This document shows, piece after piece, positions 1 to 64,000 of a stretch of DNA of 64,000 nucleotides (position 1 is the first letter of the stretch; the number at the start of each line of letters is the position of its first letter). Both the position numbers and the translations under genes were made by a program. Source of the DNA: Elusimicrobiota bacterium (lineage in GTDB: Bacteria; Elusimicrobiota; Elusimicrobia; UBA1565; UBA9628); NCBI GenBank assembly GCA_016182905.1, contig JACPFR010000005.1:140185-204184 (forward strand), written 5' to 3'. A model generated the notes under the pieces. It was not told where the DNA came from, searched no databases, and saw only the letters and a program-made list of their open reading frames with translations.

Positions 1-337
1 GCTGATGCTGGGTCTCGCCTACAAGAAGGACATCGACGACCCCCGCGAGTCGCCGGCCTTCAAGCTGCTCGAGCTCCTGGAGCAGAAGGGGGCCTCGGTG
101 GTGTACAACGACCCGAACATCCCGAAGTTCCCGGACTCGGAACACACCCGCCATCTGAAGGTGAGCGCCGTGCCCGTGACGAGCGCGACCTTGGCCTCCG
201 TCGACGCGGTCGTGATCGTGACGAACCACAGCGACTACGACTACGAGATGATCGCGCGCGGCGCTCCGCTCGTCGTGGACACGCGCAACGCCTGCGCCGG
301 CCAGACGCAGTGGAAGGACAAGATCGTGCGCGCCTGA
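1..337 (+). CDS. Nucleotide-sugar dehydrogenase, C-terminal domain (5' partial)
   Basis: Only the last 111 codons lie in the window; the frame is open from base 2 to the TGA at 335-337. The visible part is the C-terminal substrate-binding domain of the UDP-glucose/GDP-mannose dehydrogenase family, recognised by GLAYKKDIDDPRESPAF, the usual KxDxDDxRESPA block, followed by the beta-strand VDAVVIVTNHSDYD and the terminal VVDTRN. Family members oxidise a UDP-sugar at C6 to a uronic acid in two NAD-dependent steps. The catalytic Cys and the Rossmann domain lie upstream of the window, so the sugar cannot be told. A UDP-GlcNAc 2-epimerase gene at 13.8 kb would make UDP-ManNAc available, so a WecC-type role is possible but is inference. 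Confidence 0.85.
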   Translation, partial: LMLGLAYKKDIDDPRESPAFKLLELLEQKGASVVYNDPNIPKFPDSEHTRHLKVSAVPVTSATLASVDAVVIVTNHSDYDYEMIARGAPLVVDTRNACAGQTQWKDKIVRA

Positions 338-347
338 CGGCGCGCGG

Positions 348-2960
348 TCATTTGACCAGCACGAAGCTCTGGTACAGCACGCCCGAGTCCCGTTTCTTGA
401 CCCGGGCGAGGTAGACGCCTGACTCGCGGACCCGGCCGGCGCCGTCGCGTCCATCCCAGACGATGGACGCGGCGCCCTGCCGGGAGGCGCGGAACACGAC
501 GCGTCCCTTCAGGTCGTAGATGTCCACCTCGTCCGCCTCCGCCCCGAACCGCGCCTCGTCGTTGATCCCGTCGCGCAGAGCGGGGCTCAGGATCTTCTGC
601 GGCGCCCGCGCGTCGGCCGCGGTCGGGGCCGCGGCTCCGGCGTCCGGCGCGGCCGCGAGCGACGCGGCGGCCGTCCCGGCCGGGTCGATCTCCCGCACGC
701 TCATCTTCTTGTAGATCAGCCCGTCCGTCCCGACGTTGTCGCTGCGCCAGTAGACGGCCTGGTTCGGCCTGCCGGTCTCGGTCCCGGGGCGCGCGTCGCT
801 GTTCGTCAGCCTCAGGGCGGGGTCGATGCCGGCCTTGCACGGGGTCCCGCCGACGCCGAAGTTCAGGCCGTTGTCCTGAAGCTCGTTGACCTTGACCCAA
901 GATCCGCCGCCGGCGCCGTCCGTCATGTCGAGCCAGCTCTCGAGCTTCACGTCGCCGTTGGGCAGGTCGTACACCGTCAGCTTGTAGCCGATCCACCGGT
1001 CGTACGGCAGCCCGCCGGCGAACTGCGTCTTGTTCTGCACGGCCGTCGAGGCGGGGTGGCTCGTCTCCTTCTCGAAGTCGATATGGCCGTCGTACCTGAA
1101 GCGGCCCATGGCGCCGCGGGTGTCGCAGGGATTCACCGACTCGGCCATGTGGTTGGTGCGCGTCGCGCCCACGATGCCGCCCCAGGGCGTCCCGGAGTCG
1201 GAGACGCGCTTGGCGTAGACCGTCATCTCCACGTTGCGCCAGCTCTGAGCCAAGGCCGGGTCGTAGATGTACATCCGGGGCACGGCCCCGGAGATCAGGA
1301 GCTGGCCGGCGCCGTCGACCTTGTAGGTCGCGTTGCCCTTGCCGTGGAACCAGGGGTCCCGGGGATCGTCGCCCCAGCCGAAGGTCCGGGCCGCGCCGTT
1401 GCCCCAGTCGGAGAACCATTCTTTCCCGCCGCCCGCCGTGGGGTAGATCTGCGTCACGCCGAGCTTGTCCGCGCCCGGAGCGGAGGCGACGGACGCCGTC
1501 GCCGCGGTCGCGGTGCTCGTATCGACCGCGACGTTGCTGAAGCGGACCCGGGAGTCCTCGTTATAGAGGCCGATGCGCCCGGAGCGGTACGGACGCTCGG
1601 CGTCGGTGAACGTCGCGAGCAAGGTCCCGTCCGCGTACGCCTTGATGACGTCGCCGCTCTGGACGATCTTGACGGCGTGCGTCCCGCCGATCGGGAAGAC
1701 CGGGGAGGAGCCCGTCGCCAGGAAGCGCTGGGCGCCCGGGTAGGCGGGGTCCGCCTTGCCCAGCTCCCAGCCGTTGGGCTTGAGCGTGAAATAATAGAAA
1801 TGGGTGTTGTCGGCGTAGTTCCAGACGAGCCAAGCGACCTCCCAGGCGTTCGGCGCCGAGCCCGTGCGCAGCTGCGCGACGGTGAGCATGTCCGCCGTCA
1901 GGGTCAGCGGGCCGCTGAACGACGGCCCGAGCACCATGGACGCGTGGGTCTCGGAGGGGGAGGCGCTCGGGAAGGGGCTTTCCTCGAGCCAGGACTTCAC
2001 CCCGTCCGTCCTGACCGAGTTGCAGCCGTAGCCGTTGAAGAGCGACGTCCACGGGCCGAAGACGGCTCCGTCGGCGAGGCAGACGTCCGGCGCGTAGGAG
2101 GAGAAGTCGTCGGAGAAGGTGGCGACCGTCGCGGGGGGCGCGACGGCCGCGGTCGTGAAGGTCGAATCCGGCGAAGCCGAGATGTTCCCGGCGGCGTCGC
2201 GGGACTTGACCCGATAGTGGTACTGGGTTCCGGCGGCTAGGCCGCTCAGGACGGCGCCGTGCGCGGTCGTCAGGGCGGCGTCCAGGGCGGTTGAGGCGCC
2301 GTAGGCCGTCGTCGCCCCGTACTCGACCTGGCCGTCGGCCGCCTCGCCGGTGGTCCAGGAGACCGTCGCCGAGCTCTGCCAGACGGGCGAGGCCGACACG
2401 GCGCCGAGGGCGGGAGGCGTCGTGTCGGCGGCGACGGCGGCCGCGCCGCACACCGTCTCGCGGCCCGTCGAGGCGAGGAGGGCCAGGTTGTTCAGCGCGG
2501 AGGCCTTCTTCTGCTCGTTGCGGAAGGCGTAGGCGGCGGCGATCCTCTGCTCGGCGCCCGCGCCCTGGCGGACCCAGGCGTCGTACGTGCGGGAGGACAG
2601 GTTCACCGCGAGCCGGAAATGGTAGGCGAGCCCGGCGGCGTAAGGGACGGAGGAGGCCGCGGCGTAGGCTCCGCCGTTGCGCGCGTCGATCCTGCCGGCG
2701 TTGTTGAAGCGGACGGCCGCCGCCAGCGCGGCGTAGCCGGAGGCCGCGCCGTAGGAGAGGCCGCTGACGCCGTCCATCCTCGCGGAGCCGGGCGTCGCGT
2801 CGAACTCGACGGTGAAAAGACCGGTCTGCGAGGGCAGGGAGGCGTTCCTCCAGGTCCCGGCGCTGTCGAGGCAGGCCGCCGCGGACGCGCCGGAAGCGGC
2901 GAGGAGGAGTCCGGCGAGGAGCGCGAGCGTTTTCAGGCGGAAAGGCGCGGCGTTGTTCAT
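348..2960 (-). CDS. Secreted multidomain protein with Fn3, LamG-like and C-terminal FlgD-Ig domains
   Basis: 870 residues. The ATG at 2958-2960 is chosen because it is followed by a clear signal peptide ([20 protein letters not shown], then AASGASA) and lies 2 nt after the stop of the upstream PorV-like gene. After a beta-rich N-terminal domain comes a fibronectin type III domain (about 185-275, with [20 protein letters not shown]), then two long jelly-roll-like regions rich in W/Y/D (about 280-770) resembling LamG or 3-keto-disaccharide hydrolase folds. The last 80 residues ([36 protein letters not shown]) are a FlgD-Ig/T9SS-like terminal domain. No catalytic residues were identified. Probably cell-surface or exported, perhaps carbohydrate-binding; pairing with the PorV-like gene suggests cargo and outer-membrane carrier. 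Substrate unknown. Confidence 0.75.
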
Positions 2961-2962
2961 GT

Positions 2963-3934
2963 TCAAGGGTTCCTCGTGGAAGCGGGAGCGGAGTCGCCGA
3001 AGCGGTAACGGACGCCGATCATGTGCGTGCCGGCGTTGTGGGCCAGGAGATTGCGGCTGAGGATGAAGGCGTAGTCGAAGCCCAGGCGGTCGAACTGGAC
3101 GCCGCCGCCCGCGCTGAACTGGTCGGGGCTGGCGCCGAGGCGGAACTTGACGCGGTCGCCCTCGAGCGACTTCTCCAGGCCGACGGAGGGCACGCTGCGC
3201 TCCTTGAGCGAGCCCGACCCGGAGTCGCGGTAGAGGAAGTCGGCCGTCAGCTTCAGCCTCCACGACTCGACGGCGTAGGACAGGCCCGCCTGATACTCCC
3301 GCGGGACCCGGTCCTCGGTGGCCAGCCCGACGTCCGGGCGGTTGACGTTGCGCACGGCCAGCGCGGCCCTCAGGGGACCGGCGACGGCGGCGCCGGCGCC
3401 GAAGTCCAGGGCGAACGCGCCGCGCGAGGAGCCGTCGCGGAAGACGGGGTCGGCGGACGCCGCGGGATCGGAGGCGATCAGGTATTTATGGTGGAGGTGC
3501 TTGCCGGTGACGCCGGCGTCGAGGAAGCCGAACCAGCGCCGGGCGAACGAGACGGCGACGACGCGCTCCTCGAGGAGGCCGGACGCGCGCAGGTCGGCGT
3601 ACCCGGCCGACAGGACGCCTATCTTGGTGGGGACGCCGAGGGAGGCGAAGCCCTGCCCGAGGGCCTCGACGCCGCTGAGCCCCGCGAAGTACCGGTTGTA
3701 CATGAAGTAGGCCTCGGGGCGCTCGAGGCCGGAGGCGCCGGCGGGGTTGAGGAAGAGCGACGCGCTGTCGCCGGAGCCGGCGAGCACGGAGCCTCCCATC
3801 GCGGCGGCCTGCGCGCCGGTCGGGGCGAAGTCGAAGGCGGCGCGGGCGCTGAGCGCTCCGCCGGCGACGAGCCCGGCGCAGAGGAGCGCGCGAAGGGCGA
3901 GGGACGCGGATGCGGACGTCCGGTGTCGTTTCAT
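2963..3934 (-). CDS. PorV/PorQ-like outer-membrane protein
   Basis: 323 residues, starting at the ATG at 3932-3934 so that a signal peptide is at the N terminus ([20 protein letters not shown], cleavage before AFDFAPTGA). The motif following cleavage, [31 protein letters not shown], is shown here only by position (about residues 37-67) and is typical of PorV/UPF0164 long-chain-fatty-acid-transporter-like barrels: A-M-G-G, then N-P-A. The rest alternates in beta-strand fashion and ends in an aromatic strand ([10 protein letters not shown]). In Bacteroidota PorV shuttles type IX secretion cargo; in other phyla the role is not established. It is first in a two-gene unit with the FlgD-Ig-tailed protein. 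The start codon at 3934 has no strong Shine-Dalgarno, and upstream in-frame starts exist. Confidence 0.75.
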
Positions 3935-4152
3935 CGGTTTGGGCAAGTGGCTCTCCGGTCCTGACGTGAGGCGGATGCCGGCGGCGGGCGCGCCGGTGAC
4001 GCGGAGGGGGGAGTCGGATCGCCGCCCTAGGCGGGCGGCCCTCGCCTGGATGCGTCGGCGAGTCACGGCGGGGAAACGAATGCGTCAAACGGACGACATC
4101 AAGATGATAACAGCCGGCGGCGACCGTCCGCAAGCCCCGCTCAACATTTTCG

Positions 4153-4195
4153 TAACACGCCGGCCATGGCGAGGCTCGCGCGGAAGTCCTAGGAT
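4153..4195 (+). promoter_or_regulatory. Promoter of the glmU-like gene (TNAC/ATGG class)
   Basis: TAAC at 4153-4156, 9 nt, ATGG at 4166-4169, 20 nt, TAGGAT at 4190-4195. The predicted transcription start (about 4202) is one base before the ATG at 4203, and no Shine-Dalgarno is present, so a leaderless mRNA is likely. Confidence 0.5.
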
Positions 4196-4202
4196 GCGCG
4201 CA

Positions 4203-5462
4203 ATGGCAAGCTCCCCGGCGCCGCATATCGTGGTCCTCGCGGGCGGCGCCGGGGCGAGGATGAGGATCGGGCATCCCAAGGCCCTGCATCCGGTATTCTT
4301 CCGGCCGATGATCCATCACGTCCTGGACGCGGCCGAGGCGCTCGAGCGCGCGTCGATCCGTCTCGTGGTCGGCCGGGGCGAGCGCGAGTTCCGCGAGCAG
4401 TGCCGCGGCTACAAGGACCTGAGCATCGTCCGCCAGGAGTCCCCGCTCGGCACGGCGGACGCGGTCCGGGCCGCGGGGCTCGCGCCGGGCCCGGACGGCG
4501 ACGTCCTGATCCTATACGGCGACGTCCCGCTGCTGACGGCGGGCACGCTGCGGGAGCTGACGGCGCGGCACGCCGCCTCGGGCGCCGGCTGCACCGTGGG
4601 CCGGGCGGCGGGGCCGGAGGGGCGCGCCGTCGCGCACTGCTACCGGCTCAAGGACCTGCCGGCCGCGCTCGAGGGCGCCGGGGACCTCCGCGTCCCTCGC
4701 GGAGCCGCGGAGTTCGTCCTGCCGGACCCCGCCGAGGCGCTGGACGTCGACGACCTGCATGAGCTGTGGCGCGCGGAGACCGCCTTGCGGGAGCGCTACA
4801 ACCGCGAGCTGATGCTCAAGGGCACGGTCCTCCAGGATCCGCGCACGACCCTGATCGATCCGCGCTGCCGGATCGGCCCCGACGTGCGCATCGAGGGCGG
4901 CTGCACGGTGATCGACTCGGTCCTCGGAGCGGGCGTGCGGGTGGAGGGCTTCTGCCGGATCGTCGACTCCGAGGTCGGGGCCGGGAGCCTCATCCTGCAG
5001 GGGACCCTCGCTGAGCAGGCCCGCGTCGGGCGCGACTGCCGGGTAGGGCCCTACGCGCATCTCCGCCCGGGCACGCGCCTCCAGGACGACGTCTGGCTCG
5101 GGAACTTCGTCGAGCTCAAGAACGCGAGCCTGGGCTCCGGGACGAGGGCCGCGCATCAATGCTACATCGGGGACGCGCAGGTGGGGAGGAAGGTGAGCAT
5201 CGGCGCGGGCTTCATCACGAGCAGCTCGAGCGCCGGGCCGCTGAAGCAGAGGACGATCATCGAGGACGAGGTCGTCGTCGGCGGCGCCTCGCAGACGATC
5301 GCGCCGGTGACGCTCGGCGCGGGGAGCTTCGTCGCGACCGGGACGAGCGTCACCGAGGACGCCCCGCCGGACTCCTTCGTGATCGGCCGGAGCCGTCAGG
5401 TCACGAAGCCCGGCTACTCCAAGAAGTACGGCAAGGCGAAAGAGCCGGGCGCTCCCCGCTGA
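4203..5462 (+). CDS. glmU: GlmU-like bifunctional protein with shortened pyrophosphorylase domain
   Basis: 419 residues against about 450 in usual GlmU. N terminus: nucleotidyltransferase fold with LAGGAGARMRIGHPKALHPV (LxxGxGxRM...K), GTADAVRAA and GDVPLL. Between about residues 129 and 197 roughly 40-50 residues are missing relative to the family, including the GYGRI, N-T-G and EYYLTD blocks. From about residue 205 a left-handed beta-helix acetyltransferase domain follows, with GPYAHLRPGTRLQDDVWLGN, VELKNASLG and AHQCYIGDA keeping the catalytic-type His (H318) and Tyr (Y321). The Asn-Tyr pair that binds the amino sugar (TCNYDG in E. coli) is replaced by serines 340-343. Normally GlmU acetylates GlcN-1-P and makes UDP-GlcNAc; both activities are questionable here. 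Substrate change or a paralogue of the true GlmU is possible. Confidence 0.8.
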   Translation: MASSPAPHIVVLAGGAGARMRIGHPKALHPVFFRPMIHHVLDAAEALERASIRLVVGRGEREFREQCRGYKDLSIVRQESPLGTADAVRAAGLAPGPDGDVLILYGDVPLLTAGTLRELTARHAASGAGCTVGRAAGPEGRAVAHCYRLKDLPAALEGAGDLRVPRGAAEFVLPDPAEALDVDDLHELWRAETALRERYNRELMLKGTVLQDPRTTLIDPRCRIGPDVRIEGGCTVIDSVLGAGVRVEGFCRIVDSEVGAGSLILQGTLAEQARVGRDCRVGPYAHLRPGTRLQDDVWLGNFVELKNASLGSGTRAAHQCYIGDAQVGRKVSIGAGFITSSSSAGPLKQRTIIEDEVVVGGASQTIAPVTLGAGSFVATGTSVTEDAPPDSFVIGRSRQVTKPGYSKKYGKAKEPGAPR

Positions 5463-5476
5463 GGCCGCGCCTCAGC
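5458..5476. terminator. Hairpin between convergent stops
   Basis: GCTGAGGC - CGC - GCCTCAGC, a perfect 8-bp stem that contains both stop codons of the convergent genes ending at 5462 and 5472. There is no clear U-tract on either side, so it is a candidate bidirectional terminator only. Confidence 0.4.
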
Positions 5477-5693
5477 CGGCGGCGGAGGTCTTCACGCCCG
5501 TCCGGCGGAGCCCGTGCCGGCGCCCGTTGTCCCGCGGTGCCGCGAACTGGATGGAGGACCTGTCGCCGAGGTTCGCGATCATCAGGCCGCTGACGTTCAT
5601 GCCCGCGTCGGACAGCAGCTTGGTCAGCTTCGCCAGCTCTCCAGGGCGGTTCTTCACCACGATGTTGTAGCGCGCCGTGTTCGTTCGCTGCAT
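5472..5693 (-). CDS. Small ACT-domain protein
   Basis: 73 residues. The ATG is preceded by AGGAGGAGG at good spacing. The first 55 residues form one ACT-like half: YNIVVKNRPGELAKLTKLLS and AGMNVSGLMIANLGDRSSIQ are the typical first strand/helix (R-P-G-x-L) and second strand. The basic tail (about 56-73) is not part of the fold. ACT domains bind small ligands such as amino acids, usually as regulatory modules; no enzyme domain is attached. It lies 25 nt downstream of a second ACT-like gene, so the two probably act together. Ligand unknown. Confidence 0.7.
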   Translation of the reverse strand: MQRTNTARYNIVVKNRPGELAKLTKLLSDAGMNVSGLMIANLGDRSSIQFAAPRDNGRRHGLRRTGVKTSAAG

Positions 5694-5718
5694 GGGGCCT
5701 CCTCCTTTATAAAGTCCG

Positions 5719-6144
5719 TCAATCGTAGATCGCGTAATCCGGATCGAAGCCGAGCTTCTCGATGATCGCCATCGCGTTCGCGGGCTGATCCACGGCGAGC
5801 ACGATCCGCATCTGCTCGCCTTCGACGTTGCTGTAGAGGGACAGGATGTTGATGCCCTCGGTCGCCAGGGACTTCGCCAGCTTGTGCAGCTCCCAATGAT
5901 GGTGCGGCATCTCGAACTGGAAGATGAGCTCCTCGCGCACGGAGACGCCCAGCTTCTTCAGCTCCTCTCGGAGCGCCTCGCTCTTCGGCGCGAGGAACTG
6001 GACCAAGGTCCGCGCGCCGACGCAGGTGGTGACGACGGACTTCATGTCCACCTTCGTCTTGGCGAGGAGCCGGTTCAGCCGCTCGTTCACGACGGGATCG
6101 CTGGGGAACTCGACGTTGTACTGGGTCTTTCCTGGGGTGCGCAT
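5719..6144 (-). CDS. ACT-like two-domain protein
   Basis: 141 residues, preceded by AAGGAGG. The N-terminal half (about 1-65) contains VVTTCVGARTLVQFLAPKSE; the C-terminal half (about 70-141) reads as an ACT fold: VREELIFQFEMPHHHWELHK, LATEGINILSLYSNVEGEQM and IVLAVDQPANAMAIIEKLGF. This is the arrangement of stand-alone ACT proteins that bind a ligand at a dimer interface. It is first gene of a two-gene unit with the small ACT protein at 5472. Transcription from a TNAC/ATGG-class promoter at 6168-6210 is predicted. Function not identified. Confidence 0.7.
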   Translation of the reverse strand: MRTPGKTQYNVEFPSDPVVNERLNRLLAKTKVDMKSVVTTCVGARTLVQFLAPKSEALREELKKLGVSVREELIFQFEMPHHHWELHKLAKSLATEGINILSLYSNVEGEQMRIVLAVDQPANAMAIIEKLGFDPDYAIYD

Positions 6145-6167
6145 CGGATCCTCCTTGACGCTGACTC

Positions 6168-6210
6168 ATTGTAGGTCCCGGAACGCGTCCCGCCCATAGT
6201 GACCGCGTAA
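6168..6210 (-). promoter_or_regulatory. Promoter of the ACT gene pair (TNAC/ATGG class)
   Basis: On the minus strand TTAC (6210-6207), 9 nt, ATGG (6197-6194), 20 nt, TACAAT (6173-6168): a full match to the shared architecture, with a conventional leader and Shine-Dalgarno before the ATG at 6144. Confidence 0.55.
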
Positions 6211-6264
6211 CAAGAATTTGCCCGGCGCGTCCCGCGGTCCACATCGCGGCATCAAATTACTGTT

Positions 6265-6305
6265 TCACCCTCGCAATGGTTTTGCGGGCGAGGGTCGACT
6301 AAACT
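6265..6305 (+). promoter_or_regulatory. Promoter of the wbqC-like operon (TNAC/ATGG class)
   Basis: TCAC (6265-6268), 7 nt rather than 9, ATGG (6276-6279), 20 nt, TAAACT (6300-6305). The start codon at 6345 follows a leader of about 33 nt with GGGAGG. Confidence 0.45.
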
Positions 6306-6344
6306 TGGTCAGCGTTCGAAGCCGTCAGTCGCAGGGAGGCCGGC

Positions 6345-7070
6345 ATGATCGTCGCGGCGCATCAACCGAATTTCATCCCGTGGCTCGGATATTTCGACAA
6401 GATGAGCAAGGCCGACCTCTTCATCGTCGTCGATCACGTCCAGATGGAGCGGCAGAGCTACCAGAACCGCGTGCGGATCAAGACGGGAGCGGGTGAGCGC
6501 TGGATCACGGTGCCGGTCGTCCAGGAGTCCCGGTCCGAGCGCATCATGGACAAGCGCATCGACAACAGCCGCTCCGGCCGCTTCCGGTGGAGCCGCAAGA
6601 TGTTCCTCACCCTCAAGTACGCCTACCAGTCGGCGCCGCACTTCCGGGACTACGAGCCCGCCCTCGCCGAGATCTTCGAGACGCGCTGGGAGCTCCTGAG
6701 CGGCCTCAACGGACGGCTCATCGAGTTCTGCCGCGAGGCTCTCGAGATCCGCACGCCGATGGTGCGCAGCTCCACCCTCGCCGTCGCGGGCTCGAAATCC
6801 GACCTGGTCCTCAATATGTGCCGGGAGACCGGGGCGACGGCCTACCTCGCCGGGGACGGGGCCTCGCGGGGCTATCTGGACGTGGACGCGTTCGAGCGGG
6901 CGGGGATACGCGTGCACTGGCAGGAATTCGAGCATCCGCGCTACCGGCAGCATCCGTCCAGCGAGGTCTTCATCCCGAACCTGTCGACGTTCGATCTGCT
7001 GTTCAATTGCGGGTCCCGGAGCGCTCAGATCCTGCGCGGGGAACGGGTCCGCGGGGGGGTCCTCGTATGA
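6345..7070 (+). CDS. WbqC family protein
   Basis: 241 residues, ATG preceded by GGGAGG. The opening MIVAAHQPNFIPWLGYFDKM is the hallmark of the WbqC-like family (AAHQPxYxPWxGyf), followed by ADLFIVVDHVQMERQSYQNR and WITVPV. Family members occur in O-antigen and glycan loci and in amino-sugar modification clusters; their reaction has not been established to my knowledge. The stop overlaps the ATG of the PIG-L deacetylase gene by ATGA, so the two are translationally coupled, and the glutamine-synthetase homologue follows. Together these look like a glycan-decoration cassette (deacetylation followed by modification of an amine), which is inference from gene order. Confidence 0.85.
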   Translation: MIVAAHQPNFIPWLGYFDKMSKADLFIVVDHVQMERQSYQNRVRIKTGAGERWITVPVVQESRSERIMDKRIDNSRSGRFRWSRKMFLTLKYAYQSAPHFRDYEPALAEIFETRWELLSGLNGRLIEFCREALEIRTPMVRSSTLAVAGSKSDLVLNMCRETGATAYLAGDGASRGYLDVDAFERAGIRVHWQEFEHPRYRQHPSSEVFIPNLSTFDLLFNCGSRSAQILRGERVRGGVLV

Positions 7071-7744
7071 CCGTGAGCGTCCTGGAGCGGGCGGCGCCCG
7101 GGCGGGCCGATCTCTTGAGCAAGTACGCGGGCCAGACCGTGATCGCGGTCGGCGCCCATCCCGACGACCTCGAGCTCGGCTGCGGCGGCACTTTGGCCCG
7201 CCTGAGCCGTGCCGGCGCCCGCGTCGTGATGGTGGTGGTGAGCATACCCAGCAGCCTGCGCTCGCGCCGCCTCGAGGCGATGAAGGCGGCCGAGATACTC
7301 GGGTGCGAGGTCCGTTTCCTGACGCCCAACAAGTGCTGCCGGGTCGAGGACCTCAAGACGCATCAGCTGGTCGGCATGATCGACGCCCTCGTCAAGGAAC
7401 TCGAGCCGGCGGCGATGTTCTGCCATTGCCTGGCGAACCTGCATCTCGACCACAAGCTGGTCTACGAGGCCTGCATGGCCAGCCAGCGGCTGCGTTACTT
7501 CGACATCTTCTGCTACTCTCCGACGAGCTGCCACGCCGTGAACATCGCCTTCTATCCGCACGCCTACATCGACATCTCGGACACGATCGAGGAGAAGATG
7601 CGGGCGATCCGAGTCCATTCGAGCCAGTTCGACGCGCGCGGCCTGAACACCGAGCGCTACCGCGAGGTCGACGGGAACATGGGAAAGATCGTGGGCGTGA
7701 AGTACGCCGAGGGCGTGGAAATCATCCGCATGAAAGTCAATTAG
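7067..7744 (+). CDS. PIG-L/LmbE family deacetylase
   Basis: 225 residues; ATG overlaps the upstream stop (ATGA). Zn-binding motif AHPDDLELGCGG (about residues 26-37; H-P-D-D) and the third ligand region CLANLHLDHKLVYEA (H-x-x-H) are both present, so an active Zn-dependent N-deacetylase is likely. Family substrates are N-acetyl amino sugars, for example GlcNAc-PI, GlcNAc-Ins or UDP-linked sugars. The cysteine-rich stretch CCRVEDLKTHQ at about residues 87-97 is not a family signature that I know. It lies between the WbqC-like gene and a small protein/glutamine-synthetase-like pair in one probable operon. Substrate unknown. Confidence 0.88.
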   Translation: MTVSVLERAAPGRADLLSKYAGQTVIAVGAHPDDLELGCGGTLARLSRAGARVVMVVVSIPSSLRSRRLEAMKAAEILGCEVRFLTPNKCCRVEDLKTHQLVGMIDALVKELEPAAMFCHCLANLHLDHKLVYEACMASQRLRYFDIFCYSPTSCHAVNIAFYPHAYIDISDTIEEKMRAIRVHSSQFDARGLNTERYREVDGNMGKIVGVKYAEGVEIIRMKVN

Positions 7745-7771
7745 ACTTGCGCGCAGGATCGAGGAGGGGCC

Positions 7772-7966
7772 ATGAACTACGAGGAGAACACGGGCGTCGG
7801 CGACCGCCGCGCGGCGGGCGAGTATGAGCTGGAGAGCGGACACGAGAGGCGTCAGCGCCTCCGGAGCGAACGGATAAGGAAATGGCGAAAGGAGACGCGT
7901 CATCCCCGGGCCGGCGACGGCGACGACCGCCTGGTGACGGCGCTGCCGCGGCGGTTCACGCCGTGA
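7772..7966 (+). CDS. Small charged protein coupled to the glutamine-synthetase-like gene
   Basis: 64 residues. The ATG is preceded by GAGGAGGGG, the best ribosome-binding site in this operon, and the TGA (7964-7966) overlaps the GTG at 7963 that probably starts the next gene (GTGA). Between 7882 and 7962, where a competing frame also opens, G/C at third codon position is much higher in this frame, supporting it as the coding one. The protein is very polar (many E, R, D, no hydrophobic segment) and matches nothing I recognise. It may simply drive translation of the following gene. Confidence 0.5.
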   Translation: MNYEENTGVGDRRAAGEYELESGHERRQRLRSERIRKWRKETRHPRAGDGDDRLVTALPRRFTP

Positions 7967-9297
7967 TCGAGGCCGTCTTGCGGGACGCTCCGCCCGCGGG
8001 CGCCCCGCCCGCCGACTTCGCCGCGCTGAGCCGGCTGATCTCGTCGCGCGGGCTTCGTTTCGCCGAATTCCGCTTCACCGACATCGAGGGCCGGCTCTGG
8101 CGGATCATGATGCCCGCGGACGCGGTGAACGAGGGTCTCTTCTCCCGCGGGCTGCCCCTCGACGGGCAGCCCATCGGGGGGAGCTGGGACGGGCTGATGC
8201 GGCTCATGCCGCGGCTGGACGCGGTCTACGTCGACGCCGCGGCGGACGCGCCCCGCCTCGTCATGTTCTGCGACGTCTTCGAGCCCGGCGGCCGCGGCCC
8301 GCTGGAGCTCGAGCCGAGGCACGTCCTCGCCCGCGCGCTGGGCGTCGCGGAGGAGCGGCTCGACGGCGCGCTGGTGATGGGCGTCGAGCCGGAGTTCCTC
8401 CTCCTCGAGCCCGGCGGCCTTCCCGCGGCGGAGAGCGTCGTCTGGGACTTCCTGGCCCGGCTCGCGCTGGCGCTCGGCGACGCCGGCATCCGGGTCGACT
8501 GGTTCCGGACCGGCCCGGCCTCCGGGCAGGGCCGGGTGCAGATGCGCGCGGGCGCGCCGCTGAAGATGGCGGATCAGGTGATGCTCTATCGCCAGCTGGC
8601 GGCGAACCTCGCGCGCGAGCGCTCGCTCACGGCTTCGTTCCTGCCGCGTCCGGTCCCCGGCGGCGGCACGCCCGGCATGCCCGTCCACGCGGCGATGTGG
8701 AGGGGGGGCGAGAACCAGTTCCACGACGAGCGGGGCTGGGCGCTGACCAGCCCGACATGCCGCGCCTTCGCCGGAGGGCTCCTGGCGCATCTGCCCGCGC
8801 TGACGGCGCTGTGCGCGCCGACGACCAACTCCTACCGCCGCCTGATCCCGGGATTCTCCGGCCCGGTCGAGCCCATCGTCTCGACGATCGACCGGGCGGC
8901 GGCCTGCCGCATCCCCGCCCGCACGGCCGCGGCGGGCGCGCGGCGGGTCAAGTTCTGCTGCCCCGACTCCACGGCGAACCCGTACCTGGCGCTGGCGGCG
9001 GTCATCCTGGCGGGGCTCGACGGCGTCGAGCGGGGGCTCGTGCCCCCTGTGGACGGCGACCGGCCGGCGGGCACGAGGGTGCCGCATTGCCTCGAGTCGG
9101 CGCTCGACGGCCTCGACGCCGACCGCGCCTTCCTGACGGCGGGGGGGGCCTTCACCGACCTCCTGCTCGACGCCTGGATCAAGGACCGGTGGACGCGCCA
9201 CATCCTTCCACTCCGCTCGCGGCCGCACCCGTGGGAGCTGACGCGAACCGACCAGTTCGGAAGCGCCCTGGGCGTGGACGCGACCCTCGGAGGGTGA
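7963..9297 (+). CDS. Glutamine-synthetase homologue lacking active-site residues
   Basis: 444 residues from the GTG at 7963 (an ATG at 7882 would add 27, but that stretch looks non-coding in this frame). The fold is clear: RFTDIEGRLWRIMMP at the N terminus, GVEPEFLLLE (142-144 keep both metal-binding Glu), TTNSYRRLIPG and CPDSTANPYLALAAVILAG. However, by eye alignment to Salmonella GS: GQNE220 becomes GQGR191, the GMH269 His is Pro240 (GMPVH), flap E327 is Ser299 (GFSGP), and R-x-E357-x-R359 is R-V-K330-F-C332. Ammonia activation and one metal site should be lost, so gamma-glutamyl ligase activity of the normal type is unlikely. It may be structural, regulatory, or act with different chemistry on the amine exposed by the PIG-L enzyme. 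Confidence 0.8.
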   Translation: MIEAVLRDAPPAGAPPADFAALSRLISSRGLRFAEFRFTDIEGRLWRIMMPADAVNEGLFSRGLPLDGQPIGGSWDGLMRLMPRLDAVYVDAAADAPRLVMFCDVFEPGGRGPLELEPRHVLARALGVAEERLDGALVMGVEPEFLLLEPGGLPAAESVVWDFLARLALALGDAGIRVDWFRTGPASGQGRVQMRAGAPLKMADQVMLYRQLAANLARERSLTASFLPRPVPGGGTPGMPVHAAMWRGGENQFHDERGWALTSPTCRAFAGGLLAHLPALTALCAPTTNSYRRLIPGFSGPVEPIVSTIDRAAACRIPARTAAAGARRVKFCCPDSTANPYLALAAVILAGLDGVERGLVPPVDGDRPAGTRVPHCLESALDGLDADRAFLTAGGAFTDLLLDAWIKDRWTRHILPLRSRPHPWELTRTDQFGSALGVDATLGG

Positions 9298-9316
9298 CAT
9301 TTCCTACACCGAACCG

Positions 9317-9359
9317 TGACGCTGCCTCCATGGGCGAGCGCGGGCGTTTCTGTTACCGT
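9317..9359 (+). promoter_or_regulatory. Promoter of TPR gene (TNAC/ATGG class)
   Basis: TGAC (9317-9320), GCTGCCTCC, ATGG (9330-9333), 20 nt, TACCGT (9354-9359). GCCTCCATGG is shared almost exactly with the promoters at 14965 and 35296. Confidence 0.55.
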
Positions 9360-9391
9360 TGCCTGCCGCTCTAGCCGCAAAGGAGAAGAAT

Positions 9392-10243
9392 ATGCGCCAG
9401 ATCTATGTCGCCGTCATGATGTCCGCGGCCGTGCTGTCCGCCGCGAGCGCCGGAAGCCAAGAGGGCGCCGCGCCGCGGTCGCCTCATAAAGCCCAGTTCG
9501 AACGCGCCTATAAGCTCAAGGAGCAGAAGCGGGACACGCAGGCCCTGGCGGCGTTCAACGCCATACTGCAGAAGGACCCCCGCGATCACGCCGCCCTGAC
9601 CGAGGCCGGCTATCTGCACGCGAGCCTGAAGCAGTACGGCCCCGCGGCCGAGCGCCTGTCGGCCGCGTCGGCGCAGGACCCGGAGAACATGCGGCTGCGC
9701 ATGGACCTGGGCTACGTGCAGCAGGCGCGCAAGCGCTACGCGGAGGCGGACGAGCAGTTCCGGGTCGTCGCGGCGAAGCCCGGCGAGTTCCAGGAGGCGG
9801 CCCAGGGCGCCTCGACGGAGATCCATCGCCTCCTCGCGGCGGGGGACCCGTCCGAAGCGAAGCGCCGGCGGGCGATGGAGCGCGGCTACGCGGCCTTGAA
9901 CCGGGGAGCGAAGGCGGCGGCCCGCAAGGAGTTCGCGGCCGTCCTCGCCGCCGATCCCAAGGACGAGGCGGCCCGCAAGCAGCTCGGGTTCCTCAACTTC
10001 GAGGCGGGCCGGTTCGCCGAGGCCGCGGCCGACTTCGAGGCGGTCCGCGCGCTGCGCCCGAACGACTACCTCGTCGTGCTGCAGCTCGGCTACACGTACG
10101 AGCGCCTGAAGAAGAAGGAGCAGGCCCGTCAGGCGTTCTCCGCGGCGCTCGACAGCACCGACGCGAGGATCCACGACGCGGCCCAGACCGCGCTGCAGGC
10201 GTCCGGCGGCGCGCCGAAGCCCGCTCCGGCCTCGTCCCTGTAG
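9392..10243 (+). CDS. Periplasmic TPR-repeat protein
   Basis: 283 residues; ATG at 9392 chosen for the AGGAGAAG upstream and the following signal peptide (MRQIYVAVMMSAAVLSAASA). The mature part is a string of tetratricopeptide repeats from about residue 35 (AYKLKEQKRDTQALAAFNAI, LRMDLGYVQQARKRYAEAD, ARKQLGFLNFEAGRFAEAAA, LQLGYTYERLKKKEQARQAF). It is paralogous to the N-terminal half of the disrupted NfrA-like gene just downstream: both contain LRM[DE]LGY followed by KPGEFQE or KEPGEFQE. Probably a scaffold in the envelope polysaccharide machinery. Its own promoter and terminator make it a separate transcript. Confidence 0.75.
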   Translation: MRQIYVAVMMSAAVLSAASAGSQEGAAPRSPHKAQFERAYKLKEQKRDTQALAAFNAILQKDPRDHAALTEAGYLHASLKQYGPAAERLSAASAQDPENMRLRMDLGYVQQARKRYAEADEQFRVVAAKPGEFQEAAQGASTEIHRLLAAGDPSEAKRRRAMERGYAALNRGAKAAARKEFAAVLAADPKDEAARKQLGFLNFEAGRFAEAAADFEAVRALRPNDYLVVLQLGYTYERLKKKEQARQAFSAALDSTDARIHDAAQTALQASGGAPKPAPASSL

Positions 10244-10262
10244 CGCCTCGTCCCGTTCTCAC

Positions 10263-10301
10263 GGCCGGTCCGGCTCCGCGCCGGGCCGGCCTCTCTTTTT
10301 T
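10263..10301 (+). terminator. Rho-independent terminator
   Basis: GGCCGGTCCGGC - TCCGC - GCCGGGCCGGCC (12-bp stem, one mismatch) followed by TCTCTTTTTT, 20 nt after the TPR gene stop. Confidence 0.8.
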
Positions 10302-10328
10302 CCCGCCGACATTTCCTCAATAATTGTT

Positions 10329-10371
10329 TGACGCCGCGGCGATGGGAACGCGGGCGGGGAAGCGATATCTT
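10329..10371 (+). promoter_or_regulatory. Promoter of the nfrA-like gene (TNAC/ATGG class)
   Basis: TGAC (10329-10332), 9 nt, ATGG (10342-10345), 20 nt, TATCTT (10366-10371). The predicted transcription start coincides with the GTG at 10378. Confidence 0.5.
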
Positions 10372-10377
10372 CGCCTC

Positions 10378-11852
10378 GTGAAGATCCCCTCCGAGTGCCG
10401 GATCGGCCTGCTGATCTTCATCCTCGCGAGCGGCGCCGGGCCGGCGGCCGGCGAGGCGCCGTCCGCGGACGTCGACCGGGCGTACGCCGCCCTGCGCGAG
10501 GGCCGGGCGGAGGACGCGGCGGCGCTCCTCGCGAGCGTGCCGCGCGCCGATCCCGCCGCCCGGCTGGCGCGGCACGAGCTCGCCTACCTTCACCTGCGCA
10601 AGAAGGAATGGAAGGAGGCCGTCGCCCTGCTCGGCGAGCTCCTCGACGGCGCGCCCTCGGACGCGCGCCTGCGCATGGAGCTCGGCTACGCGCGCCAGGC
10701 CCTCGGCGACCGGGCCGCGGCCGCGGACGAGTTCGCTCTCGCCGCCAAGGAGCCCGGCGAGTTCCAGGAACAGGCCCGCGCCGCGCTGGCCGGCCTCGCG
10801 GCCGGCCCCTCGGGCGCCGACGGCGGCGAGGCCCTTTCGAACGAAGGCTACGCGCATCTCCGCCGCGCCGACGCCGCGGCCGCCCGCGAGTAGTTCACGA
10901 TGGCCCTGCGCGCCGATCCGGGGCGGACCCTGATCGCCAAGCAGCTGGGCTACATGAGCCTCGCCGACGGGGACAAGTCCGCGGCGGCGGCGCGCCTCGA
11001 GGGCGTGCGGCGCCTGGAGCCCCGTGACTACCAGACCGGTCCGCGGCGCGCAGGGCGCTGGCCGGCTACCGCGGCCGCACGGACCCTCTGTACCTCGACA
11101 TCGAGGCGGCGGCCTGGAGCGCGTCCCGCTTCCCCAACAAGATCGTCTCGCTGGACGCGCGGGCCGGCTGGAAGCCGGATCCGTACGGGCCCCTGTCCGT
11201 CTACTTCGCCGTCCGCGGCGCCCAGGACTCGCGCTCGCGCAGCGGCGCGGCCCCCGAGATCTACGCGGACGACGCCGTGTCGTTCGCCCCGGGGCTCCGG
11301 CTACAGCCTCGCGGCTGGAACACGAGCCTGTCGGCGGAGTGGGGGGTGACGGTCAACCTGATGCTCAGCGACGAGCATCCGGACCGCACGCAGACCGACG
11401 GCCGCGCCGTCCTCGCCGATTACCGGTATTGGAAGGGTCCCGGCCGGCTCTTCTCCGACGCGGGACTCACCCTCGGCTGGTACGGCCGCTACCGCGACAA
11501 CGTCATCGGGACGCTGCGCCTGCGCGGCGGCCTCCGCTTCCATCCGGGACTGCGCACCGCGCTGACCGTCTACGCCCCCGTGAACGCGCACAAGGACGCG
11601 AACCGGGATTTCTTCAACAACCTCGTCGAGGCGGGCGCGGGCGTCGAGCTCCAGCCCTCGACGCGGGTCAACCTGAACGTCCGCGCCGAGTATCTGCGCG
11701 GCGCCTACACCGGGATCGAAGGGCGCGATCCGAACCCCTACCCCGCGCATTACGACGAATTCCGCCTGATGCTCGTGTATTCGGCTCATTTCACCCGCCG
11801 CCCCGACGCCGGCGCGTTCGAGCCGACGCGCCGGCGGAGGCCCGTCTGGTGA
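10378..11852 (+). pseudogene. Disrupted NfrA-like TPR/outer-membrane protein gene
   Basis: From the GTG at 10378 a signal peptide (GLLIFILASGAGPAAG) and TPR repeats paralogous to the preceding gene run to an in-frame TAG at 10891-10893 (codon 172), in the sequence AAARE-stop-FTMALRADPGRTLIAKQLGY, where the paralogue has a Glu codon. The same frame then continues TPR sequence to RRLEPRDYQ near 11034. Coding then resumes in another frame from about 11043 (ALAGYRGRTDPLYLDIEAAA) and runs to 11852 as a beta-rich domain (about 270 residues) resembling the C terminus of phage N4 receptor NfrA. Two lesions, a nonsense codon and a shift of one base back or two forward, break the gene. The stop overlaps the NfrB start (GTGA), as in an intact nfrAB pair. 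Sequencing error is possible; TAG is an ordinary stop elsewhere here. Confidence 0.65.
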
Positions 11853-13774
11853 CGATCGACTTCGGCGCCGTGCTGGTCGCCCTGACGAGCTTCTCGGCGG
11901 TCGCCATCCTCGTCAGCGGCCTCGACGACCTGTTCATCGACGTCTGCTACTACGGCTCCCAGCTGCGGCGGCGCTTCTCCCGCTCGCGGACCGAGGAGGT
12001 CACGGAGGCGGATCTCCGCGCCCTGCCCGAGCAGGGCATCGCGATCATGATCCCCGCGTGGCACGAGGACGCGGTCATCGGACACATGCTGCGCAATACC
12101 CTCGGCACCGTGGAATACGGGAACTACGACATCTTCATCGGCACCTATCCGAACGACGAGGCGACCATGCACGCCGTCGCGGCGGTCGCCGAGTCGGACC
12201 CCCGCGTGCACCGGATCGTCTGCCCGCACGACGGGCCGACCAACAAGGCCGACTGCCTGAACTGGATCATCGAGGGGATCCGCCATTACGACAAGGCGAC
12301 GGGCAAGCGCATCGGCATCCTCATGCTGCACGACTCCGAGGACCTCGTCCATCCGCTCTCCCTCAAGCTGATGAACCGCTGGATCCCCGAGGTCGCCATG
12401 GTCCAGCTGCCGGTGATCCCCTTCGAGTCGGCCGCCGGCGAGATGACGGCCGGGACCTACCTCGACGAGTTCGCCGAGTCCCATCTCAAGGACATGGTGG
12501 TGCGCGAGCGCCTGAGCGGCATGGTCCCCTCGGCGGGCGTGGGCACCGGCTTCTCCCGCGCGGCCATCGAGCGGCTGGCCCTCAAGCACAACAACCAGGT
12601 CTTCAACGTCGGGACCTTCACGGAAGACTACGACCTCGCGTTCCGCCTGAAGGCCATCGGCGAGCGCTCGATGCTGCTGCAGTTCACCGTCGAGCGGACG
12701 CGCGTCGAGGGCGCGAAGCTGCGGGTCGTGCGCGAGCTCGTGGGGACGAGGGAGTATTTCCCCTCGAACTTCTCGGACGCCGTCCGTCAGAAGGCGCGCT
12801 GGACGCTCGGCATCGTCTTCCACGGCTGGCAGCAGCGCGGCTGGGAGGGGGACCTGCCGCTGCGCTACATGATCTGGCGCGACCGCAAGGCGCTGCTGAC
12901 CAACTCGGTCAACATACTCGGCTACCTCCTGCTCCTCGAGGCCGCCGTCGGCCCCTACTGGGACCCGGCCGGCGCCGATCCGGAACGGATCCGGTTCATC
13001 CCGGCCGACGGCTGGGTCTGGAAGGTGATCCTCGTCGACGCGCTCCTCCTGTTCAACCGCTGCGCGCAGCGGGTCGCGTGCGACGCTCGGATCTCCTCCT
13101 GGAAGCAGGCGTGGCTCTCCCTGCCCCGGATCATCTGGGGGAACGTCATCAACTTCTGCGCGGTCGCCCGCGCGACGCACATCTTCGTCCGCAACCGCCT
13201 GACCGGCGAGAAGCTGGTCTGGGCGAAGACGGCGCACGCCTTCCCGAGCGAGGCGCAGCTCCTGGGCTACAAGCGCAAGCTCGGGGACCTCCTTCTCGAG
13301 CAGCGGCGCATCACGCTGTCCCATCTGTCCGAGGCGCTCCGGTCCCAGAAGGAGTCGGGCAAGCGCCTGGGCGACATCCTCGTCGACAGCGGCTTCGCGC
13401 GGGAGAGCGAGATCGTCGAGACGCTGGCGGGCCAGCTGAAGGTGGAGGCGGTGAGGCTGGATCACGCGCGCCTGAGGCGGGAGGACCTGGACCTCATCAG
13501 CGAGTGCGCCTGCCGCGAGCACCTGATGGTCGTCGCCGACGGGCGCGCGCGGCCGGTCGTCATCGCCGCCGCCGTGATAAACGACGAGCGGATGAAGGGC
13601 TGGCTCGACGCGAACTTCCCTCACCCTTACCGGCTCGTGCTGGCCGGGCGCCGCGCCATCGTCGAGGTCATCGACCGCGCGCGCGAGGCCCGCGAGCGCG
13701 AGGGCCTGCCCGTGCACCGGCACCCCCACGGCGCGGCGGTCCCCGCGCGCGCGCCGGAGGGGACGCTTCATTGA
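11849..13774 (+). CDS. nfrB: NfrB-like glycosyltransferase with C-terminal MshEN domain
   Basis: 641 residues from the GTG at 11849, overlapping the upstream stop. One N-terminal membrane segment (ALTSFSAVAILVSGL) precedes a family 2 glycosyltransferase domain: IAIMIPAWHEDAVIGHML, HDSED (161-165), TFTEDYDLAFRL and the processive Q-x-x-R-W-type QKARWTLG. Two or more membrane helices follow (LLTNSVNILGYLLLLEAA, VILVDALLLF). From about residue 475 an MshEN (GspE N-terminal) module holds two RLGxxL...Q repeats, KLGDLLLEQRRITLSHLSEA and KRLGDILVDSGFARESEIVE. In E. coli NfrB this module binds c-di-GMP and controls synthesis of a ManNAc-containing surface glycan that phage N4 uses. The neighbour wecB supplies UDP-ManNAc, so the same pathway is likely here. 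Confidence 0.85.
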   Translation: MTIDFGAVLVALTSFSAVAILVSGLDDLFIDVCYYGSQLRRRFSRSRTEEVTEADLRALPEQGIAIMIPAWHEDAVIGHMLRNTLGTVEYGNYDIFIGTYPNDEATMHAVAAVAESDPRVHRIVCPHDGPTNKADCLNWIIEGIRHYDKATGKRIGILMLHDSEDLVHPLSLKLMNRWIPEVAMVQLPVIPFESAAGEMTAGTYLDEFAESHLKDMVVRERLSGMVPSAGVGTGFSRAAIERLALKHNNQVFNVGTFTEDYDLAFRLKAIGERSMLLQFTVERTRVEGAKLRVVRELVGTREYFPSNFSDAVRQKARWTLGIVFHGWQQRGWEGDLPLRYMIWRDRKALLTNSVNILGYLLLLEAAVGPYWDPAGADPERIRFIPADGWVWKVILVDALLLFNRCAQRVACDARISSWKQAWLSLPRIIWGNVINFCAVARATHIFVRNRLTGEKLVWAKTAHAFPSEAQLLGYKRKLGDLLLEQRRITLSHLSEALRSQKESGKRLGDILVDSGFARESEIVETLAGQLKVEAVRLDHARLRREDLDLISECACREHLMVVADGRARPVVIAAAVINDERMKGWLDANFPHPYRLVLAGRRAIVEVIDRAREAREREGLPVHRHPHGAAVPARAPEGTLH

Positions 13775-13786
13775 ACAGGAGACACC

Positions 13787-14962
13787 GTGAATAAGCCCGT
13801 CATCCTCGCCGTGTTCGGGACCCGGCCCGAGGCCATCAAGCTCGCGCCCGTCGTCCGCGCGCTCCGCGCGCGGACGGACCTGACGACCCGCCTGTGCGTG
13901 ACCGCCCAGCACCGGCAGATGCTGGACCGCATGCTCGCGAACTTCGGCCTGCGTCCGGATTTCGACCTGGACCTGATGCAGGCGAACCAGGATCTCAACG
14001 GCTTCTCCGCGCGCGCGCTGCCGCGCCTGCAGGAGGTGCTGCGGCGCCTGCGCCCCGACTTCGTCCTCGTCCAGGGAGACACGACGACGGCCTTCGTCAC
14101 CGCGCTGGCCGCGTTCTACGAGCGCGTGCCCGTCGGTCACGTCGAGGCGGGCCTGCGGTCCTTCGACCGCGGCAATCCGTATCCCGAGGAGACCAATCGC
14201 GTCATGATCTCGCGCCTCAGCGACCTGCATTTCGTCCCGACCCGGGCCGCCCTCGAGAACCTGCTCGCCGAGGGGATCCCCCGGGCGAACATCGTCCAGA
14301 CCGGCAACACCGTGGTGGACGCCTTGCTGCACGATGGCGCGGGGACGCGGGGCTTCGCCGCGCCCGAGCTCCGGAGCGCCGTCGCCGCGATGCGCGACGG
14401 CGACAAGGCGGTCGTCGTCACGACCCATCGCCGGGAGAACTTCGGCCGTCCCCTCGAGTCGCTGTGCGAGGCGTTCCGGATCCTGGTCGAGAGGCATCCG
14501 CGCCTGCATCTGTTCTACCCGGTCCACATGAACCCCAAGGTCGCGGACGTCGTGCGTCGCCGCCTGCGCCACCCGCGCGCGCACCTCCTCCCCGCGCTCG
14601 ACTACTTCGACCTGATCGAGCTCATGCGCATGAGCTCCTTCGTGCTGACGGACTCGGGGGGGCTCCAGGAGGAGGCGCCGTCGCTCGGCAAGCCCGTCGT
14701 GGTCCTGCGCAAGGTGACCGAGAGGCCCGAGGCGGTCAGCGCCGGCGCGGCCGTCCTCGCCGGCACGCGGACGCGGGACGTCGTCCGCGCGGCCTCGCGC
14801 CTGCTGCGCGACGAGGCGCATCACGCGTCGATGTCGGGAGGCGCGGGGATCTTCGGGGACGGACGGGCGAGCGAGCGCATCGTCGGGAGCGTGCGTCATT
14901 ATCTCGGCCTCGCCCGACGGCGCCCGGCGGGTTTCGAGCCCGTCACGAGGGCGACAAAATGA
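13787..14962 (+). CDS. wecB: UDP-N-acetylglucosamine 2-epimerase (non-hydrolysing)
   Basis: 391 residues; GTG start with AGGAG six bases upstream, 12 nt after nfrB. Family signatures: VFGTRPEAIKLAPVV at the N terminus, HVEAGLRSFDR with the catalytic acid, ETNRVMIS, TTHRRENFG, and DSGGLQEEAPSLGKPVVVLR with TERPEAV (UDP binding). It interconverts UDP-GlcNAc and UDP-ManNAc in the cytoplasm. Position directly after nfrB fits E. coli knowledge that the NfrB glycan needs WecB. The nucleotide-sugar dehydrogenase gene at the window edge could draw on the same UDP-ManNAc. Full length and all key blocks present. Confidence 0.93.
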   Translation: MNKPVILAVFGTRPEAIKLAPVVRALRARTDLTTRLCVTAQHRQMLDRMLANFGLRPDFDLDLMQANQDLNGFSARALPRLQEVLRRLRPDFVLVQGDTTTAFVTALAAFYERVPVGHVEAGLRSFDRGNPYPEETNRVMISRLSDLHFVPTRAALENLLAEGIPRANIVQTGNTVVDALLHDGAGTRGFAAPELRSAVAAMRDGDKAVVVTTHRRENFGRPLESLCEAFRILVERHPRLHLFYPVHMNPKVADVVRRRLRHPRAHLLPALDYFDLIELMRMSSFVLTDSGGLQEEAPSLGKPVVVLRKVTERPEAVSAGAAVLAGTRTRDVVRAASRLLRDEAHHASMSGGAGIFGDGRASERIVGSVRHYLGLARRRPAGFEPVTRATK

Positions 14963-14964
14963 CT

Positions 14965-15008
14965 TCACCCCGCCTCCATGGCCACGCGCTCGGCGCGACG
15001 AATATACT
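14965..15008 (+). promoter_or_regulatory. Promoter of the PilZ-GT2 operon (TNAC/ATGG class)
   Basis: TCAC (14965-14968), CCCGCCTCC, ATGG (14978-14981), 21 nt, TATACT (15003-15008). Predicted transcription start is the A of the ATG at 15015; no Shine-Dalgarno, so leaderless. Confidence 0.55.
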
Positions 15009-15014
15009 ACGCCC

Positions 15015-16649
15015 ATGAATCCGCAGACACAGACGCACCAGGAGCCGGAGACGTCTCAGCCGGTCCAGGCTGCGGGATTCAGGGAGAAGCGGCGGCACGC
15101 CCGGACGAGCGAGCGCTTCCCCGTGACGGTCGTCTCCTCCGGCGGCCTCCTGCGGTCCGCCACCTTGACCGGGGAGGCGAGGGATCACGATCAGGCCGGT
15201 CTCTGCGTGACGGTCAGCCGGCCGCTCGCGATCGGCACGGCCGTGCGCATCCGGATGCATCTCTCCAAGTCGATCTCGCCCTTCTTCAGGGGGCTGCCCT
15301 GCGAGCTCCGCGGCCGCGTGACCGCCGCGCGCAAGGTGAAGTCCAAGGGCCAGCACGCCTGCGAGCTCGTCCTGAAGTGGGACCGCCCCTTGCCCGAGCT
15401 CGTGGCCGGGGCGGTCGCCTCTTATCAGAGGAAGATCGCCGTGCTCATCGGACTCGTCCTGGCGGCGCTCGTCTGGAGCAAATGGCAGAGTCTCGATTTC
15501 TTCTGGTATGCGCCGGTCTTCTACGTCTACAGCCTGACCGTGGCGCTGTACCTCCTCTCGCGCTTCTGGATCTCCTGGCGCCATCGCGCGCCGGTCCTGG
15601 GCAGCTACACTCCCAGCGTCAGCATCGTCATCTCCGTGCGCAACGAGGAGAACGCGATCACCCGCACCGTGGAGACCTGCTTCGAGACGGACTATCCGTC
15701 GGACAAGCGGGAGATCCTCGTCGTCAACGACGGCTCGACCGACGGCACGCTGCGCGTGCTCCGCGAGCTCCAGAAGAGGTTCCCGGCGCTCCAGGTCTTC
15801 ACCCAGCCGCCCACCGGGAAGCGCGCCGCGATGGCCCAGGGGGTGCGCCACGCCAAGGGCGAGATCATCACCTTCGTGGACTCGGACACCTTCCTTTTCC
15901 GCGACGCGCTGCGCCACATCGTCTGCGGCTTCGAGGACCCGACGCTCGGGGCCTCGGCGGGCTACACCGAGGTCGAGAACTGCAACGTCAACGCGCTGAC
16001 CGGGCTGCAGGAGATCCGTTATTACGTCTCCTTCCGCCTGCTGAAGGCCTCGGAGGGGTTTTACGCCGCCGTGACCTGCTGCCCGGGGTGCCTCTCGGCC
16101 TACCGGCGGAAATACGTCCTGGAGATACTCGACCCCTGGCTCAACCAGCGCTTCCTGGGCGCCGAGGCGACCTTCGGCGACGACCGCAGCCTGACGAACT
16201 TCATCCTGCGCAAGTACCGGGTGATCTACAACGACCTCGCCGTCGCGTCGACCTTGGTGCCGGAGACGTGGGGCCAATACCTGCGCCAGCAGCTGCGCTG
16301 GAAGAAGTCCTGGCTGCGGGAGACCTTGATCGCGGGGCGCTTCATGTACAAGAAGCACCCCGTCGCGGCGGCCTCGTTCTACGCCTCGTCGATCATCAGC
16401 GTCGCCTCGCCGGCGATGGCCGCGCGCGTGGCCTACCTGGCCGCGCACGGCGAATCCTCGATGCTCCTCCCTTATCTGGTCGGCCTGCTCCTCATCGGCT
16501 TCCTCCAATCCCTCTACTTCCTCCATCGGCGTCCGAGCCCTCACTGGCTGCTGGGCATGCTGTGGATGGCGAGCGCCCTGTTCATCACCGGGCCTCAGAC
16601 CTACTACGCGCTCCTGACGGTGCGCAAGAACCACTGGGGCACGCGATGA
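15015..16649 (+). CDS. PilZ-domain processive glycosyltransferase (polysaccharide synthase)
   Basis: 544 residues. The N-terminal region (about 24-125) is a PilZ-like domain, with the arginine motif EKRRHAR at 24-30; the second c-di-GMP motif (D/N-x-S-x-x-G) reads DHDQAG at 57-62, so its Ser is missing. Two membrane helices (about 141-155 and 163-186) precede a GT2 domain of the hyaluronan/chitin/poly-GlcNAc synthase type: SVSIVISVRNEEN (201-213), VVNDGSTDGT, FVDSDTF (D289, D291), GDDRS (388-392) and QQLRW (425-429). C-terminal helices form the channel (LLPYLVGLLLIGFLQSLYFL). It starts an operon coupled by ATGA overlap to a deacetylase-like gene and the PgaA/PgaB-like fusion, so a (partly deacetylated) beta-linked hexosamine polymer is the likely product. 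Confidence 0.88.
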   Translation: MNPQTQTHQEPETSQPVQAAGFREKRRHARTSERFPVTVVSSGGLLRSATLTGEARDHDQAGLCVTVSRPLAIGTAVRIRMHLSKSISPFFRGLPCELRGRVTAARKVKSKGQHACELVLKWDRPLPELVAGAVASYQRKIAVLIGLVLAALVWSKWQSLDFFWYAPVFYVYSLTVALYLLSRFWISWRHRAPVLGSYTPSVSIVISVRNEENAITRTVETCFETDYPSDKREILVVNDGSTDGTLRVLRELQKRFPALQVFTQPPTGKRAAMAQGVRHAKGEIITFVDSDTFLFRDALRHIVCGFEDPTLGASAGYTEVENCNVNALTGLQEIRYYVSFRLLKASEGFYAAVTCCPGCLSAYRRKYVLEILDPWLNQRFLGAEATFGDDRSLTNFILRKYRVIYNDLAVASTLVPETWGQYLRQQLRWKKSWLRETLIAGRFMYKKHPVAAASFYASSIISVASPAMAARVAYLAAHGESSMLLPYLVGLLLIGFLQSLYFLHRRPSPHWLLGMLWMASALFITGPQTYYALLTVRKNHWGTR

Positions 16650-18460
16650 AAAAATCATACGCCTTCGCCTGGCTGGCGATCTTCGGCTGCGCCGGCTTCG
16701 CCCTGTTCTGGGGCCTTCACGGCCGGGCGTTCGTGCGGCGCACGTATCACGCCCCCCGCTCCGTCGCGGCGGAGGCGAGGACCGAGTCCCAATTCGTCGC
16801 GATCCTGATCCCGCGCGTGCGGCGCGACCGCGAGAGGTTCGTGATATCCGCCGCGGACCTCGAGGCGATCCTGCTCCCGCTGAAGAAGTCGGGCCACACG
16901 GCGATCGGGCTCGCCGACGTCGAGGCGCTCTACTCCCGGGGCGCCGCGCTGCCGCCGAAGGCGCTGCTGATCGCCTTCGCCGAGAACGAGCCGCGCGGCT
17001 ACGAGCTGACCGACCGCGTGCTCAAGCGGCTGGGCATGCGCGGGGTCGCGTTCATCCAGAAGACGGCGGAGGAGGCCGGCGGGGAGCATCGCCAGCACCT
17101 GACCCGCCACGCCGTCTCCCAGATGCGGCTGGGCGGAGCCTGGGATCTCGGCTGGACGGCGAAGGACGCGCCGGACGCGGCCGCGGCGGCGCTCGGCGGA
17201 CGCGCGCTCCTCGCGCAGGCGGGCGCCCCGCCCGAGGCGAACGACCAGGCCCTGTACCCGCTGCGCTTCACGGCCTCGGAGATGGGGCTCAACGACCGCC
17301 GCGACGATCCGCGCGCGCTGCGCCTTCTCGCGCTCCGCGCGGACCGCGCGCCGGCCGACAACGCCCTCATCGTCCAGAAGACCTGGCCCCGCGCAGCGGA
17401 GCTGACCGAGGATTTCCGCGCGGACGGCACGGGCACCGACTGGATCGCGGGGTGGGGCGTCGTCTCGATGGGGCACCGGCGCCTGGCGCTGCTGCCGACC
17501 CCGAGGCACACGAGCGCCGGCGTCTTCCTGAGAGGGACGGAGAAATGGCGCGACGCCACCGTGGAGTTCGTCCTGAAGAGGTATCAGAAGGAGTTCTGGG
17601 CCTACGCCCGCCTTCGCGAGGACGGCGGCTTCGTGCGCGTCGGCGCGCGCGACGGCTGGTGGTACGTGGAGCAGAAGGCGGGCCCGGCGAAGCCCGTGAA
17701 CATGCTCGCTCGGACCCCGATCCTCGACGGCAGCCTGCCCGCCCGGGTCCGCTTCGTCGTCAAGGGCGGCTCGGCGCTCGTCTACATCAACGGCCGGATG
17801 CAGTTCGGCCGCGCGCTGCGCCTCCACCCCGGCGTCGACCGGGGCCAGCTCTTCCTCGGCGTGTACGACGCCCGCTCTCGGAACTCGCTGGCGGTCCTCA
17901 CCTCGGTCCGCGCCGCGCCGCTGGGAGAGGTCTGGGTCACGTCCAAGGGCGACGTCCGCCGGGAGTTCGACGAGGCGCGCCTGGACTCGCTGCGCGACGA
18001 GGCGGCGTACGCCCGCGCCCTGTCGCCGCGCTGGATCACGGTCGCGCCGGACGGCGGCGTGCTCCTCGACGAGACTCAGGGGGGGCTGGTGCGCTCGATG
18101 GCCGGGTTCTATGCCTGCCGTCTCGTGCCGACGGCGGATTTCTCCGAGGTCCGGGCGTCGGTTCTGGGCCACGCCGGGGCCGCCGACCGGCTGGCGGGCG
18201 GCCTGGTCAGCGCGGCGCGCGAGCTGGGCGCGGCCGGCCTCAATCTCCGCCTGCGGCCGGACCAGGCCGGGAGGCCCGAGACTCTCGCCTTCCTGCGCAA
18301 GCTCCGCGACGGCCTGCACGCGCAGAGCGGGGAGCTGCGGGTGACCTTGCTCGGCGGCGGCGCCCCGGAGGGCGCCCTGGCGCTCGCGACGGACGGCGTG
18401 CTGCGCCTCTCCGCGAAGAGCCGTCAGTCCCTTGAGCTTCTGGAGGCGGTGCAGCCATGA
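16646..18460 (+). CDS. Polysaccharide-deacetylase-like protein without catalytic Asp pair, with jelly-roll domain
   Basis: 604 residues, ATGA overlap with the synthase gene. One N-terminal membrane anchor (AFAWLAIFGCAGFALFWGLH). Residues about 50-150 follow the NodB deacetylase pattern: FVAILIPRV, a helix, TAIGLADVEALYSRGAALPP, KALLIAFAENEPRGYELTDR, LKRLGMRGVAFI; but the metal-binding T-F-D-D-G is AFAEN (about 108-112), so the first catalytic motif is gone. Residues about 245-410 resemble a LamG/3-keto-disaccharide hydrolase jelly roll (GWGVVSMGHRRLALLP, GVFLRGTEKWRDATVEFVLK, RVGARDGWWYVEQKAG). The C-terminal 130 residues are alpha/beta (LGAAGLNLRLRP). Likely a periplasmic polymer-binding partner of the synthase and exporter rather than an enzyme. 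Confidence 0.65.
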   Translation: MKKSYAFAWLAIFGCAGFALFWGLHGRAFVRRTYHAPRSVAAEARTESQFVAILIPRVRRDRERFVISAADLEAILLPLKKSGHTAIGLADVEALYSRGAALPPKALLIAFAENEPRGYELTDRVLKRLGMRGVAFIQKTAEEAGGEHRQHLTRHAVSQMRLGGAWDLGWTAKDAPDAAAAALGGRALLAQAGAPPEANDQALYPLRFTASEMGLNDRRDDPRALRLLALRADRAPADNALIVQKTWPRAAELTEDFRADGTGTDWIAGWGVVSMGHRRLALLPTPRHTSAGVFLRGTEKWRDATVEFVLKRYQKEFWAYARLREDGGFVRVGARDGWWYVEQKAGPAKPVNMLARTPILDGSLPARVRFVVKGGSALVYINGRMQFGRALRLHPGVDRGQLFLGVYDARSRNSLAVLTSVRAAPLGEVWVTSKGDVRREFDEARLDSLRDEAAYARALSPRWITVAPDGGVLLDETQGGLVRSMAGFYACRLVPTADFSEVRASVLGHAGAADRLAGGLVSAARELGAAGLNLRLRPDQAGRPETLAFLRKLRDGLHAQSGELRVTLLGGGAPEGALALATDGVLRLSAKSRQSLELLEAVQP

Positions 18461-21400
18461 TCGATCTCATTCTCCTCGCGGCGCTGGCCGCGGCCGTCCC
18501 CGGGCCCGTCCGGGCCGCCGAGTCGGCTCAGGCCGCCGCGCCCGTCGCCGTCCCCGCCCCCGCCGTCGTGGCCGCCAGCCGGGGGGCGCAGCTGATGTCG
18601 GAGCAGCGCTACCCCGAGGCGATCCCCGTGCTCGAGCGCGAGCTGCGCGCGGACCCGGGCTCGCCGACCATCCTTCTGAACCTCGGCTGGGCCTACTGGC
18701 ACGCCCGCCGCATCGACGACGCCTGGAAGATCGCGGCCACGCTCGTCAAGCTCGACCCCGGCAACCGCGCCTTCCTGATCTTCATGGCGAACACGAGCAT
18801 CGAGAAAGGGGACTACAACCGCGCCATCTCCCTGATGAACCGGGCCCTGAAGCTCTTCGCGCAGGACCACGACGCGTCCTTGGTCCTGGCCCGCGCCCTG
18901 TTCCGGGCCGGGAGAGAGAAGGAGGCTCTGAAGGTCGTCGACGGGGTCCTCGCGCGCCGGCCCGACGACGCGGCCGCGGCCTATCGCCGGGCGGTCTTCT
19001 TGTCCGACCTGGGGCGCAAGAAGGAGGCCCTGGACGCGCTCGAGGCCCTGCTCGCGCGGGAGCCGGAGAACGCGTCCTACCGGCGCAGCCGCGCCCGCAT
19101 CCTCTCCGACATCGGGCGCCAGGCGGAGGCGAAGAGCGAGTGGGGAAACCTGACGCGGGGCCAAACGGACGCGCAGTCCCTGATGAACCTCGGCTGGACG
19201 TACTGGAGGGAAAGGAACCTGGACGCGGCGTGGGAGATCGCCGTGACCTTGGTGAAGCTCGACGACGAGAACCCCGCTTTCCTGCGCTTCATGGCGAACC
19301 TGGAACTCGAGCGGCAGAACTACGACAACGCCCTGGAGCTCGCCCGGAAGACCGTGAAGCTCGCGCCCAAGGACCAGGACGCCTCGCTCACCTTGGCGAA
19401 GGCCCTGTTCCAGCTGCACCGGGCGAAGGAGGCGATGGCCATCCTCCGCGACCTCATCGTCAGGTTCCCGGACAGCCGGTCGGTCCAATACCGCTGGGCC
19501 GAGCTGCTCGCCGGGACGAGGCGCTACAACGAGGCGCTCTACTACTTCGACCGCCTCGTCAAGGCCGACCCCGAAAACGAGACCTACCGCATGAACCGCG
19601 CCACGGTGCTCTACGAGATGGGCCGCTTCGACGACGCCGTCGGCGTGTGGGAGTCCCGGGGCGCGCGCGAGGTCCCCGACGTCAATTCCCTGCGCCGCCT
19701 GCGGGACGACGCCGTGAACCGCCAGGGCTGGGACGACGCCGTTGAATGGCAGCGGAAGCTGATCGCCGCCTCCCCGCGCGATCCCGCGGGCTGGGAGACC
19801 CTGTCCCGGATCTACACGGAGATGAAGCTCCCGTCCAAGGCCCTGTGGGCGGCCGAGCGCGCGATCGTGGTCGACCCGGTCTCGATCAACGCGTACTACA
19901 TGAGAGCCGAGATCCTCGAGGCGATCGGCGATTGGGCCGCGGCCACCGCCGCGTACGAGGAGATCACCCGCCGCAACCCGAACAGCGTCAGGGCCATCGA
20001 CGGCCTCTCGTACACGCTGGAGGCGAACGGGGATTTCGACGGCTCGCTGAAGCAGATCGCGCGCATCGAGGCGCTGATCGCGCCCACGGTCTCCCCGTAC
20101 CTGGAGCTGCACCGGGCGCGCGTGCTCGCCGACTCGGGGCGCCTGAGCCAGGCGCGCCCCATACTCGACCGGCTGGCGAAGGACGAGCGGACGGTGATAC
20201 CGGCGCTCCTGTACCACGGGATCTCGCCGACCCACCGGACGGACTCCATCCCCGTGGAGACGTTCCGCGCCCAGATGCGGGCCCTGAAGAAGAAGGGGTA
20301 TCAGTCGATCACCGCCTCGGAGCTCGCCCTGGCCATGCAGGGGAAGGCCGCCCTGCCCCCCAAGCCCATCCTGATCACCTTCGACGACGGCCGCGCGGAC
20401 TCCTTCGACAACGCGGACCCGGTCCTCCGGGAGACCGGATATCGCGCGACGATGTTCGTGCACGTCTCCCGCCTGCGCAAGCCTTATTTCCACGCCGGCG
20501 CGGAGGACATCGCGCGGTGGGCGTCGACGGGACGCTGGGAGATCCAGGCCCACGGGTCGCAGGCCCATGACCCGATGATCCTCGACGCCTTCGGGCGACG
20601 CGGGCACTTCCTGCCCAACCGCAAGTGGCTCGGCGAAGAGGGCCGTCTCGAGACGCTGTCCGAGTATCAGGACCGGGTCGCCCGGGACTTCGAGGAGGCG
20701 AAGGCCGGCGTCGAGGCCATCGTCCCCGGCCGCCGCGTCGTCGCTTTCGCCTTCCCGTTCGGGGATTACGGCCAGAACGACTACTCGAACACCCCCGAAT
20801 CGGCCGCCATCAACCGGGCGCTCGTGAAGAAGAACTTCCGGCTGGCCTTCGTCCAGGCCCAGCAGGGGATGAACACGCTGTCCTCGAACCCCACGGACCT
20901 GAAGCGCTTCTCGGTGCCCCGCTACATGACGGCCGAGGCGCTCACGGGCCACCTCGCCCTCGGCGACCCGCGCGTCCAGGCGAAGCTGGTGCAGGCGCAG
21001 CTGTGGGTCCGCGCGGAGCAGCTGGGCCGCGCGAACGCGGTCTTCGCCGAGCTGGAGGCGCAGGGCGTCACGGAGCCGCGCATCCTCGCGGAGAAGGCCG
21101 CCTCGTACCAGCGCGGCGGCGACATCTCCTACGCCCGCAACCTCTTCTCCGAGGCGGCGGCGCTGGAGCCGGACAAGGAGGGGCCCGGAGGCGAACGCAC
21201 CCGGACGCAGCTCCTGCAGGCGGAGCACGCGGCCGCGCCGGCGGCGACGGCCGAGGTCCAGCACCTCACGGACAGCGACCGCAACGAGCTGTCGAAGGCG
21301 ATCCTGCGCGGCGGCGGCGTGGTCAAGGCCGTCAGGCTCGAGGGCTGGGTGGGGCAAGGGGAGTACATCGAGAGGCGCGATCCCGCGCTCCCGACGCCCC

Positions 21401-22104
21401 TCATCGTCGGCCGCGAAGGCGGAGCGGCGCTGCGCTGGTTCGCGCTGCCGGAGCTCGAGCTCGGCGGCTTCTACGCCCGCCGGGAATTCTCGCGCGGCGC
21501 GACGGGGTCCGCCGACAACTACTCCTTGGCCGCGGGCTGGCAGGCGGTCCCGGCGCTGAAGCTGACGGTCCGCGACGGGCTGAGCAACGTCGAGACGGCG
21601 GCCGGGATCCGGAACTCCCGGAGATTCCACACCAACGGCGGCGGAGCCGTCTGGGACCCGGCGCTGAACTGGCGGGTCAACGCGGACTACGACCAGAACC
21701 GCTACAACGACTCGAACCTTCAGCAGGACGTCCGCGTGCGCCTGACGAGGATATTCTCCGAGCGGGCGTCCGTCGGCTTCGCCTATTTCCACGGCGAAGC
21801 GAAGTCGAGCCGGCCCGAGTACTACACGCCGCGCCGCCTGAACCAGTACTCGGGCGTCGTCACCCTCCGGGAGACTTTCGGCGCCATCAACCCCCGCACG
21901 GGCCGCGCCCGGGCGGACGCGCTGCTCCTGTACGAGGGCGGCTACGGCCTGCAGCCGGAGGGCTCCCGCCGCGTCCACTCCGTGCGGGCGGGGTTCGGGA
22001 TCAGCCTGATCGATTCCGTCGCCGTGAGGCTCGGCGGCCAGTACTCGGAGTCGCCGACCTACATCAGCCGGCGCGCCGAGGGCTCCCTCGCGGTGAGCTT
22101 CTAG
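18457..22104 (+). CDS. TPR / NodB deacetylase / outer-membrane barrel fusion (PgaA-PgaB-like)
   Basis: 1215 residues, ATGA overlap with the upstream gene. Signal peptide (MIDLILLAALAAAVPGPVRA), then about a dozen TPR repeats to about residue 565 (for example LNLGWAYWHARRIDDAWKIA and a near copy at about 245). A NodB polysaccharide deacetylase domain follows, about 578-835: ALLYHGISP, ITFDDGRADSF with the Asp pair (about 642-643), QAHGSQAHDP with the His motif, and FAFPFGDYG. A short TPR-like linker leads to a C-terminal beta-barrel-like domain from about 945 ending in RAEGSLAVSF with a terminal Phe. This combines in one chain the work of PgaA (TPR plus export porin) and PgaB (deacetylase) of poly-GlcNAc systems. 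With the synthase two genes upstream it should complete synthesis, deacetylation and export. Confidence 0.85.
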   Translation: MIDLILLAALAAAVPGPVRAAESAQAAAPVAVPAPAVVAASRGAQLMSEQRYPEAIPVLERELRADPGSPTILLNLGWAYWHARRIDDAWKIAATLVKLDPGNRAFLIFMANTSIEKGDYNRAISLMNRALKLFAQDHDASLVLARALFRAGREKEALKVVDGVLARRPDDAAAAYRRAVFLSDLGRKKEALDALEALLAREPENASYRRSRARILSDIGRQAEAKSEWGNLTRGQTDAQSLMNLGWTYWRERNLDAAWEIAVTLVKLDDENPAFLRFMANLELERQNYDNALELARKTVKLAPKDQDASLTLAKALFQLHRAKEAMAILRDLIVRFPDSRSVQYRWAELLAGTRRYNEALYYFDRLVKADPENETYRMNRATVLYEMGRFDDAVGVWESRGAREVPDVNSLRRLRDDAVNRQGWDDAVEWQRKLIAASPRDPAGWETLSRIYTEMKLPSKALWAAERAIVVDPVSINAYYMRAEILEAIGDWAAATAAYEEITRRNPNSVRAIDGLSYTLEANGDFDGSLKQIARIEALIAPTVSPYLELHRARVLADSGRLSQARPILDRLAKDERTVIPALLYHGISPTHRTDSIPVETFRAQMRALKKKGYQSITASELALAMQGKAALPPKPILITFDDGRADSFDNADPVLRETGYRATMFVHVSRLRKPYFHAGAEDIARWASTGRWEIQAHGSQAHDPMILDAFGRRGHFLPNRKWLGEEGRLETLSEYQDRVARDFEEAKAGVEAIVPGRRVVAFAFPFGDYGQNDYSNTPESAAINRALVKKNFRLAFVQAQQGMNTLSSNPTDLKRFSVPRYMTAEALTGHLALGDPRVQAKLVQAQLWVRAEQLGRANAVFAELEAQGVTEPRILAEKAASYQRGGDISYARNLFSEAAALEPDKEGPGGERTRTQLLQAEHAAAPAATAEVQHLTDSDRNELSKAILRGGGVVKAVRLEGWVGQGEYIERRDPALPTPLIVGREGGAALRWFALPELELGGFYARREFSRGATGSADNYSLAAGWQAVPALKLTVRDGLSNVETAAGIRNSRRFHTNGGGAVWDPALNWRVNADYDQNRYNDSNLQQDVRVRLTRIFSERASVGFAYFHGEAKSSRPEYYTPRRLNQYSGVVTLRETFGAINPRTGRARADALLLYEGGYGLQPEGSRRVHSVRAGFGISLIDSVAVRLGGQYSESPTYISRRAEGSLAVSF

Positions 22105-22134
22105 CCGCCGGCGCGCGGGACGGCTCAGATGTCC

Positions 22135-22165
22135 GTGGCGCTCCGGCCGTGTTATTTTTTATGAT
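22135..22165 (+). promoter_or_regulatory. Promoter of PhoB-like regulator gene (ATGG class)
   Basis: GTGG (22135-22138), 21 nt, TATGAT (22160-22165); TCCGTGGCGC is the same as in the promoter at 35296, but the upstream TNAC is absent. Transcription start estimated 3 nt before the ATG at 22175. Confidence 0.45.
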
Positions 22166-22174
22166 AGCGGCCGG

Positions 22175-22846
22175 ATGGCCACGATATTCGTCATCGACGA
22201 CGAGAAGGACCTGGTCCGCCTCCTCCGTCACAACCTGGAGAAGGGCGGCTACAAGGTCGTCTCGGCCCCCAGCGCCGAGTCCGGGCTCAAGAAGATCCGC
22301 GAGTCGAACCCCGACCTCCTGATCCTGGACATCATGCTTCCCGGGATGGACGGGCTGGAGTTCCTGCGGACCCTGCGCGGCGAGAGCGACGTCCCCGTGA
22401 TCCTGCTGAGCGCCAAGGGCAGCGAGCTCGACCGCGTCCTGGGCCTCAAGCTCGGCGCGGACGACTACATGATCAAGCCGTTCAGCATGGCCGAGCTGCT
22501 GGCGCGCGTCGCCGCGCGCCTGCGCAAGCCTTCCGCGCCGAAGGGGGGGAGGAACGCGGCGATCGGCCCGCTCGCCGTGGACTTCGCGCGCCACGAGGTC
22601 ACGGTCGAAGGCCGGCCGGTGAAGCTGGCCACGAAGGAGTTCCGGGTGCTGGAGCTCCTGCTCGAGGCGGACGGCAAGGTCCTCACCCGGGACGCCCTGC
22701 TGCAGCTGGTCTGGGAGCACGACGCGGGCCTGGACCTCGACACGCGGACCGTCGACCAGCACATCGCGCGCCTGCGCCGGAAGCTCGGCGCCGCGGGCAG
22801 GCTGATCGCGACCGTGCCGAACTTCGGCTACAAGCTCGCGCGCTGA
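22175..22846 (+). CDS. OmpR/PhoB-family response regulator
   Basis: 223 residues. Receiver domain (1-120) with IFVIDDEKDLVRLL (acidic pocket), phospho-acceptor Asp in LLILDIMLPGMDGLEF, Ser/Thr in LLSAKGS and Lys in DYMIKPFSMAEL. C-terminal winged-helix DNA-binding domain (about 130-223) with FRVLELLLEADGKVLTRDAL, the recognition region TRTVDQHIARLRRKLG, and the wing TVPNFGYKL. No kinase gene is adjacent in the same direction; it is a close paralogue of the regulator at 24377, sharing GLEFLRT[LI]R and TRTVDQHIARLRRKLG. Follows the exopolysaccharide operon by 70 nt but has its own promoter. Predicted to be almost leaderless. Confidence 0.92.
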   Translation: MATIFVIDDEKDLVRLLRHNLEKGGYKVVSAPSAESGLKKIRESNPDLLILDIMLPGMDGLEFLRTLRGESDVPVILLSAKGSELDRVLGLKLGADDYMIKPFSMAELLARVAARLRKPSAPKGGRNAAIGPLAVDFARHEVTVEGRPVKLATKEFRVLELLLEADGKVLTRDALLQLVWEHDAGLDLDTRTVDQHIARLRRKLGAAGRLIATVPNFGYKLAR

Positions 22847-22862
22847 CGGCCGAAGCCGCCCC

Positions 22863-22890
22863 TTGACTTATCCGTCGCGGGATGTAATAA
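22863..22890 (+). promoter_or_regulatory. Classical sigma-70 promoter of receiver gene
   Basis: TTGACT (22863-22868), 16 nt, TAATAA (22885-22890), just before the ATG at 22898. This promoter uses a canonical TTGACA-like -35 and is an exception to the ATGG class found at most neighbours. Confidence 0.5.
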
Positions 22891-22897
22891 TTGTCAT

Positions 22898-23338
22898 ATG
22901 ACGGAGAAAGAAAAGATCCTCCTCGTCGAGGACGAGGACGACCTGGCCCGTCTCTTCGAGCTGGCCCTGGCGCGCGAGGGATTCCGCATCCGCCGCGCGC
23001 GCGACGGCTCCGCGGCCCTCGACGTCTTCCGCCGCTGGAGCCCCGATCTGATCCTGCTCGACGTCGTGCTGCCCGGGATGAGCGGCTTCGACTTCCTGGA
23101 GCAGCTGCGGCAGGAGAGCCGCGTGGCCGTCATCCTCCTGAGCGGAAGGCGCCGTCCGGTCGACGTCGCGCTCGGCGCCCGGCTCGGGGCGGACGATTAC
23201 CTGGTCAAGCCGTTCGCCCTGGAGGAGCTCCGTTCCCGGGTCAAACTCGCGCTGTCGCGCGCCGACGGACGCGCGGCGCCGGCCGCAAGGAAGAATAGTC
23301 CGGCGCGCCGCCGAGCCGCACGATCCGTTCCGCGATAA
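22898..23338 (+). CDS. Single-domain response regulator
   Basis: 146 residues. A complete receiver domain: KILLVEDEDDLARLFELALA, acceptor Asp in LILLDVVLPGMSGFDF, VILLSGRRRPVD and DYLVKPFALEELRSRV. There is no output domain; residues after about 122 are a basic, low-complexity tail (ARRRAARSVPR). The 3' end overlaps convergently by about 100 nt with a small gene on the other strand. Possibly a phosphate sink or protein-interaction regulator in the same network as the nearby kinases. Confidence 0.88.
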   Translation: MTEKEKILLVEDEDDLARLFELALAREGFRIRRARDGSAALDVFRRWSPDLILLDVVLPGMSGFDFLEQLRQESRVAVILLSGRRRPVDVALGARLGADDYLVKPFALEELRSRVKLALSRADGRAAPAARKNSPARRRAARSVPR

Positions 23339-23462
23339 GGTCGGCGCGGCGAGCCTCCCGCTCGGGCGGGCCGCGGCGGAGGAAGACCCGGACGATCTCC
23401 CGGACGAGCGCCGCGTTGAGCCTTTCGACCGCCAGCCTCCGTCCTCCGCGCTCCCCGTTCAC
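23241..23462 (-). CDS. Small basic protein downstream of the histidine kinase
   Basis: 73 residues from a GTG at 23460-23462 that overlaps the kinase stop as GTGA. Third codon positions are strongly G/C, as in the real genes here, over the entire length. The sequence is an amphipathic basic helix region (AVERLNAALVREIVRVFLRR, ARRADLIAERIVRLGG) with a proline/arginine tail. No family recognised. Its last 98 bases overlap the convergent regulator gene ending at 23338, so one of the two ends may be wrong. Confidence 0.4.
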   Translation of the reverse strand: MNGERGGRRLAVERLNAALVREIVRVFLRRGPPEREARRADLIAERIVRLGGAPDYSSLRPAPRVRRRATARV

Positions 23463-24205
23463 GGCGAGAGCGCGAGCGGGAGCTCGAAGCTGAAGCGCGC
23501 GCCGGAGTCCGCCGTGTTCTCGGCCCTGATGCGGCCGTGATGGCCCTCGACGATCTCGCGGCAGATCGCCAGGCCGAGGCCCGTCCCCTTGTGCCCGTCG
23601 TCGCGCACGGGGGCTTCGAGCCCGTCGAACAAGGAGAACAGGCGCTCGAGGCGCCCCGCGGGGATGCCCTCGCCGTCGTCGGTCACGCTGAAGGAGACGC
23701 GGGCGTCGCCCGCCATGGCGGCCTCGACGACGATCTTCTCCCGGGCGTAGCGCCGGGCGTTGTCGACGAGGTTGCGCAGGACCTGCGCGATCAGGTCCGG
23801 GTCGCACTCGACGCTCGGCAGGCCGCGGTCGACGCGGACCTCGAGGCGGCGCGCGCCGGGGGTGAGGCGGTACTCGGCGGCGAGGTCGGCGATGATCGCG
23901 GCCGCGTCCGTCCGCCGGAGGCGGATCTTGAGCTTGTCCGACCGGTAGCGCGCCAGATCGAGGATGTTCTCGACGATGCGGGACTGCCGGTCGATGTTCC
24001 GGGAGATCATGTCGACCATCTGGGCCTGCCGCGGCGTCAGCTTCTCGTCGCGGTCGTCCTTCAGGCAATAGGCCGCGGTCTTCATCGTGGCCAAGGTGTT
24101 CCTCAGCTCGTGGGAGATCCGGCCCAGGAAGTTGTTGCGGGCCTCCACCAAAGTCGCGTCGGCGTCGTATTCGCGCGTGAGCGTCCGCGCGTGTCTCGTC
24201 GTCAT
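23459..24205 (-). CDS. Sensor-less histidine kinase
   Basis: 248 residues. HisKA domain with phospho-acceptor His in LGRISHELRNTLATMK (about 28-43; a glutamate-leucine-arginine motif as in PhoR/BaeS types) and a HATPase domain with N box QVLRNLVDNARRY, G1 VTDDGEGIP, F box RLFSLFDGL and G2 HKGTGLGLAICREIV. There is no transmembrane or PAS segment, only about 25 residues before HisKA, so input must come from a partner protein. It lies downstream of the PhoB-like regulator at 24377, the probable cognate, separated by a long hairpin. Confidence 0.9.
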   Translation of the reverse strand: MTTRHARTLTREYDADATLVEARNNFLGRISHELRNTLATMKTAAYCLKDDRDEKLTPRQAQMVDMISRNIDRQSRIVENILDLARYRSDKLKIRLRRTDAAAIIADLAAEYRLTPGARRLEVRVDRGLPSVECDPDLIAQVLRNLVDNARRYAREKIVVEAAMAGDARVSFSVTDDGEGIPAGRLERLFSLFDGLEAPVRDDGHKGTGLGLAICREIVEGHHGRIRAENTADSGARFSFELPLALSP

Positions 24206-24239
24206 CCTCGTTCCCTCCCGGTTGCGCTGCTTCGGTTTG

Positions 24240-24269
24240 ATTATAGGTCTCGCCGCGGCGCGCGCCTAC
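24240..24269 (-). promoter_or_regulatory. Promoter of histidine kinase (ATGG-class spacing)
   Basis: On the minus strand GTAG (24269-24266), 20 nt, TATAAT (24245-24240). GTAGGC takes the place of ATGGGC; no TNAC upstream. Confidence 0.4.
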
Positions 24270-24328
24270 GGAGGAAAAGAGAAGATAATTCGACGGCCCG
24301 GTGACGGACGCTCGACCCCGGGGAGCGA

Positions 24329-24368
24329 GGCCCGCGCTCCGGAGCGGAAGGACTCCGGAGCGCGGGCC
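24329..24368 (-). terminator. Perfect 16-bp inverted repeat between regulator and kinase genes
   Basis: GGCCCGCGCTCCGGAG, 8-nt loop, CTCCGGAGCGCGGGCC, 9 nt after the stop codon of the regulator gene (minus strand). No U-tract follows, so it may be a factor-dependent terminator, an mRNA-stabilising stem or an attenuator limiting read-through into the kinase gene. Confidence 0.5.
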
Positions 24369-24376
24369 GCGGCGGG

Positions 24377-25072
24377 TCACTTCATCTTGATCTGATAGCC
24401 GAAGTTGGGGACGGTCGCGATGCGGTTGCGTTCCGGCCCGAGCTTCCGGCGCAGGCGCGCGATGTGCTGGTCGACGGTGCGCGTGTCGATCTCCATGTCC
24501 TTCTCGTGCCCCCAGATCATCTGGAGCAGCTGGTCGCGGGAGAGGACCTTGCCCTTGGCCTCGATCAGCAGCTTCAGGATGGCGAACTCCTTCGGCGCGA
24601 GGTTCGCCGGCTTGCCGGCGACGAGGATCTCGTGCCGCTCGAAGTCGATGGCGATGCTGCCGATGGTCACAGACTTCTTCGTGTCGCCGTTGGTCGCCGC
24701 GCCCGCGTGCCGGCGCAGGTGCCCGGTGATGCGGGCCTGGAGCTCGCCGATGGAGAACGGCTTCACCATATAGTCGTCGGCGCCGAGCTTCAGGCCGAGG
24801 ATGCGGTCCATCTCGCTGCGCTTGGCCGAGAGGAGGATGATCGGTATGTCCACCTCGGGGCGGATCGTGCGCAGGAACTCCAGCCCGTCCATCTTGGGAA
24901 GCATGATGTCGAGCAGGATGAGGTCGGGCTTCGACTTCCGGGCCAGCTTGAGCCCGGTCTCGGCGTCGCGGGCGGACGTCACGCGGAACTTCTCCTTCTC
25001 GAGGTTGTAGCGGATCAGCTTGACGAGATCCTTTTCATCCTCGACGATGAGTATCTTTTCCTTGGTCTGCAT
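24377..25072 (-). CDS. OmpR/PhoB-family response regulator
   Basis: 231 residues. Receiver domain: KILIVEDEKDLVKLIRYNLE, acceptor Asp in LILLDIMLPKMDGLEFLRTI, LLSAKRSEMD, and Lys in DYMVKPFSIGELQ. Winged-helix effector domain from about 135: FERHEILVAGKPANLAPKEF, KVLSRDQLLQMIW, TRTVDQHIARLRRKLG, VPNFGYQIK. Close paralogue of the product at 22175. It shares a 197-base divergent region with the PAS histidine kinase at 25270 and lies upstream of the sensor-less kinase, so it could receive phosphate from either. The divergent region holds an imperfect palindrome and PHO-box-like repeats. Confidence 0.92.
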   Translation of the reverse strand: MQTKEKILIVEDEKDLVKLIRYNLEKEKFRVTSARDAETGLKLARKSKPDLILLDIMLPKMDGLEFLRTIRPEVDIPIILLSAKRSEMDRILGLKLGADDYMVKPFSIGELQARITGHLRRHAGAATNGDTKKSVTIGSIAIDFERHEILVAGKPANLAPKEFAILKLLIEAKGKVLSRDQLLQMIWGHEKDMEIDTRTVDQHIARLRRKLGPERNRIATVPNFGYQIKMK

Positions 25073-25096
25073 AAATCCCCTCCGTGTACTCCGACC

Positions 25097-25139
25097 ATTC
25101 TAATTCAAGATGACGCCCGCGCGAAGTGAGGAATCGTTA
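25097..25139 (-). promoter_or_regulatory. Promoter of PhoB-like regulator gene (TNAC/ATGG-class spacing)
   Basis: Minus strand TAAC (25139-25136), 9 nt, CTTC (25126-25123) in the ATGG place, 20 nt, TAGAAT (25102-25097). Confidence 0.4.
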
Positions 25140-25155
25140 CTGATATGTATCGTAA
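25137..25155. promoter_or_regulatory. Palindrome in divergent regulator/kinase promoter region
   Basis: TTAC-T-GATA-TG-TATC-GTAA: two 4-bp half-arms paired around a 2-nt centre with one extra T. It overlaps the TNAC element of the leftward promoter, a position suited to an operator. Binding protein unknown. Confidence 0.3.
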
Positions 25156-25205
25156 TTGTGACCTGAGTCCTCCCCGGGGCATGTCAAACGGGCGTCACAT
25201 GTGTA

Positions 25206-25248
25206 TGACAACTTGTCCATGGGCTCCGGCGGGCGTTCCTGATAGCAT
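25206..25248 (+). promoter_or_regulatory. Promoter of PAS histidine kinase (TNAC/ATGG class)
   Basis: TGAC (25206-25209), AACTTGTCC, ATGG (25219-25222), 20 nt, TAGCAT (25243-25248). Estimated transcription start 25255 rules out the in-frame TTG at 25249 as start codon and favours the GTG at 25270 or ATG at 25303. Confidence 0.5.
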
Positions 25249-25269
25249 TTGACGGGCACATATATTAAG

Positions 25270-27486
25270 GTGAGCACTCGCAAGAAGACCAAACGCCGCG
25301 TCATGGCGGCGCGCCCGCCCGTCGCGGAACCGTCCCGCGCGGCGCCTCCGGCGCCGAACGGCGCGGCCCACGTCCCGGCCGACCTCGCCGCCATCCCCGA
25401 CCGCCGCAGCGGGGTGCGGGCCGTCGCCGATCCGACGCTCCAGGAGGAGGTCAAGCGCGTCCTCCTGTCGCGCTACACGCCCGCCGCCTTCCTGATCGAC
25501 GACGCCTTCAACATCCTTCACGTCCAGGGCCGCCTGCCGCCGCCGCTGCTGCGGGAGCCCGGCGCGCCCGCCTCGGACCTCCTCAGGCTGGTCCACGAGG
25601 GGCTGACGATCGCGATCCGGGCCGCTCTCCTGACGGCGAAGTCGGAGGACCGCTCGGTCCGCCGCCTCGTCCGCTGCCCGCTCGACGGGGGGGAGGTCGC
25701 GGTCGGCATCGAGGTCCTCTCGATCCGGGTCGAGACAGACCGCCGGCGGCGGTACCTCGTGCTCTTCAAGCTCGACGGCGCGGCCATGGAGGGCGCGCCG
25801 CCGAACGGCGGCGACGCCCAGCTGACGTTCGCGGAGACGCGAGGCCGGCCGGCCAAGGCCTCCGCGGTCCCGGGGGAGAGGACCTCCCCGGACGAGGACG
25901 AGCTTGCCGCCGTCAAGCGGGAGATCCAGGCGGCCAACGCCGAGCTGATCTCGGTCAACCAGGAGCTGCGCGAGCGCAACCTGCAGGTGAGCGCGACCAT
26001 CGACGACCTGTCGAACCTCCTCGCCAGCGCCGAGATCCCGATCATCATGCTGGACATGAAGATGCGCATCCGCCGCTACACTCCGCCGGCGGAGAAGGCC
26101 TTCGGCGTCGGCTACTCCGACGTGGGCCGCCCGATCTCGGCCCTCAAGCTCAACGTCGACGTGCCGCAGCTCCAGGAGATCCTCCGCTCCGTCCTGTCCG
26201 GGTTCGGGCCGAGCCACCTCGAGGTGTGCGACCAGAAGGACCGCTGGTATTCCCTGTGGTTCCGCCCGTACAAGACCACGGAGAACAGCATCGCCGGAGC
26301 CGTGATGTCGATGATCGACATCACCGAGAGGAAATCCGGCGTCCGCCAGCTGGAGATGGCCCGCGACTACGCCGAGGCCATCGTCGACACGGTCAACGAT
26401 TCCCTCCTCATCCTGAACCGGAACCTGAAGGTCGTGCGCGCGAGCCGCTCCTATTACAGCCTGTTCTCCGCCACGCCCGCCGAGGTCGAGGGACGATCCG
26501 TCTACGAGCTGGGCCGGGGCCAGTGGAACCTGCCGGCGCTGCGCAAGAACCTCTCCGCGCTGGCCTCCGCCCGGACGCCCTTCTCGAACCTCGAGTTGGA
26601 ATGCGTGGTCCCGAAGCTGCGTACGCGCATGCTCGCGATCAGCGGCCGCGTCGTCCCGTACGAGAGCGACAGCGGCATCAACATCGTGCTCGTCATCGAG
26701 GACGTGAGCCTGCGCAAGGAGGCCGCGGAGGCGGCGGCCCTGCGCAAGAGCGAGGCCCGCCAGCGGGACTTCGTCGCCAACGTGTCCCACGAGCTCCTCA
26801 CGCCCATCACGGCGATCAAGGGCTACGCGGAATCCCTCGTCTCCGGCGCGCTCGACATCCCGCATCAGCGCGTCAAGTTCACGCAGATCATCGAGAAGCA
26901 CGCCGACCGCCTGTCTCAGCTCGTCGAGGACCTGCTCCAGCTCTCCTCGCACGACGCGGGACGGGTGCGCACCGCGGCGGACACCGTGAACCTGCGCGCG
27001 AGCGTCGACCGGATGGTGCGCAGCCTGACCCCCGTGCGCCGCAAGCGCTCCGTGTCCATCATCGTGCGCGTGTCGAAGAACCTCCGCGTCGTCATGAACC
27101 GCGCCGAGCTGTCCCAGGTGATACAGAACCTGTGCGAGAACGCGATCAAGTACAACCGCAAGAACGGCCGCGTCTTCATCCAGGCCCGGGTGGTCGGCCG
27201 GAGGGCGGTCGTCTCGGTGCGCGACACCGGCATCGGCATACCGCGGGAGGACCTGCCGCGGATCTTCGACCGCTTCCACCGCGCGGAGAACGCGCGGCGC
27301 AACACCGAGAGGGGCACCGGCCTCGGGCTCTCCATCGTCCGGTCCATCCTCACCAACCGCGGCTGCCGGGTGTGGGCGGAGAGCGACCTGGGACGCGGCT
27401 CGATCATCTTCTTCACTTTGCCCCTCGCCGAGAAGCCGCGCCGCCGCGCCGCGCGGGGCCGTCACCGCAAGGCCGCAAATAAGTGA
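25270..27486 (+). CDS. Soluble PAS-PAS histidine kinase, relative of the tail of CheB-CheR-PAS fusions
   Basis: 738 residues from the GTG at 25270 (start uncertain; no good Shine-Dalgarno). Residues about 50-195 (LLSRYTPAAFLIDDAFNILH, then LRLVHEGLTIAIRAALLTAK and a VLFKLDG strand) and about 215-365 (coiled coil ANAELISVNQELRERNLQVS, then LTNLLAS-like SNLLASAEIPIIMLDMKMRI, RRYTPPAEKAFG, WYSLWFRPYKTTENSIAGAV) match the PAS region that follows CheR in CheB-CheR hybrid proteins, but the esterase and methyltransferase parts are absent. A second PAS (AIVDTVNDSLLILNRNLKVV) leads to HisKA (VANVSHELLTPITAIKGYAE) and HATPase (NLCENAIKYN, VRDTGIGIP, GTGLGLSIV). No membrane helices. Probable partners are the nearby PhoB-like regulators. 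Confidence 0.88.
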   Translation: MSTRKKTKRRVMAARPPVAEPSRAAPPAPNGAAHVPADLAAIPDRRSGVRAVADPTLQEEVKRVLLSRYTPAAFLIDDAFNILHVQGRLPPPLLREPGAPASDLLRLVHEGLTIAIRAALLTAKSEDRSVRRLVRCPLDGGEVAVGIEVLSIRVETDRRRRYLVLFKLDGAAMEGAPPNGGDAQLTFAETRGRPAKASAVPGERTSPDEDELAAVKREIQAANAELISVNQELRERNLQVSATIDDLSNLLASAEIPIIMLDMKMRIRRYTPPAEKAFGVGYSDVGRPISALKLNVDVPQLQEILRSVLSGFGPSHLEVCDQKDRWYSLWFRPYKTTENSIAGAVMSMIDITERKSGVRQLEMARDYAEAIVDTVNDSLLILNRNLKVVRASRSYYSLFSATPAEVEGRSVYELGRGQWNLPALRKNLSALASARTPFSNLELECVVPKLRTRMLAISGRVVPYESDSGINIVLVIEDVSLRKEAAEAAALRKSEARQRDFVANVSHELLTPITAIKGYAESLVSGALDIPHQRVKFTQIIEKHADRLSQLVEDLLQLSSHDAGRVRTAADTVNLRASVDRMVRSLTPVRRKRSVSIIVRVSKNLRVVMNRAELSQVIQNLCENAIKYNRKNGRVFIQARVVGRRAVVSVRDTGIGIPREDLPRIFDRFHRAENARRNTERGTGLGLSIVRSILTNRGCRVWAESDLGRGSIIFFTLPLAEKPRRRAARGRHRKAANK

Positions 27487-27527
27487 CCGCCCGGCAGTAG
27501 GCTTGCCCCGCCCGCGCGCCCTATAAT
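27484..27527 (+). promoter_or_regulatory. Promoter of the lipoprotein gene (TNAC/ATGG class)
   Basis: TGAC (27484-27487, overlapping the kinase stop codon), 9 nt, GTAG (27497-27500), 21 nt, TATAAT (27522-27527); leader of about 16 nt with a G-rich ribosome-binding site. Confidence 0.5.
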
Positions 27528-27549
27528 CATCCTCGACGGAGGGGGGCGC

Positions 27550-27957
27550 ATGAACACCAAGATCCTGCTGATGCCGGCGGTCGCCGCGGCGCTGTGGTCC
27601 TGCGCCTCCTTGGGCGGAGGCCGTTCCCTGAGCCGCGGCCCCGAGCTGGCGGCGGCCGAGGGCGAGGTCAGCTTCACCCGGGTGCCGGGCAGCGGCACGG
27701 CCGTCGACCTCCGCGTCAAGCACCTGCGCGAGCCGGAGCGGCTGGAGCCGCCGGCCTACGCCTACGTCGCGTGGGCGCAGGCCCGGGGCGACGAGCCTCC
27801 GGTGAACCTCGGCCTCCTGAACGTGGCCCCGGACCTCAGCGGCGAGCTTCGCGTGCTCACGGCGACGGCCTGCGCCGGGCTGTTCGTCACCGCCGAGGCG
27901 TCCGGCGACGCGGAACGGCCGACCGGGCGGCGCCTGCTCTGGGCCGCGTGCGATTGA
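27550..27957 (+). CDS. Putative lipoprotein with RskA-like C-terminal fold
   Basis: 135 residues, ATG after GGAGGGGGG. Signal peptide with lipobox LWSC (lipid on about Cys18). The mature part has a beta-sandwich pattern resembling the extracytoplasmic domain of anti-sigma-K proteins: AYAYVAWAQARGDEPPVNLG, LLNVAPDLSGELRVLTA, LFVTAEASGDAERPTGRRL. No anti-sigma helix is attached, so an anti-sigma role is not implied. Followed after 13 nt by a receiver-domain gene. Confidence 0.6.
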   Translation: MNTKILLMPAVAAALWSCASLGGGRSLSRGPELAAAEGEVSFTRVPGSGTAVDLRVKHLREPERLEPPAYAYVAWAQARGDEPPVNLGLLNVAPDLSGELRVLTATACAGLFVTAEASGDAERPTGRRLLWAACD

Positions 27958-27970
27958 CCGGGTCGAGAGG

Positions 27971-28381
27971 ATGACGCAGAAGATACTGATCGTCGACGAC
28001 GACGCGGACACCCGGCGCATCCTGCGCTACGTGCTCTCCCCGGTGGCCGCGGTGCTCGAGGCGGACGGCGGCGCGGAGGCGCTGCGGCTGATCGGCGCCG
28101 AGCGGCCGGCCCTGGTGCTCCTCGACCTGGTGATGCCGGGGGTCGGGGGCCTCGAGGTCCTGGAGGGGGGGCTGAAGCTGGTCCCGAGCATGGTCGTCGT
28201 GATGCTGACCGGCCAATCCGACATCGCGGTCGCGAAGTCCGCCCTGGACAAGGGCGCGCGGGCCTTCATCACCAAGCCCATCGACCCGCAGCGGCTGCGC
28301 GAGGTGGTCGAGGACATCCTGGGAACGGGCGCGCCGTCGGGCGGCAGCGACCGCACGAAGCCCTGGCGCGTGGTGGGCTGA
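27971..28381 (+). CDS. Single-domain response regulator
   Basis: 136 residues. Receiver domain with KILIVDDDADTRRILRYVLS, acceptor Asp in LVLLDLVMPGVGGLEVLE, Thr in VVVMLTGQSDIAVAKSALD, and Lys in FITKPIDPQRLREVV (the tail pattern of NtrC/RpfG-type receivers). No output domain; about 15 disordered residues at the end. It could act as an adaptor with the kinases at 23.5 and 25.3 kb. Confidence 0.88.
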   Translation: MTQKILIVDDDADTRRILRYVLSPVAAVLEADGGAEALRLIGAERPALVLLDLVMPGVGGLEVLEGGLKLVPSMVVVMLTGQSDIAVAKSALDKGARAFITKPIDPQRLREVVEDILGTGAPSGGSDRTKPWRVVG

Positions 28382-28386
28382 CGGCG

Positions 28387-28563
28387 TCAGCGGAGCGCGT
28401 GGCGGCGGCGCCGCGGGCCCGCGGGCCTCACGCGGCTGCCCTGCCTGATGATGCAGCGGTCGAAGTCGATCTTGAAGAACCGGACGACCACGGACCCCGT
28501 GTCGGGGCGCTCGAGCGTCTCGACCGCGGCGGGCGCGGGGGCTTCGGTCTTCGGGGCGCTCAT
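28387..28563 (-). CDS. Small conserved-looking protein downstream of manC
   Basis: 58 residues, not obvious because it is short. ATG at 28561-28563 lies 7 nt after the guanylyltransferase stop, preceded by AGG at 6 nt. Nearly every third codon position is G or C. The sequence has an acidic/proline N terminus (MSAPKTEAPAPAAVETLERP), a central amphipathic block (GSVVVRFFKIDFDRCIIRQG) and an arginine-rich end (PRRRRHALR). No family recognised. Confidence 0.5.
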   Translation of the reverse strand: MSAPKTEAPAPAAVETLERPDTGSVVVRFFKIDFDRCIIRQGSRVRPAGPRRRRHALR

Positions 28564-28570
28564 GACGGAC

Positions 28571-29518
28571 CTAGGCCGCCGCCCCGGCGAACGCCGGGAC
28601 CGGAGCGGCGGGGAGCCCGCGGCCGAGCCTCCCCATCAGCTCCCGGATGCGGGCCGGCCGCCCGAGGTCGCTCCATTCGACGCCCGACATGGGGACGACC
28701 ATGACCCGCTCCGGCACGCGCTCGACGATCTGGCTCGAGAAGTTGAAGCGGCCCAGGCGCCGGTAGGCCTCGTCGAGAGCCGCGGCTTCCCTCGCGGTTC
28801 CCAGAGCCGGGAGAAGCTCGTCGAAGTGCGTCATCATCTCCGGAAGGCAGGTCCGCCCCAGCTCCCACAAGGTCTCGATCTTGACGGCCATGACCATCGT
28901 GTTCCACAGGCAGCCCTGCTCGTACATCTCCGCCGCCTCGCGCGCGCCGGGCTTCTCCCGGAAGCGCGCCACCTGCATGGCGCCCGCGGGCCTCGGCCAG
29001 GAGCGGTCCGGCTCGATCCAGCCGTAGTCCTGCTCCGGCCCGTCCGGGATCGCGCCCAGGAGCACGATCTTGTCCGGGCGGCGCTCGGCCAGGGCGGCGG
29101 CCCGCTCGACGCACGCGCCGAAGGCCGGGCCGGAGGAGATGAAGTGGTCCGAGGGGAAGATCAGCGCCGTCGCCGACGGGTCGGCGCGCAGGATGTGGGC
29201 CGCCGGAAGGAATATCCCCGGCGCGGTCTCGCGGCCGGACGGCTGGGCGATGAGGAGGCCGGCGCGCGCGGCGCAGCCGTTCATGAACTTCGCGTGCTCT
29301 CGGCCGATGATCGTGACGAGGCGCTCCCGCGGGACCAGCGGCGCGACGCGGTCCAGGGTCTCCTCGAGCAAGGTCTTGTCGCTCGTCAGGGTGCAGAACT
29401 GCTTGGGCCTCTCGTGCCCCAGCCATTGCCGGATCAGCGGCTTGAGACGCTCGCCCTCCCCGCCCGCCAAGACGATCCCCCAACGCCCCGGCGTCCCGCC
29501 CTCGCTCTCATGCCTCAT
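28571..29518 (-). CDS. manC: Mannose-1-phosphate guanylyltransferase
   Basis: 315 residues from the ATG at 29518 (GAGG upstream). A GTG at 29545 is also in frame and only 3 nt from the predicted transcription start, but the codons between are untypical of this genome. Nucleotidyltransferase signatures: GIVLAGGEGERLKPL, RPKQFCTL (the P-K-Q-F of ManC), QPSGRETAPGI, IFPSDHF, REKPGAREAAEMYEQGCLWN and the Mg-binding G-V-x-W-S-D-L (GVEWSDLG). It makes GDP-mannose from Man-1-P and GTP. No isomerase domain (ManA) is attached. Likely feeds the glycans of this region; the small gene at 28387 follows it. Confidence 0.85.
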   Translation of the reverse strand: MRHESEGGTPGRWGIVLAGGEGERLKPLIRQWLGHERPKQFCTLTSDKTLLEETLDRVAPLVPRERLVTIIGREHAKFMNGCAARAGLLIAQPSGRETAPGIFLPAAHILRADPSATALIFPSDHFISSGPAFGACVERAAALAERRPDKIVLLGAIPDGPEQDYGWIEPDRSWPRPAGAMQVARFREKPGAREAAEMYEQGCLWNTMVMAVKIETLWELGRTCLPEMMTHFDELLPALGTAREAAALDEAYRRLGRFNFSSQIVERVPERVMVVPMSGVEWSDLGRPARIRELMGRLGRGLPAAPVPAFAGAAA

Positions 29519-29554
29519 CTCGTGCCTCGTCCCTTTTAAAATCACGCGTGGACC

Positions 29555-29598
29555 AATATACGACGCGGGCGGAACCGATTCCTATTGAGGGCGCGTGA
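29555..29598 (-). promoter_or_regulatory. Promoter of manC (TNAC/ATGG class)
   Basis: Minus strand TCAC (29598-29595), 9 nt, ATAG (29585-29582), 21 nt, TATATT (29560-29555). Confidence 0.45.
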
Positions 29599-29655
29599 CA
29601 GTATTGGTTCCTGATTGTGACGCCTCCGGCGCGTCATATCCTCGTTCCAACATCT

Positions 29656-29698
29656 CGACAAATCGTCCATCGCGCGGACGCGGGAATTCTTCTACGTT
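29656..29698 (+). promoter_or_regulatory. Promoter of the stress-protein/CFA-synthase operon (TNAC/ATGG-class spacing)
   Basis: CGAC (29656-29659), 9 nt with GTCC, ATCG (29669-29672), 20 nt, TACGTT (29693-29698). Estimated start 29705, two bases before the ATG at 29707. Confidence 0.4.
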
Positions 29699-29706
29699 GA
29701 TGACGG

Positions 29707-30054
29707 ATGACGACGGGATCGAGGACGGAGGCCAGGACGACCGGGCCGGTCGCGGCGATCTGCCGCGACTGCCGGGAGGCGGCCGGCGCGGCGGCGGAGC
29801 TGCGCCGCGCCGGCGTCGACCTGCGCCGCATCGCGATCGTCGCCAACGAGCTCCCGACGGCCGAGGCCGCGGCCGCGATCGCGGACTGGCGCGCCCTCGC
29901 CCCCGTCTGGGTGACGGTCGGCTGCTTGAACGCGATCGGCGCCGGGCTCGAGAGCCTCGGCCTCTCCAAGGCGCTCATCGTCCGGTGCCGGCGCGCCCTG
30001 AGCGACGGCGGGATCATCGTCCTCGTCCTGGGCGCGGCGGAGGAGCGGACATGA
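29707..30054 (+). CDS. Small soluble protein of unknown function
   Basis: 115 residues. Two alpha/beta units: AICRDCREAAGAAAELRRAG with VDLRRIAIVANE, then LAPVWVTVGCLNAIGAGLES, SLGLSKALIVRCRRALSDGG and IIVLVLGAAEE. The pattern (helix, short strand, glycine-rich middle, final hydrophobic strand) recalls YflT/general-stress-protein-17M-like proteins, but similarity is weak. ATGA overlap with the CFA-synthase-like gene shows it is co-translated with it. No Shine-Dalgarno; near-leaderless start predicted. Confidence 0.6.
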   Translation: MTTGSRTEARTTGPVAAICRDCREAAGAAAELRRAGVDLRRIAIVANELPTAEAAAAIADWRALAPVWVTVGCLNAIGAGLESLGLSKALIVRCRRALSDGGIIVLVLGAAEERT

Positions 30055-31211
30055 ACGGCGAGCGCGACGCCGCGGAGCTGGGCGCCCTCCTGGCCCGGGC
30101 GGGCGTCACCGTCGGCGGGAGCCGCCCCTGGGACATCCGGGTCCTCGCGCCCGGATTCTTCGCGCGCGTGCGCGCCGGCGGGAGCCTGGCGGCGGGCGAG
30201 GCTTACGCCGACGGCTGGTGGGAGTCGGACCGACTCGACGAGTTCTTCCACCGGGTCTTCAAGGCCGGCCTCGACGAAAGGCTCTCGCCCGCTCCCTGGT
30301 CCGGAGCGCGCAGGCTTCTGGGGCGTCTCCTCGGCCTCGGCTCGCGGGGCGCCGCCGGCCCGGACGGCTCCGCGGACGGGGCGGTCGGCGGCGACGTCTA
30401 CCGCGCGATGCTGGGGCAAAGGATGTCCTTCACCAGCGGCTACTGGAAGGACGCGCGCGGCCTCGACGAGGCGGTGGACGGGGCCATGGAGCTCGCCTGC
30501 CGCAAGCTCGAGCTGAAGCCGGGCATGAGCGTCCTCGACCTCGGCTGCGGCTGGGGCGCCTTCGCGCGCCACGCGGCGCGGACGCGGGGCGTCAGCGTCG
30601 TCGGGGTCGACATCGCCTGCGAGCGGGTGGACGCCGGGCGGGAGCTCTGCAAGGGCCTGCCCGTCGCGCTCCGGGTCCAGGATTACGGCGAGGTCCGCGG
30701 CCGGTTCGACCGGGTGGTCTCCTTCGGTCTTCTGGAGCAGCTCGGCCCGGAGGGCTGCGGATCCGTCATGGCGGCCGCCTCCCGCTGCCTGAAGGCCGAC
30801 GGCGTCGCCCTGATCCAGACCGCGGCGCGCAACGCGCCCGCCGCGCGCCGCGACCCGTGGCTCGAGCGGTGGAGCGTCGCCGGCGGCGCGGCGCCTTCCC
30901 TGTCGAGCCTGGTCCAGGCGATGGAAGGCCGCTTCGTCGTGGAGGACGCGCACAACCTCGGGCCGCATTACGACGCGACCTTGATGGCGTGGCACGACAA
31001 CCTCTCGCGCCGGTGGCCCGGGGCCAGGGATGCGCGCGGGGAAAGGCTGTACCGGGCGCTGAAGTTCTCCTTGCTCTCGGCCGCGGGCGCCTTCCGGGCG
31101 CGCCGCGCCCAGCTGTTCCAGCTCGTGATGAGCCGGCCCGGGCGCGCCCAGCCGCGCTGCCGCCCGGAGCTCGCCGGGGAGAGCCGGATGACCGGCGGCG
31201 TCCGGCCGTGA
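30051..31211 (+). CDS. Cyclopropane-fatty-acid-synthase-like methyltransferase
   Basis: 386 residues. N-terminal helical domain (ADGWWESDRLDEFFHRVFKA) typical of CFA synthases, SAM-binding motif VLDLGCGWGAFARHAA at about 164, then FDRVVSFGLLEQLGPEG where the family has S-V-G-x-x-E-H-V-G, and GPHYDATLMAWHDNL which matches the conserved H-Y-x-x-T-L-x-x-W. The bicarbonate-site cysteine (Y-S-C-x-Y-F/W in E. coli Cfa) is Ser here (MSFTSGYW, about 125-132). CFA synthases cyclopropanate unsaturated phospholipid chains under stress; the substitutions could change reaction or rate. Operon with the small protein before it and an HGSNAT-like membrane protein after it (GTGA overlap). Confidence 0.82.
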   Translation: MNGERDAAELGALLARAGVTVGGSRPWDIRVLAPGFFARVRAGGSLAAGEAYADGWWESDRLDEFFHRVFKAGLDERLSPAPWSGARRLLGRLLGLGSRGAAGPDGSADGAVGGDVYRAMLGQRMSFTSGYWKDARGLDEAVDGAMELACRKLELKPGMSVLDLGCGWGAFARHAARTRGVSVVGVDIACERVDAGRELCKGLPVALRVQDYGEVRGRFDRVVSFGLLEQLGPEGCGSVMAAASRCLKADGVALIQTAARNAPAARRDPWLERWSVAGGAAPSLSSLVQAMEGRFVVEDAHNLGPHYDATLMAWHDNLSRRWPGARDARGERLYRALKFSLLSAAGAFRARRAQLFQLVMSRPGRAQPRCRPELAGESRMTGGVRP

Positions 31212-32290
31212 GCCCGCCGGCCCGGCTGCGGTCGCTCGACGTCTTCCGCGGCTTGACCGTCGCGGCGATGATCGCCGTCAATTCTCCCGGCGGCGACGAG
31301 GTCTTCGCCCCGCTGCGGCACGCCGACTGGCACGGCTGCACGCCCGCCGACCTCATCTTCCCCGCGTTCCTCGTCATCATGGGCGTCTCCGCCGTGTTCG
31401 GCGACGCCGCCCGGCGCGAGCGGGGGGAGACGCCCGCGGAGACCGCGCGCCGCGTCCTGCGGCGCGCCGCCGTCCTGCTGGCGCTGGGCCTGCTCGTCAA
31501 CTTCTTCCTTTATCACGGCCGGGACGGCCTGAGGCTGCCCGGCGTGCTTCAGCGCATCGCGCTGTGCGGGCTCGCCGTCGAGGCCTTCCTCCGTCTCGAC
31601 CGTCCCGCCGCCGAGCCCGCCGCGGCCGCGGCCCTGCTGATCGGCTATCAGCTGCTGCTGGGCGAGGACCTGACGCCGGAGGGGAACCTCGCGTACCGGC
31701 TGGACGTCCGGCTCTTCGGCGGCCGCCTGCTCGACGACCCGTGGGGGGACCCCGAGGGCCTGACGAGCACCTTGGGCGCCCTGGCCACGTCGCTCCTCGG
31801 CCTCATGGCGGGGCGCCGCCTCGTGCGCGAGGGCCCGGCCGCCGCCGGAGCCCTCGGCGCGGCGGGCCTGGCGCTGGCCGCGCTCGGCGCCGCCTGGAGC
31901 GCGCGGCTGCCGCTCAACAAGCACCTCTGGACCAGCTCCTACGCCCTGTTCGCCGGCGGCCTGTCGCTGGCCGGGCTCGCCTTCTGCCTGCGCCTCGTCG
32001 AGGCTCGCCCCGCCCGCTGGGCCCGTCCGTTCGAGGCGCTCGGCCGGCGCGCGCTCGCCGCCTACGTCCTCGCGGGGCTGGCCTACGGGATACAGGAGTT
32101 CGTTCGGACGCCGCTCCCGGACGGCTCGCCGGGAAACCTGAAGCTCCTCGTCACCGTCTCCCTGTTCGGCTCATGGCTGCGCCCGAAGGCCGCCTCCCTC
32201 GCCTACGCCTTGGTCTTCACGGGCGCGGCGGCGGCGGCGGCGGCCGTCGCGGCGCGGCGCGAGCCGCGGGCCGCGGTGAGCCGCCTCTGA
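31208..32290 (+). CDS. HGSNAT/NagX-like membrane acyltransferase
   Basis: 360 residues from a GTG overlapping the upstream stop. RLRSLDVFRGLTVAAMIAVN at the N terminus and HADWHGCTPADLIFPAFLVI soon after are the signature of the heparan-alpha-glucosaminide N-acetyltransferase/DUF5009 family (COG4299), including the luminal His. About ten membrane helices follow (for example ATSLLGLMAGRRL, LAAYVLAGLAYGIQEFV). Human HGSNAT moves acetyl from cytosolic acetyl-CoA to glucosamine across a membrane; bacterial members are thought to acylate cell-wall or surface amino sugars. The likely substrate could be a deacetylated hexosamine polymer such as the one predicted at 15-22 kb, but that is inference. 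Confidence 0.82.
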   Translation: MSPPARLRSLDVFRGLTVAAMIAVNSPGGDEVFAPLRHADWHGCTPADLIFPAFLVIMGVSAVFGDAARRERGETPAETARRVLRRAAVLLALGLLVNFFLYHGRDGLRLPGVLQRIALCGLAVEAFLRLDRPAAEPAAAAALLIGYQLLLGEDLTPEGNLAYRLDVRLFGGRLLDDPWGDPEGLTSTLGALATSLLGLMAGRRLVREGPAAAGALGAAGLALAALGAAWSARLPLNKHLWTSSYALFAGGLSLAGLAFCLRLVEARPARWARPFEALGRRALAAYVLAGLAYGIQEFVRTPLPDGSPGNLKLLVTVSLFGSWLRPKAASLAYALVFTGAAAAAAAVAARREPRAAVSRL

Positions 32291-32471
32291 CCTTCGCGCG
32301 AAAGGGCAGGACGGAGGCTGCGATCCGTCCTGCCTTCCGCACGGAGCGTCGCGCGGCGCCGATGCGGTCGGGGCCCTCGACGCTCCGGCCCTGTTCGGGC
32401 CCGCTCTCGCCGTGGGGCCCGTGCGGAGCCGCACGGCATAAACGCAGCCTCCTCGCGGCTCCATCCTCCAC

Positions 32472-32515
32472 GTCGCAACCAACCGGCCAAGACGCGCTGG
32501 CCGGTTGGTTGCGAC
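32472..32515. repeat. Perfect 18-bp inverted repeat containing face-to-face sigma-54-like elements
   Basis: GTCGCAACCAACCGGCCA, 8-nt loop, TGGCCGGTTGGTTGCGAC. The right arm contains the GG-N10-GC element directed at the HPF gene; symmetry gives the same element pointing left. No U-tract follows, so it is not a standard terminator for the upstream operon. Confidence 0.7.
32498..32512 (+). promoter_or_regulatory. Sigma-54-type promoter of the HPF-cold-shock gene
   Basis: TGGCCGGTTGGTTGC: GG and GC separated by exactly 10 nt. Predicted start 32524, then AAGGAGG and ATG at 32544. Confidence 0.5.
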
Positions 32516-32543
32516 CTCCGAGGGCGGGCGTCAAGGAGGCACC

Positions 32544-33146
32544 ATGATGCAGGCTCCCTTACAGATCGTCGCGCGAGGCTTCACGCTCAACAGCTGGTGG
32601 CGGGACAAGATGCTGCGAAGGTCGGAGAAGCTGCTGGAGTTCTGCGGCTGGATCACCCATTGCCGCGTCGTCGCCGAGTCGCGGCACAAGCATTCCCACA
32701 AGGACCGGGAGTACGCCGTCCGCATCGACATCTCGATCCCGCGGCGCGTGCTGGTGATCAATCGCGAGGCCGAGCCCACCCTCAACGCGGCCATCGACAT
32801 GGCCTTCGACGCGGCCGAGCGGCGCCTCGAGGAGTCCGTGCGCCTGTCGCGGCATCACGTGAAGACCCACGCGCCGCCCGCCGAGGCGCGCGTCGTCGAG
32901 AAGTATCCGGACGCGGGCTACGGCTTCCTCGAGACCCCGGACGAGCGCCGGATCTATTTCCACCAGAACAGCGTGCTCAAGGGCCTGTTCCGGCGCCTGA
33001 CGCCCGGCAGCCGCGTGCATTTCGTCGAGGAGCAGGGCGACAAGGGGCCCCAGGCTCGGACCGTCTCCGCCGTCAGGCTCGCGCCGCCGCCGGAGCGGCG
33101 CAAGCGGCGCCTCAAGGCGCGGAGCCGGGAGGCGCTTTCCCGTTGA
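32544..33146 (+). CDS. hpf: HPF/RaiA ribosome-associated protein fused to a cold-shock-like domain
   Basis: 200 residues; ATG ATG preceded by AAGGAGG. Residues 1-105 form an HPF/RaiA (sigma-54-modulation) domain: a strand-helix start, LLEFCGWITHCRVVAESRHK, YAVRIDISIPRRVLVINREA, and LNAAIDMAFDAAERRLEESV. Residues about 118-178 form an S1/cold-shock-like OB fold, EARVVEKYPDAGYGFLETPD, RIYFHQNSVL (the F-x-H-x-S of CSDs), GSRVHFVEEQGDKGPQA; a basic tail (RRKRRLKARS) follows. HPF proteins stall or protect ribosomes in stress; the OB domain should add RNA binding. The 3' end overlaps the convergent PAC2 gene by 35 nt. Confidence 0.85.
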   Translation: MMQAPLQIVARGFTLNSWWRDKMLRRSEKLLEFCGWITHCRVVAESRHKHSHKDREYAVRIDISIPRRVLVINREAEPTLNAAIDMAFDAAERRLEESVRLSRHHVKTHAPPAEARVVEKYPDAGYGFLETPDERRIYFHQNSVLKGLFRRLTPGSRVHFVEEQGDKGPQARTVSAVRLAPPPERRKRRLKARSREALSR

Positions 33147-34077
33147 ACAGGGACAGGAAGCGGTCCTCGTACTGGCGGAACACGCCCTGCCGGTCGAGCT
33201 CCGTCTTCAGGGCGAAGGCCTTGGAGCGGTCCTTGGCCGCCTCGGCGAAGAGCGCCTCGATGCGGCCGACGTCCTTCGCCGCCGGGGCCTCGGCCGGCTC
33301 CGAGGGGCCTTCGTCCTCCTTCTCGCCCGCCTCGCCCTCGCCTTCGGCGAGGGACTTCAACGCCTGACGGTAGGCCGCGGTCAGCTGTTCCTGCGTCTGC
33401 CGGCCGTAGCTCTCGAGCTCTTCCAGGTCGAGCTTCATCCCGGCCATCGCGGTGAAGGTGCGCAGCACCGCGGCCGAGGCCGACGGATAGGGGAGCTGGT
33501 ACGCCAGTCCGGGCATCTCTCCCAGGAGACCGACGCCCGGAAGGCCCTGCTCGGCCGCGGCGGCCAGCAGCACGCCGTTGAGCCCCGTGATGCGGCCGTT
33601 GTTCACCACCGCGACCCCTTGGCGGCGAAGGTCGCGCAGGCCCGCCTCGTCGGTCGAGACGCCGTGCACGAGAGAGGTCTGCTTCGGCTCCATGTCGGAC
33701 ACCCACCCGGCGAAGCAGAAGACCCGGGTGACGCCGAGGTCGCGGGCCGCGGCGAGCAGGCGCCGGGACAGCGCGAACTTCCCGGTCGGAGGCTGTGCCT
33801 CTCCGAGGAAGACGACGATGTCCAGGCCCGGCGCGGCGTCCTCGGCCAGGAACAGCCGGCTGCGCGGGAGACGGGCGGGATGGAGCAGGCCGCCTTCCAC
33901 CTCCGCTTCCTCCACCTCGAAGAGCTCGTGCGCGTCGAACTCTCCGATCTGCCGCATCTTGAGCTTCGACAGGAGATAGACGACCGCCGTGACGGCCACG
34001 GTGCCCATGCCGGGCCACGCCGTCACCAGCCAGCGGTCCTTGCCCACGAGCTTCTTCCCGTTAGTCGCGCGCTCCAT
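33112..34077 (-). CDS. PAC2-family protein
   Basis: 321 residues from the ATG at 34077, the base after the predicted start of a sigma-54-type promoter; an upstream in-frame ATG at 34146 would precede the promoter. PAC2 (proteasome assembly chaperone-like) fold: WLVTAWPGMGTVAVTAVVYL, ELFEVEEAEVEGGLLHPARL, DIVVFLGEAQPPTGKFALSR, VTRVFCFAGWVSDMEP, VVNNGRITGLNGVLLAAAAE and GLLGEMPGLAYQLPYPSAS. The C-terminal 100 residues are helical and acidic (EGEAGEKEDEGPSEPAEAP). Bacterial members have no firmly known function; ATP-grasp partners occur elsewhere but not here. Divergent from the EAL gene. Confidence 0.8.
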   Translation of the reverse strand: MERATNGKKLVGKDRWLVTAWPGMGTVAVTAVVYLLSKLKMRQIGEFDAHELFEVEEAEVEGGLLHPARLPRSRLFLAEDAAPGLDIVVFLGEAQPPTGKFALSRRLLAAARDLGVTRVFCFAGWVSDMEPKQTSLVHGVSTDEAGLRDLRRQGVAVVNNGRITGLNGVLLAAAAEQGLPGVGLLGEMPGLAYQLPYPSASAAVLRTFTAMAGMKLDLEELESYGRQTQEQLTAAYRQALKSLAEGEGEAGEKEDEGPSEPAEAPAAKDVGRIEALFAEAAKDRSKAFALKTELDRQGVFRQYEDRFLSLFNGKAPPGSAP

Positions 34078-34089
34078 GACCTTCGCGGA

Positions 34090-34104
34090 GCAACGATAAG
34101 GCCG
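34090..34104 (-). promoter_or_regulatory. Sigma-54-type promoter of the PAC2 gene
   Basis: Minus strand CGGCCTTATCGTTGC with GG-N10-GC. Predicted start 34078, immediately before the ATG at 34077. TATCGT at 34098-34093 inside it could also serve as a -10. Confidence 0.5.
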
Positions 34105-34116
34105 TTCGATCCTCTC

Positions 34117-34131
34117 CGGCCGACGCGTTGC
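34117..34131 (+). promoter_or_regulatory. Sigma-54-type promoter of the EAL gene
   Basis: CGGCCGACGCGTTGC with GG-N10-GC. Predicted start 34143, two bases before the ATG at 34145. Together with the leftward element it forms an interrupted inverted repeat (GCAACG-4-GGCCG-12-CGGCC-4-CGTTGC). Confidence 0.5.
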
Positions 34132-34144
34132 GTCCTCTCGGGAC

Positions 34145-35293
34145 ATGGGCGTACACCTGCTGTACTTCCGCTACGCCGGGGCCGAGCGCTTCGGCTTGAT
34201 CCACGGAGGGAAGGTCGCGCGCTTCGCGCTCGCGGACGTGGCGCGCCGCTTCGCCGCGGCGGCGCGCTCGCTGCTGCGCCAGCACGCGGTCCTGTCTCCG
34301 CTGGAGTCGCCTCGGCCGGGGGTCTGGGCGATCGCCTTCGAGTTGAAGCCCCTCGAGATCGAGGCGGACGAGCGGGAACAGCTGGAGTCGATCGCCGCCG
34401 CCGGCCGGGTGCTCGCGGTCGAGGCGCTGGCCGACGAGCTGGGCTCGGCCGTCGCGCTTCACGCCGGGCTCGAGGTCGGGACCGTCCCCGTCGAGAAGGA
34501 AGACTCCCGGGACCGGCGGACCGCGAAGCTGCTGGCCCGCCTTCGCCGCGCGGGGCCCGCGCGGGCCGGCGCCTCGACGGGGGAGCGCGCGCTCGTGCTC
34601 GGGATCGTGCGCGGTCCTCTGACGATCTACCGGCAGAGGATCGTCTCGCTCGCCAGCGGCGAGACCGCGGCGTACGAGGCGCTCCTTCGGGGGCCGCCCG
34701 GCGGGTCGCTGCGCCGTCCCGAGCTGCTGCTCGCGGAGGCCGCCCGCTTCGGACGACTCGAGGAGCTGGAGCTCGCCGCCCTCGACGCGGCGCTCGCGGC
34801 GGCGCGGCGCCTGCCGTTCCCGCTGCGGCTCGCGGTGAACCTGTCCCCGGGCCTGTTCGGGGGGCCCGCGCTGCGGCGGATCGCGGACGAGCCGGACCTG
34901 CCTGGGCGCCTCATCTTCGAGATCACGGAGCATCTCCCGATACCGTCTCCCGGGCGGCTGAACCGGGCCTTGAGGCTTCTCCGCGGGCGCGGGGCGCAGA
35001 TCGCCCTCGACGACGCCGGCTGCGGCTACCTGAACATGGAGCTCGTTCGGGCGCTCCGGCCGGACATCGTCAAGCTGTGCATCACCCTCACGCGCCGGCT
35101 CGGGAAGGCCCCCGGCACCGTCCCCCTGGTGCGGCGGACCGTCGCCGCGCTCGGGGCGGCCGGGGCCCTGGCCCTCGCCGAGGGCGTCGAGACCGCCGAG
35201 CAGGCCCGTCTGGCGCTCGAGTGCGGCTGCGACCTGGCTCAGGGGTGGTATTTCGGCCGGCCCCGGCCGGCCTTCACGGCGCCGAGAAGATAA
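34145..35293 (+). CDS. EAL-domain cyclic-di-GMP phosphodiesterase
   Basis: 382 residues. Residues 1-150 are an unrecognised N-terminal region (YFRYAGAERFGLIHGGKVAR). The EAL domain spans about 158-380 and keeps the catalytic set in order: YEALLRG (EAL motif), AVNLSP (Asn), FEITEHL (Glu), ALDDAGCGYLNMEL (the D-D pair; D-D-F-G-T-G-Y in the family), PDIVKLC (Lys), AEGVETAEQ (Glu) and AQGWYFGRP (Gln). Hydrolysis of c-di-GMP to pGpG is therefore likely. It could oppose activation of the NfrB (MshEN) and PilZ-GT2 synthases at 12-16 kb. No GGDEF partner in the window. Predicted near-leaderless. Confidence 0.87.
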   Translation: MGVHLLYFRYAGAERFGLIHGGKVARFALADVARRFAAAARSLLRQHAVLSPLESPRPGVWAIAFELKPLEIEADEREQLESIAAAGRVLAVEALADELGSAVALHAGLEVGTVPVEKEDSRDRRTAKLLARLRRAGPARAGASTGERALVLGIVRGPLTIYRQRIVSLASGETAAYEALLRGPPGGSLRRPELLLAEAARFGRLEELELAALDAALAAARRLPFPLRLAVNLSPGLFGGPALRRIADEPDLPGRLIFEITEHLPIPSPGRLNRALRLLRGRGAQIALDDAGCGYLNMELVRALRPDIVKLCITLTRRLGKAPGTVPLVRRTVAALGAAGALALAEGVETAEQARLALECGCDLAQGWYFGRPRPAFTAPRR

Positions 35294-35295
35294 TG

Positions 35296-35338
35296 TCACC
35301 CCGCCTCCGTGGCGCCGCGCCCGCGCGTTTTCTACAGT
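35296..35338 (+). promoter_or_regulatory. Promoter of the hsp20 gene (TNAC/ATGG class)
   Basis: TCAC (35296-35299), CCCGCCTCC, GTGG (35309-35312), 20 nt, TACAGT (35333-35338). TCACCCCGCCTCC is identical to the promoter at 14965. Confidence 0.55.
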
Positions 35339-35375
35339 GCGCGTAGTAAAAACGATCAGCGGGAGGAACGACGAC

Positions 35376-35876
35376 ATGGCCGACAAGCACGTGACGGTGA
35401 TGGAGAAGGAGGCGGGGCGAGAGCTCGAGAGGTACGATCCGTTCCAGGCGCTGGACCCGTTCCGGGAATTCCGCCTGCGGCCGTTCGGGGGGCTTTTCGA
35501 GGACGTGTTCGCGCCGCTGCGCGCCGACGTCCCCTCCATCCCCGCGGCCTGGATGCCTCGCGCGGACGTCCGCGAGACGGAGAAGGAGTACGTCATCGAC
35601 CTCTCCTTGCCGGGGATCCGCAAGGAGGACGTGAAGGTCGAGGTCAAGGACGACGTCCTGACCGTGAGCGGCGAGCGCAGGACCGAGAAGGAGGAGAAGG
35701 GCAAGAGCTGGCTCCGCCGCGAATCCTCCTACGGCTCCTTCCTGCGCAGCTTCACCTTGCCCGAGGGACTGCACAGCGAGGACATCAAGGCGAACTACAA
35801 GGACGGCGTGCTGACCTTGTCGATGCGCAAGCCCGCGCAGGTCAAGAGCCGCGGCGTCAGCATCAAGGTCGACTGA
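35376..35876 (+). CDS. Hsp20/alpha-crystallin family small heat-shock protein
   Basis: 166 residues; ATG at 35376 with GGGAGG upstream. N-terminal region DPFREFRLRPFGGLFEDVFA, then the alpha-crystallin domain (about 58-150): RADVRETEKEYVIDLSLPGI, KEDVKVEVKDDVLTVSGERR, SYGSFLRSFTLPEGLHSEDI and the conserved A-x-x-x-G-V-L-T-L (ANYKDGVLTLSMRKP). ATP-independent holdase for unfolding proteins. The sequence is full length with a short C-terminal extension lacking a clear I-x-I motif (VSIKV). It sits in a stress island with FtsH, HPF and ClpB. Confidence 0.92.
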   Translation: MADKHVTVMEKEAGRELERYDPFQALDPFREFRLRPFGGLFEDVFAPLRADVPSIPAAWMPRADVRETEKEYVIDLSLPGIRKEDVKVEVKDDVLTVSGERRTEKEEKGKSWLRRESSYGSFLRSFTLPEGLHSEDIKANYKDGVLTLSMRKPAQVKSRGVSIKVD

Positions 35877-35913
35877 GGCCGGGCCGGGGGGACGCCGGGC
35901 CGGAGGTGGGATC

Positions 35914-36689
35914 TTGGAGAACGGGACTGTCCGCCTGGAGCGGGCGGAGGCGGCGCGCATCCGCCGGGTCGCGCGCGAGCGCCTCCCGGAGGGCCTGCCG
36001 CTTCTGCTCCTCCGTCAGGCGTGGGCGGAGCTCGTCGTCACGATCGGAGGCCGCCTCCGGTTCCGCGAAGGCGTGAACACGCGCGCCGTCCGGGCGTACT
36101 GCGCCATGACCGTGGCGGAGTTCGAGGGGGTCAACGCGCGCCAGAGATGGGCGAACTGGAGGGTCATCCCGCGCAACCTTCACGGCCGCCTCCCCGGCCG
36201 CTCGTGCCGCGCCGTGGACCTGTGCGCGGGCGTCGGCGATTCGGCCGAGGTCCTGGCCTATTGGCTGCCCGAGGGCTCGGAGATCCTGGGGCTCGAGTAC
36301 AACCCCGAGTTCGTCCGCCGAGCCCGGAGCCGGGTCTACCGCGACGCCGCGGGCCGCCCCGTCAAGACCGCCTTCCGCGCCCAGTCGGTCCTCGAGACCT
36401 TCCGCGACGCCGCGGGGGCGCGCGTCCCGGGGGGGAGCGTGGACCTGGTCAACTGCTGCGGGGCCCTCGCGCTGAACTTCAACGAGAGCGAGATCGACGC
36501 GCTCGCGGCGGAGATCGCCCGCGTGCTGCGCCCGGACGGCCTCGCCGCGATCGACGCGCCCGCCTCCGGCGAGGGCAAGGAGCGGATGATCCGCCTCTTC
36601 GCCCGGAGCCGTTTCGAGGCGCTGGGCAGCGTCCAAAGCTGCCTCTTCGACCGCTTCGCGCAGATATGCTTCCGCCGGGGAGGCCGGCC

Positions 36690-36693
<4 letters not shown>
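35914..36693 (+). CDS. Class I SAM-dependent methyltransferase
   Basis: 259 residues from a TTG with GGAGG seven bases upstream. An N-terminal helical segment (about 1-90) leads to the Rossmann-type fold: AVDLCAGVGDSAEVLAYWLP (motif I, D-x-C-x-G-x-G), ILGLEYNPEFVRRARSR (acidic strand 2), VDLVNCCGALALNFN (motif II) and IARVLRPDGLAAID. Its methyl acceptor cannot be read from the sequence. ATGA overlap with ftsH suggests joint expression with the protease. Confidence 0.78.
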
Positions 36694-38546
<1,853 letters not shown>

Positions 38547-38553
38547 GCGCCCG

Positions 38554-38910
38554 CTATTTCTTCACGGCGCGGCGCAGGCGGAGGACGTCGATCGCCTCCT
38601 TGCCCTTGACCGAGTACTCGTAAGCGAGGGAGACCTCGTCGCCGATGCTGAGGTCGGCCAGGGCGATGGTCTTTCCCTCGATGGAATCGATCCGCGCCCT
38701 CTTCGCCGCGAAGGCGCGCACCTTCCCGTCGACGCACTTGACACGCAGCCTGCCCCTCGACGCGTCCACCGCCACGACGGTCCCGCTGTCGTACCAGGAC
38801 GCGCTCGCGAGCTTCACCTGGGTCTTCTGCTGAGAAGGCCGCGCCGTCTGCGCCCATGCCGCGCCGCCCGCCAGGACGATCGACAACGCCAATGCCGCTG
38901 GAATGATCAT
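38554..38910 (-). CDS. Small exported protein
   Basis: 118 residues from the ATG at 38910 (GGAGG upstream). Signal peptide MIIPAALALSIVLAGGAAWA with cleavage before QTARPSQQ. The mature part is a small beta-barrel-like domain: ASWYDSGTVVAVDASRGRLR, VKCVDGKVRAFAAKRARIDS, TIALADLSIGDEVSLAYEYS, VKGKEAIDVLRLRRA. This resembles DUF5666-type or OB-like periplasmic proteins. Function unknown. Convergent with ftsH, 7 nt apart. Confidence 0.65.
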   Translation of the reverse strand: MIIPAALALSIVLAGGAAWAQTARPSQQKTQVKLASASWYDSGTVVAVDASRGRLRVKCVDGKVRAFAAKRARIDSIEGKTIALADLSIGDEVSLAYEYSVKGKEAIDVLRLRRAVKK

Positions 38911-38944
38911 GGGACCTCCGAAGACGCCGACCAGCTTCACCCGC

Positions 38945-38987
38945 AGTGTAGCGCCTTTGCGGGGACGAGCCCATGGAGCGGCGGTCA
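38945..38987 (-). promoter_or_regulatory. Promoter of the small exported protein gene (TNAC/ATGG class)
   Basis: Minus strand TGAC (38987-38984), 9 nt (CGCCGCTCC), ATGG (38974-38971), 20 nt, TACACT (38950-38945). Confidence 0.55.
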
Positions 38988-39026
38988 CTCTATTTCGACG
39001 AAGAGGCGACGTCCTCTCCAAAAAAA

Positions 39027-39113
39027 TGAACCACCAAGGCACGAAGACACAAAGAACGACGAGTAGAAGGTCGTTTCATCCATTTTCTTCGTGTCTTGGT
39101 GTCTTTGTGGTTG
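39027..39113. repeat. Imperfect palindromic element, copy 1
   Basis: Outer arms resembling AACCACCAAGGCACGAAGAC and its complement CTTGGTGTCTTTGTGGTT (several mismatches) enclose an inner stem AACGAC - 9 nt - GTCGTT. Base composition is clearly more AT-rich than its surroundings. A related element lies at 59062-59180. From memory, similar AACCACAAAGACACGAAG palindromes are scattered in many uncultivated bacterial genomes; they look like MITE-type repeats without coding capacity. Confidence 0.65.
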
Positions 39114-39155
39114 AATATTTTCTTGCGAAATCTCTTAAAGTGACCGGCATTGGCG

Positions 39156-39932
39156 CTAGTCGCCGCCGCCGACGTCGACGAGCTCGGGAAGCGCCGCGTC
39201 ACGCCCGGCCGCGAGCCGCGCCTGAAGCCAGTCGCACGCCGCGGCGACGACCGCCGGGCGGTCGTTCTCGAACTCGTGGCCCTCCCCGGGAAGCTCGAGG
39301 AGCTCCTTCGGCCGGCCGGCCAGCGCCCACAGACGCCGCGCGGACGCCGGCGGCACCATGCGGTCCTGCAGGCCCTGCATCACGAGCAGCGGGGTCGGCG
39401 CGATGTCGCGGAGATAGATGTCCGGGCGTTCGTGACGGGCGATGCCGGCGTACTCCCGCCAGACCTCGCCGAAGTCGGGGATGTTGAGCACCTTCCCGTT
39501 CCGGCGGAGATAGGCGGCGTCGGCGGGCTCGTCCAGCCGCGGCAGGGCCGGGGCCATCACGACCGCGGCCGCCAGCCTCGTCTCCGCCGCCAGCTTCAGC
39601 GCGACCCAGCCTCCGATGCTGACGCCGAGCACCGCGACGCGCCCGGCGTCCACGTGATGGTACCGCGACAGGAGCCTGAGGGACGCCCGGGCGTCGTCGA
39701 GGAGACCGCGGAGGCTGTAGCGGCCGCCGCTGCCCCAGCAGCCCCGGAAGTGCGGCGTGAAGGCGGTCATGCCGCGGCGGCACAGCTCGGCGGCGACGTC
39801 GTCGTTCTTCTGGAGGCCGGGGAAGCCGTGCAGGAGGAGCACGGCGGGCGACTTCTCGGCTCGCGGGGACAGACGCAGCCCGCCCACCCGCCACTCGTGT
39901 CCGACGCGGAACTTCACCGCTCGAATCTCCAT
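39156..39932 (-). CDS. Alpha/beta hydrolase (dienelactone-hydrolase/peptidase S9-like)
   Basis: 258 residues; GGAGG upstream of the ATG. Oxyanion region LLLHGFPGLQKNDDVAAEL, nucleophile elbow LGVSIGGWVALKLA (Ser about 105), acid in MQGLQDRMVPP and the final His in LPGEGHEFEND, so the catalytic triad is complete. No signal peptide. Substrate unknown; the pattern fits carboxylesterase/acylaminoacyl-peptidase-like enzymes. Upstream on its strand lies a sigma-54-like element with TAG instead of TGG (39983-39969), shared with the divergent phosphoribosyltransferase gene region. Confidence 0.82.
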   Translation of the reverse strand: MEIRAVKFRVGHEWRVGGLRLSPRAEKSPAVLLLHGFPGLQKNDDVAAELCRRGMTAFTPHFRGCWGSGGRYSLRGLLDDARASLRLLSRYHHVDAGRVAVLGVSIGGWVALKLAAETRLAAAVVMAPALPRLDEPADAAYLRRNGKVLNIPDFGEVWREYAGIARHERPDIYLRDIAPTPLLVMQGLQDRMVPPASARRLWALAGRPKELLELPGEGHEFENDRPAVVAAACDWLQARLAAGRDAALPELVDVGGGD

Positions 39933-39964
39933 AGTCGCTCCTCCCGGGCCGGACGCGGCTTCAT

Positions 39965-40010
39965 GGACGCAACGCTTCGGCTACGGGAGCAAGGCCCGTT
40001 TGTTGCGTCC
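39965..40010. repeat. Inverted repeat in divergent promoter region
   Basis: GGACGCAAC (39965-39973) and GTTGCGTCC (40002-40010) pair perfectly; an inner ACGGG/CCCGT pair (39983-39987, 39995-39999) could extend the structure. The right arm carries the -12 part of the sigma-54-like element at 39992-40006. Confidence 0.55.
39992..40006 (+). promoter_or_regulatory. Sigma-54-type promoter of the phosphoribosyltransferase operon
   Basis: AGGCCCGTTTGTTGC with GG-N10-GC; predicted start 40018, ATG at 40040. Confidence 0.45.
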
Positions 40011-40039
40011 GAAGACGACGGCGGGGGCACGGAGGAACC

Positions 40040-40687
40040 ATGTTCCACGATCGGCATGACGCGGCGGTCCGTCTGGCTCGCGAGCTCCGGCGCTTCAAGG
40101 GGCGCGCCGACGCGCTGGTCCTGGCCGTCCCCCGCGGGGGGCTGCCGATCGGAGCCGTCCTTTCCGCCGAGCTGGGCCTGCCGCTCGACGTGATCCTGAC
40201 CAAGAAGATCGGCCACCCCTACAATCCGGAGTTCGCGATCGGGGCGGTGAGCCTGACCGGCGAGACCTACGACGAGGAGCTCGTCCGGCGCGAGGGGATC
40301 CGCGCGGAGTGGCTCGCCGGCGAGATCGCGCGCGTCCGCGGGACGCTGCGCGAGCGCTACCGCCTGTACCACGGGTCCGCCGAGCCCCTGAGCGTCGCGG
40401 GGAAGACCGTGATCCTGACCGACGACGGGGCCGCGACGGGTCGGACTTTGATCGTCGCCGTCGACCTGCTCCGGGGCGCGGGCGCCGCGAAGGTCGTCGT
40501 CGCGATCCCGGTCGCCCCGCCCGACGCCGTCGAGCTGCTGGAGGCCGCGGCCGACGAGGTGGTCTGCCTCGAGGAGCCGCCGGGCTTCATGGCGATCGGC
40601 GAGCACTACGCGGACTTCTCCCAGGTCTCGGACGAGCAGGCGGTCGCGTGCCTGAAGACGGCGGGGGCGGCGGGGACGCGGCCGTGA
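40040..40687 (+). CDS. Phosphoribosyltransferase-domain protein
   Basis: 215 residues. VLAVPRGGLPIGAVLSAELG and LDVILTKKIGHPYNPEFAIG at the N terminus and the PRPP-binding loop TVILTDDGAATGRTLIVAVD (about 128-147) identify the COG1926-type family of stand-alone PRTases that are often found in stress clusters with UspA or alpha/beta hydrolases. Catalytic acidic pair D-D before G-A-A-T-G is kept. Substrate not known. TGATG overlap with the membrane-anchored Hsp20-like gene that follows. Confidence 0.85.
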   Translation: MFHDRHDAAVRLARELRRFKGRADALVLAVPRGGLPIGAVLSAELGLPLDVILTKKIGHPYNPEFAIGAVSLTGETYDEELVRREGIRAEWLAGEIARVRGTLRERYRLYHGSAEPLSVAGKTVILTDDGAATGRTLIVAVDLLRGAGAAKVVVAIPVAPPDAVELLEAAADEVVCLEEPPGFMAIGEHYADFSQVSDEQAVACLKTAGAAGTRP

Positions 40688-41085
40688 TGACCGGCGCCGC
40701 GAAGTTCGCCATGGCCGCGTTCAGCGCGGCGTTCCTCGCCGAGGGCTACTGGCTCGGCGCGCGCAGCGCCCGCTGGACGCCCGTGCCGGCCGCGGCGGAG
40801 GTCCGCGCGGCCGCGGGCATCCGCTCCATGCTCACCGCCACGGACAGCGAGATCATCGTGGCCGTCAGCATCCCCGGCCTCCTGGGCGACTCGCTGAGCG
40901 TCGCGGTCGCGGGCTCCTTGGTGACGATCAGCTGCATCGCCGAGCGCCCGCACGAGACGCGCCGCTACGAGATGATCATGCCCCTTCCCGCGAACGCCGA
41001 CGCCGCGCGGCACCGGCTCGTGCGCGAGGGCGAGGCGTTCAAGCTCATCTTCGAGAAGCTAGACCGCCGGCCGATGAATTTTTGA
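40687..41085 (+). CDS. Membrane-anchored Hsp20-like protein
   Basis: 132 residues. One N-terminal hydrophobic segment (KFAMAAFSAAFLAEGYWLGA) followed by a short alpha-crystallin-like beta-sandwich (about 50-132): TATDSEIIVAVSIPGLLGDS, LSVAVAGSLVTISCIAERPH, RRYEMIMPLPANADAARHRL and GEAFKLIFEKL. The order strand-loop-P-G, then S-L-V-T-I, matches Hsp20 proteins, but the A-x-x-x-G-x-L motif is loose. Start overlaps the PRTase stop; the 3' end overlaps the convergent UspA gene by 27 nt. Confidence 0.65.
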   Translation: MTGAAKFAMAAFSAAFLAEGYWLGARSARWTPVPAAAEVRAAAGIRSMLTATDSEIIVAVSIPGLLGDSLSVAVAGSLVTISCIAERPHETRRYEMIMPLPANADAARHRLVREGEAFKLIFEKLDRRPMNF

Positions 41086-41934
41086 CGGCCGTCCCGAGGG
41101 CACGGCGAGCACCGGTATGCGCGAGTGGCGCATGGTCCGCTCGACCGCCGAGCCGAGGACCGCGTCCGAGGAGAACGGGCGGCGGTGCGCGGAGAGCACG
41201 ACGAGTCCGTAGCGGCCCGAGTCGGCTTCCCTGACGATGTGCGCGCGGGCGTCCCCGACCCTGACGCGCAGGCTCCAGCGGCCGCGGCGCGCCGGGCCGA
41301 GGAGGCTCTCGAGCCGCCGGCCCAGGCCGGGGGCCTCGGCCAGGACGGAGCTCCCCTTCGGCACGACCCTCAGGACGCGCAGCTCCGCGTCCAGGCCGCG
41401 CGCCAGCGCCGCGGCGTAGCGCAGGGCGCGCGTCGCGTGGGGAAGGCCGTTCCACGGGGCGAGCACGCGGGTCACCCGGAGCGGGGACTTGGAGGCGTGG
41501 ACCGTGAGCACGGGGACGGACGAGGCCCGCACGACGGCCTCGGCGACCGAGCCGAGCAGGAACCGGTCGATCCCCGCGTAGCCGTGCGTGCCGAGGACGA
41601 GCAGGTCCGCCGCGGCCGCGGCCCTCTCGAGCGCCGCTCCGATCGGCCAGCCGTGCAGGGTGCGCACGGTCAGCCGCTCGGGGGGGAAGCCCGACGCCGC
41701 GTCGCGCAGGCGCCGCTCGAGGCGGCGCTCATCCTCGGCGCTCGGCTCGGGGAGAGGGACCGGCAGGGACCCGGGGCCGATCACGGCCGCGGCGAGAGCC
41801 GGCGCCTGCACGCGGACGAGCTTGAGCGCCGAGCCCCAGCGCCGGGCCAGGGCCTTGGCGGCGTCGAGCGCCGCCAGGGACGGAGCGGAGAGATCGACCG
41901 CGACGACGATGCGCTTGGGCGGGAAGCCTTTCAT
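41059..41934 (-). CDS. Tandem universal stress protein (UspA family)
   Basis: 291 residues, two Usp domains. First (about 1-150): KRIVVAVDLSAPSLAALDAA and the ATP-binding pattern LVLGTHGYAGIDRFLLGSVA, EAVVRASSVPVLTVHA (G-2x-G-9x-G-S). Second (about 155-285): VTRVLAPWNGLPHATRALRY and LVVLSAHRRPFSSDAVLGSA, VERTMRHSRIPVLAVPSG, where the ATP-binding glycines are less well kept. Usp proteins act in stress resistance by unknown means. Its 5' end is overlapped for 206 nt, same strand, by the 3' extension of polX. Confidence 0.85.
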   Translation of the reverse strand: MKGFPPKRIVVAVDLSAPSLAALDAAKALARRWGSALKLVRVQAPALAAAVIGPGSLPVPLPEPSAEDERRLERRLRDAASGFPPERLTVRTLHGWPIGAALERAAAAADLLVLGTHGYAGIDRFLLGSVAEAVVRASSVPVLTVHASKSPLRVTRVLAPWNGLPHATRALRYAAALARGLDAELRVLRVVPKGSSVLAEAPGLGRRLESLLGPARRGRWSLRVRVGDARAHIVREADSGRYGLVVLSAHRRPFSSDAVLGSAVERTMRHSRIPVLAVPSGRPSKIHRPAV

Positions 41935-43657
41935 GGCGTTTCTCCTCGAGCCGCTCGCGCAGCTCGGCGTAGGTCAGGCAGTTCAGGACGTCGCCGGGCT
42001 CGAGCCACGCCCGCCGGGCGATGACGACGGCGTCGTCGATGAAGGCGAGCTGGGACGCGGAGTGGGCGTCGGAGCCGAGCGCCAGCGCCGCCCCCAGCTC
42101 CTTGGCGCGGCGGGCGCCGGCGTCGTCGGCGTCCTGGCGCTCGGGCTGGCCGTTGAGCTCGATCGCGGTCCCGGCCCCCGCCGCGGCGCGCATCACCGCC
42201 TCGGAGTCGAAGTCGTACGGCGGCCGCCGTCCGAGCAGGCGTCCCGACGGATGGGCGAGGATGTCGGTCCGCGGGTTCGAGACTGCCCGGGCCAGGCGCG
42301 CCGTCATCTCCGCGGCGGAAAGGGAGAAGCCCGAGTGGACCGCCGCCACCACGACGTCGAGCTCGTCGAGGACCTCGTCCGGGTAGTCGAGGCTCCCGTC
42401 CTTGAGGACGTCGACCTCCATCGAGCGCAGCAGCTCGATGCCCTTCACCGCGCCGCGGACGCGCTCGAGCTCGGCGAGCGTGGCCCTCAGCTCGGGGATG
42501 CTCAGGCCCCGGGCGACGCGCAGCGAGCGGGAGTGGTCGCCGAGGGCGACCCACTCCCAGCCCCGCTCGCGGGCGGCGCGCGCCATCGCCTCGAGGCTGT
42601 GGAGCCCGTCGGTGTGCAGGGAGTGGTTGTGGAAGTCGCCCCGGACGTCCGACGCGCGGATCAGGCGCGGAAGGCGCCCCTTCGCGGCGGCCTCCAGCTC
42701 GCCGCGGTTCTCCCGGAGCTCCGGCTCGATGTAGGCCATGCCGAGCGCGGCGTACACCTCCTCCTCCGTGCGCCCGGCCAGCGGACGGCGCCGGGCCGCG
42801 TCGGAGAGGCGGAACACCCCGTATTCGCTGACGGTCAGGCCCCGGCGGCGCGCGAGCGCGCGCAGCGCGATGTTGTGCTCCTTGGAGCCCGTGAAGTACT
42901 GGAGGGCGGCGCCGAAGCACGAGGCCGGCACCACGCGCAGGTCGCACTGGAGCCCGCCGGACAGGCGCACCGAGGCCTTCTCGGGACCGCTGGACAGGAC
43001 CGCGGCGACGCCGGGGAGCTTGAGGAACGCCGCGACGACCGCGGCCCCGTCCTCGGCGGCGGCGAGCAGGTCGGCGTCGGCGGCGGTCTCCCGGCCGCGG
43101 CGCGCCGAGCCCGCGAGCTCCGCGCGGGAGACGCCCCTCATGCCCCGGAGCCGGGCGAGCAGCGGCTCGGCCGCGAGACGGACCTCGCGCCGCGGGAGGC
43201 GCGCGGGCGCCGCCGCGAGACTCAGGCCGGCGGCGAGCTTGCGCGCGAGCGTCGGGCCGAAGCCCGGCAGCCCGCGGAGCCTGCCTTCGTCGAGCGCCCG
43301 CCGCAGGTCCTCGGGGCCCGTCACCCCGGCCGACTCGAACAGGCGCCGCGCGCGCGCGGGGCCCAGGCCCGGAACCCGCAGCAGCGCGCGCAGGCCCGCG
43401 GGGACGCGGCGGCGCAGCGCCTCGAGCCCCGGGAAGGTCCCGGCGCGGCACGCCTCGCGGATGTGCGCCGACAGGCTCTTGCCGACGCCGGGGATCTCCC
43501 GCAGCTCTTCCTCGGAGAGTCCTTCGAGCGGCGCGCCCCACTCGCCCGCCGCGCGCGCCGCGCGCTGGTAGGCGCGCGCGCGGAAGGAGGCTCCTCCCGA
43601 CAGCTCGAGGAGCACGGACATCTCCGCCAGCAGCGCCTCGATCTCCGCGTTGGTCAT
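41729..43657 (-). CDS. polX: DNA polymerase X / PHP-domain 3'-5' exonuclease
   Basis: 642 residues from the ATG at 43657 (GGAGGGG upstream; a GTG at 43669 is alternative). Helix-hairpin-helix N terminus (IPGVGKSLSAHIREACRAG, LLRVPGLGPARARRL, GLPGFGPTLARKLA), palm with the polymerase Asp pair in GSARRGRETAADADLLAAA and third Asp in GGLQCDLRVV, PHP domain with DFHNHSLHTDGLHSLEAM, ALGDHS, AAVHSGF, ILAHPSGRLLG and ALGSDAHSASQL. Repairs gaps in base excision repair. Usual PolX proteins end soon after VLNCLTYAELRERLEEKR; here no stop occurs there and about 68 extra residues, reading through the start of uspA in another frame, are added. The extension looks non-native, so stop loss or a frameshift is likely. 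Confidence 0.88.
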   Translation of the reverse strand: MTNAEIEALLAEMSVLLELSGGASFRARAYQRAARAAGEWGAPLEGLSEEELREIPGVGKSLSAHIREACRAGTFPGLEALRRRVPAGLRALLRVPGLGPARARRLFESAGVTGPEDLRRALDEGRLRGLPGFGPTLARKLAAGLSLAAAPARLPRREVRLAAEPLLARLRGMRGVSRAELAGSARRGRETAADADLLAAAEDGAAVVAAFLKLPGVAAVLSSGPEKASVRLSGGLQCDLRVVPASCFGAALQYFTGSKEHNIALRALARRRGLTVSEYGVFRLSDAARRRPLAGRTEEEVYAALGMAYIEPELRENRGELEAAAKGRLPRLIRASDVRGDFHNHSLHTDGLHSLEAMARAARERGWEWVALGDHSRSLRVARGLSIPELRATLAELERVRGAVKGIELLRSMEVDVLKDGSLDYPDEVLDELDVVVAAVHSGFSLSAAEMTARLARAVSNPRTDILAHPSGRLLGRRPPYDFDSEAVMRAAAGAGTAIELNGQPERQDADDAGARRAKELGAALALGSDAHSASQLAFIDDAVVIARRAWLEPGDVLNCLTYAELRERLEEKRHERLPAQAHRRRGRSLRSVPGGARRRQGPGPALGLGAQARPRAGAGSRRGRDRPRVPAGPSPRAERRG

Positions 43658-43681
43658 CGCCCCTCCCACGCCCTTTCGCCC

Positions 43682-43696
43682 GCAACATCGCGGCCG
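43682..43696 (-). promoter_or_regulatory. Sigma-54-type promoter of polX
   Basis: Minus strand CGGCCGCGATGTTGC, GG-N10-GC; predicted start 43670, 13 nt before the ATG at 43657. Confidence 0.45.
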
Positions 43697-43698
43697 GA

Positions 43699-43713
43699 TG
43701 GTCCGATCGTTGC
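43699..43713 (+). promoter_or_regulatory. Sigma-54-type promoter of the BCAM0308-like gene
   Basis: TGGTCCGATCGTTGC, GG-N10-GC; predicted start 43725 and ATG at 43766 after GGAGGAGG. Forms an inverted repeat with the polX element (CCGCAAC/GTTGCGG arms). Confidence 0.45.
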
Positions 43714-43765
43714 GGCGGGCAGGAAGAAGGGCTCACCGCCGTCGTCGCCGCGGAGGAGGTTCGCC

Positions 43766-44263
43766 ATGAGAGCCGATATCGCCGTGCCGGCACGCAGCTC
43801 GCGCCTGGTGCACGATCGCGTCGCCGATCCGTACAAGAGGACGGCGAAGCCGGTCCAGCCCGCCGCCTGTCCCCGGTGCGGCGCGGTCTTCCTGAAGGGC
43901 CGCTGGCAATGGGCGTCCCGGAAGCCGGCGCGCGCGGCCCGCGAGGTGTGCCAGGCCTGCCGCCGCGTCGAGGACGACTATCCCGCGGGGATCATGACCT
44001 TGCGGGGGAGCTACGCCCGCTCGCACCTTCCGGAGATACTGGCCCTCGCGCGCAACGCGGAGAAGGCGGAGAACTCCTTCCGTCCGATGCACCGGATCAT
44101 GGGGATCGAGGAGCGGCGGGACCGGGTCGTCATCAAGACGACGGACATCCACCTGCCGGGCCGCATCGGCCGCGCGCTCGTCCGGTCGTTCAAGGGCGAG
44201 CTCGCCCTGAAGTACGACCGCGGGGCCTATTTCGTGCGCGCCGACTGGAGCCGGGAGAGCTAG
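43766..44263 (+). CDS. BCAM0308-like zinc-ribbon protein
   Basis: 165 residues. DRVADPYKRTAKPVQPAACP with CPRCGAVFLKGRWQW and CQACRR gives two C-x-x-C pairs, a treble-clef/zinc-ribbon as in the BCAM0308 family; a helical part and an NMD3/ribosome-binding-like end follow (RVVIKTTDIHLPGRIGRALV, SFKGELALKYDRGAYFVRAD). Family members commonly occur beside stress genes and are suspected to bind RNA or ribosomes; no experimental role known to me. Convergent with the next gene, only 2 nt between stop codons. Confidence 0.75.
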   Translation: MRADIAVPARSSRLVHDRVADPYKRTAKPVQPAACPRCGAVFLKGRWQWASRKPARAAREVCQACRRVEDDYPAGIMTLRGSYARSHLPEILALARNAEKAENSFRPMHRIMGIEERRDRVVIKTTDIHLPGRIGRALVRSFKGELALKYDRGAYFVRADWSRES

Positions 44264-44265
44264 GG

Positions 44266-44856
44266 CTAGTAGCCGATCTCCCGGTTCCAGGGCGTCTCCG
44301 TCGTCGGCCGGTAGGGCTCGAACTGCAGCCTGTCCAGCTTCGGAGACGACTTCCCGGCCGCCGCCAGCTTCGCCGTCCGGACGTACAGCTCCGACGCCTC
44401 CTTCGCGCCGCGCCTCGCGGAGGCGATCTCATCGGCCATGTTGAGCGCGAGGATGTTCAGCGCCTCGGAGTTGCTCACCGCGGTCAGCTCGTCGTTGAAG
44501 CGGTCGAAGGTCAGGCCGTGCCCGAACTCGCGCAGCGCCGGGACGGCGTCGCCGGGGATGAAATAGCCCACCGTCTGCTCCAGGTAGTCGAAGTGCTCCC
44601 CGCCGCGGACGGTGATCCTCTTCCAGGGCCCGCGCTCGTACCAGGTCACGGTGCCCTCGCCCAGGGCGTTGGGGGAGCCGTAGCGCTCGATCATGACCTT
44701 GGCCGTGGCGCGGGGCCCGTCGAGCCAGGCGGCGGTGTGCGCGGCCACGCGCTCCTGCGAGGGGGCCCGATGGCGGTACGCGAAATAACCTCCCGCGGCG
44801 AGGGTGACCGCGAGGATGGTCGCGACGAAATAGAGCTCACGTTTCTCGGATTTCAT
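44266..44856 (-). CDS. Membrane-anchored protein of unknown function
   Basis: 196 residues from the ATG at 44856 (GGGAGG upstream). One N-terminal transmembrane anchor (LYFVATILAVTLAAGGYFAY) and a soluble domain facing the periplasm: AWLDGPRATAKVMIERYGSP, VTWYERGPWKRITVRGGEHF, LEQTVGYFIPGDAVPALREF, LTFDRFNDELTAVSNSEALN, ILALNMADEIASARRGAKEA. Similar short proteins are found near Usp and Hsp20 genes in other genomes as far as I recall, without known activity. Transcribed from a sigma-54-type element. Confidence 0.65.
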   Translation of the reverse strand: MKSEKRELYFVATILAVTLAAGGYFAYRHRAPSQERVAAHTAAWLDGPRATAKVMIERYGSPNALGEGTVTWYERGPWKRITVRGGEHFDYLEQTVGYFIPGDAVPALREFGHGLTFDRFNDELTAVSNSEALNILALNMADEIASARRGAKEASELYVRTAKLAAAGKSSPKLDRLQFEPYRPTTETPWNREIGY

Positions 44857-44899
44857 GGCACGGTCCTCCCGGGAGGATCCGATCCCTGATATCTCCGCC

Positions 44900-44914
44900 G
44901 CAACGATGCGACCA
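44900..44914 (-). promoter_or_regulatory. Sigma-54-type promoter of the membrane-anchored protein gene
   Basis: Minus strand TGGTCGCATCGTTGC, GG-N10-GC; predicted start 44888, leader of about 32 nt. Confidence 0.45.
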
Positions 44915-44921
44915 GGCGCGG

Positions 44922-46106
44922 CTAGGAGGACCAGTAATCCTTCATGCGCTCGCTGTTCGAGGAGCCGCGCAGCTTGTTGATCGCCTGCAGCTGGATCTGG
45001 CGCGCCCGCTCGCGGGTCACGCGCATGGCCCGTCCGACCTCGTCCAGGGAACGCGGCGACGAGCCGTCCAGCCCGAAGCGCATCGTGATCACGCCCGCCT
45101 CGCGCTTGTCGAGGTGGGACATCCACTTCCAGATCTCGTCGCGGCGGATCGCGTCCGCGGCCGTCGCGTGCGGCGTCGGCAGCGTCGTGTCCTCGAGCAG
45201 CGCCTCCAGGGTGCCGTCGCCGTCCTCGCCGACCTGGTGGGCCAGCGAGACGGGCTCCTGCATGGCGGCCTGGATCTCCTGGATCCTGCGCGTCTCGGCG
45301 GCGCGCGGGTCGCGGCCGCCGTCGCGCAGGACCTTCTTGAGGCGCGAGTAATCCTCGCGGATGTGGACCGGGATGCGGATCGTCTTCTCCTTGTCCACGA
45401 TGGCGCGCTGGATGGCCTGGCGGATCCACCAGGTGGCGTAGGTGGAGAACTTGTAGCCCATCGCCCAGCGGAACTTCTCCACCGCCCGGATCAGGCCGAG
45501 GCTTCCTTCCTGGATCAGGTCCGCCATCTCGAGCTTGTCCGAGTTGAACGTCTTGGCGATGGAGATCACCAGGCGCAGGTTGGCGCGGAGCAGGCCGGAC
45601 TTGGCCGCCTCGACGCGGTCCTCGAGCGCGGCGATCCTCTCGTCGAGCTCGAGGAGGCTCGCGGGCGTCATCGGCAGCGGGTCGGTCGGCCGCCCGTCGC
45701 GCAGGCGGCGCGCCTGGTCGCGGACCCGGTTCGTCAGCCGCCGCACCTTCTCCTCGTGGAGCCCGAGGGCGTCGATCCGGTCGACGACCGTCGCGCCCTT
45801 CGCGCCGCGCCCGATGGCGCGCGCCACCAGCAGGACCTTGCGGCGCATCGCGCCGATCTGCGCCCGCGTGGGCGTGCCCCGCGGCATCAGCTCCTTGGCG
45901 TCCATGTGTCCGGCCTTGATGAGCTCGGCCCAGTTCCGGACCTGCCGCAGGGCGACCGGCGACCCGAGGACGAGGCGCCGCAGCTCCCCTCCGGCGGTCT
46001 CGATCTCGCGGGCGAGATGAGTCTCCTCCTGGCGGGTGAGCAGGGGCACCTTCCCCATCTCGGCGAGGTACTGACCGATGGCGTTGTTATCGATGGACTT
46101 GATCAA
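44922..46106 (-). CDS. Sigma-70 family RNA polymerase sigma factor (RpoD-like)
   Basis: 394 residues from a TTG with GGAGG ten bases upstream. Region 1.2 (IGQYLAEMGKVPLLTRQEET), a non-conserved stretch (about 45-160), region 2 with core binding and -10 recognition (IQEGSLGLIRAVEKFRWAMG, YKFSTYATWWIRQAIQRAI), region 3 (RIPVHIREDYSRLKKVLRDG) and region 4 with the -35 helix-turn-helix (SLDEVGRAMRVTRERARQIQ, LQAINKLRGSS). No region 1.1, so it may be a group 2 sigma or a short primary sigma. Compared with E. coli RpoD, R-E-R-x-R in the recognition helix is kept but neighbouring residues (I to A, E to Q) differ. It could read the unusual ATGG-type promoters described here; that is speculation. Confidence 0.9.
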   Translation of the reverse strand: MIKSIDNNAIGQYLAEMGKVPLLTRQEETHLAREIETAGGELRRLVLGSPVALRQVRNWAELIKAGHMDAKELMPRGTPTRAQIGAMRRKVLLVARAIGRGAKGATVVDRIDALGLHEEKVRRLTNRVRDQARRLRDGRPTDPLPMTPASLLELDERIAALEDRVEAAKSGLLRANLRLVISIAKTFNSDKLEMADLIQEGSLGLIRAVEKFRWAMGYKFSTYATWWIRQAIQRAIVDKEKTIRIPVHIREDYSRLKKVLRDGGRDPRAAETRRIQEIQAAMQEPVSLAHQVGEDGDGTLEALLEDTTLPTPHATAADAIRRDEIWKWMSHLDKREAGVITMRFGLDGSSPRSLDEVGRAMRVTRERARQIQLQAINKLRGSSNSERMKDYWSS

Positions 46107-46240
46107 TGCGTTGCGGCCTCCTGAGCCATAGGCGTGCGTCCGTGGGGGGATCCGGCAAGCGGCGCCCGTAGGCGCCGCGAGGAGGGAACGGCCTTGCCCG
46201 GCTGCGAAAACAGTATCGCCCGGATTTTGTTACGGAATTA

Positions 46241-48787
<2,547 letters not shown>

Positions 48788-48793
48788 AGGTAT

Positions 48794-48823
48794 AGGGTAA
48801 CCCTGCAACGGGACGACCGCCAG
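48794..48823 (-). promoter_or_regulatory. Promoter of clpB (ATGG-class spacing)
   Basis: Minus strand CTGG (48823-48820), 20 nt, TACCCT (48799-48794), predicted start at the ATG. A GG-N10-GC element (CGGTCGTCCCGTTGC, 48819-48805) overlaps, so a sigma-54 reading is also possible. Confidence 0.4.
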
Positions 48824-48851
48824 AGGCCCTGGCCCGAAGGAGCCGCGTTGA

Positions 48852-48869
48852 ACTGTTTCCGGAAACAGT
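48852..48869. promoter_or_regulatory. Perfect 18-bp palindrome upstream of clpB
   Basis: ACTGTTTCCGGAAACAGT, lying upstream of the clpB promoter and after the ccsA stop. No U-tract, no spacer: a candidate operator for a dimeric regulator. Confidence 0.35.
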
Positions 48870-48894
48870 CGGCTGACGGCCCGTCGTTCGCGCT

Positions 48895-50730
48895 TTAGGC
48901 TTCTTTGCGGTGCTCGGCCCAGAAGCGCGGGGGCAGCGCGCCGAGGAGCATGAGGACGAGCTGAGACGCGCAGAACGCCGACAGCCACAGGAAGGCCGAG
49001 TCCATGAAGCCGTAGGAGTGCAGGCCGATGCCGAGCATGTTGACGCCGAACCAGGAGAGGCTGACTATGATGTTCCCGAAGATCGTCATCAGCATGATGC
49101 CGCGCTCGCGCGCGTAGCCGCCCCAGCGGGCGTGCAGGATGATGGCGTTCCAAAGCACGATCAGCAGGGCGCCGTTCTCCTTGGGGTCCCAGCCCCAGAA
49201 CCGGCCCCAGCTCTGGTCGGCCCAGATGCCGCCGAGGACGGTGCCGACGAAGCTGAAGAACAGGCTGAAGGCGACGACGCCGTAGGCCAGGTCGGACAGG
49301 GCCTTGGAGGCCGCCGGGTCCGGCTTGGCGAGGAGATGGCGGCGCGCGACCCAGGCGATGCCGAGCATGCCCGCGAGGTAGGTCGAGCTGTAGCCGATCG
49401 TGATCGTGACGACGTGCGTCGCCAGCCAGAAGTTGGAGTCCAGGACCGCGCGCATCATCTCCATCGTGTCGCCGCTCGACTTCAGGTGATGGGCGATGAT
49501 CAAGGTCGTGAAGCCGATGGCGCACGCGCCGGCGACGGCGAAGCCCTTCCGGTGGATGCGCTCGGCGAACAGCCCGAGCGCGGCGGCCGCCCAGCCCACG
49601 AACACCGCCGACGAGTAGAGGTTGGTGACCGGAGGGCGGCCCTGCAGGACGCTGTGCGCCAGCAGGCCCGCGGAGTGCACGGCGAAGGCGGCCAGGGCCA
49701 GCGCGCGCGCGGCGGCGGCGACGTCCTCGCGCCGGGTCGCCCAGGCGGCGAAGACCAGCAGGAGGGCCGTCAGGTACAGCGCCATGCCGGAGACGAAGGG
49801 GGAGGCTTTGTTGAAGAGCGTCTCGGCGCGGGCCGAGCGCGCGGCCTCGGGCCGGTAGCGGGCGACCCAGCCCGCATGTTCCATCAGCGCGGCGTTGAAG
49901 CCGGCGGCGTCTCCGGCGCGGTAGGCGCGGCCCATGAGGGCGAAGGACGCCAGGCTCGGATGGGGGTTCAGCCCGCGGGTCGGGTTGCCGAGGGCCTCGC
50001 CGGTGTTGGTCCAGTCGTCGGCGGGGGCGCCCTCCCTCGGGGGGATGGCCTTGAAGGCCGCCGACTGGGCGAGGAAGTTGTAGCGCTGGATCATCTCCGA
50101 CAGCGCGGCCATGACGCGGCGGTCCTTGTCCGTGGGCTTCTTCCCGTGGAACGCCTTCATCGCGGCCGGGAGCAAAGAGCTGAACGCCGCCATCTCCATC
50201 ACGGGGTCGCCCTGGCCGGAGACCATGAAGGTGTTCTTGACGCTCTCGTACAGGCTCAGCCGGCCGCTGAGGGCGAGCGCCGCCTTCTGGAAGCGCGTGC
50301 GCCGGCCGCTCTCGATCTTGTCGGCGGCCATCGCCTGGTTCGTGATCTCGTCGCGCTTGCCCTCGAGCTGCCAGTAGGCGAAATAGCGGGTCTTGCCCTG
50401 GTCGAGGCCGAGCAGGCCCAGGACCTCGGGGTCGTCGACGACGAAGGCGGGGTAGGTGTCGGCGGCCTCGGGCTTGAACATCGCGTCGAGGAGCCACCGC
50501 GCCGGGGGCAGGGACTTGCCGTCCACCCGCACCGTCTGCTTGCTCCTCATCGAGAGCATCGCGCTGCGCGCGAAGCTGTCCATCGGCTTGACCCGGCCGC
50601 CCTCGAGGACGGGCAGGCGGGAGAAGGCCGCGAGGTCGAAATCGGACTTCGGCGCGGGGGCCGCGAGCGGCCACGCGGCCAGCGCCAGGGCGCCGGCGAA
50701 CACCGCCGTCTGCAGCCGGTTCAGCTTCAT
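48895..50730 (-). CDS. ccsA: Cytochrome c biogenesis protein CcsA/CcsB (heme handling, WWD domain)
   Basis: 611 residues. A signal/anchor ([20 protein letters not shown]), a long periplasmic part (about 30-310) and then a bundle of about eight helices with the heme-binding WWD-type motif [19 protein letters not shown] and conserved histidines ([40 protein letters not shown]). Exports heme and ligates it to apocytochromes in the system II pathway, with ResB. ATGA overlap with resB. The large N-terminal extension is longer than in most CcsA proteins and is typical of the fused/extended ResC forms. It serves the c-type cytochromes at 52.7 and 60-63 kb. Confidence 0.9.
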
Positions 50731-51875
50731 GCGCTCCTCGAGGACAGGGACTTCCTCAGCATCACGCCGAAGTGCCAGAGCAGGCCCAGCGACACCAGCA
50801 CGCAGGACACGTAAGGAAGCGTCCACGCGGGGTTGCGCACGACCTGCAGGACCGAGAGCGTGTCGTCCTTGCCGAAGCTCGCCTGGTAGAAGGTCAGGCC
50901 GCCGTGCCTCAGGGGGGAGTTCATGTAGATCAGCACGTCGCGGTCGTCCCCGGCCGCCGGGTCCTTCAGGCGCACGAGGCTCGAGAAGTTCTTGGGGATG
51001 TTCGTCCCGGGATAACGGTCGTGCTTGAAGTCCTTGAGCGTCAGCGAGAACGGATGGCGGTACTGGCGCAGGCGCAGCGCCAGCTTCCAGCTCCGCCCCT
51101 CGTGGATGAAGCCCTGGGGCGCGCCGAGGCCGTTGGAGAGCAGGTACACGCCGAGGCTCTTCCCGTCCTTGAGCACGGGCTCGACTAGCGCCACGGCGGT
51201 GTTCTGCTCGCCGTCGGCCGTCACCGGGTGCTGCGGGGTGACGGACATGCCCGCGCCGACGCCCGCGGTGGCGCCCGACGGGGCGCCGCCCATCGACAGC
51301 GCGGCGTTCTCGTGGTAGGCGCGCACGACCAGCTTGAAGGGGAGCGCCGGGTCGGAGACCTCCCGCGCGGTCTCGAGCCGGGAGTCGGGGATGGCGGTCT
51401 CCTCGTCGAACTCCTTGTCGGTCGCGTCGGTGACGACGACCTCCATGCGGCGGTAGTCCTCGCTGAAGCTCTTCGTCTGACCCTCTTCGATCGCCATGTT
51501 GCTCTCGACCTGGAGCATCGCGGTCGCGAACTCCCCGATGAAGAGGAGCGCGAGGCCGACGTGCACGACCCACAGCCCGGCCTTGCGCCAGGACAGCTCC
51601 AGGCGCCGGAACTGCGCCAGGAGCAGGTTGATCAGGAGGAGGCCGCCGGCCAGGCCGCCGCCGGGGAAGATCGGGACGCGCAGGGACGAGCCTTCGGGCG
51701 ACCACCAGACCAGGAAGGATCGGATGTAGCGCTCGACGGCGAGATGGATGCCGAGGTTGACCTGCGCCAAGGTGCAGGCGACGACGAGGACCATCAGCAA
51801 GGCGAGGCAGGCGAGCGTGAGCTTCAGCGAGCTGAGCGCGTCGACGAGACGGCTCAGCGCGTCGGTCCTGCGCAT
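50727..51875 (-). CDS. resB: Cytochrome c biogenesis protein ResB
   Basis: 382 residues. [20 protein letters not shown] and its neighbours form the first helix of ResB/Ccs1; two more ([20 protein letters not shown] with [20 protein letters not shown]) precede a large periplasmic domain (about 130-345) with [20 protein letters not shown], the conserved block before the last helix ([20 protein letters not shown]). Delivers reduced apocytochrome and heme to the CcsA synthase. Overlaps ccsA (ATGA) downstream and the lipoprotein gene upstream (TGATG). Confidence 0.9.
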
Positions 51876-52462
51876 CAGGGGGTCAGGCTCTTGAGGGCGG
51901 CCAGGAACCCGGGCCGCGCGGACTCGGTCGCCGCGGCCTCGCCCATCAGCTTGAAGAACCACGTGGTGTCGCCCGTCTTGACGACGGCGGCGATCAGGCG
52001 GGTCTTGGACTCGCCCTCGCTCGTGAGGTCGTAGACGGCCACGGGGCCGGCCTTGGAGGAGACCGTCGCGCGGGCGGCCTTCATGCCCGCCTCGTCGGTC
52101 GGCGGCAGGCCGATCTGCCCGCGCCAGCGGTTGACGTTGGCCAGCTCGCCGCCCGAGTCGCCGGGCAGGGAGACGACGGTGCCCTCGGTCTTGAGCCCGC
52201 CCGGGGGAGTCCAGGTCGCCAGGCGCATGCCGGTGCCGGGGGTCTCCTTCCAGCCGGAGGGCAAGGTCCACTTCAGGCCCGGGGCGGCGGCGTGGTCGTG
52301 TCCGGCGTGGTCGCCGTGGTCGTGGCCGTCGCCGGGGCCGTGCGCCTCGGCGGCGGGGGCCGCTTCCTTGGGCACGCGCGCGCGGGTGATCGTCTCCTCG
52401 CCGCAGGCGGCGGTCAGGAAAACGGAGGACAGCACGACGAAGGAGGGGAGAAAAGTTCTCAT
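51875..52462 (-). CDS. Lipoprotein in the cytochrome c biogenesis operon
   Basis: 195 residues from the ATG at 52462. Signal peptide with lipobox LTAACG (Cys about 20). A His/Asp/Gly-rich stretch follows (GPGDGHDHGDHAGHDHAAAP), which suggests metal binding, then a compact domain (LKWTLPSGWKETPGTGMRLA, VSLPGDSGGELANVNRWRGQ, VYDLTSEGESKTRLIAAVVK, TTWFFKLMGEAAATE). The G-W-x-x-x-P-G...F-K-L-x-G pattern resembles the small lipoproteins found with ResB in delta-proteobacteria and relatives. Possibly a copper or heme chaperone for cytochrome assembly; not proven by sequence. Confidence 0.7.
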   Translation of the reverse strand: MRTFLPSFVVLSSVFLTAACGEETITRARVPKEAAPAAEAHGPGDGHDHGDHAGHDHAAAPGLKWTLPSGWKETPGTGMRLATWTPPGGLKTEGTVVSLPGDSGGELANVNRWRGQIGLPPTDEAGMKAARATVSSKAGPVAVYDLTSEGESKTRLIAAVVKTGDTTWFFKLMGEAAATESARPGFLAALKSLTP

Positions 52463-52509
52463 GAGGCGATTATAACAAATTCCCGTCGACGCCATTTTTG
52501 GCCGGACTT

Positions 52510-52698
52510 TCAGACCCAGTGGCTCTTGAGGAACTGGATCAGCGAGGACGCGTAGAAGAACATCCCCAGGATCAGGACGGGGATCCCGGCGAAGAAGAAC
52601 AGGGACATCGTCACGGGCGTGGTCTTGACCAGGCAGGGGACGGCGGTGGCCAGCATGAAGGCCACGCAGGCGATCGCGTACTTGGCTTGGCGGTTCAT
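52510..52698 (-). CDS. Small two-helix membrane protein
   Basis: 62 residues; ATG overlaps the stop of the tetraheme cytochrome gene (ATGA). Two predicted transmembrane helices (YAIACVAFMLATAVPCLV and LFFFAGIPVLILGMFFYA) with a short charged end (LIQFLKSHWV). No family recognised. Such tiny subunits often stabilise membrane cytochromes; position supports that role here. Confidence 0.6.
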   Translation of the reverse strand: MNRQAKYAIACVAFMLATAVPCLVKTTPVTMSLFFFAGIPVLILGMFFYASSLIQFLKSHWV

Positions 52699-53225
52699 GA
52701 CCCGTCTCCCTGCGGATGGACCGGCCCGTGGCAGTCGATGCACGAGGCCTCGTTGTTCTTCAGCTGCTCGAGCATCGGGACGTGCACCTCCTGCTCGAGG
52801 TACTTGAAGGTGTCGCCGTGGCACTGCAGGCAGTTGCCGTTGGGGAAGGGCTTGTACAGCTTCGGGCGCTCGTTCGTGCCGAGGGCGTTGGCGTAGAGGT
52901 GGCGCAGGCCGCGGATCTTCGCGGTCATCGGCCCCAGGAAGTCGTAGTCCGTGTGGCAGGTGTAGCAGGAGTTGTGGTTGATCCAGTGGCGCTGGAAGTG
53001 TTTCGCGGAGAGCAGCTCGCTCTTGGAGTTCTCCACGCCCTGCACGAAGGGCTCCATGATGTGGCAGGAGGAGCAGAACTGGACGGACTTGCTGCGGTGG
53101 AAGGCGACGGCTCCGGTCAGGCTCGCGAGCAGGACGGGCAAGGCGACGATGCCGAGGAAGAGGAGCGCCTGGAGCCACAGCTCCTGGGGGATGCGCGAGG
53201 ACCGGACGCCGGGCTTTGCGCTCAT
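52695..53225 (-). CDS. Tetraheme NapC/NirT-family membrane cytochrome c
   Basis: 176 residues from the ATG at 53225. One N-terminal membrane anchor (ALLFLGIVALPVLLASLTGA), then four C-x-x-C-H heme sites: CSSCH, CYTCH, CLQCH, CIDCH. The first is followed by MEPFV, as in NrfH/NapC proteins where a nearby Met can ligate heme 1. Such proteins take electrons from menaquinol and pass them to periplasmic partners such as nitrite or nitrate reductases. No NrfA or NapA gene is present in the window, so the acceptor is unknown. It heads an operon with a small membrane protein, lipoprotein, ResB and CcsA that would mature it. Confidence 0.88.
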   Translation of the reverse strand: MSAKPGVRSSRIPQELWLQALLFLGIVALPVLLASLTGAVAFHRSKSVQFCSSCHIMEPFVQGVENSKSELLSAKHFQRHWINHNSCYTCHTDYDFLGPMTAKIRGLRHLYANALGTNERPKLYKPFPNGNCLQCHGDTFKYLEQEVHVPMLEQLKNNEASCIDCHGPVHPQGDGS

Positions 53226-53256
53226 GGGGGCGTATTGTACCACACAATCTTTTGAA

Positions 53257-53271
53257 TGGCCGGATTGTTGC
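53257..53271 (+). promoter_or_regulatory. Sigma-54-type promoter upstream of the exported protein gene at 53343
   Basis: TGGCCGGATTGTTGC with GG-N10-GC. Predicted start 53283, leaving a leader of about 60 nt before the ATG at 53343. Confidence 0.45.
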
Positions 53272-53342
53272 CCAACCGGAAACGTAAACCTTCTATGACC
53301 TGGGCCGCTGTTCCGCGATCATCGGATTTGAGATACTGCCGC

Positions 53343-54659
53343 ATGCGCTTTTCCCTGCTGATGACGCTCGTCGCTTCCCTCGCGGTCCCGGCGGCCGCGG
53401 GAGAGGCCGCCCCCGTCGATATCGCGAAGACCCCCGCTTACGAGCTCCTCGGCGAGCTCGATCTGCTCCAGGTCGTCCCGCGCGAGGGCCTGCTCGTGCG
53501 GCCGAAGGTCGCCCGTCCCGACGGCTCGTACGTCGTGCCGATCGAGCTCGACTCGATCGCGCCTCCCGAGCCGTTCAGCGCGCGCGGCCTGAACATCCTG
53601 CAGGTCGAGATGGCGAACATCAAGGTCCTTCATCTTCGGCGCTTCGACCTTCTCTATAACGGCGGCGGGCGGCTCATCGCCGTGTTCCCGTCGTTCCCCG
53701 AGGACATCGTCGTCCAGGCGTCGAGGTCGCCGAAGAAATGGGAGGAGATCCAGCCGAGATATCTCGGATTGTTGCTAATTCAACGAGTCGTGCAGGCACG
53801 CCGACAGCCGCAGGCGCTCCTCGTTGAGGACGCGCACGCGGCGGCCGTCCACGGCGATGAGGCCTTTGGCGCAAAGCTTGGACAGGGAGCGGCTGACGGC
53901 CTCCGGGGTCGTCCCCAGGACCTGGGCCAGCTCGGTGCGGGTCTCGGTCAGGATGAACTCGCCCTTCGGGGCCCGCGCGAGGTCGGGGCGCCGGGACGCG
54001 TTGAGCAGGCGCGTGGCCATGCGCGCGTCGATCGTGCACACCGAGATGCAGTGCATGTAGTCCTCGGCGCGGCCGAGCTCCTCGGCGAAGCGCTGCGCGA
54101 GGAGGCGCAGCGTGTCCGGGTTCCGGCCGAAGATCGCCCAGAAATGGTGGGGCTGGAGGAAGCGGACCGTGGCGTCCTCCATGACCTCCCCGGTGCAGCG
54201 GTAGGGCTTCTCGGCGAAGAACGAGCGGTCGCCGAGCAGGTCGGGGCCCTGCACGAGGCGGACGATCTGGCGGCGCCCCGCGCGGTCTTCCTTGATGAGC
54301 TTGACCCGGCCGCTGCTGATGAAATGCAGGCCGAGCGGCTGGTTGCCCTGGTAGAAAAGGACGTTGCCCGGGCGGTAATCGTGCGCCGGGGCCAACTCCA
54401 GGAAGCGCCGCCACTCCTCGCGCGTCGCGTGGCGGAGGATGGGGATGGCCGGCGGCGCCTGGAGCAAGGTCTTCATGCGGCCTCCGCGGAGGCCGCCGTC
54501 TCCCGGGGCGCGGGAGCGGTTCGCGGCGGCTTGTCCATCTCGGCGCGGCAGTCGAGCGCGGCCGCGGCGGCCTGCGCCTCGGCGCGGTCCTTCTCGGCGA
54601 GCTTGCCCTCCATGCTGTCGGAGATCATGCGCTTGAGGTCGTCGAGGTCGTACAGGTAG
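53343..54659 (+). CDS. Exported protein of unknown function; reading frame runs antisense into crp and hemA
   Basis: ATG at 53343 with signal peptide MRFSLLMTLVASLAVPAAAG. The mature sequence to about residue 140 looks genuine: VDIAKTPAYELLGELDLLQV, VPREGLLVRPKVARPDGSYV, GLNILQVEMANIKVLHLRRF, LIAVFPSFPEDIVVQASR. After about 53770 the frame stays open to 54659 only because it is antisense to crp and hemA, and third-position G/C drops there. The natural end is probably near 53780 and a stop has been lost or a frameshift introduced (a TAA sits in the next frame at 53776-53778). Function not recognised; periplasmic. Confidence 0.45.
   Translation: MRFSLLMTLVASLAVPAAAGEAAPVDIAKTPAYELLGELDLLQVVPREGLLVRPKVARPDGSYVVPIELDSIAPPEPFSARGLNILQVEMANIKVLHLRRFDLLYNGGGRLIAVFPSFPEDIVVQASRSPKKWEEIQPRYLGLLLIQRVVQARRQPQALLVEDAHAAAVHGDEAFGAKLGQGAADGLRGRPQDLGQLGAGLGQDELALRGPREVGAPGRVEQARGHARVDRAHRDAVHVVLGAAELLGEALREEAQRVRVPAEDRPEMVGLEEADRGVLHDLPGAAVGLLGEERAVAEQVGALHEADDLAAPRAVFLDELDPAAADEMQAERLVALVEKDVARAVIVRRGQLQEAPPLLARRVAEDGDGRRRLEQGLHAASAEAAVSRGAGAVRGGLSISARQSSAAAAACASARSFSASLPSMLSEIMRLRSSRSYR
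53775..54476 (-). CDS. Crp/Fnr-family transcription regulator
   Basis: 233 residues; ATG overlaps the hemA stop (ATGA). Cyclic-nucleotide-binding-like sensor domain (about 10-125; LGLHFISSGRVKLIKEDRAG, RQIVRLVQGPDLLGDRSFFA), dimer helix (FGRNPDTLRLLAQRFAEELG), and winged helix (about 165-225) with recognition helix TTPEAVSRSLSKLCAKGLIA. E-x-x-S-R in that helix is the FNR/DNR arrangement that reads TTGAT half-sites. The N-terminal cysteine cluster of oxygen-sensing FNR is absent, so it may sense heme, NO or CO like DNR or CooA, or nothing bound by Fe-S. Co-translation with hemA points to control of heme or respiratory genes. Confidence 0.88.
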   Translation of the reverse strand: MKTLLQAPPAIPILRHATREEWRRFLELAPAHDYRPGNVLFYQGNQPLGLHFISSGRVKLIKEDRAGRRQIVRLVQGPDLLGDRSFFAEKPYRCTGEVMEDATVRFLQPHHFWAIFGRNPDTLRLLAQRFAEELGRAEDYMHCISVCTIDARMATRLLNASRRPDLARAPKGEFILTETRTELAQVLGTTPEAVSRSLSKLCAKGLIAVDGRRVRVLNEERLRLSACLHDSLN

Positions 54660-55543
54660 ACCGAGTCGAGCTTGGCGCAGGCGGGCTCGACGTTGCGCGG
54701 CACCCCGAGGTCGACGAGGAACAGGGGCTTGCGGCGCTTGGCGAGCACGCGGGCCATCAGGCCGGCGGTGAGCAGGTACTCGCTCACGGAGGCGGAGAAG
54801 ACGGCGACCTCGACGCGCTCCAGCAGCTCGAGCCCGGCGTCGAGGGAGACGGCCTCGCCGCCGAGCTTGTCGGCGATGGCGCGCGCGTTCTCGACGGTGC
54901 GGTTGGCGACGACGATCTTGTCGAACTTCTTCGCGGCGAGGTGGCGGACCACGGCCTCGGCCGTCTGTCCCGCGCCGAACACGAGGATGCCGCCGCCCTC
55001 CTTGTCTCCGAAGATGCGCTTGGCCATCAGCGCGGTGGCGCCGCCGATGGAGTGGACGCCGTTCTGGATGCCGGTGGCGCTGCGCACGTCCTTGCCCGCC
55101 GCGATCGCCGACTGGAACGCGCGGTTGAGGACGCGGCGCGTGAAGCCGCGGGCGAGGGCGGACTGATAGGCCGTCTTGGTCTGGGCGAGGATCTCGGTCT
55201 CGCCGATGATCCAGGAGTCGAGGCCCGCGGCGACGCGGAAGAGGTGGAGGAGGGCGTCCTGGCCCTCGCGCTGATAAAGGGAGGGGACGATCTCGGCGCC
55301 GGCGCGCTGCATGAACCACTCGCGGACGAGGTCGCCGCCGCGGCGCGCGTCGTCGCACACCGCGAATACGTCCACGCGGCTGCAGGTGGAGAGCACGACG
55401 ACCTCGTCCAAGGGAACGAGGGCCTTGAGCTCGGCGAGGATCTCCGGGAGGTTCTGAGAGGACACGACCGCCTTCTCGCGGGAGGAAACCGAGGCGTTCA
55501 GGTGGTTGAGCCCGACGACGAATATCCGTTGTGAAGATTCCAT
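54473..55543 (-). CDS. hemA: Glutamyl-tRNA reductase
   Basis: 356 residues from the ATG at 55543, one base after the predicted start of a sigma-54-type promoter. Catalytic domain: VVGLNHLNASVSSREKAVVS, catalytic Cys in VVLSTCSRVDVFAV (the usual S-T-C-N-R with Asn to Ser), AAGLDSWIIGETEILAQTKT; NADPH domain with ILVFGAGQTAEAVVRHLAAK, KIVVANRTVENARAIADKLG; and a shortened dimerisation domain ending in YLYDLDDLKRMISDSMEGKL. About 50-70 residues shorter at the C terminus than E. coli HemA. Makes glutamate-1-semialdehyde, the first committed step of heme synthesis. Supplies heme for the many cytochromes in this window. Confidence 0.9.
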   Translation of the reverse strand: MESSQRIFVVGLNHLNASVSSREKAVVSSQNLPEILAELKALVPLDEVVVLSTCSRVDVFAVCDDARRGGDLVREWFMQRAGAEIVPSLYQREGQDALLHLFRVAAGLDSWIIGETEILAQTKTAYQSALARGFTRRVLNRAFQSAIAAGKDVRSATGIQNGVHSIGGATALMAKRIFGDKEGGGILVFGAGQTAEAVVRHLAAKKFDKIVVANRTVENARAIADKLGGEAVSLDAGLELLERVEVAVFSASVSEYLLTAGLMARVLAKRRKPLFLVDLGVPRNVEPACAKLDSVYLYDLDDLKRMISDSMEGKLAEKDRAEAQAAAAALDCRAEMDKPPRTAPAPRETAASAEAA

Positions 55544-55555
55544 GACCACTGCCAA

Positions 55556-55570
55556 GCAACAGAACTGCCA
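55556..55570 (-). promoter_or_regulatory. Sigma-54-type promoter of hemA
   Basis: Minus strand TGGCAGTTCTGTTGC, the closest of the set to the sigma-54 consensus (TGGCAC-N5-TTGC). Predicted start 55544; ATG 55543. Confidence 0.55.
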
Positions 55571-55612
55571 ACCCCATGTAATTTGTGTTCTTATTGACGG
55601 CACGGATGTCTT

Positions 55613-55627
55613 TGGCCGTTATGTTGC
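55613..55627 (+). promoter_or_regulatory. Sigma-54-type promoter of the radical SAM gene
   Basis: TGGCCGTTATGTTGC, GG-N10-GC. Predicted start 55639; ATG at 55641, no Shine-Dalgarno. Divergent from the hemA element, 42 nt apart. Confidence 0.55.
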
Positions 55628-55640
55628 TAAAGAATGAGAC

Positions 55641-56771
55641 ATGACCAACATATCCCAGCACCCCGGGGCGCAGCCCGCTCCCTTCGACTTCTCCTCGGCC
55701 CCGCTCCTCGTCATCTGGGAATCGACCCGTTCCTGCGCCTTGGCCTGCGACCACTGCCGGGCGAACGCCGACACCACGGTCGATCCCAACGAGCTGACCA
55801 CCGCCGAGGGCAAGAAGCTCATCGACTCGGTCAAGGCGATGGGGACCCCGATCATGATCCTGTCCGGCGGCGACCCGCTCAACCGCAAGGATCTAGAGGA
55901 GCTGATCCGCCACGGCAAGTCCGCGGGCCTGCGCATGGGCACCATCCCGGCCGCGACGCCCAACCTGACGCGCGAGCGCCTGGCGTCTCTAAAGGAAGCC
56001 GGCGTGGACCAGCTCGCCTTCAGCATCGACGGCGCCACCGTCGCCTCCCACGACGCCTTCCGCCGCACCCCCGGGGCCTTCGACACGGTCCTGCGCGCGG
56101 CCAAGCAGGCCCGCGAGCTCGACATCCCGATCCAGATCAACTCCTGCTTCGGCGCCTGGAACTGGCGCGAGTTCGACGCGGTCGCCGAGCTCGTCACCAC
56201 GCTCGACATCGCCTTCTGGGAGGTGTTCTTCCTGATCCCCGTCGGGCGCGGCGCCAAGCTCGGCGGCCTGACCCCGGCGCAGTTCGAGGAGGGCTTCGCC
56301 AAGCTGCGCAAGATGACCCAGGAGCAGCCCTTCGTCGTCAAGCTCACGGAGGGGCAGCATTTCCGCCGCTACGCGCTGCAGCAGGAGGTCCACGCCGGCG
56401 AGGGCGCCGCCGCCCGCGTCGAGCGCACCGTCGCCCGCCCCGCCAGCCTGCGCGCGGGCCTGCGCCTGCCCAAGCGCGCGGTCAACGCCGCCGACGGCTT
56501 CATGTTCGTCGACCACCTCGGCGACATCTGCCCCTCGGGGTTCCTGCCGGTGCGCCGCGGCAACGTGCGCGTCGACGACCTGGCGACGGTGTACCGCCAG
56601 GACGAGATGTTCCGCGACCTGCGCGACCACGGCAAGCTGAAGGGGCGCTGCGGCGTCTGCGAGTACCGCGAGGTGTGCGGCGGCTCCCGCGCGCGCTCCT
56701 GGGCGATCACCGGGGACATCTTCGCCGAGGACCCGTCCTGCGGGCATCAGCCGAAGGGCTGGAAGCCCTGA
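55641..56771 (+). CDS. Radical SAM/SPASM-domain protein, heme-biosynthesis-like
   Basis: 376 residues. SAM-binding 4Fe-4S motif in WESTRSCALACDHCRANADT (C-x3-C-x2-C), then the G-G-D-P of SAM binding (ILSGGDPLNRKDL), LAFSIDGATVASHDAFRRTP and a C-terminal SPASM region with cysteines in GDICPSGFLPVRRGN, GRCGVCEYREVCGGSRARSW and EDPSCG. The overall pattern is that of AhbD/NirJ-type heme-modifying enzymes and TIGR04053-like proteins, which share the SRARSWAITGD block. Divergent partner hemA supports a heme-related reaction, such as decarboxylation or side-chain modification. Exact substrate not determined. Confidence 0.87.
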   Translation: MTNISQHPGAQPAPFDFSSAPLLVIWESTRSCALACDHCRANADTTVDPNELTTAEGKKLIDSVKAMGTPIMILSGGDPLNRKDLEELIRHGKSAGLRMGTIPAATPNLTRERLASLKEAGVDQLAFSIDGATVASHDAFRRTPGAFDTVLRAAKQARELDIPIQINSCFGAWNWREFDAVAELVTTLDIAFWEVFFLIPVGRGAKLGGLTPAQFEEGFAKLRKMTQEQPFVVKLTEGQHFRRYALQQEVHAGEGAAARVERTVARPASLRAGLRLPKRAVNAADGFMFVDHLGDICPSGFLPVRRGNVRVDDLATVYRQDEMFRDLRDHGKLKGRCGVCEYREVCGGSRARSWAITGDIFAEDPSCGHQPKGWKP

Positions 56772-56788
56772 CGGGCCGGTGACCTTTT

Positions 56789-56816
56789 TTGAGTCGAAAT
56801 GTTGCGTAGTTACAAT
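56789..56816 (+). promoter_or_regulatory. Classical sigma-70 promoter of the CBS protein gene
   Basis: TTGAGT (56789-56794), 16 nt, TACAAT (56811-56816), leader of about 25 nt with GGGAGG before the ATG at 56848. Confidence 0.45.
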
Positions 56817-56847
56817 CGAGGCGGACGGCTCCGCCCGGGAGGCTTTT

Positions 56848-57330
56848 ATGCTCGCGAAGGACATCATGCATAAGAAGGTCGTCACGGTGGAGAGCTGGCT
56901 CACCGTCCCCGAGCTGACGAAGATCTTCGAGGAGAAGTCCATCAGCGGCGCGCCCGTCGTCGACGAGGTGGGCGCGATCCTCGGCGTGGTGTCCCAGACC
57001 GACCTCGTGCGCACGCGCCGGGAAGGGCCCGTCGGCGTTCCCTCCTATCACCGCGACCTCGACGACACCGCCCGCGCCGCCGGCCTGCACATCGAGGAGA
57101 TGGACCGCACCCGCGTGGAGCAGATCATGACCCCGGGCGCGATCTCGCTCGACGAGAACACCCCGGTGGAGAAGTTGGCCAAGGTCATGATCGACAGCCA
57201 CATCCATCGCGTCCTGATCACCCGCGGCGACAAGCTCGCGGGCATCGTGACGACGATGGACATGATGCGCGCCCTGATCACCTTGGCCAAGCGGCCCGCG
57301 CCCGCTCGCCGCAAGGCTCACGCCCGGTAG
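56848..57330 (+). CDS. Tandem CBS-domain protein
   Basis: 160 residues; ATG at 56848 after CCGGGAGG. Two CBS motifs: AKDIMHKKVVTVESWLTVPE with SISGAPVVDEVGAILGVVSQ, TDLV, and VEQIMTPGAISLDENTPVEK with HRVLITRGDKLAGIVTTMDM. A 35-residue linker (PVGVPSYHRDLDDTARAAGL) separates them. CBS pairs bind adenosine nucleotides and act as energy sensors. No catalytic domain is attached. Stand-alone and downstream of the radical SAM gene by 76 nt with its own promoter. Confidence 0.9.
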   Translation: MLAKDIMHKKVVTVESWLTVPELTKIFEEKSISGAPVVDEVGAILGVVSQTDLVRTRREGPVGVPSYHRDLDDTARAAGLHIEEMDRTRVEQIMTPGAISLDENTPVEKLAKVMIDSHIHRVLITRGDKLAGIVTTMDMMRALITLAKRPAPARRKAHAR

Positions 57331-57395
57331 CAGGCCGCTGAAAAACCCATTGTGCGCATCAGCCGGGGGCGCGCAATTGCGTTTCCGTTAATTTT

Positions 57396-57413
57396 ACTCC
57401 CATCGATGGGAGT
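57396..57413. repeat. Perfect 18-bp palindrome between convergent genes
   Basis: ACTCCCATCGATGGGAGT in the 135-base AT-richer gap between the CBS and YyaL genes. No U-tract on either strand; role unknown. Confidence 0.35.
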
Positions 57414-57465
57414 GCGTGTTGACTTAGCTGGAAGCCAAGCCCGCGACGCCTCATCCGAACCCGCA

Positions 57466-59142
57466 TCAGCGCTTCGCTCTCGTGAGCTTGAAGTCGAGGG
57501 CGCACAGCATCGCGGGCAGGGAGCGGGGCGCGCTCGCCATGCGGCCGGCGAAGCGCTCCAAAGTCTTCTCGGCCGCGGCGCCGAACTCCGGGCGGCCGGT
57601 GAGCGCGCGCAGGCGCAGGCCGTTCATCGCCGAGACGGATGCGGCGGCGGGAAGCGGGCCGTCCTCGGCGTCCAGGTCCGGGGCCGGGAGCTCGGGATCG
57701 CGCGCCGGCTCGGCCTGCGCCAGGCGCGCGGCCAGCGCGAGCCATTCGGGCTCCGAGGCCGCCTCGTGCAGGTCGAGCAGGCCCGCCGCCGTCAGCGCGT
57801 AGTCGTCGGCGAAGCCGGGGATCGCGCGCTCGCCCTCGCGCCAGCGGCGGTAGAGTCTGCCCTCCTTCGCGTCGTACAGCTCGTCGCGCAGGAAGCCGGC
57901 GGTCTTCCGCGCGGCTTTCAGGTAGCGCGGCTCGCGGAGGACGGCCGCGCCCTTGGCCAGCGCCGAGATCGCCAGGCCGTTGTGGCCGGCGATGACCTTG
58001 TCGTCCTTGGCCGGGCGGGGGCGCGCGGCCCGCGCCGCGGCGCTAGTCCGGGCGTAATACTCCTCGTCGGCGTCCTCGGCGGTGTGGAATCCGCCGTCGG
58101 GGCGCGCCATATCGCGCAGGAGGTAGTCGAGGGTCTCGCGGGCCGTCCGCGCGAACGCCGGGTCGCCCGTCGCGCGGTGCGCGTCGAGGAAGACGGAGGC
58201 GAGCTGGGCGTTGTCGCCGAGCATCTTCTCGTAGTGCGGCCTGGTCCACGCCGCGTCGCTCGCGTAGCGGTGGAAGCCGCCTCCGATCTTATCGTGGAGG
58301 CCGCCTTCTCCGATCGCGCGCAGGGTCTTCACGGCCATGGCCAGGGCTTCCTTGTTCCCGGTGCGCGCGTGATAGCGGAGCAGGAAGGACAGGGCGGACG
58401 GCATCGGGAACTTCGGCGCGGGGCCGAAGCCGCCGTGCTCCGCGTCGAAGGCGGAACGGTAGGCGCGGAAGGCCGCGTCGAGCGACGAGGCGTCGAGAGG
58501 GCCCGTGCTCGCCTCGACGCGCGTGTAGGCCTCGAGCGCGCGGCCGGCGTCCTCCGCGTCGCGCACGGCGTCCTCGCGCCGCGTGCGCCACAGCTCGGCG
58601 ACGCGGGCGAGCAGAGGCCTGAGCCCGGGGAGATCGCCTTTCGCCTCGGGAGGGAAATACGAGCCGCCGAAGAAAGGCTTGCGCTCCGGGGTCAGCCACA
58701 GGTTCAGCGGCCATCCGGCGCTCCAGCCGGCGGCCTGGGCGGCGTTCATGTACACGCGGTCCACGTCGGGGCGCTCCTCTCGGTCGATGAGGACGGGGAT
58801 GAAGCGTTCGTTGAGCAGGGCCGCGATCGCGGGGTCCCGGAACGACTCGCGCTGCATCACATGGCACCAGAGGCAGGTCGAGAAGCCGATGGACAGGAAG
58901 ACCGGCTTGTCCGCGCGCTTCGCCTCGGCGAAGGCCTCCGGGCCCCAGGGCCGCCAGTCCACGGGATCGGAGGCGTGCTGGAGAAGGTACGGGCTCTTCT
59001 CCTCGGCGAGACGACTGGCGCGCGGCGCCTCGGCCGCGCGCGAGAGAGAGACGGAAAGGACGAACCACAAAGACACGAAGACACGAAGAACGGCAACAGA
59101 AAGAATGGTTAACGGCCGCGGCAGTACGCCGTTAACCTCCAA
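57466..59142 (-). CDS. YyaL-family thioredoxin-domain/(alpha/alpha)6-barrel protein
   Basis: 558 residues from a TTG at 59142, or 536 from a GTG at 59076; no start has a good Shine-Dalgarno. Either gives an N-terminal hydrophobic segment ending [16 protein letters not shown], i.e. a signal peptide. Thioredoxin-like domain (about 45-170): [40 protein letters not shown] with C-x-x-[21 protein letters not shown] and GGSYFPPE. The rest is a helical barrel of the GlcNAc 2-epimerase type ([60 protein letters not shown]). Family function is not settled. The start region lies inside a palindromic repeat, whose arm codes for [11 protein letters not shown] of the signal segment. Confidence 0.85.
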
Positions 59143-59180
59143 GCCGTTCGTTCTTCGTGTCTTTGTGACTTTGTGGTTCA
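59062..59180. repeat. Imperfect palindromic element, copy 2
   Basis: Outer arms GAACCACAAAGACACGAAGA (continuing to 59092) and its complement ending CTTTGTGACTTTGTGGTTC pair over about 30 bp with a small insertion; a perfect inner stem GGTTAACGGC - 11 nt - GCCGTTAACC lies at 59107-59137. Related to the element at 39027-39113. It overlaps the start of the YyaL-type gene. Confidence 0.7.
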
Positions 59181-59195
59181 ATCCGTCGCCGTACG

Positions 59196-60359
59196 TCAGC
59201 CGTGGTGATGGAGGCTCTCGACGAGATAAGGGTCCTTTTCCGGGACGGCGGGCGCGGAGGCGAAGGCCCGGTCGAAGAGGAGGATGAAAACGCCCGCGAG
59301 TCCCAGGAAGATCGGGAGGTCGACCCAGTGGGGCCGGGCGGACGCGCCGCTCACCGAGGGCATGATCATCACGAACAGGTCGAGCCCCCGCCCGACGCAC
59401 ACCGAGGCGCAGGCCGCGAGCAGGACGCGGCCGTCCTTCTTGGCGCGTACGCGCAGCAGGAGGGCGCTGGGGACGAGGAAGTTGGCGAGCAGGCTCAGGG
59501 CCTGCACGGTCATCCAGCTCGGGGAGGAGCGCAGCGAGTAGTAGGCGGTCTCCTCCGGGATGTTCGCGTACCAGATGAGGAGGAACTGGCAGAACCAGAG
59601 GTAGGCCCAGAACACGCCGAAGCCGAACACGTACTTGCCCAAGTCGTGGCGGTGGTGCTCGTTGAGCTGAGGGAACAGGCCCGCGCGGTTCAGCAGGAGC
59701 GTCAGCAGGGCGATGACGGCCAGCGCGTGGAGGAAGGCGCCGCCGAACATGTACCACGGGAACATCGTGCTGTACCAGTGCGGCTCGAGCGACATGACCC
59801 AGTCGATGGAGGCGAGCGTGAAGGTCGCGCCGAAAACGACCAGGAAGGCGGCCGACAGGCGCTTGTTCTTGTGCGTGCGCTCGACGTCCCCGTCCGCGTC
59901 CTGCAGGCGCGAATTCATCAACAGCGCGCGCGAGAACACCCACCAAAGGACGAGGATCGCGACGGCGCGCAGCGACCAGAAGGACAGGTTCAGGTAGCCG
60001 GCCTTGGCGTGGAGCACCGGGTCGTGGACGGCGGCCGTCTCGTGCGCCCAGTGATAGAGCGAATGCGACCCGAGCAGCACGACCAGCATCCCCAGCGCGC
60101 CGGCGGGGAGGTAGGCGGTCATCGCCTCGGGAACGCGGCGGAACAGCGTCGGCCAGCCCGCCCCGACCAGGTTCTGGACGGCGATGAAGACGAGTGCGGT
60201 GATCGCCAGCATGAGGAAGTACGTGTTGCCGAGCAGGAAGCCGGCCAGGGCGCGCTGCGGGGCGAGCTTGAGGCCGGCGAGGAAGAACGCGGCCCCCAGC
60301 ACGGCGAGCGCCGCGCACGCGGCCCGGGCCTCGGGGGGGAGTAGTCTTCGGCGGTTCAT
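59196..60359 (-). CDS. actF: Alternative complex III subunit ActF (quinol-binding membrane subunit)
   Basis: 387 residues, about ten transmembrane helices. Recognisable as ActF (quinol:cytochrome c oxidoreductase quinone-binding subunit 2) by the block around [60 protein letters not shown] and [20 protein letters not shown], plus [19 protein letters not shown] at the end. Part of the complex that oxidises menaquinol and passes electrons to c-type cytochromes. ATGA overlap with actE. No terminal oxidase genes follow downstream; the palindromic repeat and the YyaL gene interrupt the usual order. Confidence 0.9.
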
Positions 60360-62713
60360 TTCGTGTTCTCCCAGGAGCGCATGTAGGCGACGATCTTGCG
60401 GATGTCGGCGGCGGACAGATCGGCCACGCCGCCGGCTCCCGCGCCGAAGGGGCGCATCGGCGTGTTCGGGCGCCCGATGGCGATGGTCGCCATCAGCAGG
60501 CCGTCGTCGGCCGCGCGCAGGAACTCCGGCGTGTTGAGCGAGGGCGCGTAGCCCTTGACGCCCGCCGACGCCTGGCCGCGGCCTTCGACGCCGTGGCAGG
60601 CGAGGCAGTACTTGTTGAAGAGCAGGCCGCCCTCGGCGGCCGCGCTGCCGGTGCGGTCGATCACGCGCACGACGGTCGGAGGATCCTTCTCCCATGACCG
60701 GATGAAGGCCACGAGGTCCATGACCTCCTTCTGGCTGAGGCTCACCACGTTCCCCTGCTGGGAGAACGAGCGCATCTCCGTGCCCTGCCGGCCCATCATG
60801 ACGGTCGCGGCCAGGTAGCCGTTGGAGGCCGCCTTGAGGAAGCCGAGCGAGTTGAGGGAGGGGCCGCTGGAGCCCTCGCCCTCGAGGCCGTGGCACTTCG
60901 AGCAGCCGCCCTTGCCGAGGTAGAGCTCCCGGCCCACCTCGGCCGACGCGCCGGGGAACTCCCGGTCGAGGAGGTCGACGCGCGGCTTGGAGGCCAAAGT
61001 GCGCAGGTACGACACGACGTGGTCGATGTCCGAGGAGTTCAGCGACATCAAGGTCCCCAGGGCGCGGCCTTCCATGAAGCCGCGCATGCCGCTGCCCTGC
61101 TTGCCGTAGGCGACCGTCCGCCAGAGGAACTCGTCCTTGGCCGAGGCGAGAAAGACCGGGTTGCCGATCTGGCCGCCCACGCCGCCGCGGCCCTCGGGGC
61201 CGTGGCAGGAGACGCAGGCCTTGTCGTAGATGAGCTTGCCGAACTCAGGCTCGCCGCGGCGGGCGGGCCGGTCGAGCGCTAAGGGCGCGCTCTTCTGCCA
61301 GGAGCGGATGAACTTGAGCACGTCCGCCATGTCGCGCGAGGGCAGGAAGTACCAGGACGGCATCGCCGTGCCGGGGCGTCCCTCCGAGACGGCCCGGAAC
61401 ATGAACTCGTCGTCGGCCATGCTGAGGAAGGAATCGCTGTTCAGCCGCGAGCCGATGCCGCCCTCGCCCTTGGCGCCGTGGCACGAGGCGCAGCGGGCGT
61501 TGAAGACCTTCGCGCCCATCTCGGCCGAGGCCCCCGGGAGCAGCGCGCGGACCTCCGCCAGGGAGTGCTTCGGACGGGCCCAGCCGCGCAGGTAGGAGAC
61601 GAGGTCGCCGATCTCCCCGGTCGTGAGGTTGTAAGACGCGGGCATGGCGGTGTGCTTGCGGCCGCTGATGACCATGTCGCGGAAGAACTGGGGCGACGCG
61701 ATCGACAGGAAGGTGGGGCTGTTGAGCGTGTTGCCGATGCCGCCCTCGCCGCGGCGGCCGTGGCAGGCCGCGCAGCGGCCGCGGTAGATCGCCTCGCCGC
61801 GCTTGGGGTCGCTCGCGTGGGCCAGGACCATCGCGCGGTCGGGCGCGGCCGTGTCCCACGTGCGCAGGTGGCGGATGATGCTGAGCATCTGCGTGCGCGT
61901 CAGGCTCTTGTCCCACGCGGGCATCTGCGTGCCCTTGCGGCCGTGGGTGATGATGTCGATGTAGTAGCCGTCGTCGACCATGGAGAGCACCGACGGGAGA
62001 TGCAGGGTCGGCACGCCGGGCTGGCTCGGCCGGCCGTCGGCGCCGTGGCAGGAGGCGCAGTTCGCGGCGAACAGCTCCTTGCCGTAGACCTCGGAGACGA
62101 GGTGCAGGCGGCGCGGGTCCTCGGGGATCTCCGCCAAGGGGCCGAGGCGGGCGATCTCGGTCTTCTGGAGCTCGCGCAGGTACTGCACGACGCGCCAGCG
62201 GTCGTCGGCGGGGATCTGGGCCGAGTGAGGCGGCATGTTGTTCCGGCCGAAGGCGATGATGTGGTACAGCTCGCCGTCGGGAAGGTCGAACGAGGACTTC
62301 CCGGCCAACGAGAAGGACATCGCGGGGAAGGCCTTGGCGACGCCGCCGTCTCCGCGGCCCTTGGCCCCGTGGCAATGGAGGCAATAGCTCTGGTAGGCCC
62401 GGCGGCCGCGCTCGAGGCCGGCGAGCGAGACGGGCAGGGGGTTCTTGAGCTCGCGCGCCGCGCGGGCGCGCTCCTCCGCCGAGGGTCCGAAGCCGAGGCG
62501 GGACCCTCCGCGGGCGAAGGTGCCGGCGGGGGCGGCCTGCTGGGTGAGGCCTCCCGGCATGCGCGCGTTGACGGTCTGCGTCTTCGCGGCGGGGGTCTTC
62601 ACCATCTCGTCGAACAGGCGCAGATGCGGCTCGGCGAGGTCCCGGCGGGCGGCCAGGACGAGCGCCGACGCGGCGCCCAGCACCAGAGCGGCGGGGATGA
62701 GGAGGCGTTTCAT
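60356..62713 (-). CDS. actE: Alternative complex III cytochrome subunit ActE, expanded to seven hemes
   Basis: 785 residues, against about 200 for ordinary monoheme ActE. N-terminal membrane anchor or signal ([20 protein letters not shown]), then seven mono-heme cytochrome c domains of about 90-100 residues with CLHCH, CASCH, CAACH, CASCH, CVSCH, CSKCH and CLACH. The first domain, with [40 protein letters not shown] and [20 protein letters not shown], is the ActE-type one (Met ligand in NNMPPHS). Domains 2-7 repeat a pattern of G-x-x-F, C-x-x-C-H-G-x-x-G-x-G-G-I-G, S-x-x-F-L-x-x-A and a M-P/M-R Met region, so they probably arose by tandem duplication. Likely a long electron wire from complex III to periplasmic or extracellular acceptors. 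Confidence 0.9.
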
Positions 62714-63225
62714 CGCGCGCCTCCGTCGACCGCTTCGACGCGGACGGCGCCGTGCTCCCGGTAGAAGGAGCGCAGCGCCTCTTCGGCCGCGCCGTCGACG
62801 ACGAGCAGGAACTTGTCGTCGGTGGCTCCGAGGCCCGCGAACGGCGCGGCCTTGCCGGGCAGCAGGCCGCGGAAGACCAGCAAAGTGACGACCGTGCCGA
62901 CGCCGGCGACGAGCACCGTGATCTCGAAGGCGATCGGGATCAGCGCGGGGGACGCGTCGAAGGGCTTGCCGCCGATGTTCATCGGCCAGTCGAACAACGA
63001 GACCCAGTATTGGAAGCCGAGGGCGAAGGTCAGGCCCGCGGCGCCGAGGGCGAAGCAGGCGCGGCTCAGCCACGACGGCGGCAGGCCGAGGGCCTCGTCC
63101 ATGCCGTGGACCGGGAACGGCGTGTAGGCGTCGCGGACGTCGAGCCCCTTCTCGCGGGCCGCGCGGGCGGCCGCGAGCACCGCGTGGTCCGAATCGAAGA
63201 CGCCGACGAGAGTCTTAGCGGCCAT
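62710..63225 (-). CDS. actD: Alternative complex III subunit ActD
   Basis: 171 residues from the ATG at 63225; DUF3341 family. [20 protein letters not shown] at the N terminus (cytoplasmic ferredoxin-like), [20 protein letters not shown], two transmembrane helices ([40 protein letters not shown]) with the conserved [16 protein letters not shown] loop, and [20 protein letters not shown]. Membrane-anchoring subunit without cofactors. ATGA overlap with actE and 11-base overlap with actC. Confidence 0.9.
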
Positions 63226-64000
63226 GGTGGCTCTCCTTGTTCTCACCCGACCGGGCGTAGCTCAGCACGCCCTTGACCTCGCTGATGGCGATCATCGGCA
63301 GGACGCGGCAGAACAGCAGGAAGCAGGTGAAGAACAGCCCGAAGCTCCCGATGTAGGTCCCGATCTCGACGTAGGTCGGCGAGTAGTCCGTCCAGCTCGA
63401 GGGCAGGAAGTCCCGGTGCAGCGAGATCGTGATGATCACGAAGCGCTCGAGCCACATGCCGATGTTGATGAGGATCGAGATGACGAAGAGCACGCGCACG
63501 TCGCGACGGATCCTCTCGAACCACAGCGTCTGGGGCACGAGGACGTTGCAGAAGACCATCATCCAGTAGAACCCGGCGAACGGGCCCTTGATGCGGTTGA
63601 GGAAGGCGAAGCGCTCGTAGTGGTTGGAGCTGTAGTAGGAGATGATCAACTCCGTCGAGTAGGCGAGGCCGACGATCATCGAGGTCAGCAGGATCACCTT
63701 GCAGATGGCATCGATGTGGCGCAAGGTGATGTAGCCCTCGAAGTTCATGACCTTACGGGCGATGATCATCAAGGTCAGCACCATCGCGAAGCCGGAGAAG
63801 ATGGCGCCGCAGACGAAGTAGGGCGGGAAGATCGTCGCGTGCCAGCCCGGGATCACCGAGGTGGCGAAGTCGAAGGAGACGATGGTGTGGACCGAGAACA
63901 CCAGCGGCGTGGCCAGCCCCGCGAGCAGCAGGTAGACCATCTCGTAGTGGCTCCAGGTCCGGTGCGAGCCCGACCAGCCGAGGCTGGCGACGGCGAACAG
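63215..64000 (-). CDS. actC: Alternative complex III subunit ActC (NrfD-like), partial
   Basis: The last 261 codons; the gene continues beyond the window edge. NrfD/PsrC-like integral membrane subunit: [86 protein letters not shown]-like helices, and [40 protein letters not shown]. This half contains the quinone-site region typical of ActC (His and Asp in the V-H-T-I-V-S-x-D-F block). First known gene here of the actC-D-E-F order; actA and actB would be expected upstream, outside the window. Confidence 0.92.

Follow-up and report, generated by a model that had tools for sequence, protein, structure and literature searches.

Among the described systems closest to the locus reported here is the Nfr/N4 glycan receptor system of E. 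coli. In the available text of two studies on it (PMC8669469, PMC8669472), c-di-GMP binding was measured for NfrB, its glycosyltransferase residues and several residues of its MshEN module (motif described in PMC5013675) were needed for phage N4 infection, and wecB was encoded beside nfrB in several species. The available text of PMC8669469 places NfrB homologues mainly in proteobacteria and describes them as rare elsewhere. Further points of comparison are the PNAG system pgaABCD, which combines a GT2 polymerase, a PgaB-like CE4 deacetylase and a TPR protein with a 16-strand pore; the hyaluronan synthases (HAS) and NodC; BcsA, in which PilZ and GT2 occur in one synthase; and Zymomonas BcsZC, an earlier case in which one protein joins an enzyme to a pore (PMC7112194).

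The DNA analysed is a stretch of 64,000 nucleotides, referred to as the window, from contig C5 of an Elusimicrobiota MAG (G000; 3.98 Mb, 63 contigs, 97% complete). The relatives in the named genome collection that carry the same operon are likewise Elusimicrobiota MAGs, and groundwater is the source of several. Gene calls and family searches gave the following plus-strand order: a TPR protein, a broken nfrA, nfrB, wecB, a PilZ-GT2 synthase, a protein that matches no Pfam or NCBIfam model, a TPR-deacetylase-pore fusion and response regulators. The locus is a real, conserved and new combination whose parts are of known kinds. Its first unit, the nfr cassette, comprises:

9392..10243, plus strand: gene for a secreted TPR protein, with which the cassette begins in relatives too (TPR Pfam matches; same position in G045, G042 and G011)
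10378..11852, plus strand: nfrA-type gene (TPR and C-terminal barrel), broken (three-frame reading; alignment with G009 and G045)
11849..13774, plus strand: nfrB, GT2 synthase with a C-terminal MshEN c-di-GMP module (NF012033 over cut-off)
13277..13435, plus strand: MshEN c-di-GMP motif, two 24-residue halves, NfrB residues 477-529 (NF053729)
13787..14962, plus strand: wecB, non-hydrolysing UDP-GlcNAc 2-epimerase (TIGR00236)

A preliminary description of this DNA had proposed an NfrB carrying MshEN in cis with WecB beside it, and NCBIfam profile searches bore this out. NfrB scored 595 bits against the family model NF012033 (cut-off 537), and did not reach the E. coli-type model NF008411 (489 bits against a cut-off of 1170), sharing 34% identity with E. 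coli NfrB. The DxD, TED and QxxRW motifs were kept, with D162, E164, D260 and W318 aligning to E. coli D169, E171, D267 and W330. The MshEN module scored 56.7 bits against NF053729 (cut-off 38), and all seven residues checked (L478, G479, L493, L497, L507, G508 and L526) matched the E. coli protein. Because these residues are kept, and in view of the binding and mutation results for E. coli NfrB, in-cis control of NfrB by c-di-GMP is well supported by inference. The adjacent WecB scored 426 bits against TIGR00236 (cut-off 210), as expected for the epimerase of an Nfr-type system. Elsewhere, G132 encodes a 473-aa NfrB homologue (L054:7395-8816) whose reading frame stops short of the MshEN module, with a WecB homologue adjoining; from its sequence it seems to be an Nfr-type synthase without its c-di-GMP part.

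The interval described earlier as NfrB-WecB began at 10378. The genes are present, but the stretch at that position is the nfrA-type gene, and an intact NfrA there is ruled out by two lesions in this single MAG assembly: an in-frame TAG stop at 10891-10893, which reads AAG in G009, and the out-of-frame loss of 97 bp at approximately 11041/11042 relative to G009 and G045. A genome-wide search found no second nfrA copy elsewhere in the assembly, so this genome lacks the intact outer-membrane TPR-barrel protein of an Nfr export system. A TPR and barrel gene lies directly 5' of nfrB in G009 (partial contig), G045, G042 and G107, and its frame is open in G045, G042 and, as far as the contig reaches, G009. 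Since the barrel has no detectable sequence likeness to E. coli NfrA, the similarity being at the level of the TPRs only, we assigned NfrA by architecture and position. The cassette thus resembles the E. coli system, as far as the available text of the two studies describes it, in its GT2 and MshEN architecture with all checked residues, in the adjoining wecB and in the TPR-barrel gene beside nfrB. It differs in NfrB identity, in the order nfrA-nfrB-wecB, in the barrel sequence, in the broken nfrA and in its Elusimicrobiota host.

The second unit, operon 2, follows directly:

15015..16649, plus strand: PilZ-GT2 synthase, HAS/NodC-like (GT2 Pfam matches; best solved relatives hyaluronan synthases)
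15084..15347, plus strand: degenerate PilZ domain, R26xxxR30 and D57-H-D59-Q-A-G62 (profile match and alignment)
16646..18460, plus strand: membrane-anchored protein with a degenerate PgaB-like CE4 domain, a jelly-roll middle and a GH18-like C-terminus (PDB profile match, model and fold search)
18457..22104, plus strand: fusion of TPR, active-type CE4 deacetylase, TPR and 16-strand outer-membrane barrel (Pfam, model and fold search)
22175..22846, plus strand: OmpR-type response regulator, behind the operon also in G001 and G007

This unit had been described as a HAS/poly-GlcNAc-type synthase accompanied by genes for deacetylation and export, and the family matches, the HAS relatives, the PgaB-like CE4 domain and the pore fold agree with that. 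Among proteins of solved structure, the synthase comes nearest to the hyaluronan synthases (E 5e-52), and it shares the GDDR-LTN and Q--RW region with HAS and NodC. It remained below the cut-offs for both PNAG PgaC (TIGR03937, 103 bits against 422) and NodC (151 bits against 550), and is set apart from HAS and NodC by its N-terminal PilZ domain and its deacetylase-pore partner. PVC and CPR bacteria and one archaeal record (L065-L094) hold relatives in which the match leaves out the PilZ part and the next gene encodes a PgaB-like deacetylase.

The 604-aa protein encoded next had been called deacetylase-like. It is a conserved protein without a Pfam or NCBIfam match, and a PDB profile search returned a weak PgaB match at positions 50-134 (E 2e-5). 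The CE4 catalytic motifs are missing, which rules out an active deacetylase. Its predicted structure (mean pLDDT 72) shows the jelly-roll and a GH18-like part. Deacetylase genes of PVC genomes, such as L069 and L070, align with parts of this protein.

The 1215-aa fusion, proposed earlier as an export/deacetylase fusion and matched by the Pfam models Polysacc_deac_1 and TPR, keeps the PgaB-type catalytic motifs ITFDDG and HGSQAH, while as a whole protein it falls below the curated PgaB cut-off. In the predicted structure of its C-terminal 656 residues (pLDDT 82), a CE4 domain is accompanied by a barrel of 16 strands, giving a PgaA-like TPR and pore. Fold matches were PgaB (target TM-score 0.76), PelB, BcsC and the polysaccharide outer-membrane secretin 4y25. 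Operon 2 therefore has the GT2 polymerase, the CE4 deacetylase and the TPR and pore of pgaABCD, but differs in a synthase nearer to HAS/NodC than to PgaC, in deacetylase and pore forming one chain, in having no pgaD-sized gene among its three genes and in the PilZ domain on the synthase. Zymomonas BcsZC carries a different enzyme on its pore, and in the literature searched we found no earlier description of the one deacetylase-pore fusion.

Both synthases had been proposed to sense c-di-GMP in cis. The intact MshEN motif supports this for NfrB, whereas the PilZ motif of the second synthase is degenerate throughout the order. A PilZ-like match is present at the N-terminus of the GT2 protein, although its score is at the detection limit (19.2 and 22.8 bits in two Pfam searches, cut-off 22.5); in BcsA, by contrast, the PilZ domain is C-terminal and canonical. 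The RxxxR motif is kept (R26xxxR30), and the (D/N)xSxxG motif reads DHDQAG, retaining Asp57 and Gly62 with Asp59 in place of the serine. It is possible, with slightly less than even weight, that this domain no longer binds c-di-GMP and serves structure or protein contact, leaving NfrB as the only c-di-GMP-gated synthase. Besides the marginal score, this reading is favoured by the replacement of the motif serine, by Asp or something else, in every sequence of the order except that of G052 (which reads SYSAQG, with the Ser and without the Asp), by the canonical motif, DISSTG or NLSATG with RxxxR, being confined to G059 and an Omnitrophota relative, and by the loss of RxxxR in several paralogues. 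Against it stands the retention of R26, R30, D57 and G62: in FilZ, alanine at the equivalent positions abolished c-di-GMP binding, and the motif serine is not among the predicted ligand-contact residues (PMC10304486), so a Ser-to-Asp change need not abolish binding. Judged from its sequence, c-di-GMP sensing by this PilZ domain is plausible rather than established.

Three sequence features bear on transcription of the two units:

10263..10291, plus strand: terminator-like hairpin in the gap that separates nfrA from the preceding TPR gene (12-pair GC stem and T run)
14955..15014, plus strand: predicted promoter footprint of the PilZ-synthase operon, CAAAATGAnTTCAC-N7-CCATGGC-N~18-TATACT (phylogenetic conservation)
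22134..22151, plus strand: weak terminator-like hairpin after the PilZ-synthase operon

Since the region holds no more terminator-like hairpins than expected (4 found against 4.0 in shuffles), the case for the hairpin before nfrA rests on conservation, a similar one being present at the equivalent place in G045. The footprint lies just 5' of the synthase gene in six genomes (this one, G009, G001, G007, G042 and G045, more loosely in the last two), including G007 with no nfr cassette, and also precedes the displaced synthase of G011. Given the footprint before the synthase and the hairpin before nfrA, the two units look separately transcribed.

The units recur together in related genomes. The earlier interpretation thereby passes the refuting condition set for it, a lack of such recurrence, and a pairing unique to this locus is ruled out. 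Among 341 genomes of the phylum, NfrB was present in 10, the PilZ-synthase in 16 and both in 7, in six of which they are neighbours. This co-occurrence is far above chance (hypergeometric P 1.3e-8 when genomes are counted and 1e-3 at genus level, without correction for shared ancestry). The order from nfrB and wecB to the PilZ-GT2 gene and onward is found in G000, G001, G045 and G042; in G009 a contig break falls inside wecB, and the wecB tail adjoins the synthase on the other contig. The units nevertheless come apart, since G011 has its PilZ-synthase 283 kb away and G007, of the same genus, keeps the flanking genes and operon 2 and lacks exactly the four nfr genes. G059, from another family, carries both units in a divergent layout. 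In the synthase tree the G059 sequence clusters with the one from Omnitrophota (100/99 support), so the pairing there may have arisen independently of the others. A small test, run with no positive control, detected no NfrB in the Omnitrophota genome or in four other genomes with related synthases.

Computation shows which genes are present, their motifs and predicted folds, the lesions in nfrA, and the conservation of both the adjacency and the footprint. Substrates, polymer, c-di-GMP gating and regulation of both operons we infer as follows. We consider it fairly probable that the locus holds two separately transcribed synthase-dependent exopolysaccharide operons side by side, the first an Nfr-type unit without a pore in this genome and the second PNAG/HAS-like. 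In the first, WecB would convert UDP-GlcNAc to UDP-ManNAc, NfrB would polymerise ManNAc across the inner membrane once c-di-GMP binds its MshEN module, and NfrA would be the export pore. With nfrA broken, the unit would be idle, decaying or using another exit. In the second, the PilZ-GT2 synthase would build its polymer from UDP-GlcNAc and possibly one more sugar, and would probably be regulated by its PilZ domain, possibly through c-di-GMP. The chain would be guided by the membrane-anchored protein, whose deacetylase domain is dead, while its partial de-N-acetylation and its export would fall to the deacetylase-pore, a single protein. The earlier picture of two working c-di-GMP machines is thus only partly supported: both gene sets are present, but the nfrA lesions leave the first unit without its own pore, so that this is not a fully intact twin system.

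Those lesions would also suit the first unit being a decaying relic, in which nfrA was lost first, nfrB and wecB persist because the loss is recent, and only operon 2 works. The clean absence of the whole cassette from G007, and the presence of NfrB in only 4 of 19 same-genus genomes, the host included, point the same way as the two lesions. However, the nfrB and wecB frames are intact with all checked catalytic and c-di-GMP residues kept, and their pN/pS relative to G009 (0.22 and 0.26), which shows both to be constrained, is an average over the entire branch and gives no date for the loss of nfrA. We regard decay as possible if somewhat doubtful. Both genes stay intact beside a broken nfrA, so they may serve a purpose left unnamed by the two-operon account.

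A second alternative concerns the adjacency, which could reflect nothing more than an ancestral gene order, the units being functionally unconnected. In its favour are the promoter footprints, which are separate, and the losses, which are independent, whereas the pairing in G059, with its Omnitrophota-type synthase and its units divergent rather than in the same order, speaks against it. We hold simple inheritance as a tentative explanation. The adjacency persists at 60-70% protein identity and appears again in G059; this suggests more than coincidence between two independent units and weighs against the two-operon account.

Less likely is one composite machine, in which the ManNAc polymer of NfrB would be exported and partly deacetylated by the operon 2 deacetylase-pore, one exit serving two polymers or a mixed one. 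It would account for the loss of nfrA beside intact nfrB and wecB, for the co-occurrence above chance (with the ancestry caveat given) and for G011, where the deacetylase-like gene and deacetylase-pore stay directly behind nfrB and wecB with the synthase far off. Yet G011 carries likely sequencing frameshifts, nfrA is open in the relatives named above, and G007, G025, G037 and G052 possess operon 2 but no nfr genes. The bolder version, in which two synthases with different types of regulatory domain share the fused deacetylase-pore as a single exit for ManNAc- and GlcNAc-based chains and the loss of nfrA completed the merger, we judge slightly more improbable again. The natural variants (G007 without the cassette, G011 with its synthase moved, nfrA broken here) make a shared exit testable by comparison.

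The two-operon reading, which we prefer, places Nfr-type c-di-GMP-gated polymer synthesis in the Elusimicrobiota, outside the proteobacteria that account for most published cases, and sets the Nfr unit repeatedly beside a second synthase operon in which one protein combines the deacetylase with the outer-membrane pore. Such a neighbour is not reported for nfr loci in the available text of PMC8669469 and PMC8669472. The preliminary description regarded the exact combination as undescribed. A literature search that left out most subscription journals found no earlier description of it, but NfrB beside WecB was already published in those two studies. A text search combining Elusimicrobiota, exopolysaccharide and c-di-GMP gave nothing relevant by title and abstract.

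An EAL gene near 34.1 kb, suggested earlier as a switch for both synthases, is present:

34145..35293, plus strand: EAL-domain phosphodiesterase (PF00563, 134 bits; EAL motif kept)

The genome has ten GGDEF matches, two EAL matches (one being this gene) and at least one HD-GYP-like gene. As the EAL gene is 12 kb away with no evident tie to the locus, and an HD-GYP-like gene lies elsewhere, its switching of both synthases stays a guess.

Near the locus, a nucleotide-sugar dehydrogenase at 1-337, its start outside the window (TIGR03026, 413 bits), and a GlmU-like gene at 4203-5462 (310 bits, cut-off 367) could possibly provide sugar nucleotides for the locus. Hyaluronan was not adopted as the product, the UDP-sugar dehydrogenase at the left edge being a general nucleotide-sugar dehydrogenase that also occurs in G007 and is untied to operon 2. 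At 7067-7744 a PIG-L type de-N-acetylase gene lies beside WbqC-like and glutamine-synthetase-like genes, an order kept upstream in several relatives.

Finally, the pattern AAAAT-N4-TCAC-N7-CnATGGC occurs at four sites in G000, three exact and one with a mismatch, and a reversed-pattern control gave 0. The sites are 14955-15014 of the window, C5:34380-34407 (minus strand), C5:132651-132678 (plus strand) and C9:134985-135011 (plus strand), and all four have a -10-like box a similar distance downstream. Behind them lie the PilZ-synthase, an HD-GYP-like gene, a gene for a secreted unknown protein and one reading like a glycogen debranching enzyme, which may possibly form a small regulon.
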